This document shows, in pieces, positions 1-47,315 of a DNA stretch of 47,315 nucleotides (positions are counted from its first letter, which is position 1; every line of letters begins with the position of its first letter). Origin of the DNA: a virus. The notes below the pieces were generated by a model. That model ran no database searches and was not told the origin of the DNA. It saw only the letters and a list, made by a program, of their open reading frames with translations. Location: positions 1 to 47,315 of the IMG/VR virus record IMGVR_UViG_3300020578_000131. One strand, given 5' to 3'. The position numbers and the translations under genes were made by a program.

Positions 1-27
1 TGTTAAAATCTTTAATCCATTAGCCAT
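1..27 (-). CDS. start of a gene running off the left edge
   Basis: ATG at 25-27 opens a minus-strand frame, MANGLKILT, that continues beyond position 1. AAGGAAA lies nine bases upstream, a good ribosome-binding site. Only nine codons are visible, so no function can be given. It would be the next gene in the same direction after the probable terminator. Confidence 0.55.
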
Positions 28-43
28 TTTAATGCATTTCCTT

Positions 44-55
44 GCTCTATAGAGC
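44..55. other. 12-bp perfect palindrome next to the ribosome-binding site
   Basis: GCTCTATAGAGC is a perfect palindrome. On the transcript it lies directly before AAGGAAA (37-43), the ribosome-binding site of the left-edge gene. A small protein-binding site or a hairpin affecting translation is possible, but a single short palindrome in AT-rich DNA can occur by chance. Confidence 0.35.
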
Positions 56-69
56 GGATAATAAACTAA

Positions 70-100
70 CGATTTTAACCTAAACAACCGATTAAAATCG
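70..100. other. inverted repeat in the intergenic region
   Basis: Arms CGATTTTAA (70-78) and TTAAAATCG (92-100) are perfectly complementary with a 13-base loop. The position between the probable terminator and the next start suits a regulatory hairpin or operator. There is no good T-tract, so it is less convincing as a second terminator. Confidence 0.45.
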
Positions 101-125
101 CTGTATAATAAATAGTTTTAATTTT

Positions 126-159
126 TGAAAAAGCATTATTGCATTGATTATGCAATAAT
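126..159 (-). terminator. probable intrinsic terminator after the 660-aa gene
   Basis: A perfect 10-base inverted repeat (arms 135-144 and 150-159, five-base loop) overlaps the TAA stop. On the minus-strand transcript the second arm is followed by GCTTTTTC. The stem is AU-rich, so efficiency may be modest. It lies at the end of the long gene run and before the next gene, a fitting place. Confidence 0.6.
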
Positions 160-2130
160 TGTAACTACATAGCTGTTAGGTGGAATAATTTGACCCATAT
201 CAATTCTAACGGTATTTAAGGTCAAAAATTCTATATAAGGCATGATTTGGTTGTAATTATCAAAATCTTCACGTACAGTTATAAATGCATCACGACTGTT
301 AAATCCGTGATTTAATAAAAAAACTCTATCAACTCCATTGCCTATAGTATATATTTTTTTTATAGTTCCAACAGAAGTTAATGTGGGTATTTGTGTTACA
401 CCACCTGATCCAACTTCTTTTTTTATTCTTCTTTTTGGACCATCTAGTAATATTTTTTCTCTTGGTAATTTTATTTCTACTTGATTTTCCGCTATCTCAA
501 TTTCTCTTTCTTCTTTATTATCTCCTTCTCCTATAATATAACCAAGAGTTTTTACTGTTATAGTTGTTTTATATTTTCTTTCATTATCCCCTAAATCAGA
601 AATAGTTTCCTGATTAAATTCAGGATCCATAAAACATTCAAACAAATGATCATCTTTTGTAATAGTAAAATAACTTTGCGCCGTTCTTGCCATAAATGGC
701 TGAATAATATCATTCATTTGCATTTGATAATTTGTGATAATATTAATTTTATATTCTACAGTAAGATAAACAGGGATTCTTAAAGCAAAATGTTGATAAA
801 CTAATTTGTCATTTTTTTTTGAAGTTAAAAAATTAATTTGTTCTCTAGTTTTTAATGAGTCAGAATTGGCAAAATCAGATGTTTTTTCTTGATTTAAAAC
901 TTTAGTTACATAAACTCTATCTTGTGAAGGAGAAACGTTAGCTTGAAAAGCTCCTTTTTTGTTTGGATCTTTTGTTACCGATGCTCTTTCTATAGAAATA
1001 ATAGGCGGTATTAACGACCCATTTTTATCTCTTAGAGATTTATTATCTTTTATTTGTAACGATCTTTCCGCAGAAGACCAAATAACAGGAACCTTTAACC
1101 AACCTTCGTTGGTATTACAAAAAATATTCATCTTTTCAACATAATCCATAAAAGCGCCATCAATTGTTTCTATGTTGCTTGGATTTAAGGTAACTTTTTT
1201 TGTTTTTTCAGTTCTTTTAGGCGGCTCTGTACCAGATGTACTTAATGGAAGGTCGGATAGAGAAGGTTCTTTTTTAACCTTTTTAGTTTCAATAGCACCA
1301 TCAACTGTGTTAGTTAGACGATTTTTTCTTCTAGGAGCAGAATCTGTTATTATTCTTTCTTTGGGAATTTTTATTTCTACCGGTGTCTCGTTTAAAGAAA
1401 CCTGTGGCTTTTCTTGATTTAAACCCTCGCCTACTAATTGTCCTAATACTTTAAGAGTAACTACACTTTTAAATTTTCGTTCCTCTTCACCAAGTTCGGA
1501 TATTGATTCTTGCGTGAAAGCAGGATCCATGAAGCATTCAAATTTAAAATCATCTTTTTTAATTACAAAATATCCTTGTGCAGTACGAGCCATAAATGGT
1601 TGTATGGCTTCATTCATTTGCATTTGATAGTTTGTAATAATGTTTATTTTGTATTCAATTGTTACATATATTGGAATAGGAACAGTCGTAGATTGTATAA
1701 CTTGTTTTTTATTCTTTTTAGAGGTAACGAAGTTTAACTGATTTTTGCTCTTTAAAGTATCGGAATTAGCAAAATCAGAAGTTTTTTCTTGATTTAATTT
1801 TTTAGTTATAACATATCTATCATTTTTAGGAGATAGATTTGCTTGAAAAGAGCCTTTTTTGTTTGGATCTTTTGTAACATTTAAACGTTCTATAGAGATA
1901 ATAGGTGGTATTAAAGAACCGTTTTTATCTCTTAATTTTTTATTACCTTTTATTTGATATGCTCTTTCGGCAGATGACCAAATGACAGGAATTTTAGACC
2001 ATCCATCAGAAGTGTTGCAAAATACGTTTAAACTTTCTAAATATTCAAAGACTGCTCCATCGACAGTTTCAATAGAGCTTTGTGCAAACATAGAGGTTTG
2101 TAAAATTTCTTCTTTAGTCGTATCGCTCAT
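148..2130 (-). CDS. virion protein with internal duplication and C-terminal adhesin-type beta domain (660 aa)
   Basis: Residues about 20-275 and 320-570 are two copies of one domain. Shared blocks include VPVIWSSAER, LRDKNGSLIPPIISIER, VTKDPNKKG, LNQEKTSDFANSD, EYKINIITNYQMQMN and IQPFMARTAQ. I recall single-copy forms of this family (LRDKNG and eYkinixxxyxxQMN) in marine T4-like phages, function unknown. A Pro/Lys/Thr-rich linker joins the copies. Residues about 590-660 (IGNGVDRVFLLNHGFNSRDA, then a VVTIIA end) resemble small beta-sandwich ends of tail-fibre proteins. It is the last gene before a probable terminator. A structural or adhesive role is inferred. Confidence 0.75.
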   Translation of the reverse strand: MSDTTKEEILQTSMFAQSSIETVDGAVFEYLESLNVFCNTSDGWSKIPVIWSSAERAYQIKGNKKLRDKNGSLIPPIISIERLNVTKDPNKKGSFQANLSPKNDRYVITKKLNQEKTSDFANSDTLKSKNQLNFVTSKKNKKQVIQSTTVPIPIYVTIEYKINIITNYQMQMNEAIQPFMARTAQGYFVIKKDDFKFECFMDPAFTQESISELGEEERKFKSVVTLKVLGQLVGEGLNQEKPQVSLNETPVEIKIPKERIITDSAPRRKNRLTNTVDGAIETKKVKKEPSLSDLPLSTSGTEPPKRTEKTKKVTLNPSNIETIDGAFMDYVEKMNIFCNTNEGWLKVPVIWSSAERSLQIKDNKSLRDKNGSLIPPIISIERASVTKDPNKKGAFQANVSPSQDRVYVTKVLNQEKTSDFANSDSLKTREQINFLTSKKNDKLVYQHFALRIPVYLTVEYKINIITNYQMQMNDIIQPFMARTAQSYFTITKDDHLFECFMDPEFNQETISDLGDNERKYKTTITVKTLGYIIGEGDNKEEREIEIAENQVEIKLPREKILLDGPKRRIKKEVGSGGVTQIPTLTSVGTIKKIYTIGNGVDRVFLLNHGFNSRDAFITVREDFDNYNQIMPYIEFLTLNTVRIDMGQIIPPNSYVVTIIA

Positions 2131-3107
2131 TAGATGTCAATCTTTAATTTAAAAGTAAAGTCTCTATTTTCTGTTTTTTTAATTGGCTTAGCTAGTTTCG
2201 CTATACCTATTAAATTACCGTTATCATCATAAATACCAATTTTAGAAATATAAGTGTGCTTTTCTAAACTACCAGTATAATTTTCATATGGATATCTTAC
2301 AGTATTTTTGATCTCATTATAAGCAAATTCGCTATAAGAATTATCTGTTGTGATAGGTTGATTAACTCTAAGTTGTCCTGCCTTTATATATGTTGGATTA
2401 TTAGAATGATTTAATTCACCTTTTTCCGCATGAACCATCATTGTTATAGTGTTTATATAATTAACACCTTCAAAGTTTAAATCAAAGCTGGACGTGGTGG
2501 TATAATTTGGTTTTTGATGTGCCCCGGCTCCCCAATTAGTCCATCTAGCATAATCTATAGAAGCTGTTGGGGTGTAAATAAGTGTTTCTTGGAAGTTATT
2601 ATCTAGTTTCCATGAACCGGTCAATAATAAGAATCCTTCGTTATATAAAACAACACCGGCAACTTGATTTAATCCTTGAGAACCAGTTGTTTGTATCAAC
2701 TCACCATTCTTGTTTATGTCTTGAAGTTTGGCGACAAGTGTTCCGGAAACATAATAAGAAAGTTCTACTGTTCCTCTGTCAATTGAAGAACCGTAATAAA
2801 TAGAAGGAATTGAAACTAAATTTATAGCTTGAGTAGCCTTATTTCCATATTCAGTATTAAAACCGTAGTGTTGGCTTAAATAAAGATAGTTGTTTAGGGT
2901 ATTCTTAAGAGCAAATATTCGCTTTCTATCTGCCGGTGAAGAATTTTGCGGATAATAATCAAAATAAAGTGAAGAAGTGTATGGATATTTACCAAGCACT
3001 TCTTCACCATATTGTGATGCAGCAAAGTCATTAGGACTTACAGATTTAAAACTTTCTAATGAACTACCTTTTGGTATAAAAGGATAATAATTTTTTCTGT
3101 CTGCCAT
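2130..3107 (-). CDS. virion structural protein (325 aa), paralogue of 12402-13532
   Basis: This 325-residue protein shares the C-terminal pattern of the 376-residue protein at 12402-13532 (ISKIGIYDDNGNLIGIAKLA, then KPIKKT) and the HSNNPTYIKAGQLRV motif near residues 234-248. GTVELSYYVSGTLVAKLQD lies near residues 108-126. There is no clear Shine-Dalgarno before the ATG in the 35-base gap after the S74 fibre gene, which is unusual here. The stop shares one base with the next gene. It is probably a tail or fibre-associated structural protein; its function is not proven. Confidence 0.72.
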   Translation of the reverse strand: MADRKNYYPFIPKGSSLESFKSVSPNDFAASQYGEEVLGKYPYTSSLYFDYYPQNSSPADRKRIFALKNTLNNYLYLSQHYGFNTEYGNKATQAINLVSIPSIYYGSSIDRGTVELSYYVSGTLVAKLQDINKNGELIQTTGSQGLNQVAGVVLYNEGFLLLTGSWKLDNNFQETLIYTPTASIDYARWTNWGAGAHQKPNYTTTSSFDLNFEGVNYINTITMMVHAEKGELNHSNNPTYIKAGQLRVNQPITTDNSYSEFAYNEIKNTVRYPYENYTGSLEKHTYISKIGIYDDNGNLIGIAKLAKPIKKTENRDFTFKLKIDI

Positions 3108-3142
3108 GGTAATAGTAATTATATCACGGAGAGAAAAAGGGA

Positions 3143-6100
3143 TTATCTATTTTCTAATGCTGCCAATCTTTGGAGTATTGAAGCTATTTGAGCATCTTTT
3201 TCTTCTAGTTTAGATTTAAGTTCTTCATTTTCGTTTAGTAAATATTGCGTCATTTTAGTAGTAATATTATCAAGATATTGATAATTCATTGTTCTAAAAT
3301 CATCAACTTCTTTACCCCATAAAAATATTTTTTCTCCAAGATTTTTATCACATACAAAACTAAAAGTATAATCGTCAACAATATTAGTAACATTTATAAT
3401 TTCTTCTAATTCAGTTTCTTCATTTAAGTAAAAAAGAGATACTTTATCATTTAATTGTAATTCATGTTTTTTACTAATAGTAATGGTATAAATGTCGTTA
3501 TTTTTAATAATTTTATTTGTTTCTAAATAAATATTAGGAATGAAATCTGTTGTTTTAGAAACAGCGTTTGGAAATATACCTTCTATTTCTTGTGCTAATA
3601 CGCCATTTCTTGGATTATCGGGAATGATATCTTTCATCTTAAAATCAACAATATTTATTTGTTTATATTTATTTTTTAATTCTTCAAAACTTAAAGATGA
3701 TGTTACAACCTCTTTCATACGTATATCTGAAACTGCATCAAATTCTACGGCAGCTATTCTTTGTTCAGCTTTTATAGTAACTGCTATGGTTTGTGCTCCT
3801 GCAAAACCAACTGAACCAGCTGAATTTAAATATCCATATCCTCCAAGATTTACACTTCTATATCCTAAAACCTCTAAAGGATAACCAGCCTTAAGACCAG
3901 TAAAGCTTATTGATGAACCTCCCTGACTAAATCTGGCAAATTCGGCTCCAAGAACATTATCAGAAAACACAACACAATTTGTACCTAATACTATATCTCC
4001 TGAGCCTGTATTGGTAAGATATGCATCACCGTTTACCCCCGGAGTTCTAAGAATTCTAAACGAATAATCGACGGTAGTACCACCATGACTATGAAAATCA
4101 ATAAAACAATTTCTATCTCCTGAACCATAAAGACTTAATTCAACACTATCCGTATCAATAGCATGATTACCTATGATACCAGAAGTACAGCGAATTCCTC
4201 CAACAACTTGTAGCTTAGAAGTGGGATTAGTGACGCCTATTCCAACATTGCCACCAGAAAGTATAGTAATTTTATCACCATTATTAGTTCGTATGGCAAA
4301 ACTATTATTTGTCGCCGTTCCAACAAAACCAATACCATAAGTAGAACCTAATACCACACTTTCTAAGGAGCTTTCCATTACTCTTATAAACGCATCGTTA
4401 GTTCCTGTATTTTGAAAACGCGCTATTTCAGATGCAACAGATTGAACATGTAATTGATACTGAGGATTAGTAATTCCAATCCCAACTGTTCCATTAGCAG
4501 CAAGACACATTCTTTCTGAGCTGTTTGTAAAAAAGCGCATTTTAGAAGGCACGGAAGAAACTCCGATAGTTCCATCAGAATCAACTCTAATTTGAGCACT
4601 GGCGTGCAACACAGTTGATGAATCAGCAGCCCACCAAACTATTGATCCAAGTTGATCTCCGTTTGTGGTAGCGGCGGGGGCGGCAGAAGTTCCTCTAGCA
4701 TAAACAAATTCACATCGAGGGTGATTAACGCCGACAGAATTATTTCCATTATATTGTCTTACTTCCACAGTAGGATAACTAATTCCACTATATCCTGTAG
4801 AAATTACTCGCAGGCCGGGAGAAGAAACGGTGGAACTAAATATTTCTAAATTTTTATTTGGCTGGGTGGTTCCGATTCCAACTTGACCAGTTGCATTAAC
4901 ACTTATTCTATTAGTTCCGGCAGTAAAAAAATCGATTCCATAATAACCAGATAAATATGCTCCTAAACCCTCACCTTGTTGTGGAGTATGGAATCCAAGT
5001 CCATAATGATTAAGAAATTTTGAATTATATGAAAAATTATCATTAAAAACACCAACTATGCCGGGACTGCCACCATTTACGTTAGCGGCTGGCCGAATAC
5101 CTATTACTCCGCTAGGATTAATTGTTATCGCATCAACAACTGATGGTCTGGAAATGAATAAATTACCTCCGTTACCAGAAGCAATATCCCATGTATTTCC
5201 AAATGTGGCAGTAGAATTTTGTAAACGTAAATGCGGAGGAACTGCACTATCTGTACCATAAATATGCAAACCTTTACCCGGAGTTGTGGTACCAATACCA
5301 ACGTTTCCGTTATTTAATATCGTTGCTCTCACTGTTTCACTAGTTATTAACTGCAAACTAGAAAATATTCCAGCACTATTTTGACCAGCAGAAATTGCAG
5401 GATTTGTACCATCAATGCTTTGAACAATGTTTAATGGAGCAAGAACAGAATTTGCACTAAAGCTAGAAATAGTATATGCATTTCCTCTATAATAAGTAAA
5501 TCCTTGAACGTCTAATTTTGCACTTGGAGTGCTTTTTGCTATTCCAACATTAGAACCAGACAAAAATATAGCTGCTGAACCAGCATTACCTTGTATAGCT
5601 ATCGCCTTTCCACTTGGTACATAATAGCCATGAAAGTTTAAATTGCCAGTTCCAGCGCCGGGGCCGAATTCTGTTTGAAAACCGGAAGCAGAATGATATA
5701 TTCTTGTTCCTCTAATGGTTGTTTGACCATTGACATCCAAAGGAGTGCTGGGATTAGTAGTGCCTATACCAAAAAAACCTTGATTGATATAGCTATTAAT
5801 TCCATTACCAGCAGAGAATTGTGCAACAACAGTTGCTCCGCTCTTAAGTTGCAATATGCCCGTATCACCACCGGCTGTAGAACCATATAGAGCAGCTACT
5901 TCTGTTGAGCCGCTTATTAGGCTATATCCACTAGATTGCGAACCAGAAACCTGTAATCTTGCGCCGGGATTTGTTGTGCCAATTCCTACGTTATTATTAT
6001 TCCAATATAAATTAGTTGCACCTGAAACAGTTGTTGTTGTGTTATAAAATGCTACTTGGTTAGCAGTGCTAGCAGAAACATTATTAATTCCTGTTTCATT

Positions 6101-6706
6101 TGCATATTTACCAATATAAATATAAGCTCTTACTTTAGACGGAATTTCACTAGAAGCGTAGTCTTGAACAAATAAAATACCAGAATAGTAATCAATATAA
6201 TAATCTATTGGATTAGAACCCGGTATTAAAGAATTGTCTGAGCGCAATACTTGAGCTTCATAACCAAAGTGGAAAGAAACAGGAATTAGTTGTAATGCAC
6301 CAGCAGATTCATTAACAACAGAATTATTAATAAAAGCCCCAGTTCCAAGTTTAGTAAATGGATAAGTAGAGCTTAAACTTTGATAGTTAGATGGTAATTT
6401 TAATATATATCCGTGATCTCGCGCAGTAGGTTGTAAATCTCCATACTTAGTATCTGTTATCGCATAATTTGTAGAATTTGCTATTACTTCTACAGTAAAT
6501 TCAACATATTGAACTACGCCGTTATTCTCCCAAAGACTTAAACTTGGAGCAGGAGTTGTTATTGACTCACCAAAAATAGTTTTTGAACTTAATTGTAAGT
6601 TGCTTGATAGAGTCTCATTTCCAGCTTCTAAATTGGCCGCTGTTTGAGTTTTACCAAAAAACTTCTTAAAAAGAATAGATAATTTATTATAATCTGTTAT
6701 AGCCAT
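3143..6706 (-). CDS. tail fibre/adhesin with S74 self-cleaving chaperone domain (1187 aa)
   Basis: Residues 1-205 match the N-terminal attachment domain of the 973-residue fibre (NKLSILFKKFFGKTQ, YIDYYSGILFVQDYASSE). Between about 235 and 840 a motif of the type xVGIGTTNPxxxLxV recurs at least seven times (one degenerate), as in trimeric fibre stalks. The C-terminal S74 domain begins near 990 with SDIRMKE, holding the presumed catalytic serine, and has GVLAQEIEGIFPNAVS. An insertion of about 75 residues lies before VDDFRTMNYQYL. A coiled coil ends the protein (ENEELKSKLEEKDAQIASIL, to ALENR). In the family, this domain trimerises the fibre and cuts itself off. The role is firm; the target receptor is unknown. 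Confidence 0.93.
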   Translation of the reverse strand: MAITDYNKLSILFKKFFGKTQTAANLEAGNETLSSNLQLSSKTIFGESITTPAPSLSLWENNGVVQYVEFTVEVIANSTNYAITDTKYGDLQPTARDHGYILKLPSNYQSLSSTYPFTKLGTGAFINNSVVNESAGALQLIPVSFHFGYEAQVLRSDNSLIPGSNPIDYYIDYYSGILFVQDYASSEIPSKVRAYIYIGKYANETGINNVSASTANQVAFYNTTTTVSGATNLYWNNNNVGIGTTNPGARLQVSGSQSSGYSLISGSTEVAALYGSTAGGDTGILQLKSGATVVAQFSAGNGINSYINQGFFGIGTTNPSTPLDVNGQTTIRGTRIYHSASGFQTEFGPGAGTGNLNFHGYYVPSGKAIAIQGNAGSAAIFLSGSNVGIAKSTPSAKLDVQGFTYYRGNAYTISSFSANSVLAPLNIVQSIDGTNPAISAGQNSAGIFSSLQLITSETVRATILNNGNVGIGTTTPGKGLHIYGTDSAVPPHLRLQNSTATFGNTWDIASGNGGNLFISRPSVVDAITINPSGVIGIRPAANVNGGSPGIVGVFNDNFSYNSKFLNHYGLGFHTPQQGEGLGAYLSGYYGIDFFTAGTNRISVNATGQVGIGTTQPNKNLEIFSSTVSSPGLRVISTGYSGISYPTVEVRQYNGNNSVGVNHPRCEFVYARGTSAAPAATTNGDQLGSIVWWAADSSTVLHASAQIRVDSDGTIGVSSVPSKMRFFTNSSERMCLAANGTVGIGITNPQYQLHVQSVASEIARFQNTGTNDAFIRVMESSLESVVLGSTYGIGFVGTATNNSFAIRTNNGDKITILSGGNVGIGVTNPTSKLQVVGGIRCTSGIIGNHAIDTDSVELSLYGSGDRNCFIDFHSHGGTTVDYSFRILRTPGVNGDAYLTNTGSGDIVLGTNCVVFSDNVLGAEFARFSQGGSSISFTGLKAGYPLEVLGYRSVNLGGYGYLNSAGSVGFAGAQTIAVTIKAEQRIAAVEFDAVSDIRMKEVVTSSLSFEELKNKYKQINIVDFKMKDIIPDNPRNGVLAQEIEGIFPNAVSKTTDFIPNIYLETNKIIKNNDIYTITISKKHELQLNDKVSLFYLNEETELEEIINVTNIVDDYTFSFVCDKNLGEKIFLWGKEVDDFRTMNYQYLDNITTKMTQYLLNENEELKSKLEEKDAQIASILQRLAALENR

Positions 6707-6709
6707 ATA

Positions 6710-9631
6710 TTATGGTGTTCTAGAGAACGTTATTTCATTAATACTACCAGCCCATGAAGCAGGAGCTTCTACTCTTACAACAAAATATTCATCCGTATTA
6801 GGACCAACAGCAGAATAAAATTGTAATTTTGTTGTATACAAAATATTAGTAGAAGTCACGGTTCCTTCTGTAAGACCTAAATTATCAGCAAGAGGGGTAG
6901 CATTTTCTGCTATCTGAATTGCGGGGGCGACAGCATCTCTCCAGCCAGTTCTGCCGGGAATTTTAACTGATATTTTAACACTATTACCAGTTAGTGCCGC
7001 AGTATTATCAACAGGAACTGTATCAGTAGACTTAATTGTTAAATATATATTGCTGAAAGTACCGTTACCGTCAGAATTCTTAAATATTCTAAAATAACTT
7101 CTATTTCCCGTGAGTGAGCTATAATTTGGCTGATTACCATATTTATGTGTTGTAAGAGAATCTTCTACGTTACCATTATTTAAGATTTTAGTTGGATATC
7201 TTACAGTTCCATAATAAACCGCTAGTTCTAAACCACCTTGGTCTATTTTAGAAGAACTTGGGAACGTGTTTAATGCGCTTACTGCTTGTGTTTGAGTTGA
7301 ATAGTCGCCAGAAATACCTCTACGAGCTTCAGAGATAAATTTTTCACTATAATCAGTACTAACATCAATTACATTGTCTAATAACATAGTGGAAGTAGGT
7401 ATAGCTAGAGATATGCTTTTTCCAATACCGTTTGATATGTTTATAGTTGAAGATACTGATTCATTAAGACGCCTAAAATTTGAAGTAGTAATAGTGTGTG
7501 AACTAGTGAGAGAATAATTATCACTTGCAGTAGTCGGATAAACGGTAGTAACTGCATCTGTAATAGCCGTTGGCGTAACGCCGTTTAGTGAACCAAAAGT
7601 AATGCCACCATTACTATTATCAGGATACGTATATTTATAAAGATTTTTTATGTTTGCTTGAACGTTATAAGTACCACCAGTATAATAATGTACACCAGAA
7701 ATATATCGATCACCTGTAAAGTTACTAGAAGCAATTACTGGATTTTCAATTATATAATCATCTGAAATGCCGCTTTTTGCTGACGGATCATATATCCAAT
7801 CAACATAATTTGTATAAGCGGTAGAACCTTGCTGTAAGAGTACTAAAACATAATTGTGACCGGGTTGCCACACTTCTGTTCCTATACCTATAGAGCCGGT
7901 TCTATGACGGAAAAGATCAAAAGATAAACCTGAAGACTTAAATGAACCAGTAAATGCTTCGGTCAATTTAAAATTATTATTGCTAGCGGCATTAGTATCG
8001 GTAGTTGATATATTGTAAGGCTCTACCACTAAATCATTTGCAGCTAAAATATAGTTTCCAACGCCATTTGCTACTACGTTAAAAGCATTATTTTTATAAT
8101 TAACAAAAGTATCTTTATCTTCAGAAATGTTTGCATTTAAAGACATAGTTAAAGGTACAGGAGTATGTAAGACCCCTAAGCGAAGTCTTCTACTACTAGT
8201 TGGTAATGGACCACCAGATAAACCATTTACTGGTGAATACGCGGCATTAAAAGCTACAGGTAGTTGAGAAGGCCCTAAAGACTTAGTTACATTAATATAA
8301 TTAGCCACCCCCTTACCAGTTCCAAAGCCTAATCTAAGAGTTGTAGATAAATTGGCTGAAGGTGCTCCAAATACATATTCTACATTTGTTAAATCTGGAG
8401 CCTTGGAAGGTGCTAGTCCCTTTAATACTTCATTGATTCTATCTATTGCAGTTCCAACATACGTTGAAGGAGTAAAATCTGTGAACAAACCGTCTGTATA
8501 TACGTTATCTCCTGCTTCTGCGTTTCCGATAGTTAGATTAGTTAAATTTTCTCCATTGCCATTAAAATAACTAGCGGTTAAAGAAGATGCAGAAATGTTA
8601 TTAGTAACCTCTATATTACTAGCAGATAAGTAAGTTGTTTGTTGTCCAGAGGAACTAAAATACGTATTTAATTCCATACCAGAACCATTGTTAATAACTG
8701 TTAAAAAAATATCTCCACCGGAGCCACTAATATACAAACCTGCACCCTGATTAGAAGTTCCGGCACCAGTGTTCATTTCTATTAGTTGATCTTTAACCGT
8801 TAAATTTTGTGTATCAATTGTTGTTAAAGTGCCTTGAACGGTTAAATTATCAAATAAAGCGCTGGATGCTGTTATTTGACTAGCACTTAAAAAATTATTA
8901 ATCTTTACGTCATCCAATCCGCCAGTAATGCTGCTTGTTAAATAAACAACTTGATTTTGAACAACTAGATTGTCTCCAGCGGCTAAAGTTTTTTTATCAG
9001 AGTATTTACCAACATAAATATAAGCTTCTACTTTAGTTGGATATCTAGTTGGATTAGCGTCTTGTACAAATAAAATACCAGAGTAATAATCTAGATACAT
9101 ATCATCTGGAGCGGACCAAAGTATTTCTGTATTTCCTGAATAAACTTTAGCCTCATATCTAAAGTTAAAACTTGGAGAAACTAATTGCAATTTACCTGAT
9201 GTAGTGGCAACAATGGAATTGTCAATAAAAGGAGCTGTCGCAAAGTTATCAAACGGCGAAGAACCATTTTGTGCGATTGTTTGCGATTGATAGCTACTAG
9301 ATAATTTTAATTTATAAGCATGTATTGTAGAACCAAAAGACACTTCTGCTTCTTTTTGTATACTAAGACCAGTAGTGGCAGGTAAATATTCAGTTTCTGT
9401 TATTGGTTCAACTACAAAAGTTACTTTTTGAATTACTTTATTCGTATCTACTTCCCACATTAACAAAGAAGAAGGATCTAGCGGTATTTCATCGCCAAAA
9501 ATAGTTGAAGAATTTAATTGAACAAATGAACCTACATTTTCATTTCCAATTTGTAATATCGGAGCAGAGTGCGCTTTGCCTGATAATTTTTTAAATGCAA
9601 TATCTAATTTATTTTTGTCTGTTAGCGCCAT
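6710..9631 (-). CDS. mosaic tail fibre / adhesin protein (973 aa)
   Basis: This protein is a composite of its two neighbours. Residues 1-215 match the N-terminus of the 1187-residue fibre (NKLDIAFKKLSGKAHSAP, STIFGDEIP, YLDYYSGILFVQDANP with YIYVGKYSD), probably the virion-attachment domain. Residues about 250-415 match the stalk module of the 695-residue protein (LTVKDQLIEMNTGAGT, GAGLYISGSGGD, NEVLKGLAPSKAPDLTN). The remaining body matches that protein too (YPTKILNNGNV, YFRIFKNSDGN). No S74 or enzymatic motif is seen. A strong AGGAGGA site precedes it, and the next fibre starts three bases after its stop. Receptor binding is inferred. Confidence 0.84.
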   Translation of the reverse strand: MALTDKNKLDIAFKKLSGKAHSAPILQIGNENVGSFVQLNSSTIFGDEIPLDPSSLLMWEVDTNKVIQKVTFVVEPITETEYLPATTGLSIQKEAEVSFGSTIHAYKLKLSSSYQSQTIAQNGSSPFDNFATAPFIDNSIVATTSGKLQLVSPSFNFRYEAKVYSGNTEILWSAPDDMYLDYYSGILFVQDANPTRYPTKVEAYIYVGKYSDKKTLAAGDNLVVQNQVVYLTSSITGGLDDVKINNFLSASQITASSALFDNLTVQGTLTTIDTQNLTVKDQLIEMNTGAGTSNQGAGLYISGSGGDIFLTVINNGSGMELNTYFSSSGQQTTYLSASNIEVTNNISASSLTASYFNGNGENLTNLTIGNAEAGDNVYTDGLFTDFTPSTYVGTAIDRINEVLKGLAPSKAPDLTNVEYVFGAPSANLSTTLRLGFGTGKGVANYINVTKSLGPSQLPVAFNAAYSPVNGLSGGPLPTSSRRLRLGVLHTPVPLTMSLNANISEDKDTFVNYKNNAFNVVANGVGNYILAANDLVVEPYNISTTDTNAASNNNFKLTEAFTGSFKSSGLSFDLFRHRTGSIGIGTEVWQPGHNYVLVLLQQGSTAYTNYVDWIYDPSAKSGISDDYIIENPVIASSNFTGDRYISGVHYYTGGTYNVQANIKNLYKYTYPDNSNGGITFGSLNGVTPTAITDAVTTVYPTTASDNYSLTSSHTITTSNFRRLNESVSSTINISNGIGKSISLAIPTSTMLLDNVIDVSTDYSEKFISEARRGISGDYSTQTQAVSALNTFPSSSKIDQGGLELAVYYGTVRYPTKILNNGNVEDSLTTHKYGNQPNYSSLTGNRSYFRIFKNSDGNGTFSNIYLTIKSTDTVPVDNTAALTGNSVKISVKIPGRTGWRDAVAPAIQIAENATPLADNLGLTEGTVTSTNILYTTKLQFYSAVGPNTDEYFVVRVEAPASWAGSINEITFSRTP
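7170..7203 (-). repeat. 34-bp segment shared with the upstream fibre gene
   Basis: This is the second copy of the sequence at 10103-10136, same orientation, in the 973-residue fibre gene. It encodes the same YPTKILNNG region. Confidence 0.85.
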
Positions 9632-9640
9632 GTTCTATGG

Positions 9641-9647
9641 TCCTCCT
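9641..9647 (-). promoter_or_regulatory. strong Shine-Dalgarno for the 973-aa fibre gene
   Basis: The minus strand reads AGGAGGA, nine bases before the ATG at 9631. The site overlaps the TAG stop of the upstream fibre gene. It is the strongest ribosome-binding site I noticed in the window, suggesting high expression of this fibre protein. Confidence 0.8.
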
Positions 9648-11733
9648 AAGAATTATAATTGGCAATTTCTATTTTATTTAAATAGCCACTCCATGTATCA
9701 TTTGCTTCTAATTTTAAAACAAAATATTTATTAGGCAATAAAGCTTGACTTGCAAAAGAAACATTATAAGCAATAGTATTGCCAGAAATTATGGGATCCT
9801 CTATTCTAGCTCCGACATTATCCACAAATGCTATTGCGCTTGTATTGGTGGGAGCTAAAGTAATAATATCTCTCCATCCAGTATATTCTGGTATTTTAAT
9901 CCAAGCCTTTAAATTATTAGAAGTCAGAATGTCATTATAGGTAACAAAATTAGTATTATTTATTGTAAAAATAACTTTTATAATTGCTCTAGATGAGATA
10001 CCATTTTTAAAAATTCTATAATAATATTTGGAGCCATTAAAACTGGAATAATCTGGCTGTGTATAATCATTATACATGATTTGTATGCCAGACCCTAAAA
10101 CTTTACCATTATTTAAGATTTTAGTTGGATATCTTAATTCACCAGAATATACAATCAAATCGCTAGTGGTTAAACTGGAGGCACTTGGGAATGAATTTAA
10201 AGAAGAATCAGCGGATGTTTGAGAATCATAGCTATTATTTTCGCCTCTATAATTTTCTAAACAAAAATTTTCTACCAAATCTGTATTGGGAGTATTAATT
10301 CCATCTAATAAAAGTTTATCTGTATTCAAGGCTAGGGTTGCAGTCTTACCTAAATTATTATTAATATTTAGCGTAGAACCGACAGAGGCACTTAAAACTC
10401 TAACAGATGATAGTGAATGAGCACAATATAAATCGATTATTGATGATTCATTAACAGGGGCAGGCACGCTTACTGGCGAAGCACTTAAGCCGTTACTTAA
10501 ATTGGTAAAAGTTATTCCTCCATTAGATACCGATCTATAAGTATATTTATAAAAATTATTTATTTCCGTGTGGAAAGAATAATTGTAGTTAGTATAATAT
10601 TTTATACCAGATAAATATTTTTGCCCTGAAGGACTGCTATTGCGAATATCAGAATTGATAAAATAGTAATCTGATCCGCCACCATTTTTAGACGCGGGAT
10701 CATATACCCAATCAACATAATTTGTTATTTTGGTGCCAGCAGAAGAAACAAAAATAACTTTTGCATAATTATGACCCAAACGCCATGAATTTGTTGGAAT
10801 CGTCACCGTGCCGGTTCTATGTTTAAATAAATTAAATGGCTGTCCTGAACCTACAAATTTACCAATTGAGGCAGCGGATAAAGAAAAATTGTTTTGATTT
10901 ATTGAAGTATCATCAATTGTAGATACCGAACTTATTATTTGATCATTTATTTCTAAAGTAAAGTTTCCTATTCCGTCAATTGGTACATTAAATGAATTAT
11001 CGGGATAATTTATATAATCGCCATAATCAGATATAACTTGATTATTTAAAATTAAAAATATTGGTATAGCGGTACTAAATACACCCATTCTGTTTGTTCC
11101 ACCGCCACCATTTGGAATAGTAGATGGAGAGAATGTATTAGTAAAATTAACATTAGGCAATAAAATTCCCAATGAGGCAGTAACATTAACATAATTTATT
11201 ATTAGATTATTTGCTCCAAAAGACAATTTCATTTCATCGCCAGTGGATATATTTCTTTCTAAATTAGTTAATTCCGGGGCAGATGATGGAGCTAATCCTT
11301 TTAAAACCTCATTCACTCTATCTATAGCAACACCGATATTTGTATTTGGGGTCAAATCAATAAATAAACCATCAGTATATTGTCCATCTTCAGGATTACC
11401 GATTTTAAGATTTGTTAGCTGTGAGCCATCTCCTACAAAACCATCTGCTGCGCTTACATAAGTATTAATACCCAAACCTGCGCCGTCTTCAACAACACGC
11501 ATACTTACATCGCCATTGGATCCGCTTATATATAAACCAGCGCCCTCGTTAGAAGTATTACCAACGTTTATTTCTATTAAATTATCCTTAAAATAAACAT
11601 TAGTTGAATTGATTACAGATGAAGAGCCAGAGACAGTAAGGTTATTAAATAAAGCATTAGAGCCAGTTACATAACTAGAAGATACTTCATATATTTTTAT
11701 TCTACTAGGAAAAGTAGGATATTTAATGCTCAT
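9646..11733 (-). CDS. tail fibre / adhesin-like protein, short form (695 aa)
   Basis: Residues 1-160 form a fibre stalk module (LFNNLTVSGSSSVINSTN, GAGLYISGSNGDV, RVNEVLKGLAPSSAPELTN) shared with the next protein at its residues about 250-415. The remaining body (about 160-695) also matches the body of that protein (YPTKILNNG, YYRIFKNG, KIPEYTGWRD). It lacks the 215-residue N-terminal attachment module of the other two fibre proteins. There is no S74 domain or obvious enzymatic motif. AGGAT lies upstream of the ATG, and its stop overlaps the strong ribosome-binding site of the next gene. A receptor-binding or fibre role is inferred; it may attach through a partner. Confidence 0.78.
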   Translation of the reverse strand: MSIKYPTFPSRIKIYEVSSSYVTGSNALFNNLTVSGSSSVINSTNVYFKDNLIEINVGNTSNEGAGLYISGSNGDVSMRVVEDGAGLGINTYVSAADGFVGDGSQLTNLKIGNPEDGQYTDGLFIDLTPNTNIGVAIDRVNEVLKGLAPSSAPELTNLERNISTGDEMKLSFGANNLIINYVNVTASLGILLPNVNFTNTFSPSTIPNGGGGTNRMGVFSTAIPIFLILNNQVISDYGDYINYPDNSFNVPIDGIGNFTLEINDQIISSVSTIDDTSINQNNFSLSAASIGKFVGSGQPFNLFKHRTGTVTIPTNSWRLGHNYAKVIFVSSAGTKITNYVDWVYDPASKNGGGSDYYFINSDIRNSSPSGQKYLSGIKYYTNYNYSFHTEINNFYKYTYRSVSNGGITFTNLSNGLSASPVSVPAPVNESSIIDLYCAHSLSSVRVLSASVGSTLNINNNLGKTATLALNTDKLLLDGINTPNTDLVENFCLENYRGENNSYDSQTSADSSLNSFPSASSLTTSDLIVYSGELRYPTKILNNGKVLGSGIQIMYNDYTQPDYSSFNGSKYYYRIFKNGISSRAIIKVIFTINNTNFVTYNDILTSNNLKAWIKIPEYTGWRDIITLAPTNTSAIAFVDNVGARIEDPIISGNTIAYNVSFASQALLPNKYFVLKLEANDTWSGYLNKIEIANYNS
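10103..10136 (-). repeat. 34-bp segment shared with the neighbouring fibre gene
   Basis: This stretch is identical to 7170-7203. It encodes the YPTKILNNG-containing region of the 695-residue fibre protein. The match at DNA level suggests recombination or a recent duplication between the two fibre genes. Confidence 0.85.
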
Positions 11734-11736
11734 TTT

Positions 11737-12174
11737 TTATCCTATATGAGTTATTAAGAAGGAAGTAGGAGTACTGCTACTGATGAAATATCCTCCATGA
11801 TAAAGAGCCGCTGTGTTATTGTCAGCAGTATAAGTCCCTGATGGATATAAAATAAAGGAAAAATATGTAGGAGCGCTAGAAGTATCTGCTATAGTAAAAC
11901 CATTAGTAGTTGAACCATTTGTTGATAAAGCTATATATAAATCATGTGGACCGGGATTAAAAACCATTAAGCTTCTTCTAGTAGGTTCTTCGTGCGCTAT
12001 TTTAAAAGTTCCACTTGCTGCCGTGGACCAGTTAAAAGAAGAAGAAACATGCTGCGATACAGTCGCAACGGGAGGAGCCATATGAATTGGAATATAACCT
12101 TCACTGCCACTTTCAACAGATAAAGCTTTTAGATTTCCTAAACCATCTTTTATTACTAAACTCTCTATAGACAT
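11737..12174 (-). CDS. small virion beta-sandwich protein (145 aa)
   Basis: The product contains PTRRSLMVFNPGPHDLYIAL and FSFILYPSGTYTADN, followed by YHGGYFISSS. This is the strand pattern of small phage decoration or fibre-joining beta sandwiches, in which a bonding interface and a Tyr-Gly-Gly turn recur. There is no signal peptide or Cys. AAGGAT precedes the ATG. It ends three bases before the first fibre gene, so it is well placed to be a fibre adaptor. This is inferred from type and position; the family is not firmly named. Confidence 0.66.
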   Translation of the reverse strand: MSIESLVIKDGLGNLKALSVESGSEGYIPIHMAPPVATVSQHVSSSFNWSTAASGTFKIAHEEPTRRSLMVFNPGPHDLYIALSTNGSTTNGFTIADTSSAPTYFSFILYPSGTYTADNNTAALYHGGYFISSSTPTSFLITHIG

Positions 12175-12185
12175 TTATTAATCCT

Positions 12186-12395
12186 TTATATTATTCCATA
12201 ATTATATGAAGTTTCAGGACATGAAAAATCAAGTATATTAACATCACCACAAGGAAAAGTTATTCCGGGTCCAGAAAGCGTAGAGCCACCATAACCTGAA
12301 TTTAAATATACCTCTCCACCCCAGATTTTAAATTCAAATCTTGGTGTTGTTTTTATTGTATTATAAAATATGTCATTAGGTTCTATAATTTTCAT
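12186..12395 (-). CDS. small hypothetical protein (69 aa)
   Basis: This 69-residue protein is rich in Gly, Tyr and Ser (GGEVYLNSGYGGSTLSGPG), with two Cys residues in its C-terminal half. It lies six bases after the 376-residue structural gene and 11 bases before the next small gene. Its sequence looks like a beta-strand virion component, and it may be a connector at the base of the fibre genes, but no family is recognised. No strong ribosome-binding site is seen, so coupling to the upstream gene is likely. Confidence 0.58.
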   Translation of the reverse strand: MKIIEPNDIFYNTIKTTPRFEFKIWGGEVYLNSGYGGSTLSGPGITFPCGDVNILDFSCPETSYNYGII

Positions 12396-12401
12396 AATTT
12401 A

Positions 12402-13532
12402 TTAATAATCTAAACGAACACGTAATATCATTTCTTGAGTTGGGTCTTTCTTTAATGGTTCCGATAGCTTAGCTACTGCTAACAACTCATTGTCTGGAGA
12501 ATAAAGACCTACTGTAGTTATATATGACACTGGAGCATCACTGGTTTTGCTTTTTACACGGATTTTACTGTTTTCTAAATATGTTGGATTTGAACTATAA
12601 TTAAATTCATTGTGGTTTATTCTACAAAAATGAATTGATGAATTCAATTCTGTAGTGTTATTAAACACTATATTTTGTACACGATTTCTTAAAGCGAAAT
12701 TGGCATCATTAATGCTACCAGATTCAAATAATTTTTGTACGTTAGCGTAATTAACAGTTTCACCTTTTAACTGAACAGAATAACCATTAGCCATTTGTCC
12801 ATATTGGCTAGCTGATACATAAGAAGAGGGACTATTGGAAGAAGATTGAGCAAATAATGCTGTAGATAATGCAACAACACCAGCTTGATAGAATATAAAT
12901 CCTACTGTTCTTGACAATTCACTAGTCCAACCAGCAGAACCGCTAGTAAAGTCAGAGGCATATAAAACGCCATATTCTCCAGCTGGTGAATTAATTTTAT
13001 AGTTTGTTGTTGCATTCGAATCAGATACTTTACAAGTTGCTTTAAACGGTTCTGCGCTAGAAGAATTTACACCCAAAACCATTTCAAAAGTTCCTTTTTT
13101 AATCTCGTCTTTTACTATCAATCTAGAGAAATTTAAAAAGAACAATGAAGTAAACTTATCACCAGAAGTGGCAGGATCTCCATCACGATCAAAATTCAAT
13201 ACAGAACCTGTTGTATCATGCCCAACAAGAATCTGTGCCATTTGATTGTAAATGTTCATCTTTTTCTTACAATATGGATCGTTTGTTAAGCTGCTGCTAG
13301 CTGGAGAATCGGCTGTTTGTCCGACAGTCATATCAAAAAGTTGGTTGGCAGAGGAGCTTTGATATGGATAATCATAAACACTTTGAAACATGCCGTGACC
13401 ATATGATTTAATACTTGCTGTTGTATAAAGGGAGCTAGAAACAATAGTACCGGTAATGGGAATATTTTCATGTAACAGGGTTCTAGTTGATACAATGTCG
13501 TCATCTAAAAACGTTTTAAAAGTTGTAGCCAT
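12402..13532 (-). CDS. virion structural protein (376 aa), paralogue of 2130-3107
   Basis: The conserved C-terminal end (YITTVGLYSPDNELLAVAKL, then SEPLKKDPTQEM) matches the pattern of the protein at 2130-3107 (ISKIGIYDDNGNLIGIAKLA). Both carry a short SxNPTYxxxxxLRV-like motif further upstream (here YSSNPTYLENSKIRV, near residues 305-320). The middle contains SRLIVKDEIKKGTFEMVLGV. AAGGAA precedes the ATG. There is no signal peptide or enzyme motif. It is probably a baseplate- or fibre-associated structural protein; I recall the family from marine T4-like phages but not a proven function. Confidence 0.72.
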   Translation of the reverse strand: MATTFKTFLDDDIVSTRTLLHENIPITGTIVSSSLYTTASIKSYGHGMFQSVYDYPYQSSSANQLFDMTVGQTADSPASSSLTNDPYCKKKMNIYNQMAQILVGHDTTGSVLNFDRDGDPATSGDKFTSLFFLNFSRLIVKDEIKKGTFEMVLGVNSSSAEPFKATCKVSDSNATTNYKINSPAGEYGVLYASDFTSGSAGWTSELSRTVGFIFYQAGVVALSTALFAQSSSNSPSSYVSASQYGQMANGYSVQLKGETVNYANVQKLFESGSINDANFALRNRVQNIVFNNTTELNSSIHFCRINHNEFNYSSNPTYLENSKIRVKSKTSDAPVSYITTVGLYSPDNELLAVAKLSEPLKKDPTQEMILRVRLDY

Positions 13533-13544
13533 TTAAATATTCCT

Positions 13545-14486
13545 TTATGGTGCTATTTTCTTTACTACCATTAATGGAATATCAATAACATTACCAGTAG
13601 TAACGCAGGTTACTCTTACATTAGTTAATATTCCTCTAATATCCGTTACTGCGGGGTCGTCACAACCAGCAGTTAAATCTTTGCCTAATTGAGAAAACAA
13701 ATAATCACTTGTTGAAACTTCATTTTGAGAAACAACTTTAAATGCTAAAGAAGTTCCTCTTGGACCGGCAATAACTTGATTTGTTGTATTTGGATCATTT
13801 TTTAAAGTTGTAACAAAAGATGTATCTGTTCCTCTAGAAAAATGATAAGTGGCTATGTTATCATCATCAATGTATGATGGAGTAGCCATTTGACCATCAA
13901 CAGAAGCAATAGAACCAAATCTATTATCTATTTCAACTAAAAATTGTGTTTCAATTAAATCAGCATCAAGCGGTCCTACAGGAATTTCTGCCGTGTCTAA
14001 ACCTTGATCTACACGAATAAAACCGCCGTTTGTAAAGTCTCTTCCGTTTAAAATACCTGTTCTATTTAAGCTGGTGCCAAAATATGACGCATCACCATTT
14101 AAATATGTTTCGGTATCTGTGTCTACAGCTAACACATAACCGTTATTAACTAATTGTGTAGCTGGTGAGGTAGGAGCTACTAGATGGTTAATTTTTATTG
14201 TTGGCAAATAAAGCAAATTATTTTTTGTTATTGTTAATAATTTGCTTTTCATACTTGACGCATTATTACTGAATGCTTCAAGTACAGGAGTCTGTAATAT
14301 TTCTAAATCATAATAAGCAGAGCCGCTAATATTATTGTAATTATATAGGGAGTAATCTATTTCATCATCCCCTAGAGCAAATTTTGCAACCCTAAAAGAA
14401 CCATCACCTTTGGCTAGCCTCATTCTTCCAGTATCTGTTAGTACCGCATCAAGAATAATATCACCGCTGTTATCTAAAAATGCCAT
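13545..14486 (-). CDS. virion structural protein, paralogue of 19578-20519 at its N-terminus
   Basis: The N-terminal 50 residues (ILDAVLTDTGRMRLAKGDGS, then RVAKFALGDDEIDYSLYN) share the LTxxGR, KG and D-D-x-I-x-Y features with the 313-residue protein at 19578-20519. This version looks closer to the widespread form in marine T4-like phages. The rest contains beta-type segments (RGTSLAFKVVSQNEV, NVRVTCVTTGNVIDIPLMVV). An AGGA ribosome-binding site lies eight bases before the ATG, in a 47-base gap. It lies 12 bases from the following structural gene. The exact role is unknown; presence in the virion is inferred. Confidence 0.72.
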   Translation of the reverse strand: MAFLDNSGDIILDAVLTDTGRMRLAKGDGSFRVAKFALGDDEIDYSLYNYNNISGSAYYDLEILQTPVLEAFSNNASSMKSKLLTITKNNLLYLPTIKINHLVAPTSPATQLVNNGYVLAVDTDTETYLNGDASYFGTSLNRTGILNGRDFTNGGFIRVDQGLDTAEIPVGPLDADLIETQFLVEIDNRFGSIASVDGQMATPSYIDDDNIATYHFSRGTDTSFVTTLKNDPNTTNQVIAGPRGTSLAFKVVSQNEVSTSDYLFSQLGKDLTAGCDDPAVTDIRGILTNVRVTCVTTGNVIDIPLMVVKKIAP

Positions 14487-14533
14487 ATCTTTATCCTTTT
14501 AATACTTTTTCTATAATTAGTATCGATAATTAA

Positions 14534-16513
14534 TTAGGTAGGTTTATTATACTTAAAACGAACATTTATATCTATTTTTCTACCAGTAGATTTTGAGGTA
14601 AGTCTAATTTTAAACTTTTGATTCCAAGGGGCTATTTGATCAGATCCTAATTCTACATTATTTTCATTAGTTTTTTCATTATTTATTAATCTGTGTCTTA
14701 TAGCTGGTTGTATTTTTAGAAGACTTTTTACCTCTTTAAAAAGTTTTTTATTATTTTCACCTGTTTCAAAATCCACTACATGTATCATTGGAAGCACTAA
14801 GCCGTTATCATTTATGATTTCGACTTCATAGACTGGAGTTGGATTAGAACGATTGTTGTGGTAATCTCTACTTCTACAGGTGTAATAATATTTTTTATTA
14901 GACTCTAATTTATCTATATAGCTTGCACCAGAAGCGTTATTCGTGGAAATTGTTGTTAAAATACTATTAAAAAAATCTTCATAACTTTTTGGTTTATAGT
15001 CTATTCTATAGATATCAAAGACGCTCGATGGCTCATCAGATTGAAAGGTTATTAAGTCTATTTCGCTACTTATATCTTGCGATTGTTTTATTTTTAATAT
15101 ATTTTGTTCTTCGGCACTAGAAAAGATTATAGGTTGAACAGTTTTTAAACCGGTAGCAGTATTTAAATTAATTTTAACTTTATCTGGAACATCAATATAT
15201 GGTGTAAATTCTACTTCCGGTTCTATTGGTGGAAAATCAAGCAAAAAATTTGTATAAGTTGCGCCAAGAGTTTGTTTTCCAAAACTTGGTATATTAGATA
15301 ATATAAATGTTTTAATTAATGGCTTATTAGTAAATGTTAAAATAAGTTTATCTCTTTTAAGTTGGACATCATCAATGCTAAAAAGAGTAGCAAATGATAA
15401 AACAATTAAATCTAACTTATAAGTATATTTTTTATCATATTTAATTTGAGTATCAACCCAATTAAATGTTTCCTCAGAGGTGTTAGGAAAATACCATTCT
15501 TGTATAAGAGTGTTAGAATCGCCTAAATATTTTTTTAAGTGATATCCAACAACTTCTACATATTCACTTTTATTTTGAAGAATTTCTAGAAAACTTCTTG
15601 ATTTATCATCAACTCTTTGGTTTATATCAAAAATAAAACTAAAATTATTATCTGCAAAATAATCTAATTTTTTGGTTAAGAAATTAGTGATATCTAATTC
15701 TTTTACATTAATATTTAAATTATTTTGGTTGTCAGTAAAAGTTAAAGTAGATTCAATTGAATCTTGAGCTACTGTTTCAAAAAATTCAGGAAATAAATTC
15801 TTATCTTGAATAGCTTTACAAATACTTTTTTGATCTAAATGATGCGTATCAAAAGAAATATCAGTATAAAACGGAAACTGCTCTTTAAACATATTAAATT
15901 TCTGTAAATACTTAGTTATTTCTAATTTTTTATCTTCTATAACAACTTCTGACGGTATAACATTAGTTATTAAATCATTTCTAAATTTACTCTGTATAAC
16001 AGAAGAAGGATTTTCAAAAAAACTAGTACCTTCAAAGCCATTATAATTTTCTTCTAATACCATATTAGATAAAACTTCATAATAATATGGTAACGCAGTT
16101 TCTAATATTGTGTCATTGCTTAAAAGATAATCTTCATAATTTTTAATTAAAAAATTATATTCAAATTTAGATTTAAATTTTAATAGTTGTAAGCTTTGAT
16201 CAGGAATATTTGCATTTTTTATCTCTAATAATTGCTCATAATGAGTATCAGTTAAAAAATTTACACTTACTTTTTGTCGCATTTGTAATACAGTATTTTT
16301 AAAATCTTCTGTTTCTATAAAACATTTAAGGTCTTTATAGTCACCAGTAATTGTAATTGATCCACTATAACTGAAATCTTTATCGTTATAATTTTCTTCT
16401 ATGCCATGTAAAGTTAGCCCATAATCTTTCGAAGAGAGCAAAATGTTATAAAATTTGTTAGCCTCTAGAGAATCAGTAGAAAATAGATTATATGTTTTCC
16501 CTATTTTTAACAT
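14534..16513 (-). CDS. virion protein with fibronectin III-like region (659 aa)
   Basis: The 659-residue product has a mostly unrecognised N-terminal part. A section at about residues 485-570 (YRIDYKPKSYEDF, LESNKKYYYTCRSRDYHNN, YEVEIIND) has the strand order and Tyr-x-Tyr-x-Cys pattern of a fibronectin type III domain. The C-terminus (FKIRLTSKSTGRKIDINVRF) may be another beta domain. These domains often decorate tails and bind weakly to surfaces or partner proteins. The gene starts inside the end of the 1023-residue gene and ends 47 bases before the next start. A structural role is likely; specifics are inferred. Confidence 0.66.
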   Translation of the reverse strand: MLKIGKTYNLFSTDSLEANKFYNILLSSKDYGLTLHGIEENYNDKDFSYSGSITITGDYKDLKCFIETEDFKNTVLQMRQKVSVNFLTDTHYEQLLEIKNANIPDQSLQLLKFKSKFEYNFLIKNYEDYLLSNDTILETALPYYYEVLSNMVLEENYNGFEGTSFFENPSSVIQSKFRNDLITNVIPSEVVIEDKKLEITKYLQKFNMFKEQFPFYTDISFDTHHLDQKSICKAIQDKNLFPEFFETVAQDSIESTLTFTDNQNNLNINVKELDITNFLTKKLDYFADNNFSFIFDINQRVDDKSRSFLEILQNKSEYVEVVGYHLKKYLGDSNTLIQEWYFPNTSEETFNWVDTQIKYDKKYTYKLDLIVLSFATLFSIDDVQLKRDKLILTFTNKPLIKTFILSNIPSFGKQTLGATYTNFLLDFPPIEPEVEFTPYIDVPDKVKINLNTATGLKTVQPIIFSSAEEQNILKIKQSQDISSEIDLITFQSDEPSSVFDIYRIDYKPKSYEDFFNSILTTISTNNASGASYIDKLESNKKYYYTCRSRDYHNNRSNPTPVYEVEIINDNGLVLPMIHVVDFETGENNKKLFKEVKSLLKIQPAIRHRLINNEKTNENNVELGSDQIAPWNQKFKIRLTSKSTGRKIDINVRFKYNKPT

Positions 16514-19500
16514 TTATTTCTTCCTTTTAAGATTTGTTTATTTGTCACAGAACGACTAAATGGATTTTTTATATTTTTTTCATTTATTGTCGGCTGATTA
16601 AAAGATTTAGGATATAAAGGTTTTTCTAACGCTACTTGTAATGGCTGTTCAACATTATATTCTAAAAGTTCATTGCTATATATATTATCAAAAGTTGTAT
16701 TTATTTCATTAAGAGTTTGTAGATTATAATTTTGAATATTATCTATTATAGCAGTTTCTTGTTTATTGTTTGTTATTTCTAACAAAAAATATTTATCATA
16801 AATAGGCAATTTTATTTGTTGTAAACCATCTATCCCATATTCATTATTTTTATAGTTATTCAATCTGCATAAATAATAGCCATTGTTTAAGGAAGTAAAT
16901 TTTTCTTTTGTTAATAAAGACCAATTTTCTTCATAGAAATCATTTATATATTCTAAAACTTCTATTTTATGAATTGTATTAAACAAAAACTGAAATTTAG
17001 AGTTTAATTTAATTGATTTTCTATAATTATCTTTTTTATTCAATAGTTTGCAAGTATCATCTAGTAAGAAATTTAAGTGTATTGGAACTGAAACGTCTAA
17101 TACTTTAGCAAAAGTAGGAACTCCCGGTGGAGGTTTTGGAGTGGTAGAAGCGCTTCTGTTTTCTATTTCTGTTTGTTTTGGATTGGACAAATCATTTTTT
17201 AAATTTTCATTTTGTTTGTAATATAGCTGATCTTTTGATACTACATCAGTAATATTTTTAACTGATTTATAATATAAATTTTTATCTGTATCAAATTGTT
17301 TAGCTAATGCCAAAGATAAATATAATGAATCAACATTTTCATTAATAATAGATTTTTCTGATTCGTTTATAAGAAAATTATTTGATATTTCTTTATATAA
17401 ATTCGTAACTTGTGAAGAAAAGGCATTAGAAAGAGCAGAAGCGTTTATTTTTAAACGATTTTCTTTAGCAAACTGTAAATCTGTTTTATTATTAGATTTT
17501 TCATTTGTTTCAAATTGCTGGTCAAAATGAAAAACATTAGTGTTTTTAACGTCTATTTCTAACTCAGCAAAATCTAGATCAGAAATTGAATTTGCATCTG
17601 TTTCTAAATTATCTAATACAGTTACTTTGTTTTTTGAATAAACAGCACTAGGTGATATGTAACAATATTTTTTGTTCTCATAAGACAGAGAATCAGCGCT
17701 TGGATTAATAGCGTATTTATTAGCTTCTTTTAAAACTCTAGTTGAAAGAGAATTATTACTAATAGTTGCTATACCATTAAAAGAATCAGGTTGAAAAAAT
17801 CTATATCCTATTTTAATGGGGACTTTAGTATCTAAAAATTCGTTTTTAAACCAATGAGATACTGTAAAAGAATTATTTACGTTGTTTTTTATAATTCTTT
17901 TTATTTGAGAAATAAGTTTTTGATATATGTTTATGAAATATATTATATTTTCAGCACTTGCGTATGATGGATGCAGTAAATAAGTAATATTTTGCATTAA
18001 TTGCTTGTTAAAGGTAGTTTTCTTATTTACTAATCCTAACAATGAAATAGTACTAACAAACATTGAAACGGCATCAGAAACTATTTGCTGAAAAGAAGGA
18101 GCATCTGCCCGTCTAGATCTAAAACTTTGTATAAATTGTTGCGTAAAAGCTCTTTTTTGCGGATCATAAGACCCAACTAACGTCATAGCGCCATTTTTGT
18201 CAGTTATTGGTCTAGCAATTTTATTTGTTTCTTCTAAATATTGCTTTAAATTTGAAATTTTTGTTTCAAGCAATTTATTTGTCTCAGACAAAAAATAATT
18301 CATAGAATCAGCAATAACCAATTCAACACCATATTGGTATAAATCACGATTACCGAAAAAAACATTTTTATCAGTTACACAAAAAGTCCTAGTATCTGTT
18401 TTGGAAGCAGAATTTAATTTAATTTCTTTAATATAGCCTGTAACTTCCTCATAATTGTTAATTATTGAACTATCTTTAGTTTGGCCGCTCGTCACAACAT
18501 TACTAATTGAATGGAATTTTGGAATTATTTTATTATTTTTAGTTTTTTCTATTCTCCTGCGGACAATTTTTATAGAAGATATAGAACATTTATTTAAAAA
18601 TTCATTTTTTAGATTTGTTTTATTTAATAATCTAGAATAAGCAGAATTTTCTTTTATTAATGAATAATAATTTAAGTTAAATATAAGGCCAAGGTTATTA
18701 TTTGAATTTCTAGAAAAATAAATGTTTGAAAAATATTTCTTTCTTTTAGAAATAGACTTATTGGTTTTAACTTCTTGAATTATATCAGCATTATTAGTAT
18801 CTATACTATCTAATTTATTATCACTAGTATATATAATAGCATTTTGTATAGTTGAATATGCATTACTAGAATTAATTATATTAATTAAATTATCAAATAA
18901 ATTACTTTGCTTAAAACAGTTATTTATTACTCTTAAATCTTGTACAGGAAGTAAAGGATTAGACACTAATTCATTATTTTTATATAAATGATAAAATAAA
19001 ATTTTATCAGATAAAATTCTCTTATCAATATATTTTTCTTCTATTTTATTGTCTTTTATGTATTCATTTTTATCAAAATAAAATAATAAACCAAGACTTA
19101 AAAAGTCTATTTTTTGTCTAGAAATCAAAAAGTTAGCTTTATATTGTAAATCAATTGAGTTATTATATTTAACATTTCTTATATGTAAATCTACGTCTTG
19201 TTTATCACCTGCAAAATCATTATTTGGATTTATATCTGCGCTTAAAGAACCATAATTATTTATTATTTTTTCTAAAACTTCTATTTGTTCACTATCTGGT
19301 GTGCTTACTATTTGATCAAACATTTTTTGACTTGATATTTCAAATAATTTTAATTTTAAATATTTTTTTGCTGTTTCATTATTAAATATTTTAAATATTT
19401 GTGTTCCGTTGGAATCGTTGCTTAGGCCATCTTTAACATTAATAACTATATCTAAAGAATTATCTGTTCCATAGTCCTTAACAACAACAGATTTTAAAAA

Positions 19501-19578
19501 ATCCGCTTTCTTGGCTTCTTGAGGATAAAATTTAGACTTAATTTTTAGTATCTGTTCTTCTGATAAATTATAAAACAT
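16507..19578 (-). CDS. large hypothetical virion protein (1023 aa)
   Basis: This long Asn/Lys/Ile-rich protein has no recognised domain. It starts MFYNLSEEQILKIKSKF and ends in KGRNKC, again a terminal cysteine like its upstream neighbour. The central portion (about 470-640) looks helical. The C-terminal third contains LNFLLDDTCKLLN and NNGYYLCRLNN. No signal peptide, membrane segment or enzyme motif is seen. The first base overlaps the preceding stop (TAATG), and the gene overlaps the following one by seven bases. Its place among structural genes suggests a virion component. Confidence 0.66.
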   Translation of the reverse strand: MFYNLSEEQILKIKSKFYPQEAKKADFLKSVVVKDYGTDNSLDIVINVKDGLSNDSNGTQIFKIFNNETAKKYLKLKLFEISSQKMFDQIVSTPDSEQIEVLEKIINNYGSLSADINPNNDFAGDKQDVDLHIRNVKYNNSIDLQYKANFLISRQKIDFLSLGLLFYFDKNEYIKDNKIEEKYIDKRILSDKILFYHLYKNNELVSNPLLPVQDLRVINNCFKQSNLFDNLINIINSSNAYSTIQNAIIYTSDNKLDSIDTNNADIIQEVKTNKSISKRKKYFSNIYFSRNSNNNLGLIFNLNYYSLIKENSAYSRLLNKTNLKNEFLNKCSISSIKIVRRRIEKTKNNKIIPKFHSISNVVTSGQTKDSSIINNYEEVTGYIKEIKLNSASKTDTRTFCVTDKNVFFGNRDLYQYGVELVIADSMNYFLSETNKLLETKISNLKQYLEETNKIARPITDKNGAMTLVGSYDPQKRAFTQQFIQSFRSRRADAPSFQQIVSDAVSMFVSTISLLGLVNKKTTFNKQLMQNITYLLHPSYASAENIIYFINIYQKLISQIKRIIKNNVNNSFTVSHWFKNEFLDTKVPIKIGYRFFQPDSFNGIATISNNSLSTRVLKEANKYAINPSADSLSYENKKYCYISPSAVYSKNKVTVLDNLETDANSISDLDFAELEIDVKNTNVFHFDQQFETNEKSNNKTDLQFAKENRLKINASALSNAFSSQVTNLYKEISNNFLINESEKSIINENVDSLYLSLALAKQFDTDKNLYYKSVKNITDVVSKDQLYYKQNENLKNDLSNPKQTEIENRSASTTPKPPPGVPTFAKVLDVSVPIHLNFLLDDTCKLLNKKDNYRKSIKLNSKFQFLFNTIHKIEVLEYINDFYEENWSLLTKEKFTSLNNGYYLCRLNNYKNNEYGIDGLQQIKLPIYDKYFLLEITNNKQETAIIDNIQNYNLQTLNEINTTFDNIYSNELLEYNVEQPLQVALEKPLYPKSFNQPTINEKNIKNPFSRSVTNKQILKGRNKC

Positions 19579-20519
19579 TAGCAGTTTGTTCCAAATGCAC
19601 CTTGGGCGCTTGAAGTACTTCTCTTAATAAACTTTTCTTTTGTTTCAGGTGGGAGTTCTATTTCATCATCAACGGTTGATTCAAAAAAATATTCAGAATA
19701 ACTTTCATCCATAGTGTCGTTATAAGTTCTTGGTTCATCTAAAAGTATATTATCAACAATATATTCTGATTGTTTGACAAAGTTTAGTTTTTTTAATATT
19801 TTTTTCTTTTCATTTTTACCGGGTATTAATTCTTCTTCTTCCATAAATATTTCAACATCAAAATTTTTTATTAAATTATCGGTATTTAACTCCTTAATAT
19901 CTATAATTAATGGAGCATCTTTTATGGAATAAAAAATCTGGTTATCTAATCCACCGACCACAGTAGCTACTTGATATAGAGGATCATCAGGAACACTATT
20001 AACAGTTTTTAAAATTTCATATTCAATATCTTTTAAGTTTATTTGAGGAATTTTTAAATATGGTTGCAGGGTATCTTCTAGGCCATCGCTATTGTCAATG
20101 AAGTTATTTATAGATTCTATATTGCCATTTGAAAACATTATGGACCAAGAGGGATAATAATCAGAACTTAAAGACGAATTTCCGAGTGGAAGAGAAAGAG
20201 AATAATTTTTATCTGATGTGATTTGTGATTCTTCCATCTTCATTTTAGAAGCTTCAGAAGAAACTAAAGAGTTAATTTTTATGTTTTTCTCTACACTAGA
20301 AAAAGTAGTTTGCGGTTTAAGACTTATTGTTTCATCTAATATTCTTGTTTGTATTAAATTTTGATTTTCTTGTAAATTGGCATATTCGGCATCATATAAT
20401 ATATCATCATCAAAATAGGCATAATATGAAGGTTTAAATTTGCCTTTAGACAATAAAAATCTTCCATATGTAGTTAATTCAACTTTTAATATTTCTTGTT
20501 TATCGTCAAAAAAAGACAT
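19578..20519 (-). CDS. virion structural protein with N-terminal LTxxGR module (313 aa)
   Basis: The first 50 residues (LKVELTTYGRFLLSKGKFKP, then YYAYFDDDILYDAEY) show a module also found at the start of the 13545-14486 protein: LTxxGR, a KG motif and a D-D-x-I-x-Y motif. The rest is unrelated to that paralogue and is acidic and Asn/Ser-rich. The protein ends in FGTNC, with a terminal cysteine. TAATG overlaps join it to the genes on both sides, so it is co-translated with the giant protein and the 1023-residue protein. A structural role in the tail or baseplate is inferred. Confidence 0.68.
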   Translation of the reverse strand: MSFFDDKQEILKVELTTYGRFLLSKGKFKPSYYAYFDDDILYDAEYANLQENQNLIQTRILDETISLKPQTTFSSVEKNIKINSLVSSEASKMKMEESQITSDKNYSLSLPLGNSSLSSDYYPSWSIMFSNGNIESINNFIDNSDGLEDTLQPYLKIPQINLKDIEYEILKTVNSVPDDPLYQVATVVGGLDNQIFYSIKDAPLIIDIKELNTDNLIKNFDVEIFMEEEELIPGKNEKKKILKKLNFVKQSEYIVDNILLDEPRTYNDTMDESYSEYFFESTVDDEIELPPETKEKFIKRSTSSAQGAFGTNC

Positions 20520-23500
20520 TATTGATTCGATCCCGTGACAGAGGTGTTTTTATTTAATTCCAAAGAAGCTTCAATATTAACTAGTTCAACTAGCGAGAAA
20601 TAATCATAAGGCCAGTTATAAGAATATGCTAATTCTTGATCTATTCCGGATTTAAATGTAAATCTCTTTTCTCTACCTTCCAACAAGGAGTCATAAAGAT
20701 AGTTAGCTCTCTTTTTAACTTTAAATACCTTCCATTGAACATCGCTTGGTAATTTAAGACCATGGAAAAAGTTTTTTTCATTTAAATCGTGTTCTAGCTG
20801 TACTACATCTTTATACATTTGCATAGCTGATCTTGGCATGACTCCTTGCCATATATCCGCTAATTCATCTCCTAATAATTCATGTTTGAATTCAAATACA
20901 TACATTACAAATGGATCAATACTCCTATTGCGAACCCAATCTAAATGTGGCGGTATTACATAATCAGTCATTGCTTTCATTGTTTTAATGATTGAGTTGT
21001 CATCGGACATATTAGATAACAATCTTTTTATATCTGAATAATTTAAATTTTCATCTGTAAAGCTAGTGTTGGCACCATGTTCTCTAAATAAACCATTCAG
21101 AACTCTTTTATCTACATTAAAATAATATGGTCCATTTGTTGTACTTTGATCCATTTTGCCATTTTCACCTAGAATTTCTTTCAAAGTGACAGCAGAACTG
21201 ATATCGACAGAATCATTAATAGATTCTTTATGGTTTTTTATTTTAGTAAACGGAATCATTACTATAGCTTCGCTTATCTGTTTCTTAGCTGCTATTTGAC
21301 CTACATTTTTAGTCTCTACTTTAAATCCGCAAGCATCTGATAAATCAGCTACACCGGTAGATCTATCAGGCTTTACTATACTTAAAGTAATACCGGAATT
21401 AGAATCAGGTTTTGCATAACCGCTCCACATACCAGTAAAACCGAATGCAGTAGTTTTAGGAATAACTCTTGTTTCTTCATATAAAAAGTTATGAGGAGAA
21501 GGACCATCGGTATTAATATTTGTAGTTATTATAGGTGTGCCTGTATAGGTACGTGTCATATTTAAGTTAATATTTTCTTTAGTATTAAAGTTTAGTACTG
21601 GTGTTTCAAACTTAGTTTGAATTCTCCAAAGTTTATTTGATGCATCGTTTTTATCAGTTACATCAAGTATTTCGCCGTTTAGTGCATATTTAACTTCATT
21701 TCTTGGTACTAAAATATCGTAATTAATAGCAGATAAAAGAGGCATTCTATCTTGATAAGATACAGTTTCTCCTATGCTATTAACGTTATATAAGCCACCT
21801 ATTGATTTTACTGAAGCAGAAAAATAATCTTGCATTTCTGTAGTTACAGGCAAACAAGAAACCGATAACTCATTAATAATCTCTTCATAAGACGAATAAT
21901 TGGCTTTACTTGGGTTTAAGGTTAATTTTAAATATTGAGAGCCATAATAATACGGTGGAGCATAAGGAGCGTAAGCAGGAGTGTCATATGCCATATGACC
22001 TAAAGAAATGTTATCTCCGTTTGATTTATTAAAATATTTGGTTGGTGGACCAAATACAGAAGCAGCAGGAATCTTGGCTGATTGTGTTACAATAGTGTCA
22101 ACCATATTATAATTTGGCAAGCCGTTGGGAATAGGTAAATTCGCTTGATTGAATGATTGAGTTACGATTTCAGCCCAAGATGTTTGTGAAGAACTGTATT
22201 TATAATCATTTATAAGCGTATCTAACACCATCTTCACATCTTCTCTTTTTTCAATTTTTATCATCATTTCATACTTTTTATTAGTATTGAAATTAATTTC
22301 ATTAACTGTTTTTTCGCTAGTAAAACTTGTTAAAGATTGATTTTGTAAAAAGAATTTTGGTGTTTCGGCCAAAAAATTATTCATAGCTAAATTATATCTT
22401 TTATCAATAAATGTTCTAGATTGTATATTTTTAGCTGTTTTGTTTTCAAAATTAAACTGAGGATATCTTAAGGAAGGTGAAGATGGTCTTCCGTTTAAAT
22501 CATAAGTTACATCAGCGAAACTTTCATTAGAAACTCTAGTAGGATCTAGTAAATAAAGGGTAGATTTTGCTTCTGTTCTATAACCTTCTAAATTTAATAA
22601 AGATTCAAAAGGAATTCTATTGGTAAATCTTTTACCAATAACATACAAAGCATTGTTATTATCTGTGCTATTAAAAGATGCAGTTTCATAAAAATAAGCA
22701 GTAGCAGGAGTAGAATTATTATAGTAAATTGGTCCCAATTCAAAACTAAATTCTGGATCTGGTGGAGCGCTTGAAGTATTAATAACGGGCCAATCAACAG
22801 CTATACCAGATTTTATAGTATTAAATAATATACCCGGAGCGAAATAAGGCTGTAATAAAGTCTGAACTTGTTGGTTTAAAGGTGAACCGGAAGGATAAGT
22901 AGGAAATAAATTATTAGTTGAATATCCATTTATAACATTTTCCATTCCAATATCAAAAAATGATTTTTGAAATAAATCAACCAATTGCGCTGTTCTTTCT
23001 TGAGGATAGAAGCCTTTATATGGAAGAAGTTTCTTAACTCCATCTATTGTTAATTTTAATTTTTTATTTCCTTGATAATCATTAAAAACGAAATTTTTGA
23101 TAGTATCAGTTATGTTATAGGCATTATCAATGCTGTTCATGTCAACATCTGTACCTTCACAAGAAATATAATCTTTAGGAGGAACAGTGTCAAAATCTCC
23201 AGCTTTATCTTTTATGTAGTAATCGGCATGTTTACTAAAAGTATATTCTGGAATAATAGATCGATTTAAAGAAAGTGGCCTTAGTTCTTCAAAATATTGT
23301 TCATAAGAATCATACCAAGGATTCTTACCGGCTAATAAGTTTGTTTTATAAGGCATACCTTCATTAACAAAATTACGATAATACGTGTAATCTTGATAAA
23401 AACCATATGGTAGAACAACAACCTGTCCATCTAAAGCAGAAGCCAATTCGTATATCCAAGTAATATCCGCTTCATACTTAGAGATAGCACCCGGATATTT

Positions 23501-26500
23501 AATTTTATTAGAATAAGAAGCTTTTGGCTTTGGAAAATTGAACGAAGGATCATATTTAAAATATTCTAAAGTAGTAGATTGTCCAGTTGAAAGAGTAACT
23601 GGTTGCTGAAAATAAGATCCTTTTTGTTCGGAAAAGAATTTCCTAGCATCATATTCATCCATGCCAGCTAATTCGCCATAAAGAGAAGATGAAAGATTAA
23701 AAGCAAAATATGTTTTTTCTCCAGTGTCATTTATGTTTGTCACTACAGCACTACTGGAAATAACATTTTTATTATCAAGAGAGAAAATGGAATCATAACT
23801 ATTATTATAGTATTTACTTTGCAACATAGCCGGTACAAACGGCCAATCAGAAGCGCTGTGTCTTATTTCAGAAATATAATATTCAGAAGCACTAGAAGCG
23901 CTCAAGTTTGCTATATTTAATACATTTAAAGAACCAGTTTTAGATATGCTGTAATACGAATTAGAACGACGACGATTGTTTTCGTTATTTCTCCAAAAGC
24001 TTCTAATAACCCCGGCATTTCTATCGTAACCATTTGAACCAGTACCCAATATTTCAGCATATTGAGATTTATTGCGCGACTCTTTTAATCCAGCATGAAC
24101 TCTTGTAGGAAATATCTGTGCGCTATAAGATACCTCATTTACTATTGGTTTTGGATCATAAATTTCATCATTTTCTAAAACTCTTACAACATCATAGGTT
24201 TGAACTTCGCTTCTTTCTCCTATGCCTAATGCTTTAGCTAATTGTAAATTGGCTAATTTTTGTTTATTATTGTCGTATGTGCTAACTAAGATTATTGGCA
24301 AGGCAGAACCAGACATTAGAATCTTTTCGTCTGTTGGTCTGTTATAAGAAATAGGTGGCTCTCTATAAGATGTAAATGTAGGTTCACGACGATCTAGATA
24401 AGTTTGAATTATTTTTTTACAATTAGCAAAAAATTCTCTAGTCTTTAACTTAGGAGTATCTTGTACAAGAATGTAATTATTTCTTCTAGAAAGATTTACT
24501 AATTGATTATCACTGTTTCTTATTTGTTTCCAAGAGGGCCATTGGTAAGGACCATTTAAAGAGGTCAAATAAAATTGATCAGTAAATGGACCAAATAAAG
24601 AAAATCCCACTAAAGAACCCGGTGAAATTGTATTAGTTTCAACATCAACATTTTTATCTGTTAGATACGTATCAACTACCGTGCCAAAATGTCTATAATT
24701 AACATATGGTATCTTTGTGTTTCCAAATAAAGAAACACTTAAAGTATTAGTGTTATGAAACAAGTTATCATATTGCGATTCAAGACCACTAAAAGTTAAT
24801 TTATTGGCACTGGAAGCTGTAATCCAACTATATTGATAATCGCTTTGAGGTATTTGATGTATTACGTAGGCGTTATCATAATCAACTGAAGCAGACGAAG
24901 AATTTATATCAAATGGATGATAAACAGGATTTTTATTAACTTTATGATATGAAGGAAATTCTGGATTGATGCTAGAGCTTTCCGCCGACCAAGCATTTAA
25001 ATTTTTTCTTACTCTTGAGTTTCTGTAATTTAATGTATTATATGCCGAATATTCATTAGCTTCTACATCCATATATCCCAAACCGTTAACTTCCCAACCG
25101 CCGGGAGCGCTAAATCTTTCAACAATAATATTTTTATGTGTTTTCCTTGTGGGTAATTCTGTATCTGTAAATCTTAAACCGTAATATACATGTATTGGTC
25201 CAGATAAATCCCCTTCTAATTCAACGAAAGATTTATTATTAGTTGTCCTTCCAGAAGCAAAAAGATATTCATAAGAATGATAATAATTACCTTTTTTCTT
25301 CAATGTATGAGGTTGAATTATTTGTTTTTTACTAGAAGATTCTGCTAACTCACCGGCAAAAACAAATCTAGATTTAACGGGATTGTTAGCTATATTTACT
25401 GGTCTTATAACATCTTCAATAATATATTGTCTATCTGTAGAAAGTTTATATAACTTAGTAAACATTCTACTTAAATCTCTTCTTCCGTCATATTTTCCAG
25501 TTTCTAAAGAATATAATTTAGGCAAAGAGTCAATATTTTTTTCATTAATAACTTGTCTTAATATTTCTCTATCAACATCGTTTTGAGGTTCCAAAGAGGT
25601 ATTAATAGGAGCTTCGGTTCTAATGGCTCTTTGCTTTAACCATTGAGGTTTAAAGTTGTAATAACGACTTACTTTAACATTATCTTGTAAATTATTTGGT
25701 GTTGCAGCTTGTTCGTTATAGCTATAGTGCAAATGAGACACAACTGGATATGATTTAGGAGAAGCTTTTACTTCTAACAAAGGTAGTTTATGTTCATATT
25801 TGCTACGTTCCAGCATATGACTTTCTACCATATTACGTACTTTATCGCTGGAATTTGCAGAAGCGGGAATTAGTTGATTAATCATCATCGATAATGATGA
25901 GTCAATCCATTTATAAAATTCAAAAAACTTTTCAAAATTTAATGAATTATTTACTTTAGCAAAAAATATCTCTCTTAAATGTCTTAACCCAGAATATTCT
26001 TGTTTATACCTCAACATTGGCTCACCGATTAAATTATTATATGACTTAATGGTAGCAAACCAATTTAAGATTTCATCGTTTACTACTTGTGCCATGCTTT
26101 TTTCTATAGAAATATAATAATTAACGACATTGCTATTTTTTGTTCTTGTAACATCATCAATATTGGTAATTTGTACTAAATCGTTTCCACTAAGAGATTC
26201 AGGATTTTGTTTCTTTGACGAAAAGACATATTCTTTATTAACTATTTGCGTATCATTGCTTGAAAACTCTATGGCATAACCGGTCATTTGATACTTTAAA
26301 ATATTATTTAACCAATCAATGCCATAAGAATTAGCCGATTCCACTGAGCCAGAAGAAGCATCTTCAACAATAAAATTACCATTAGAATCTGAGGAGGTAA
26401 CATTAAAGAAATTCCAATTTAATACAAGAGTATCAGCCCTTGTCATAGGCGCGCTAGAGCTAATAGGCTGGCTAGCCATAAAAGTAGGTGCCCAATGAGG

Positions 26501-29122
26501 TTGTTCACGACCAAAATTATTTGCTTCTAAGGTGTGCGACAACAATTCACTATCATTTAGATAATCAAGCCAAAATCTTACAGAACTAATTTTAACATCA
26601 GTTCTTACAGGAGTGTTGTCAGAATCAAAATCGTGATAATGGGCACCGACATAAACTCTCTTATTGTGAGTTAATGCTATGTCCATCTCATTTTTATTAA
26701 TCTTAGTAAATACATTAAATTGATTATTTACAACATCGCCTATACAATTAATACCAACAAATTCAACGTCATAATCTCCTAAGTCACTATCTCCGGTTAA
26801 ATTTACATAACCATATCTTTCTGGTTTAATTCTAACGGCAAAATTCCATTTTTGATTATCATATATTTCTTTAAAATATGGTGTAGTTAGTTCAAAAGCA
26901 GTTGTATTAAATGATCCGGTTATTTTAAAATATGCACCCGTATCCCCAACAAATTTTTTAATAGCATAAACTTGAAAATTAAATCTATCATCTCCAAAGG
27001 TAAGATCATTTGGATTATTTCTAGCTTCATGCACACCGAATAGTGATATTTCACTGAAGTCGCTAATAGAATAATTTTTACTTTCTATTATTGGATTTTT
27101 TGGAAATATTACTTCCGCTTGAAGAGTAATAGGTATATACGTAATAGCATTGGTATAAATATTACCGGGTATATAAGGTTTTGTATTTGAATTACCGTCT
27201 ATAGCCTTTTGATAAATACAACCTTCATTTCTATCGGCATTATTAAAATCAATATATTTTTTAGGAACAGAAGTATAAGAATATTTTGTAGTTAAATCAT
27301 ATTGAGCGTTATTGGCATATAGATTGATTTTAATCAATTCATCGTCTACACCAAAACAACGTATTAGATTTCGAAGAGACTTTTCTGTTCCCTTACTTTT
27401 ATAAATATAAGACAAATTATTATAAATGTTTTGATAAATAGCATTTTTAACATTATGTAATTTATCTTTAAATTCCGTTTCTTCATTCCTAGATAAAACG
27501 TCTTCTAAGAATGTTGTGTCATTGAAAATCTCCAAATTTTCAAATCCAGCAGAACTTAATAAATTTTTAGCAAAAGGCTTTGGTTTATTGTCAGACTCAT
27601 AAGTTATATTTTTTATTTTAGGTAAGTCTGCAATTTGTATATGTAATGTATCAAAATAGCTAGATATAATTTGGGTTAAATACGATAAATCCTTATAATC
27701 GCCCTTTTCAGCTTCATCGGTTATCCATGAAGGAAATGTTTTATAAATATTTGATACATTTTTCTGATCGTGTTGAAAGCCTAAATCAGTATATTCTTCT
27801 ATTAAACTTTGCACTAGTGGATTACTAGAAAAAATAATAGGATCTTTTGATTCGGCATATTTATGCTTTTTATCTTCTTCAGTTAAAGTATCGTATAAAT
27901 ATTCATTAATGGCAGAACCGGTACTTTTACAAGTTAAAGAATAATTAATTATATGTCCATTAGATACACGACCAGAATAATCTAAACAAATTTTATCTAG
28001 CTCACTTATATCTTCTGTGTTAATAATACCTTCATTAAATTTTAAATAAATGCCTAAATCTTTATTTGCATCATCGGTATTTGATCCTCCACCGACCTGC
28101 ATAAGCCAATTTCTATATATTTGCTGAGAATTTCTACAAGTTTTCCAAAACCTAAATTCATCATAAGAGCCATAAGAACTACCAAGACCTGAATTAATAG
28201 TATTAGTAGTAAATAAGTCGCTTTGTAAAGCGCCTATATATGCGATTGAATAAGCATTATCAGCTAAATCAATACCTCCACCATTTAAACATACGTTTCT
28301 AGATTTTAAATCACCATCGACATAAAGACACAACTCTAAATCTTCAGAATTTATGTTAGAAAATGTGAAAGCATAATGATGCCACTTACTAGAATCAAAT
28401 TCATAATCTATTAGTTTTGATGTTATGCCACTAGAACCGGAACGATAGGTGGCGGCGAATTTATCAGTGCCATTAACCTTGGTAATAGCCAATCTTGTGT
28501 AATTTGGTGACGAAGAATTCTTTCCATTCCATAAATCAAATAATGCATAAGAAAAATTATAATTTGCGTTAGTAGGCGATAATTCATCTTTGAACCAGAA
28601 CTCTACTGTATTACCGTAATTTGTAATTCCTAAATTTGATTCTCTATTATTATCTATATCATATAAATTAGCAGTTTCAAACTTACCTTTAGAAGAAGGA
28701 TTTGGACCACCTTTTATTTTTATATATTGAGGATTAGAGCCAGAGCGATAATTATTAATGTTAGATAAATAACCGTTTGATTTTAAAGATACATATCCGG
28801 TTGTCTTGGGATAAACATTATCAAAAATATATAAATCCAGTTGAGAAGCACCATTTCTCCATTCCAATTTTTCTTTTTTGGAACCATCATACGGATAGTT
28901 TTCATATATATTCTTAAAAGAATCTACATAATATCTTTCGGCTGATCCATATCTAGCAAAATTAGTTGGATCGGAAAAATCTACGGTAGGTAGAAATCTT
29001 TCTTTATCAACTATAATTTCCTCTAGAAGCTCCTTGGATTCAGCTTCTTTATAAAGCTGATCAATTTCCTTCTTAGTAACAACCTTTTCAGAGGTCTTGC
29101 CAAATAGTTCTTTTAAACCCAT
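20519..29122 (-). CDS. giant virion protein with LamG-like domain (2867 aa)
   Basis: This is the largest gene in the window. Residues about 165-360 form a concanavalin A/LamG-like domain (NTVEFWFKDELSP, WHHYAFTFSN, LYVDGD, SYDEFRFWKTCRNSQQI). A second sandwich-like region lies near 700-860 (FQVYAIKKF, KWNFAVRIKPERYGYVN, ISSVRFWLDYLNDSEL). Such domains bind sugars or proteins. The C-terminal 140 residues contain MYVFEFKHELLGDELADIWQ, which I recall as a conserved end of large marine-phage structural proteins. There is no signal peptide and no peptidase motif. The stop overlaps the next ATG (TAATG). By position it may replace gp7-type wedge proteins while also forming a peripheral binding platform; this is inference. 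Confidence 0.78.
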   Translation of the reverse strand: MGLKELFGKTSEKVVTKKEIDQLYKEAESKELLEEIIVDKERFLPTVDFSDPTNFARYGSAERYYVDSFKNIYENYPYDGSKKEKLEWRNGASQLDLYIFDNVYPKTTGYVSLKSNGYLSNINNYRSGSNPQYIKIKGGPNPSSKGKFETANLYDIDNNRESNLGITNYGNTVEFWFKDELSPTNANYNFSYALFDLWNGKNSSSPNYTRLAITKVNGTDKFAATYRSGSSGITSKLIDYEFDSSKWHHYAFTFSNINSEDLELCLYVDGDLKSRNVCLNGGGIDLADNAYSIAYIGALQSDLFTTNTINSGLGSSYGSYDEFRFWKTCRNSQQIYRNWLMQVGGGSNTDDANKDLGIYLKFNEGIINTEDISELDKICLDYSGRVSNGHIINYSLTCKSTGSAINEYLYDTLTEEDKKHKYAESKDPIIFSSNPLVQSLIEEYTDLGFQHDQKNVSNIYKTFPSWITDEAEKGDYKDLSYLTQIISSYFDTLHIQIADLPKIKNITYESDNKPKPFAKNLLSSAGFENLEIFNDTTFLEDVLSRNEETEFKDKLHNVKNAIYQNIYNNLSYIYKSKGTEKSLRNLIRCFGVDDELIKINLYANNAQYDLTTKYSYTSVPKKYIDFNNADRNEGCIYQKAIDGNSNTKPYIPGNIYTNAITYIPITLQAEVIFPKNPIIESKNYSISDFSEISLFGVHEARNNPNDLTFGDDRFNFQVYAIKKFVGDTGAYFKITGSFNTTAFELTTPYFKEIYDNQKWNFAVRIKPERYGYVNLTGDSDLGDYDVEFVGINCIGDVVNNQFNVFTKINKNEMDIALTHNKRVYVGAHYHDFDSDNTPVRTDVKISSVRFWLDYLNDSELLSHTLEANNFGREQPHWAPTFMASQPISSSAPMTRADTLVLNWNFFNVTSSDSNGNFIVEDASSGSVESANSYGIDWLNNILKYQMTGYAIEFSSNDTQIVNKEYVFSSKKQNPESLSGNDLVQITNIDDVTRTKNSNVVNYYISIEKSMAQVVNDEILNWFATIKSYNNLIGEPMLRYKQEYSGLRHLREIFFAKVNNSLNFEKFFEFYKWIDSSLSMMINQLIPASANSSDKVRNMVESHMLERSKYEHKLPLLEVKASPKSYPVVSHLHYSYNEQAATPNNLQDNVKVSRYYNFKPQWLKQRAIRTEAPINTSLEPQNDVDREILRQVINEKNIDSLPKLYSLETGKYDGRRDLSRMFTKLYKLSTDRQYIIEDVIRPVNIANNPVKSRFVFAGELAESSSKKQIIQPHTLKKKGNYYHSYEYLFASGRTTNNKSFVELEGDLSGPIHVYYGLRFTDTELPTRKTHKNIIVERFSAPGGWEVNGLGYMDVEANEYSAYNTLNYRNSRVRKNLNAWSAESSSINPEFPSYHKVNKNPVYHPFDINSSSASVDYDNAYVIHQIPQSDYQYSWITASSANKLTFSGLESQYDNLFHNTNTLSVSLFGNTKIPYVNYRHFGTVVDTYLTDKNVDVETNTISPGSLVGFSLFGPFTDQFYLTSLNGPYQWPSWKQIRNSDNQLVNLSRRNNYILVQDTPKLKTREFFANCKKIIQTYLDRREPTFTSYREPPISYNRPTDEKILMSGSALPIILVSTYDNNKQKLANLQLAKALGIGERSEVQTYDVVRVLENDEIYDPKPIVNEVSYSAQIFPTRVHAGLKESRNKSQYAEILGTGSNGYDRNAGVIRSFWRNNENNRRRSNSYYSISKTGSLNVLNIANLSASSASEYYISEIRHSASDWPFVPAMLQSKYYNNSYDSIFSLDNKNVISSSAVVTNINDTGEKTYFAFNLSSSLYGELAGMDEYDARKFFSEQKGSYFQQPVTLSTGQSTTLEYFKYDPSFNFPKPKASYSNKIKYPGAISKYEADITWIYELASALDGQVVVLPYGFYQDYTYYRNFVNEGMPYKTNLLAGKNPWYDSYEQYFEELRPLSLNRSIIPEYTFSKHADYYIKDKAGDFDTVPPKDYISCEGTDVDMNSIDNAYNITDTIKNFVFNDYQGNKKLKLTIDGVKKLLPYKGFYPQERTAQLVDLFQKSFFDIGMENVINGYSTNNLFPTYPSGSPLNQQVQTLLQPYFAPGILFNTIKSGIAVDWPVINTSSAPPDPEFSFELGPIYYNNSTPATAYFYETASFNSTDNNNALYVIGKRFTNRIPFESLLNLEGYRTEAKSTLYLLDPTRVSNESFADVTYDLNGRPSSPSLRYPQFNFENKTAKNIQSRTFIDKRYNLAMNNFLAETPKFFLQNQSLTSFTSEKTVNEINFNTNKKYEMMIKIEKREDVKMVLDTLINDYKYSSSQTSWAEIVTQSFNQANLPIPNGLPNYNMVDTIVTQSAKIPAASVFGPPTKYFNKSNGDNISLGHMAYDTPAYAPYAPPYYYGSQYLKLTLNPSKANYSSYEEIINELSVSCLPVTTEMQDYFSASVKSIGGLYNVNSIGETVSYQDRMPLLSAINYDILVPRNEVKYALNGEILDVTDKNDASNKLWRIQTKFETPVLNFNTKENINLNMTRTYTGTPIITTNINTDGPSPHNFLYEETRVIPKTTAFGFTGMWSGYAKPDSNSGITLSIVKPDRSTGVADLSDACGFKVETKNVGQIAAKKQISEAIVMIPFTKIKNHKESINDSVDISSAVTLKEILGENGKMDQSTTNGPYYFNVDKRVLNGLFREHGANTSFTDENLNYSDIKRLLSNMSDDNSIIKTMKAMTDYVIPPHLDWVRNRSIDPFVMYVFEFKHELLGDELADIWQGVMPRSAMQMYKDVVQLEHDLNEKNFFHGLKLPSDVQWKVFKVKKRANYLYDSLLEGREKRFTFKSGIDQELAYSYNWPYDYFSLVELVNIEASLELNKNTSVTGSNQ

Positions 29123-29124
29123 AT

Positions 29125-30597
29125 TTAATCAATCCTAAATTTAAATATATCACTAAATTCTTTTAGATAATTTCCATCCCAAGTAGCTAATTTTATACCA
29201 TATCCATAATCTTTTTCAAAAATAGTCATATCTAAATCAAAATAATTACCATTTTCATCATACGAAGCCTTGGTATATGCCAGAGAACCAGTAGAATAAT
29301 CTACTATTGTATAATTATCATTAAACCTAAAAATTTTGTAATATAAATTAGGAATTGAAGTATTTTCTATATTATTATATGCTACAGAATATATATTCGG
29401 TTGCCAATCTTTTTCACGTACATAAATATTAAATCTTGCTTTTTCTTGTTGATTATATCTTGGTTTTAAATTAGTAATATTTATTATATATTTGGGAGTA
29501 TCCGAAGAAGTATCATTATCTCTTTGTAAAACATCAAAAGAGGAAGAAAAATATTTTTTTGTTTCGTCTGACGGATCTACCCATTTATCATAAATAATAC
29601 TAGAAGTTGTATCTAAGCAGACTTGTGCTTTATACACTCCCGGTAAAGGATTATTAATAGTCAAAAGACTAGAACTTATTTCATTAGTCATTGAAGAATC
29701 AATAAAGAATTTAACAGTTGGTATTGGATTGCCATAAATATTCTTAAAGCTTCCGCCTACTTTATTGTAAAAATACAAATTCATTGTATTATCTTCTGCG
29801 CTTAATAAACTACTAGATGCAAAAAAATTATTTCTATCGTCAGTTACCAATGGTGCCCATCTAGCCTCAATACATGGTCTATTTAAAGTATATTGAGAGT
29901 TTCTACCAGAAAAACGTTTTGTATAATAACTTGTTAATTTAGAAGCATCTTCATAAGAAGAAGATAATTTAATCATAATGCCGTTATTTGGTATGCTTTC
30001 ACTTATCCATTCTTCTACTAGAGGAGTTATATCCAACTCTATATTTTCTAAACCAGTTTTAAAGTTAACTATATAATCATAATTTAAACCTGTAACTATG
30101 TCTCCACCTTTTGTTTCCCAGAAAGAACCACTTTCGTTATATGTCCAAGAACATCCATAGCCACCTGTTAATTGAACAAAACCAGAATCAGAATATCCTT
30201 CCATATCTAATCCATAGCCTTCTTCCCAACTTTTAGAAATAGGGTTTATTGTGACAGAAAAGTCTTTTGGTATACTGGCGTTGTGTGCTACATTAAATAC
30301 TTTTAAAATATATTGTACGCTTCCGCTTGTAGGTATTCTACCGGCTAAACGGTCTGCTTTAATATCTTCTATGGGAAATTGAATTAATACTCTACTTCGT
30401 TCAATAGAGCCAGAAGTAACAGGATTAAATAAGCCGGGGTTTAAAGAATCTTGACCGGTAGTTTGATCATAGATGCTAAAAATTTCTAATACATCAGCTG
30501 CACCCATATTAGCTATTTCTGCTCTAGTAATTAAATTCTCATAAAAAGCATTAGTAATAGTTGTATCTTTATTGGCTACGAATCTTTTGATAGACAT
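29125..30597 (-). CDS. virion structural protein, possibly baseplate/wedge (490 aa)
   Basis: The N-terminal 230 residues contain KDTTITNAFYENLITRAEIA, RVLIQFPIEDIKADRLAG and NPISKSWEEGYGLDMEGY. These resemble beta-sandwich DNRLRE-type repeats and a structural family of marine T4-like phages. The C-terminal half (about 255-490) looks like two further beta domains (KFFIDSS, YIINITNLKPRYNQQEKARF). There is no signal peptide or enzyme motif. It overlaps gp6 by one base and lies two bases before the 2867-residue gene, so these are probably made together in the baseplate pathway. The function is inferred from position. Confidence 0.7.
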   Translation of the reverse strand: MSIKRFVANKDTTITNAFYENLITRAEIANMGAADVLEIFSIYDQTTGQDSLNPGLFNPVTSGSIERSRVLIQFPIEDIKADRLAGRIPTSGSVQYILKVFNVAHNASIPKDFSVTINPISKSWEEGYGLDMEGYSDSGFVQLTGGYGCSWTYNESGSFWETKGGDIVTGLNYDYIVNFKTGLENIELDITPLVEEWISESIPNNGIMIKLSSSYEDASKLTSYYTKRFSGRNSQYTLNRPCIEARWAPLVTDDRNNFFASSSLLSAEDNTMNLYFYNKVGGSFKNIYGNPIPTVKFFIDSSMTNEISSSLLTINNPLPGVYKAQVCLDTTSSIIYDKWVDPSDETKKYFSSSFDVLQRDNDTSSDTPKYIINITNLKPRYNQQEKARFNIYVREKDWQPNIYSVAYNNIENTSIPNLYYKIFRFNDNYTIVDYSTGSLAYTKASYDENGNYFDLDMTIFEKDYGYGIKLATWDGNYLKEFSDIFKFRID

Positions 30598-32402
30598 TAG
30601 ATAATAGTACCTTTTATATCGCTATTTGGAAATTTTAATTCCATAACTACATTTAATGGAACATTAATATATCTTCCATCGGATGAAGTATTACTTTTAA
30701 AGTTAAATTGCGAATCAGAATAAATGCCACCTATTTTTTCTTCTATAATAACAGAAGTAACATCTATTAAACCATCTACCTTTTTAAGAGAATCATATAC
30801 TTTAGTTATTGTAAATGCTTCGCCAAAATCAGCAGTATGGGCAAAATCTGTTTTTAACTGTTCTATCGCATCAGTCAAAATATCATACTTAGATCTATCA
30901 TTTGAACCAACAGCAGTAAAATTAATACCATAATTAATTACTTTGCCATCTAATATATCTATAGAGTCAGTAATCATTTTGTTACGCATAAGCCAATTTT
31001 TTATATTATTTTTTATTGTTTTATTAGATGTTGTTAAATAACCATCTGAATCTTCGCAAAGTACATAAATATTTAAGTTTCTTTTTAAAGACTTATTATC
31101 TCTTTTTACGGTAACTCGTTTTATAGAGCCAAATTTATTTGGCATATTATAAACTAATGCTCTATAATCTGTTTCAGTGACTGCTCTGCTTTGAGCGGAA
31201 AAAGAACTTTCTATTCTTTTTTTCAATTCTTGAGAATTAATAGTAGTTGTATCTCCGATTATAGGAGTTTCATTAGTTATTTCTAAGCTTGATTTAACTA
31301 AATTTAAGCTAACATTAGATAACGAATCTTCATTATTAAATTCAAATATTCCACTTGTTACTCTATTAATAGTATTAGAAGCATAATTTACATTAGAAGA
31401 TTGGTTATTATATCTATAAGTTACTATTAAATCTGTGTTAGAAGGTGCAATCCCCATTTTATCACTATTTAAAAGCTTATATGGATCAAAACTATCAGAA
31501 GAAATATAATCTTTACCATAAATATTTAATACAACTTCCGTTGGTTCAGCCATCATATTATCGGGATCTTTAATTACAACATCGGAACTAGCGCCGAATT
31601 GTAAAGTGGTAGTTCTTAAATTTCTATCAACAACAAATCTTCTAGGAACCATGAACGGTTTTAAAATTTCTCTAGCTAAGACTGAATCAGTTGAATCTCT
31701 GTTAGTTATAGATTTATAAATAATATTTTGTGATAAATTTTCTACTTCATAATATTGATTGCCTTCAAGATCATAAACAGATAATATTTCTATAATATCA
31801 TTTTGATTTAAAGAGACATTTAAATATCTTTTATAATCACCAACCGATATTCTTTCAGAAGCTATAAGACCAGAAATAATAGTGCCATAAGATTTAATAG
31901 CATAAAATAATGGAAATCCAGTATTTGGATCAGAAACACTAACTCTAATTTCATTATTAGGATTATCAAATCTAACATCTTCATTTAATATAAAATTAGC
32001 TCCTCCTCTGGTACTAAAAGCACTACCTTTTTTTAAAATTGGTGCATAATCTAAATTTGGCCCTAAACCATTAGTACCAGCAGGAACCGATATATAAAAA
32101 GAAGCCATTCCGGTAGAAGAATTGGTACTAGAAAACTTAAATCCAGCTTGTCTTCCAAGTTTAATGATGTTATCGTACTCAGAAGCAGTATCTACAAAAG
32201 TCTCATTTGCTTGATAATCTAAATAAAAAGAAAGTATGTCTCCTACATATGAGACTGTATCAATCATTAAAGAGCCAAACGACGCTTCATTAAAATCCTT
32301 ATATACATCAGAATAATAACGTTTAGCGTGCTGTATTAAATCATCTTTAATATTTTGATAATTTCTACTAGTATAATTTATAGGAACTATTTTTTTAGAC
32401 AT
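30597..32402 (-). CDS. baseplate wedge protein gp6-like (baseplate J family)
   Basis: This 601-residue protein corresponds to T4 gp6, which forms the dimeric wedge core of contractile-tail baseplates. N-terminal signatures are INYTSRNYQNIKDDL and SFGSLMIDTVSYVGDILSFY with LDYQANETFVDTAS (about residues 8-75), and FSAQSRAVTETDYRALVYN near 395-415 is the typical J-family ATxxDY region. AAGGAAAA precedes the ATG. Its stop shares one base with the start of the next gene, indicating coupling. The gp25 gene directly upstream supports the assignment. Length and motifs appear complete. Confidence 0.92.
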   Translation of the reverse strand: MSKKIVPINYTSRNYQNIKDDLIQHAKRYYSDVYKDFNEASFGSLMIDTVSYVGDILSFYLDYQANETFVDTASEYDNIIKLGRQAGFKFSSTNSSTGMASFYISVPAGTNGLGPNLDYAPILKKGSAFSTRGGANFILNEDVRFDNPNNEIRVSVSDPNTGFPLFYAIKSYGTIISGLIASERISVGDYKRYLNVSLNQNDIIEILSVYDLEGNQYYEVENLSQNIIYKSITNRDSTDSVLAREILKPFMVPRRFVVDRNLRTTTLQFGASSDVVIKDPDNMMAEPTEVVLNIYGKDYISSDSFDPYKLLNSDKMGIAPSNTDLIVTYRYNNQSSNVNYASNTINRVTSGIFEFNNEDSLSNVSLNLVKSSLEITNETPIIGDTTTINSQELKKRIESSFSAQSRAVTETDYRALVYNMPNKFGSIKRVTVKRDNKSLKRNLNIYVLCEDSDGYLTTSNKTIKNNIKNWLMRNKMITDSIDILDGKVINYGINFTAVGSNDRSKYDILTDAIEQLKTDFAHTADFGEAFTITKVYDSLKKVDGLIDVTSVIIEEKIGGIYSDSQFNFKSNTSSDGRYINVPLNVVMELKFPNSDIKGTII

Positions 32403-32432
32403 TTAATTATTTTCCTTAATATTATAAATAGA

Positions 32433-32810
32433 CTAAGAATCTATATTTAGTTCATCATTTATTCTTAAAGAAGGAACATGATATTTTATATTTATGAACA
32501 AGACGTTCTCATCATTACTATTAGGAGGAGATATATTTATTTCTTTAATAGATATAAATTTTAAATATTTGCCAACCTGCTCTGTTATTCTAGACTGTAT
32601 TTTTTCTCTTACCTCTAGAGTGTCATTTTCAAAAATATATCTTTTAATTCCAACGCCAAAGTCGGAATCCATTATTCTTTCCCCCGGATTTGTTAATATT
32701 AACATTTTTAAATTTTGTCTTACGGAATCTATTATTTTTTTATTTAATGAATAAGCGCCATCTTCATCAAAATCATAAGATAGTGGTAATCTAGGTGAAT
32801 ATCCTCTCAT
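32433..32810 (-). CDS. baseplate wedge protein gp25-like
   Basis: This 125-residue protein matches the T4 gp25 / phage W-type family, a small wedge component that helps attach the baseplate to sheath and tube. The conserved core LTNPGERIMDSDFGVGIKRY is visible near residues 39-58, followed by IFEN and helices (VREKIQSRITEQVGKYL). Length is typical. TAGGAAAA upstream provides the ribosome-binding site and overlaps the stop of the previous giant gene. The next gene is gp6-like after 30 bases, matching the gp25-gp6 pairing seen in contractile-tail phages. Confidence 0.92.
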   Translation of the reverse strand: MRGYSPRLPLSYDFDEDGAYSLNKKIIDSVRQNLKMLILTNPGERIMDSDFGVGIKRYIFENDTLEVREKIQSRITEQVGKYLKFISIKEINISPPNSNDENVLFINIKYHVPSLRINDELNIDS

Positions 32811-32821
32811 TTTTAATTTTC

Positions 32822-35800
32822 CTATAGTTGTTGCGGATAGAAGGGGCTTCCTTTAAAGCCATTTAATTGAATTTCTACCCAATCACGGAATAATAGTACT
32901 TGTTGATTGATTTGTAATTGATTTTTAGAATAATCTTCATAAGCAGAGTTTATAGCTTGTTTCATAGCTTCGTAGCTATGTGGCTTATTCATAAAGTACC
33001 ATATGGAAGAAAAATAAGTATCTACTGCTTCTCTTACATCATTTGGATCTTCAATTAATGGGAATTCTAACACTTCTGCTAATCTTAAAACCAATGCGTT
33101 TTGACGGTCTAATGTAATAGGCATAGATTCTAATTTTCTAAATACATTAGAAAGATAATTTCTAATATTTTCTCTAGCTAGTTCAATTCCTACATTATAA
33201 TCTTTATCATAAACTGTATCTACTTTTTTTGTATTAAAAGCTTCTATAATAAAGTTTTTTAACTTACTTTCTTCTAATTTATCTTTTAATACATAATCAA
33301 TTGTTTTAGTTTCTTCATTTTCTATATATTCAACCGTTAATGTTTCATTAAATAACAAGTTATATGCCTGATTTACTGCTTTATCAAATAATTCTTTTTT
33401 TGCTATTCCAAGCGCTTGTTCATAGTCGGTTGCAAATACATCGTCTTGAACCATTGTGGAATAGAAAGGAGGAGTTTTAATAATATCTAAATCTTTGTCA
33501 TATTCTCCAAAAGAAATAGGCTGTTTAGATTCATAAAAATTATCTTGGTTATAAATATCATCACAATTTATTTCTTCTTTTCCTAAATTATTTACCCATT
33601 CATCAGCCATATCAGCCAAACCGGGTCCATCTTCATACCAAGCTAAGGTTGCAAAATAGGTAGTAGTTAACAATGGATTTATAAATGGCATTGGACTTGT
33701 TACGGGAGTTGGTAATGTTCCAAGTGGTATTGAAACGGCAGGTATAATAGCTGATGTTAAATCTGGTTTAAGAGATTTTGCTGTTTTATAAACTGTACTA
33801 ATCAACGCAACGTTTGGTTCTGAACTTTCAACTATTCCTTTTAGAATCTTAATTGGCGTTGTTAATAATGCTTTAATCAAGAAGCTAGCTATTAGCTTTA
33901 ATGGATTCATATTTTCTGTTGATTGAGCATCATTTGGATTAGAGGCTATTATTTGACCATTTGATTGTATTATTTTACAAGTACTTATAATATCTCTTTT
34001 TGTATCTTTAAAAGCATTAGATACCTGCCTTCTGGTACTAGTGCATAAAACATCTAACATAAATATATAATTTAATGTTTGAGTGGTGGGAAATATATAT
34101 TTAAATAAGAAATCATATTCTACAGTAGATATAAACTCCAACATTATTTGTAAATTATTATTTATATTTGCTCTTTCATAGATTTTTTGTCTTATATAAT
34201 CAGTTTTTGTGATAAATTCATTTTTTTCTTGATCAAAATATTTGTATGTACATTTAAAATTAAGATATACGGCATTAGCATCAGCAACTATTATTCCATA
34301 GTTTGATGAATCTTCAAAAACGTTCTTTATATTAATTAATGTCAAATTTTCTTTAGCTAAATATTCATTTGTATCTTTATGAATTCTTTTAGCTAATTTA
34401 GGAAGAACATAGTTTTTTATTTCACCCTCAACAAAATCTCTAAATAATTCTGTCTTTTTTAATATTTCATTAGTAATATTTTCTTCTGGATTGGAAGCTT
34501 TGTATTGTTTTAAAAGGAAACTAGTTAATATATTGAAGAATATATTATCCATTCCTCTCATTTCTGATTCAACCATCCTAGCCATAAAAGAAATAAACAT
34601 CTTATCATCTCTTAATGACTGAGGATCATAAACTCCAAATACATGTATCCCTCTAAGAACAATATCATGCAAAAATATTCTTGCCGCTAAATGTAAGCCA
34701 CCATTAAGAAATATTTTTTGTGTTTCTGTTGTTTCTATATCTTCTAATTCAGAAACATTTATTGGTATTTTTCCAACCGTTCTATCATCAATTATTTTTT
34801 CTATACAAACATTTTTTGACTTTTCATCTAAAATTTGTTTTTTGATTGAATCAACTTCTAAATAATGAGGTCTAACATTACATGCTTTTTGTTCTGCGGT
34901 CTGAGGAACAACTAACTTTAAATACTGTGTGTATGGCTGTCCTGTACCACGAACTGTATTGGTTATATAATCAGGAGACAAATACTCTCTAATAAACATA
35001 AATTTGTTTTTTTCACTTAAAATATTATTTTTTATTGAATCATACAATCTTTTATTAATGTCTTCATAAATTTGTTCTGAAAATAATTCGTATGAAATTA
35101 TTTCTCTTCCATCTTGTGAAGTAAGGCCGAACTTATTTATTTTATCAGTAATAAATTTATGTAAAAGTTTATGTTTATTTAAATTACCGAGATCTTGTAC
35201 ATTAAGACCGGAAGGATTTTTTATATAAGATAATATGTCGTCTGACACTTTATTAATTTCAGTGTTTTTTATAAAAGTTTTTGAGTTTTTTGTTATTTGT
35301 AATCTGTGAATATCATACAGTTTTTCATCTTGAAAAGATTTAATTTCAGAACCATTTGGTAATGTAATTTTGTCTAAACCTGTTTCATAAACAATGTTAA
35401 AATCAGGATAATTAACTTTAGTTTTTAAAATAACATTATAAAATCCTTTAACATCGTCATAGGCTATTTTAGCTTTATCGTATAAATCTCTTAATGTAGC
35501 AAATTCATTATAATTAGAATTCCATAAGATAGAATTTGATTCATTTATTTCAGTAGAAAAATTCATTAATTGATTTAATGAAGTAATAGTGGCCGTATTA
35601 TAAAACATTTCTTCACAAATAACTAAATATACTGCGGCTCCTTCTTCCGCAGCAAAGAACGCATTTGCTTCATTTATATTAGATACTCCAAGTACTTTAT
35701 AAGCATTTTTTAGTTTTATTTTCAATTCTTCAGTATCAGTAACGTTGTTTCTCAAATATAAATCAGCTAAATTTAATAAGTTTAAAATTGGACCTAAACT

Positions 35801-38800
35801 ATTTAAAACGTCTTTAGCGCTAACGCTATCTGGCTCTAGCGTATCTGCTGTAAAATCGACAATTTCAATAACCATTTTTTTTAAAACTTGACTCCAAACA
35901 GCTTGTAATAAATTTCCTAATAGTTTTTCTGCATTGCTTATTTTATCTCTTAATTCTTTTTCTATGAAATTAATATCAAATTTTTGCTGCGTAGTTCCAT
36001 TCAACGAACCAGAAAAAATAATATGATTATTTTCATATAAAGTTTTAGAATCAGTCAATGAATCACTTAATAATGTTTGGAGCGCTGAATTATTACCGTC
36101 AAGGGCAAGTCTAAACATAAGACCCGGATATTTAGTATTTTTATAACCATCCCAACCAGTCTTATCCTCAAATTTGGCAGTAGCAAGTAAACCTTCTGAT
36201 ATTTTTGGATCTAATTTAATATCAGGAACTGTTTCTATTCTGCCGCTGCCACTATTAAATTGAAAAAAATTAACAGAATTAGAGTTGTATTCTGTATAAG
36301 TTGTTTTATACCAATCCCGTGCCTCTCTATCAAAATTATTATAAACAGTCTTAAATAGTGTATTTGCTAAATTTAAATATTCTTGCTGAGATGGTGATAA
36401 ACTAGCACCATTAGGAAATATTTTGCATGCTATATCTGGTACTTTAGAAAAATCAAATGGATTTTCAGAATCTAATAATTTTAGTATGTCTTCTAATGCT
36501 CTTGCTTCATCTTCTCTTATAGAAGCTAAAGCTTGATCAATTAATTCTGGGCTCAAGCCTTTATCCTGTAAAATCTGCCTTCTTAAATTTTCTACTTTTC
36601 CATCATCACATAAAATATTTGGCCCTGATACTGTTTCTTCGGGAGAAATATTATCATTACATATACTAAGATCAATTCCATTACCAATATTTCTAAAAAA
36701 TTCTGCTATTTGTTGTCTTGTGCCAAATAATTCAGAATATGGAGAGCCATATTTTCTTTTTATAAGAGATATTATTACTTGATATGCTTCATCATTAACA
36801 GTTTCTCCCTTATATAAAGAGCAAATTTCTTTTGTAGTCATACAAGTTGTTATATCTTCTATAATATTTTTTAAAGTATTTTTAGCACCAATTTTATCTT
36901 CTTCAGTAACAGGACCGGGATTATTTTTAATAGAGTCATAAACGTCATTTAAATAATCATTTAAGGCAGGATCAGTGATATTGGCATTAGGTTCAAAAGG
37001 ATTATTACCAGTTGGGAAATTAGGTGGTTGATTTAAGTCTCTGGTACATGCTTTGGCAGCTGCTTCTAGTGCTTTTTTAATTCCTAAAGATATTAGATCA
37101 TTTATAATTTGTATAAAGGCGTTTTCTAATTCTTGTATTAAAGATTGATTAGGGTTATAAGCTCTTAAAACAGGTAATTGAAACCCATTAATTACCTTTA
37201 AGCCATTTTTTAAATATGGATTACAAATAGTAGAAAGGAATATACTTTCAATAAACTTTCTAGCTTCTTTGTATTTAGACATTAAGGCCATTACAATATT
37301 TGGAGGCAACGAAGCAGATAGACATTGTGCAGAAAGACCTAAGAATTTAGCCCAATCTAATGCTCTAGCAACACGTATAAAAGCAGCTAATTTTTGTTTG
37401 TTTGTTTTATTCGGTAATTTATCGATACCGAATAAAATTCTCATATTTTTATCTTTAATAACATCTTTAGCAGTTAAAGATTTAGTAAATAAATCTCCTT
37501 CATTTTGCTTCTTTTTCTTTTCATAGGCTTTTCTTAATTTTTTCCATTTAGCTATTTCTTGCGGAGTACGTACAGAGGTTAAATCACTAATTCTTTGTAT
37601 TGTATCAACACTACAATTCACAAGGTCAACTGGTTTAGGATATACATTTGTTATTACTGGATAGTGTTTTTCAGTTAAAAACTTTTTAATTTCATCTTCT
37701 GGATTGCCGCCTAATAAGCCTATAGCTCCAACGGCTGCTCCAACGGCTGCGGTACCTATCAAGCCCCCGCCAAGAATAGCAGCACCAGCCAATAATGGTG
37801 AAGTATCGGCTATATTTTGTGCAGCTGCCTTAAAGGCATCGTAAGAGTCTTTTTCAGGATCAAAAACAACTATATAATTAGCTGTAGTTTGATTTGAAAC
37901 ATATTCATTTTTTAAATAAGACAACAAACCAACAGATAAAGAAAGCTTTTCTTTATCGGAATAATATTTGATTGCCTTTATTTTATGTTCTTTTTTATCA
38001 ACTACAATATCTAAAGAAAAGTTCCATTTTAGACTTGGTGTAGAAAAAATGTCAGGTCTTTCTTCTTGTACAAATTTTGGATGATTTTTTTGTAGAAAAA
38101 GATTTGTTTCTTCTACAAAGCCTCTAACATTTTTTGCTTCAATAGAAAAATTTCTAAAAGCATCTGGCTCCATAACCCATTGCCTAGTTATGAAATAGAT
38201 TTCATAATGCTCTAATATTTGAATTAATTTATCGAAAAAAACTTTATATTCATCATAATCCTTAAACTTACGTATAAAATACCTCTCTGGATCTGGATCA
38301 GGCGGTTTAGGAACTGGCTCTTTTTCTTTTCCCGGTTGTATTTTTTTTATGTCTGGATTGTCCGCATATAAATATGCTTTTGGTAATACAACAAATACTC
38401 TTAAGGTAGAGCAAGGTCTTGGATCTATATACCATTTTTCAGATGTAATAAATTGATAATAATTATTTAATAGTTTATTTGATAAATCATCATTTAATTC
38501 AAAACCAACTTTTTCAAAAGTTAACTTTAAACATTTTTTTCTTGCTTCTTCCATCAAAGACCATAATTGGTCTTCGCCGTTGATAGAAACTATATCAGGA
38601 AACTCACAATGTACCGCCCAAGAACCTAAATAGTTGTCTTCATAAGGTTCATCAATAGGTTGAGATTTCCAATCTATTAAGGCAGAATTTCTATTTGGCT
38701 GATACTCATCTTTTAAGGAAATTGGAGCAAAATCAGGAACATCCTCTAATGGTTCTAAATACTGGGTAGAAACATATCCTATCTCATTGGACGATAATTT

Positions 38801-39016
38801 TATTTTAGAATAAGACTCTTTAGTATTTTCAATCAAAGCAACAATAGTTTCTAATACTAAAACTTGTTCATTATCTTGCAAAGAGCGTAAGTTAGGGCCA
38901 AGTATATTTGGTTCATCTAGTAAAAAATCTTTTTCTTTTACAAACCAAACAGGTTGTATAACTTTATGAGTTGGAAAAACTCTTAATGGAGATTTTATAT
39001 TTTTGTAATTGGACAT
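32822..39016 (-). CDS. very large baseplate/tail protein (2064 aa)
   Basis: This is one of two giant virion proteins in the window. Residues about 10-92 look like a small SH3-like barrel (LRVFPTHKVIQPVWFVKE to SNEIGYVSTQYLEPL). A Gly/Ala-rich hydrophobic stretch of about 30 residues lies near 405-437 (LLAGAAILGGGLIGTAAVG), directly before a charged region. The remainder is long, mixed helical sequence with scattered Cys residues and no recognisable enzyme motif. It is followed after 11 bases by gp25, whose ribosome-binding site touches its stop. By position it may be a hub or wedge component, or do part of the job of tape-measure or gp7-type proteins. I do not recognise a named family, so the function is inferred from context only. 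Confidence 0.72.
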   Translation of the reverse strand: MSNYKNIKSPLRVFPTHKVIQPVWFVKEKDFLLDEPNILGPNLRSLQDNEQVLVLETIVALIENTKESYSKIKLSSNEIGYVSTQYLEPLEDVPDFAPISLKDEYQPNRNSALIDWKSQPIDEPYEDNYLGSWAVHCEFPDIVSINGEDQLWSLMEEARKKCLKLTFEKVGFELNDDLSNKLLNNYYQFITSEKWYIDPRPCSTLRVFVVLPKAYLYADNPDIKKIQPGKEKEPVPKPPDPDPERYFIRKFKDYDEYKVFFDKLIQILEHYEIYFITRQWVMEPDAFRNFSIEAKNVRGFVEETNLFLQKNHPKFVQEERPDIFSTPSLKWNFSLDIVVDKKEHKIKAIKYYSDKEKLSLSVGLLSYLKNEYVSNQTTANYIVVFDPEKDSYDAFKAAAQNIADTSPLLAGAAILGGGLIGTAAVGAAVGAIGLLGGNPEDEIKKFLTEKHYPVITNVYPKPVDLVNCSVDTIQRISDLTSVRTPQEIAKWKKLRKAYEKKKKQNEGDLFTKSLTAKDVIKDKNMRILFGIDKLPNKTNKQKLAAFIRVARALDWAKFLGLSAQCLSASLPPNIVMALMSKYKEARKFIESIFLSTICNPYLKNGLKVINGFQLPVLRAYNPNQSLIQELENAFIQIINDLISLGIKKALEAAAKACTRDLNQPPNFPTGNNPFEPNANITDPALNDYLNDVYDSIKNNPGPVTEEDKIGAKNTLKNIIEDITTCMTTKEICSLYKGETVNDEAYQVIISLIKRKYGSPYSELFGTRQQIAEFFRNIGNGIDLSICNDNISPEETVSGPNILCDDGKVENLRRQILQDKGLSPELIDQALASIREDEARALEDILKLLDSENPFDFSKVPDIACKIFPNGASLSPSQQEYLNLANTLFKTVYNNFDREARDWYKTTYTEYNSNSVNFFQFNSGSGRIETVPDIKLDPKISEGLLATAKFEDKTGWDGYKNTKYPGLMFRLALDGNNSALQTLLSDSLTDSKTLYENNHIIFSGSLNGTTQQKFDINFIEKELRDKISNAEKLLGNLLQAVWSQVLKKMVIEIVDFTADTLEPDSVSAKDVLNSLGPILNLLNLADLYLRNNVTDTEELKIKLKNAYKVLGVSNINEANAFFAAEEGAAVYLVICEEMFYNTATITSLNQLMNFSTEINESNSILWNSNYNEFATLRDLYDKAKIAYDDVKGFYNVILKTKVNYPDFNIVYETGLDKITLPNGSEIKSFQDEKLYDIHRLQITKNSKTFIKNTEINKVSDDILSYIKNPSGLNVQDLGNLNKHKLLHKFITDKINKFGLTSQDGREIISYELFSEQIYEDINKRLYDSIKNNILSEKNKFMFIREYLSPDYITNTVRGTGQPYTQYLKLVVPQTAEQKACNVRPHYLEVDSIKKQILDEKSKNVCIEKIIDDRTVGKIPINVSELEDIETTETQKIFLNGGLHLAARIFLHDIVLRGIHVFGVYDPQSLRDDKMFISFMARMVESEMRGMDNIFFNILTSFLLKQYKASNPEENITNEILKKTELFRDFVEGEIKNYVLPKLAKRIHKDTNEYLAKENLTLINIKNVFEDSSNYGIIVADANAVYLNFKCTYKYFDQEKNEFITKTDYIRQKIYERANINNNLQIMLEFISTVEYDFLFKYIFPTTQTLNYIFMLDVLCTSTRRQVSNAFKDTKRDIISTCKIIQSNGQIIASNPNDAQSTENMNPLKLIASFLIKALLTTPIKILKGIVESSEPNVALISTVYKTAKSLKPDLTSAIIPAVSIPLGTLPTPVTSPMPFINPLLTTTYFATLAWYEDGPGLADMADEWVNNLGKEEINCDDIYNQDNFYESKQPISFGEYDKDLDIIKTPPFYSTMVQDDVFATDYEQALGIAKKELFDKAVNQAYNLLFNETLTVEYIENEETKTIDYVLKDKLEESKLKNFIIEAFNTKKVDTVYDKDYNVGIELARENIRNYLSNVFRKLESMPITLDRQNALVLRLAEVLEFPLIEDPNDVREAVDTYFSSIWYFMNKPHSYEAMKQAINSAYEDYSKNQLQINQQVLLFRDWVEIQLNGFKGSPFYPQQL

Positions 39017-39020
39017 AATT

Positions 39021-39923
39021 TTAATTTAAATAGTGATAAAAACTGTTTATATATTTAGTACCTGTATCTCTAATGTATTTTGTTCTCCAAGCTTCAAGAT
39101 TTCCCGTATTAAGATTTAGACCTTGCTTAGTTAAATTCAACATTTGAATAGCTACTGATTTGTGTTCTATGCAAACATTTGGATCTAATGAAGTTTCTAA
39201 AGCATGATAATTTTCAAAATGTGTATGATCTGAAATTGCTTCATTGAATCTTGCTTGTGATTCATAAAAATTAGTAACCACTCCACAAAGCTCTTGAATA
39301 AAATCTGCTAATTCTTCAAAAGCGTCTAATAAATTTTGTCCTTTTGGAATTGGTTGCATATCTTTATCGTCATTATTGGCTATTAATTGTACACCAAATC
39401 CGGTATATGCCTCATCTCCATTGGATAGTTTAGAATCTGTATTTGTAACTAATTTCATCGATTCTCTGGCTATTATTCTTACGGCATCTGCTTTAATAGC
39501 TATAGCCGATTGAGCGTTAGAATTGCCGGTTATGCCTTGACATATACTATAATTCTCGTCTATATCAGATTTTTGACTTATATATATTCTTGCTGCATCG
39601 GCACCAGTATTTGGGTTTACCGGACCACGAACCGCAGGAGTAGACCTAGCATCTAAAGCAGATAATCTGCCAACAACTATATCTATCGCTCCAGCACGAA
39701 GATGGCCCATTCCTCCGTACCCGCTATCCATACCTCCCGGTCTATCTCTTCCTAAAACAATCCAAGTATTGTTTTGTCCTTGCCAAACATCTTCCGAATC
39801 GGTTTTATTAAAAGAAAAGTTATTTGTAGGATCATATAATACGGAATTTTTTATGCCCAATTCGGCATTGGGATCATCCGCATTACACATATTATCATTT
39901 GTAATTTCGTCTATAGTACCCAT
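39021..39923 (-). CDS. baseplate spike-like virion protein
   Basis: This 300-residue structural protein has a Gly-rich section near residues 60-85 (GRDRPGGMDSGYGGMGHLRAG). Repetitive beta-type sequence follows (AARIYISQKSDID, AIAIKADAVRIIARESMKLV, about 110-165). Such strands resemble beta-helical or OB-type spike proteins at the tail tip. A helical part with a DHTHFENYHA histidine cluster (near residues 235-245) follows, which could bind metal. It sits ten bases after the two lysins and four bases before the 2064-residue gene, as expected for a hub or spike component. No clear Shine-Dalgarno precedes its ATG. The virion role is likely; the exact T4 equivalent is not certain. Confidence 0.68.
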   Translation of the reverse strand: MGTIDEITNDNMCNADDPNAELGIKNSVLYDPTNNFSFNKTDSEDVWQGQNNTWIVLGRDRPGGMDSGYGGMGHLRAGAIDIVVGRLSALDARSTPAVRGPVNPNTGADAARIYISQKSDIDENYSICQGITGNSNAQSAIAIKADAVRIIARESMKLVTNTDSKLSNGDEAYTGFGVQLIANNDDKDMQPIPKGQNLLDAFEELADFIQELCGVVTNFYESQARFNEAISDHTHFENYHALETSLDPNVCIEHKSVAIQMLNLTKQGLNLNTGNLEAWRTKYIRDTGTKYINSFYHYLN

Positions 39924-39933
39924 ATTTTTTTAA

Positions 39934-41139
39934 TTAGCATATAGGAGTTGCAAAAATATAATTTGATAATTCATTTGTTGTTCGAACCCCATTAACATTC
40001 CGTACGCCTGCTTGAGAAATCATAATTCCAAGAGTCTCATTATAAGGGTCTTTATCAGGTCTGACAATAATAACATGTCCTGTACCATCTGATCTTACAA
40101 TCGTTCCCACAACAAAAGAACCACTATTTGCCACTTCTTGTGCCTCTTTCGGATTAGTAATTATTTTCCAACCAAAATTTTTTATATTATTTGCATCTCT
40201 AAACCAAGTTCCAGTGTAATAGCCACTTAATTCTACGACTGTTGAGTTTCCTTGACCATAAAATTCTTTAAAACCACCGTTATTTACAGGTTCATTTCTC
40301 TTTAGTGTTTTTCCTTTTAAGGTCTGATCTTTAACGGATACCCAATGAGGATAATTTAATACTTTCATTGCACAAGCGACATCCCAAGCAAAAATATTAC
40401 ACCATGTATTACCCGCTTTTTTATATCTCGGATTTACATCTACGCTAAATTGATTAATAACTTCTTCATATTTTTTTGGATCTTTATTACATTTATCTAT
40501 TATTATTTTTGGTTTAGGAAAATTATTATCTTGAGGATCCATAGAAACTTCTTTATCTGGTGGTGGAGAAGGAGGACCGGGAGGAAGTGGTTTTATTTTT
40601 TGTCCCTGTGGAGTTTGCGGAGAAGGAGGAGTAGAGGGATTATTGGGAGCGACGGAAACTATTTTAGTGTTAGAAAATGAATATTCTATTTTTTTATCTT
40701 TATAATTTTCTTGTGTTATCCAAACAACGTTTCCTAAAGCCAACTGTCCAACCGTGTCAGGATTGGCAGAAAAATCATCTAAACAGTTTATAACTCGTTT
40801 ATCAGTAGGACTATTGTATGTATTAGGAATACTATATATTTGGCCGGGGCCATTTAAAATACATACCTTATATTTTTTTGGTTTAAAATCGGGTTTTTCG
40901 TATGACTCTAATTCTACTCTTTGAGAGTATTCAAAATTTCTTGGTTCATCTTCTACTCTTACTATAACTCCTTGCCAACCTTTTATGTCTTTAAAAGAAT
41001 CATGAGTTTGTCTATCTATGCCGGTTAAGGTTATTACATCACCAACGGTGGCATCTTGAACATCAATAGGAGATTTTCTTGGTTCGCTTAATTCATTCGT
41101 TAAAACAGGAATTTTATCTAAATTTGCTGGTGTGGTCAT
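39934..41139 (-). CDS. paralogous baseplate/spike lysin with probable cysteine hydrolase domain
   Basis: The first 165 residues closely match the preceding protein (DKIPVLTNELSEPRKSPID, VGDVITLTGIDRQTHDSF), so the pair arose by duplication. A Pro-rich linker follows (PLPPGPPSPPP, about 165-210). The C-terminal part is unrelated to M23. It has GNTWCNIFAWDV, with a candidate catalytic Cys near residue 246, and GTGHVIIVRPD, with a candidate His near 353. This order resembles papain-like NlpC/P60 or CHAP cell-wall hydrolases, and I recall similar CNIF-WDV motifs in phage lysins. The exact class (amidase or endopeptidase) is not clear. AGGAA precedes the ATG, and 11 bases separate it from the M23 gene. 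Expected to act in the virion tip. Confidence 0.76.
   Translation of the reverse strand: MTTPANLDKIPVLTNELSEPRKSPIDVQDATVGDVITLTGIDRQTHDSFKDIKGWQGVIVRVEDEPRNFEYSQRVELESYEKPDFKPKKYKVCILNGPGQIYSIPNTYNSPTDKRVINCLDDFSANPDTVGQLALGNVVWITQENYKDKKIEYSFSNTKIVSVAPNNPSTPPSPQTPQGQKIKPLPPGPPSPPPDKEVSMDPQDNNFPKPKIIIDKCNKDPKKYEEVINQFSVDVNPRYKKAGNTWCNIFAWDVACAMKVLNYPHWVSVKDQTLKGKTLKRNEPVNNGGFKEFYGQGNSTVVELSGYYTGTWFRDANNIKNFGWKIITNPKEAQEVANSGSFVVGTIVRSDGTGHVIIVRPDKDPYNETLGIMISQAGVRNVNGVRTTNELSNYIFATPIC
41025..41082 (-). repeat. 58-bp perfect direct repeat, copy in the cysteine-hydrolase gene
   Basis: This stretch is identical base for base to 42137-42194. It encodes part of the shared N-terminal domain (PRKSPIDVQDATVGDVITL). 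Third-codon positions are conserved too, which points to recent duplication or gene conversion between the two paralogues. Confidence 0.9.
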
Positions 41140-41150
41140 AAAATTAATTC

Positions 41151-42251
41151 CTACGTTGGGGTAAATACTCCATGTGAATAAATAATTTCTTCAGGAAAAA
41201 TGTCTTTAATTTTTTTAACATCATATGGATTTACTAATTTTCCATTTGCTTTCATTTGAAAATGTAAATGTGGTCCTGTAGATCCTCCAGTATTTCCTAC
41301 TAATCCTAATAAATTTCCCTTATTAACTTTTTGCCCAGTTTTTACAGTTAATTTACTCATATGACAATGAGTAATTTTATACTCTATATTATCATCTTTT
41401 ACTAAAAGATTAACAAATATACCACAATTATTATCATTTGATTCGTGAGCAATACTAACTTTTCCATCGGCAACAGCATATATAGGTGTTCCAATCGGAG
41501 CAGCTATATCTATACCTGCATGATCACCCATTACAGAAGGATTTGTTGGATTCGGTCTTAACCCAACTAAAGATGTTATCTTATAAGTGCCGTTTAATGG
41601 AGGAGTCCATTTTTTATCTTTATTGTCTGGTAAATCTTCTTCTCTTTGTGCCTCTGGAATTAGTGTAACATCCATAGCATTTAATATTGGGTTATTAATT
41701 GGTGGAGAGGGTTTATTAAACCCAACATTCGGCTGTGGCGTAGATGGTGGAGAATTTGGCGAAACAGAAACATTTATAGTTTTAGAATTAGAATATTGGA
41801 TTACCTTGTCTTTATAATTCTCTTGAGCTATCCAAACCTTGCTACCAACAGTTAAAATGCCATTATATTTAGGATTTAGGGAGTAATCATCTAAACTATC
41901 AATAATACGCTTATCTTCTGGAGTTAAATCATATGTTTCAGGCTTGGTGTTTACATATGGACCGTCCAGTAAACAAACCTTATATCTTATTGGAGTTATA
42001 TTATTCTTATAAAGGTTTTCCATCTCCACTCTTTGAGAATATTCAAAATTTCTTGGTTCTTTTATTACCCTAACCACAACTCCTAGCCATTTTCTAGAAT
42101 CCTTAAACGAATCATGGGTTTGTCTATCGATTCCTATTAAGGTTATTACATCACCAACGGTGGCATCTTGAACATCAATAGGAGATTTTCTTGGCTCACT
42201 CAACTCATTTGTTAAAACCGGAATTTTATCTATATTAGTTGGTGTATACAT
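41151..42251 (-). CDS. baseplate/spike lysin with M23 metallopeptidase domain
   Basis: This 366-residue protein probably acts at the tail tip and cuts peptidoglycan cross-links during DNA entry. Residues 1-165 form a domain also found in the next gene (NELSEPRKSPIDVQDATVG near the start, NFEYSQRVE). A Pro/Ser/Asn-rich linker spans about 165-200. The C-terminal M23 (LytM-type) domain, about 215-355, has HAGID (first zinc His and Asp, near 242-246), HCHMS (near 294) and GPHLHFQ (HxH, near 323-328), so the expected zinc and catalytic ligands are all present. There is no signal peptide, which fits a virion enzyme. GAGGAT precedes the ATG. The hydrolase fold is firm; placement in the baseplate hub is inferred from the following spike, gp25 and gp6 genes. 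Confidence 0.88.
   Translation of the reverse strand: MYTPTNIDKIPVLTNELSEPRKSPIDVQDATVGDVITLIGIDRQTHDSFKDSRKWLGVVVRVIKEPRNFEYSQRVEMENLYKNNITPIRYKVCLLDGPYVNTKPETYDLTPEDKRIIDSLDDYSLNPKYNGILTVGSKVWIAQENYKDKVIQYSNSKTINVSVSPNSPPSTPQPNVGFNKPSPPINNPILNAMDVTLIPEAQREEDLPDNKDKKWTPPLNGTYKITSLVGLRPNPTNPSVMGDHAGIDIAAPIGTPIYAVADGKVSIAHESNDNNCGIFVNLLVKDDNIEYKITHCHMSKLTVKTGQKVNKGNLLGLVGNTGGSTGPHLHFQMKANGKLVNPYDVKKIKDIFPEEIIYSHGVFTPT
42137..42194 (-). repeat. 58-bp perfect direct repeat, copy in the M23 gene
   Basis: This is the second copy of the repeat at 41025-41082, in the same direction and reading frame relation, 1112 bases away. It lies in codons about 20-38 of the M23 lysin gene. The flanking sequence is similar but not identical. 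Confidence 0.9.
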
Positions 42252-42252
42252 G

Positions 42253-42552
42253 TTAATCCTCGCGGATTAAGTCAAAAAGAGAATCCCTTTCTTTTTTACT
42301 CATTCCCTCTTTACCGCCTTCTTGACGTTGCACTATTGCTGCTACTTTAACTAGCTGTTCGTTTGAACGTTGCAAGGTTTCAAGATACATAGCGGCAATT
42401 TCACCAAAGTTTTTATGAGTATACTTATCCTCTGAATGTTTATTCATATGATCAACTAAGTCTAATAGAAGCTTGCTTGTTACTGCGCGATCATTTTGAA
42501 TGTTGTGAGTGGCCTCTTCTATATATTCTTCTAAAGTTTTATTAGTACTCAT
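42253..42552 (-). CDS. small hypothetical protein (99 aa)
   Basis: The product is a 99-residue, mostly helical, charged protein (LEEYIEEATHNIQ at the start; SKKERDSLFDLIRED at the end). There are no cysteines, signal peptide or membrane segment. The ATG overlaps the sigma factor stop by 11 bases and has a GAGGG-type site upstream. The next gene, the M23 lysin, starts one base after its stop. The family is not recognised. Position between the sigma factor and the baseplate genes suggests a late gene, but no function can be assigned. Confidence 0.75.
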   Translation of the reverse strand: MSTNKTLEEYIEEATHNIQNDRAVTSKLLLDLVDHMNKHSEDKYTHKNFGEIAAMYLETLQRSNEQLVKVAAIVQRQEGGKEGMSKKERDSLFDLIRED

Positions 42553-43423
42553 CTCTGTAAACCCTCGGTTTTATATGAGAAATTTGACCATTTTGCCATT
42601 TTTTACGAAAATCTTCGTATTTATAGCGAAACTTTTTAAGATTATTTACAACTTGCTTAGTATTTAATCCTGTTATTTCTCTCATATATAGATAAATAGC
42701 CTTTTTATTGAAAATTTCTATATTTTCACTTTCTTTAAAAAGCATAATAATGGCTTTATATACCTTTATCTCATTATATTTTAAACGTTTATCAAACCAG
42801 CTATGCATTTCTGCTTCCAAAGCTGACCAAAATTCTTCTTTTTCTCTGTTGTAAAGATAAGAATCTTCGTACACAAGTTCTTCTTCTTGTGGAGAATCCT
42901 TTATATCTTCTATGTAAATCTCTTTTTTATTGTTATTTTTCTTTACTTTATGAATAAACCAATTTTTTGTAATAACAGAAAAATAAGAAAATGCTTTAGA
43001 ACCACGGGATGTATCATATTTGTCTAATATGGTAGTTAAAAAAGTTTTACATTCGTTTTTAAGATCATCGATATTAGGTAAATTATTGAATTTATAGGTA
43101 TAAACTATCTTTTCAACCATTTCGTTAAATGCGGGCTGAATGAGTTTTATATATAATTCTGTTTTACGATTATTGTCCAATATAGAAGCATATTCTAAAA
43201 TAGCATCTTCATGAATCTTAGTAAAATACTGATTTTTGATCTCTATTGATTTAGTAACCACCGTTGGAGAAATAGTGGTACTTTGTAAAGAAGACCTTTT
43301 ATAGCCCCGTTTAGAGCGTTTAACCGCCAATTGGGCCGATAGCTGCTCATCTTTTGGGGATCTCTTCTTGGGAGGCTTTTTTGTTTTCTTCGTTTGTTTG
43401 ATTGGTTTCTTGAGTTTCTTCAT
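42542..43423 (-). CDS. late-transcription sigma factor (T4 gp55-like)
   Basis: This is probably the phage sigma-like factor that directs host RNA polymerase to late promoters. The key region near residues 125-150 reads DTSRGSKAFSYFSVITKNWF. This resembles sigma region 2 of gp55 homologues, in which polymerase contact and promoter melting residues lie. A helical C-terminal part follows (REITGLNTKQVVNNLKKF). The ATG at 43423 is preferred over a GTG at 43456: it has GGAAGG five bases upstream and gives 293 residues. The first 25 residues hold 12 lysines and one arginine and are probably disordered. The gene overlaps its upstream neighbour by 77 bases and the next gene by 11. The family call is by motif; the late-promoter role is inferred. 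Confidence 0.78.
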   Translation of the reverse strand: MKKLKKPIKQTKKTKKPPKKRSPKDEQLSAQLAVKRSKRGYKRSSLQSTTISPTVVTKSIEIKNQYFTKIHEDAILEYASILDNNRKTELYIKLIQPAFNEMVEKIVYTYKFNNLPNIDDLKNECKTFLTTILDKYDTSRGSKAFSYFSVITKNWFIHKVKKNNNKKEIYIEDIKDSPQEEELVYEDSYLYNREKEEFWSALEAEMHSWFDKRLKYNEIKVYKAIIMLFKESENIEIFNKKAIYLYMREITGLNTKQVVNNLKKFRYKYEDFRKKWQNGQISHIKPRVYRDEY

Positions 43424-43697
43424 CGATGCCTTCCAAAACGGTCTTTTTATATACACCGCAAGCTTGTATAACTAATTTAGTATTAGCTACGGCAGAATCA
43501 ATAGCTGGTTCGCCATAATAATTTTCTAAACTAGCTAGTGGTTCTAGTAAGTTGCCATATTCTGTAAATAATTGCTGCATTTCATCTACGTTTTTAACAG
43601 CATAACTGAGGTTATTTACTAATTTACGGGTATACCAAACAAGCACACCATTAACGGCAATAGAAATAACTAATAATAGCGACAATATAAGTGTCAT
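43347..43697 (-). CDS. membrane-anchored small protein, acidic C-terminus
   Basis: The 116-residue product starts with a strongly hydrophobic stretch (about residues 2-22, LILSLLLVISIAVNGVLVWY) followed by TRK. This fits an N-terminal membrane anchor with a cytoplasmic C-terminus rather than a cleaved signal peptide. The middle part is probably helical, and the last 25 residues are polar with eight acidic residues. The gene lies directly after the FmdB-type gene (one base between). Its last 77 bases overlap the start of the sigma factor gene in another frame. I do not recognise a named family, although marine T4-like phages often carry similar small anchored proteins. Confidence 0.7.
   Translation of the reverse strand: MTLILSLLLVISIAVNGVLVWYTRKLVNNLSYAVKNVDEMQQLFTEYGNLLEPLASLENYYGEPAIDSAVANTKLVIQACGVYKKTVLEGIDEETQETNQTNEENKKASQEEIPKR
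43429..43434 (-). promoter_or_regulatory. Shine-Dalgarno deciding the sigma factor start
   Basis: On the minus strand this reads GGAAGG, five bases before the ATG at 43423. The alternative upstream GTG at 43456 has no comparable site. The signal lies inside the coding sequence of the membrane-anchored gene, so initiation is internal to that gene. Confidence 0.65.
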
Positions 43698-43698
43698 A

Positions 43699-43953
43699 TT
43701 ACAACTTTCTGTTGTTCAGCTCTTGTTTGTTATCTAATAACAACTTACGATTATCTTCAATAGCTTCTTTAACACGAATGCCAGCCGCCGACTGCTCTTT
43801 AGATTTTTCTGGTAGAGATGTTAAAAGAGAAGGTACTTTCTTAACATGCCCTTCTGTATGGCAATCTAAACATTCATTTAATACAACACTCATTTCATGA
43901 AATGCTTTAAAAGTGCTTTCGCATTTATCACATTTATAAATATAAGTAGGCAT
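43699..43953 (-). CDS. FmdB-type zinc-ribbon protein
   Basis: This 84-residue protein begins MPTYIYKCDKCESTFKAF and has a second CLDC pair near residues 29-32. It therefore carries the two CxxC knuckles of the FmdB/Zn_ribbon_8 family, which probably bind one zinc ion. The C-terminal half is a charged helix-forming tail without further cysteines. Family members are called putative regulators, but their molecular role is mostly unknown. An AAGGAAG ribosome-binding site precedes the ATG. The gene sits two genes upstream of the late sigma factor, so a role in transcription control is plausible but unproven. Confidence 0.82.
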   Translation of the reverse strand: MPTYIYKCDKCESTFKAFHEMSVVLNECLDCHTEGHVKKVPSLLTSLPEKSKEQSAAGIRVKEAIEDNRKLLLDNKQELNNRKL

Positions 43954-43957
43954 AACT

Positions 43958-44140
43958 TTATTCTTCCTTGGTTAAAACTGCCTTAGATGATAAAGTTGTT
44001 GGAGGATTAGAAACTACTAATTCTTCTCCTTCTAATACCATTTCAAAACCTTTTAGTAGTGGAACTATATCAGTCTGTTCCATAAGGCTCTTTTGTAATG
44101 AAATCATAATTGCAGATAGCATTTGGTTAGACATTTTCAT
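43958..44140 (-). CDS. small hypothetical protein (60 aa)
   Basis: The product is a 60-residue protein of unknown function. Its N-terminal half (about residues 5-33) looks helical, and the rest is short and acidic (VLEGEELVVSNPP). There are no Cys residues and no membrane segment. The ATG is preceded by AGGAG nine bases upstream, in a 48-base gap after glf; an internal ATG at codon 3 could also serve. It leads a set of small genes ending in the late sigma factor and is four bases from the FmdB-type gene. I do not recognise a family. Confidence 0.65.
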   Translation of the reverse strand: MKMSNQMLSAIMISLQKSLMEQTDIVPLLKGFEMVLEGEELVVSNPPTTLSSKAVLTKEE

Positions 44141-44188
44141 TTTTGTAATCTCCTATAAAATTATATTATATCAGTTACTAGGTTATAT

Positions 44189-45289
44189 TTAAGAATTTAG
44201 TTCTTTTTTTACAAGCATTAAAGAAGAAGCTATGACCTGATGCATGTCATAATATTTATATTCGGATAATCTACCACCAAAAATAATATTTTTATAAGTT
44301 TTAGACTTTTCTAAATACTTTTTATAAGTATTATTATTTATATCATCATTAATTGGATAATATGGCTCTATTCCCGGCTTCCATTCTTGAGAGAATTCTT
44401 TACTAACGATAGTAATACCATTTATTTTTTTGTGAGGTAAAAAATGTTTATGCTCACAAATGCGCGTATATGGTATCTCTTCATTTGTATAATTTATCAA
44501 TGCGTTACCCTGATAATCATCTAGCGCGTGAACTTCGTTTTCAAATCTTACACTTCGATATTGCAATGAACCGAATTGGTAATCAAAAAATTGATCTATA
44601 CACCCTGTGAACACTACTTTCTTAGCCAGTGAATTTAATTGAATACGATTATTAAAATAGTCTGTGTTTAGCTGAACGTCGATACCTTTCAATAGATTAT
44701 TGAATACAGTGTGATACCCGTTTTGCGGAATTCCGGAAAAGATGTCGTCTGTTGAAAAATCTCTAAAATTATAACGGATTGGGATTCTTTTAATTATGCT
44801 AATTGGTAATTCTTTTGGATCTCTACCCCATTGCTTTTTTGTATATCCACGTATGAAAGTTTCATATATCTCCTGACCAACTATTGATAAAACATACTCT
44901 TCAAGATTTTGTGGATTGGATATATTTACTTTTTTTTGTTCTATAAGAATCTTAGCTTGTTCTGGTGTGGTAACTCCCCAAAGCTGGTTGAATGTTAGGA
45001 GATTGATTGGGAAAGAATAAAGCTTATTATTATAATAAACCTTACCTTGATTAAAATAAGGGATAAAATTATCAAAACGATTTACGTAATCCCATAAAGG
45101 CTTATTATTTGTATGAAATATATGTGGTCCATACTTATGAACGTCTATTCCTAAATCTTTATAGCTATAGGCATTTCCACCTATATGGTTACGTCTGTCT
45201 ATTACAAGACATTTTTTGCCGCTATCGGTAGCTTCCCTCGCAAAAACAGAGCCAAAAAAACCACCGCCTACAATAAGATAATCATACAT
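44189..45289 (-). CDS. glf: UDP-galactopyranose mutase
   Basis: This FAD-dependent mutase interconverts UDP-galactopyranose and UDP-galactofuranose, the donor of Galf residues in O-antigens, capsules and other glycans. The 366-residue length matches bacterial Glf. The FAD-binding motif is at the N-terminus (VGGGFFGSVFARE, residues 7-19), followed by DRRNHIGGNAYSY and YGPHIFHTNNKPLWDYV. The C-terminal GRLSEYKYYDMHQVI motif is the second conserved FAD-site region. No frameshift or loss is seen, so it looks functional. No clear Shine-Dalgarno precedes the ATG; it lies one base after the DUF3431-like gene and is probably translationally coupled. It is the last gene of the sugar cassette, 48 bases before the next start. 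Confidence 0.96.
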   Translation of the reverse strand: MYDYLIVGGGFFGSVFAREATDSGKKCLVIDRRNHIGGNAYSYKDLGIDVHKYGPHIFHTNNKPLWDYVNRFDNFIPYFNQGKVYYNNKLYSFPINLLTFNQLWGVTTPEQAKILIEQKKVNISNPQNLEEYVLSIVGQEIYETFIRGYTKKQWGRDPKELPISIIKRIPIRYNFRDFSTDDIFSGIPQNGYHTVFNNLLKGIDVQLNTDYFNNRIQLNSLAKKVVFTGCIDQFFDYQFGSLQYRSVRFENEVHALDDYQGNALINYTNEEIPYTRICEHKHFLPHKKINGITIVSKEFSQEWKPGIEPYYPINDDINNNTYKKYLEKSKTYKNIIFGGRLSEYKYYDMHQVIASSLMLVKKELNS

Positions 45290-45290
45290 A

Positions 45291-45896
45291 TTATGTTAAA
45301 TTAGAGTCTAAAATATATTTCCAAGTTCTTTCAAAAAAATATCCACAAGCACCATTTCCATGTGGTTCGCGCCATGTAGTATTTTTTGATAACTCTAAAC
45401 ATTTTAGATAAAAGTCTTTACTTCTTTTTCTAATATTTATTTTTGACGCCATAAAAATAGCACCGGGATAAAATTCAAATTGCTGTTGTGAAGAATTGGG
45501 AAATATTTCTTTTATTCCCGGTCTTAAATCTAAACCGGGATGGTGTGGATAACCATCTATATCACTCCATAAACTTGGAGAGCCAAAATAATTTACAAAC
45601 GATTTGAAATCATATTCATCGTTATTGTAAGTCATTAATTTGACAGCTTCTAATAATTCTGGGGCGTGGTCAAATGGGTTGGCTTGTGTGAAGATAGTAT
45701 ATTCGGCTAAAGAGTCGTAATTAGTATAAATATGATAAAGATATGTGTGCGCCTCTCTACCAGCTTCATTAGGAAGGAAGTTTTCTTCATCAAAAAATTT
45801 GTTATAAACAGTAATTTTTAAGTTATCTCTATTAGAGAGATTATTTAACCAATCAACATTTTCTTTATACCTTGCAACTACCATTTCATATTTCAT
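45291..45896 (-). CDS. DUF3431-like protein
   Basis: This 201-residue protein opens with MVVARYKENVDWLNNL and contains YTIFTQANPFDHAPE and PGAIFMASKINIRKRSKDFY. These match my recollection of the DUF3431 family, which has no established function but often sits among glycan-related genes. Its ATG overlaps the stop of the RmlD-like gene by one base (TAATG), and it is followed after one base by UDP-galactopyranose mutase, so it belongs to the sugar cassette. There is no signal peptide or membrane segment, so a cytoplasmic role is expected. Sugar transfer or modification is only an inference from the neighbours. Confidence 0.72.
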   Translation of the reverse strand: MKYEMVVARYKENVDWLNNLSNRDNLKITVYNKFFDEENFLPNEAGREAHTYLYHIYTNYDSLAEYTIFTQANPFDHAPELLEAVKLMTYNNDEYDFKSFVNYFGSPSLWSDIDGYPHHPGLDLRPGIKEIFPNSSQQQFEFYPGAIFMASKINIRKRSKDFYLKCLELSKNTTWREPHGNGACGYFFERTWKYILDSNLT

Positions 45897-46612
45897 TATA
45901 AATCACCGTATGTGTCTTGTTCGTTAAAGGAAGAATCTTCAATTACTTTAAAAGTAAAATTGTTTTTAGATTCTTTTTTTACATTTGGTTTTCTAATAAT
46001 CGCAATATCATATATACTTTTTCTATTACTTCCAGCATGATAAATGCCCGGTTTATAATCATGTATTATGCTGACAATTTTAGGACCAATTATATCAAGA
46101 TAATCTTTTGAAGAGTATTGATCGTAAAACGCTATTTCATATGGAAAATCATATTCAAAAAAAGCAGTACGTATTACAGTGCATTTAGAATAAGTCCTAC
46201 AGCATAATTCGGCTGCTGTTTTAGTTTTTGCATATTTATTAATTGGATTTATAGAATCAGAAGGACTATAATAGCCCTTTTTACCATCAAATACCGCATC
46301 TGTTGAAATATAGATAAAATCTATGTGTTTATCAACAACGTAATTTAATAAATTTATTGTTCCTAAAACATTAATATTAATTGCTTTAAGGTATTCTTTT
46401 TCCGCCTTTTTAACATCAGTGTAGGCGGCTGAATGGACTATTACATCTGGCTTGTTTAAATTTAAATAATTTAATACGTTCTCCGGGTTGGTTATATCCA
46501 ATTCTTTACTACTAGGAGCTAATGTAGAGTACAATTCTTGATTTATGTTTTTAATCAAGAACTTTCCTAAACGACCTGAGCCGCCAGTTAATAATAGTTT
46601 TTTTAAAACCAT
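45896..46612 (-). CDS. RmlD-like NAD(P)-dependent sugar-nucleotide reductase/epimerase
   Basis: This is an extended short-chain dehydrogenase of the RmlD (dTDP-4-dehydrorhamnose reductase) type. Its 238 residues contain the nucleotide-binding motif TGGSGRLGK (about residues 9-17), SAAYTDVKKAE (about 61-71), STDAVFDG (about 101-108) and a YAKTK catalytic Tyr/Lys motif (about 127-131). It is shorter than typical RmlD (near 290-300 residues), and the C-terminal half looks reduced. It follows the RmlB-type gene with a 10-base overlap, which supports a joint role in making a dTDP-deoxysugar. No RmlA or RmlC is visible; they may lie upstream or come from the host. The fold assignment is secure, but the exact reaction is not, and a generic NAD-dependent epimerase remains possible. 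Confidence 0.82.
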   Translation of the reverse strand: MVLKKLLLTGGSGRLGKFLIKNINQELYSTLAPSSKELDITNPENVLNYLNLNKPDVIVHSAAYTDVKKAEKEYLKAININVLGTINLLNYVVDKHIDFIYISTDAVFDGKKGYYSPSDSINPINKYAKTKTAAELCCRTYSKCTVIRTAFFEYDFPYEIAFYDQYSSKDYLDIIGPKIVSIIHDYKPGIYHAGSNRKSIYDIAIIRKPNVKKESKNNFTFKVIEDSSFNEQDTYGDL

Positions 46613-47315
46613 TTGTACAATCCTTGTTCATGTCTTGGCGTCCAGCCCAAAGCCCTAATCTTTGAAGAATCTACGGCGTATCTTAAATCTTGTCCCCAAC
46701 GATTTTCTACAAACTTAAGATATGAATCGGTTTTTTCCATCCACTGTATCACTTGTTTAGCTACTTGTAAATTAGTTAGATAGTTTTCAGCTGCAATATT
46801 GTAGATGTCGTTTTTTACACCCTTTTCTAACAATAACATATAAGCAGATACGTTATCTTTAACATAAGTCCAATCTCTAACATAACTTCCGTCGCCGTGA
46901 ATTGGAATCTGCTTGTTGTTATTAATACAATTTATAGATTTAGGAATAAGCTTTTCTTCGAATTGTCTTTCGCCATAATTGTTACTTGTACGTGTAATGA
47001 TATAGTTTAGACCATAAGTTCTATGATAGGACATTACTAGCATTTCAGCAGCAGCTTTAGTAGCTGAATAAGGATTACTTGGCTTAAGTTTATCTTGTTC
47101 TGTAAATTTCCCATCTAGCCTATCACCATATACTTCATCAGTACTGATATGAAAAAATAATGGTCTATCGTATTCTGGTTTCCCACGAACCAATTCAAGC
47201 AAATTATGTGTTCCTAGTATATTGCTTTTTACGAATACGTCAGAACTTTTAATTGAGTTATCAACATGGCTCTCAGCAGCAAAGTTTATTATTATATCAC
47301 AAGTTGGAATATGTG
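46603..47315 (-). CDS. rmlB: dTDP-glucose 4,6-dehydratase, C-terminal part (5' end outside window)
   Basis: This enzyme converts dTDP-glucose to dTDP-4-keto-6-deoxyglucose, the entry step to dTDP-rhamnose and related sugars. The reading frame is open to the window edge, so 236 C-terminal residues are visible and the N-terminal NAD-binding glycine motif is missing. A TTG at 47202 is internal, because family sequence continues upstream of it (FAAESHVDNSI). Visible short-chain dehydrogenase signatures are STDEVYGD (the Thr-Asp-Glu catalytic region), YSATKAAAE (YxxxK), RTSNNYGERQ and GDGSYVRDWTYVKD. The C-terminus stops soon after GWTPRHEQGL, somewhat shorter than in many bacterial homologues. 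The stop overlaps the start of the downstream RmlD-like gene by 10 bases, so the two are probably co-translated. The family assignment is firm; the exact sugar product is inferred. Confidence 0.93.
   Translation of the reverse strand, partial: HIPTCDIIINFAAESHVDNSIKSSDVFVKSNILGTHNLLELVRGKPEYDRPLFFHISTDEVYGDRLDGKFTEQDKLKPSNPYSATKAAAEMLVMSYHRTYGLNYIITRTSNNYGERQFEEKLIPKSINCINNNKQIPIHGDGSYVRDWTYVKDNVSAYMLLLEKGVKNDIYNIAAENYLTNLQVAKQVIQWMEKTDSYLKFVENRWGQDLRYAVDSSKIRALGWTPRHEQGLYKWF

Follow-up and report, generated by a model that had tools for sequence, protein, structure and literature searches.

A tandem pair of OB-type adaptor genes carrying two different predicted wall hydrolases at a probable hub-spike locus of a distant T4-like phage

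The closest described counterpart of the locus analyzed here is gp5 of phage T4, in which gp5* (an OB fold plus lysozyme) and gp5C (a β-helix) are made as one chain that is cut between the lysozyme and the helix and kept as a (gp27-gp5*-gp5C)3 complex (PMC3004832). A second gp5-like spike platform with C-terminal enzymes is found in the specialised VgrG proteins of the type VI secretion system (T6SS), which occur as paralogues and for which mixed trimers have been described as possible (PMC10433429). VgrG differs, however, in that a gp27-like part precedes the gp5-like part on the same chain, and it is no phage hub. Two catalytic activities at a tail tip have been reported for phi29 gp13 and for tail lysins of enterococcal phages (PMC9863714, PMC10194240), yet in these proteins both activities reside on one chain and no hub adaptor is duplicated. 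According to a review, tail lysins of phages infecting Gram-negative hosts have a single catalytic domain, whereas those of phages infecting Gram-positive hosts often have two (PMC9863714). Our searches of the open-access literature turned up no report of gp5-type genes that are duplicated and carry different lysins.

The window, i.e., the whole stretch of DNA that was analyzed, is one complete viral record of 47,315 bases and a single metagenomic contig. The features of the window named below lie on the minus strand. In the direction of transcription, a gene for a gp55-like late sigma factor (42542-43456; PHROG 234, E 0.0036; homologues in relatives) is followed by a 99-aa open reading frame (ORF; 42253-42552), two neighboring genes for proteins of 366 aa (41151-42251) and 401 aa (39934-41139), a gene for a 300-aa spike-like protein (39021-39923), a gene for a 2064-aa protein, and genes for baseplate wedge proteins that are gp25-like (32433-32810; Pfam GPW_gp25 1.3e-13) and gp6-like (30597-32402; PHROG 6, 6e-17). 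We refer to the position between the 99-aa ORF and the spike-like gene, with the sigma gene as its upstream border, as the slot. A preliminary description had proposed that two adjacent genes share an N-terminal domain and a Pro-rich linker but end in different enzymes, and this architecture was borne out: both ORFs are intact and separated by 11 nt, the N-termini are 66% identical across 175 residues (BLASTP E 5e-74, which rules out chance resemblance), and in both proteins a Pro-rich linker follows, within which the similarity ends. The term near-identical, applied there to about 165 residues, was too strong, as identity amounts to 85% (amino acids) and 83% (nucleotides) in codons 1-75 and to 52% and 60%, respectively, in codons 76-175. 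The C-terminal domain of the 366-aa protein (residues 224-345; 41217-41582) is clearly assigned to the M23 metallopeptidases by Pfam (3.1e-27). All three motifs noted earlier, HAGID (244), HCH (295), and HLH (328), are present, and with them the HxxxD (H244/D248) and HxH (HLH 328) zinc motifs of M23 enzymes. At the C-terminus of the 401-aa protein lies a cysteine domain, here termed WCN (39937-40527), that contains both expected motifs, TWCNIFAWDV with C247 and GTGHVIIV with H355.

The shared N-terminal domain (residues 1-165; 41757-42251 in the 366-aa and 40645-41139 in the 401-aa protein) is best read, with moderate confidence, as a gp5-type OB-fold hub adaptor. Aligned in hhalign with a profile of nine gp5 OB domains, a profile of 20 adaptors scored 33.9 (E 6.9e-5, probability 63), and 198 column-shuffled controls scored at most 21.6. 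The gp5 OB profile was required for this match: alignments to T4 gp5 alone or to the spike of phage Mel-JY01 were not significant, and searches of Pfam and PHROG gave no gp5 match. An OB-type profile detects the domain in both the 366-aa (6e-27) and the 401-aa protein (4e-29). AF2 models the domain as a small β-barrel that starts near residue 55, leaving no room ahead for a gp27-like fusion of the kind seen in VgrG, and such a fusion is absent from both paralogues. Fold matches of the model in the PDB are weak (E 0.02 or worse) and include a P1 baseplate chain as well as RecO and RsgA, which we take to contain OB domains. A receptor-binding or attachment role was considered for the shared domain and set aside, since a hub adaptor fits better. 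Of the earlier proposal of a duplicated attachment domain with swapped enzymes, the duplication and the two different hydrolases are supported, with a spike-like gene as neighbor within a baseplate cluster, whereas the attachment role gives way to the profile match with gp5 OB domains.

Both proteins resemble T4 gp5 in combining a probable N-terminal OB-type domain, a linker, and a predicted peptidoglycan hydrolase, assigned by Pfam in the M23 copy and by family evidence in the WCN copy, and their genes likewise lie near baseplate wedge genes and have a spike-like partner. They differ in that the enzymes are of the M23 or cysteine type instead of a T4 lysozyme, in that there are two adaptor genes rather than one, and in that the spike part is a separate gene rather than a section of the same precursor. 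A triple β-helix is absent from the C-termini of both paralogues. Because they end after the enzyme domain and the spike gene is separate, we describe them as working like gp5 and do not class them as gp5 proper. The 300-aa protein would be the gp5C counterpart, judged by its position, its general character, and an HxH motif (H233, H235) that is invariant among the homologues found in all slot loci; homology to gp5C was not detected, and the AF2 model of the protein is too poor for use. Microcystis phage Mel-JY01 and Flavobacterium phage immuto were rejected as direct counterparts because their spike gene seems to bear its own N-terminal domain; the lysin is separate or not evident in these phages.

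Since a profile of the pair's own N-termini found no relatives, these were reached via the spike gene. Searches from the 300-aa protein returned 26 viral contigs and then two overlapping sets of at least 80. The analysis covered 142 loci, 112 of them non-identical and 101 with a visible sigma gene, i.e., with a slot bounded on both sides. Locus counts depend on the contigs returned by pattern scans, and all figures apply to the matches listed. The order of sigma gene, ORF of about 100 aa, slot, and homologue of the 300-aa protein is retained in nearly all of these uncultured phages, and relatives also share the placement next to gp25/gp6. An iterated profile identified the adaptor domain in 95 of 112 slot-region ORFs and gave no hit among reversed decoys. 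Behind the adaptor, the C-terminal parts are very different between relatives: Pfam recognizes VanY/M15, Amidase_2, CHAP, M23, Phage_lysozyme, GH19, M74, Muramidase, and GH46 domains, with an additional weak match to Phage_lysozyme2. The locus behaves as a natural module-exchange site, in which a conserved adaptor socket is followed by about a dozen hydrolase families. Several slot proteins (L062:6465-7001, L022:9278-9850, and others in L019, L100, L116, and L145) consist of hardly anything beyond the adaptor domain and have no recognized enzyme; these near-bare adaptors suggest that the hydrolase is dispensable or located elsewhere in some members.

Enzyme-class profiles, home-made from the Pfam-identified domains and run over the 142 loci, detected two or more hydrolase classes in at least 22 of the 101 bounded slots, a lower bound given that 29 slots have no assigned class. 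The premise that tail tips usually carry one lysin type is therefore inapplicable to this phage group. Three routes lead to several enzymes per slot, namely fusion within one chain (e.g., amidase plus M15 in L010), a second gene without an adaptor (L069, L081, L105, L143, L157, and L167), and duplication of the adaptor, as in the window and in locus L171 (IMGVR_UViG_3300025168_000047) of a distant relative. In the latter, three tandem adaptor genes with 35-42% mutual identity lie in front of the spike gene (2185-6803), and their C-terminal parts are SGNH-like (by our reading of the sequence), a muramidase, and an amidase. Three adaptors would supply each position of a threefold hub with one. 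Among the matches listed, 94 of the 101 slots contain a single adaptor gene and five contain none; the window has two such genes and L171 has three. Though the module is single-copy in most relatives, neither gene of the window looks inactive.

The duplication, the intact motifs, the kept gene order, the profile similarity to gp5 OB domains, and the enzyme swapping among relatives lead us to regard the locus as probably the module for hub and spike in a distant T4-like phage with a contractile tail, bearing two hydrolases on gp5*-like adaptors. The virion location, trimer composition, catalysis, and target bonds that we infer from these observations would be as follows. The single gp5 precursor of T4 would here be split into a gp5*-like gene for OB adaptor, linker, and hydrolase and a gp5C-like spike gene. 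The former is duplicated in tandem, one copy bearing a predicted M23 endopeptidase and the other a predicted cysteine peptidase or amidase of the papain-like type. Through their OB domains, both proteins would dock in a threefold hub above the spike, and once the tail contracts, the tethered enzymes would open the peptidoglycan at the site of entry with two bond specificities. Competition of the two copies for three positions would yield either mixed trimers or homotrimers of both kinds.

The enzyme variety among relatives, together with the three adaptors of L171, has the look of an interchangeable kit for entry, whose tools may be combined within a single virus particle. We tentatively extend this to the idea that some T4-like phages build a gp5*-type hub that is hetero-oligomeric, with paralogous adaptors setting different wall enzymes round one spike; there may be two enzyme kinds in the window and three (esterase-like, muramidase, and amidase) in L171. 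Should the two paralogues occupy one hub together, its three positions would hold a mixture of proteins whose bond specificities complement each other. Such a hub would parallel, in a phage, the mixed spikes of specialised VgrG proteins, and the adaptor would act as a standard socket for interchangeable enzymes, the unnamed cysteine-lysin family included. Each hub might instead take one paralogue only, as two homotrimer types or with one gene expressed, in which case the pair would diversify the virions or hedge host range instead of arming one tip with two enzymes. We find this doubtful. Two VgrG paralogues of a Serratia T6SS were judged incapable of mixed trimers (PMC4924876), and the adaptors of the window differ by half across residues 76-175, but their first 75 residues are 85% identical, and the presence of two or more enzyme classes in at least 22 of the 101 slots, often on one chain, favors joint use.

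The assignment of the second enzyme rests on the WCN family. Searched with one to four sequences, the cysteine domain had no match in Pfam, PHROGs, or the PDB. The 401-aa protein has no close relative among 50,697 phage records, and among viral contigs its sole relative was a free-standing WCN protein. Known members of the family are free-standing proteins of two other phages (L001 and MW202637, unannotated there) and bacterial proteins, found first in an Ignavibacteriales genome bin and, with this bin counted, in 13 of 395 genomes of that phylum. In an alignment of 15 rows, the Cys, a Gly-His pair, and a few W/G/P positions are invariant, and the catalytic-type order of Cys then His, as in papain-like wall hydrolases, is conserved in all 15 members. 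Among the bacterial proteins, one combines GH19, SH3b, and WCN, while others combine SH3b and WCN. The family profile of 15 sequences weakly matched eight sequences of Tse1 (Tse1/Tae1, a papain-like peptidoglycan amidase) at E about 0.001 over the block with the conserved His, although the match omits the WCN Cys motif and the protein context differs. An AF2 model of the domain was unreliable (pLDDT below 60). Given the GH19/SH3b fusions, the conserved Cys/His, and the Tse1 profile match, WCN is predicted to be a papain-like peptidoglycan peptidase or amidase and appears to represent an undescribed family of wall hydrolases that occurs in phages and bacteria. The papain-like hydrolase of the preliminary description is thus supported by fusions and profile, but not by a Pfam or PHROG family; a match to a non-hydrolase family, which would speak against two enzymes, was not found. 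The bacterial GH19-SH3b-WCN protein (L039:496-2052) is a suitable entry point for describing the family.

The free-standing occurrence of WCN in two other phages bears on whether one paralogue, most likely the cysteine one, serves mainly in lysis, as an endolysin, or has an accessory role away from the hub. In L001, the WCN gene lies directly behind a short ORF with a hydrophobic start that we read as holin-like. We nevertheless consider such a role improbable for the window, because the 401-aa protein retains the hub adaptor and sits in a late structural cluster, and because an adaptor-WCN protein is the only slot protein in L063 and L168.

In a FastTree phylogeny, in which some forks are weak, the two adaptors of the window are sisters (100/100 support) within a group that also holds proteins with M15 (L004, L006, L007, and L012), GH19 (L060), and WCN (L063) enzymes. 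This suggests a tandem duplication specific to the lineage, whose copies bear different enzymes. The L171 adaptors fall into a different group, which indicates that multi-copy adaptors arose at least twice, i.e., that the socket was tandemly duplicated in two separate clades. Within the pair, a single exact match of 58 nt links the 366-aa gene (42137-42194) and the 401-aa gene (41025-41082). Among codons for the same residue, synonymous changes are rarer in the first part (16/62 vs 26/50; Fisher p 0.006), consistent with a mosaic origin or with gene conversion of part of the gene. An assembly artefact that joined the different slot genes of two strains is very improbable, for although the window is one metagenomic contig with an identical 58-nt stretch, this match is internal to both genes and unable to produce the tandem order, the sequences immediately preceding the two start codons show no relationship, and L171 has multi-copy adaptors independently.

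Several further features of the neighborhood were observed. In nearly all relatives, the ORF of about 100 aa, represented by the 99-aa ORF of the window, comes directly after the gene for the gp55-like sigma factor; judged by position, it could encode a gp33-like co-activator. A 116-aa ORF with a hydrophobic N-terminus (43347-43697) shares about 110 nt with the start of the sigma ORF, and a comparable overlap occurs in L004 and L006. For the 2064-aa protein between spike and gp25 (32822-39016), a PHROG search gave no match; its N-terminus is SH3-like, and around residue 420 it contains a hydrophobic stretch rich in Gly and Ala. The region 44189-47313, upstream of the hub cluster, contains nucleotide-sugar/glycan-type genes (by eye, UDP-galactopyranose mutase-like and sugar epimerase/dehydratase-like), as do several relatives. 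Extra ORFs lie between the sigma gene and the slot in L013 (6991-7617), L076 (3281-4057), and L073 (631-1275); by eye, those of L013 and L076 resemble homing endonucleases. Enzymes of this kind could promote the exchange or conversion of genes in the slot. In T4, segC lies near gene 5.
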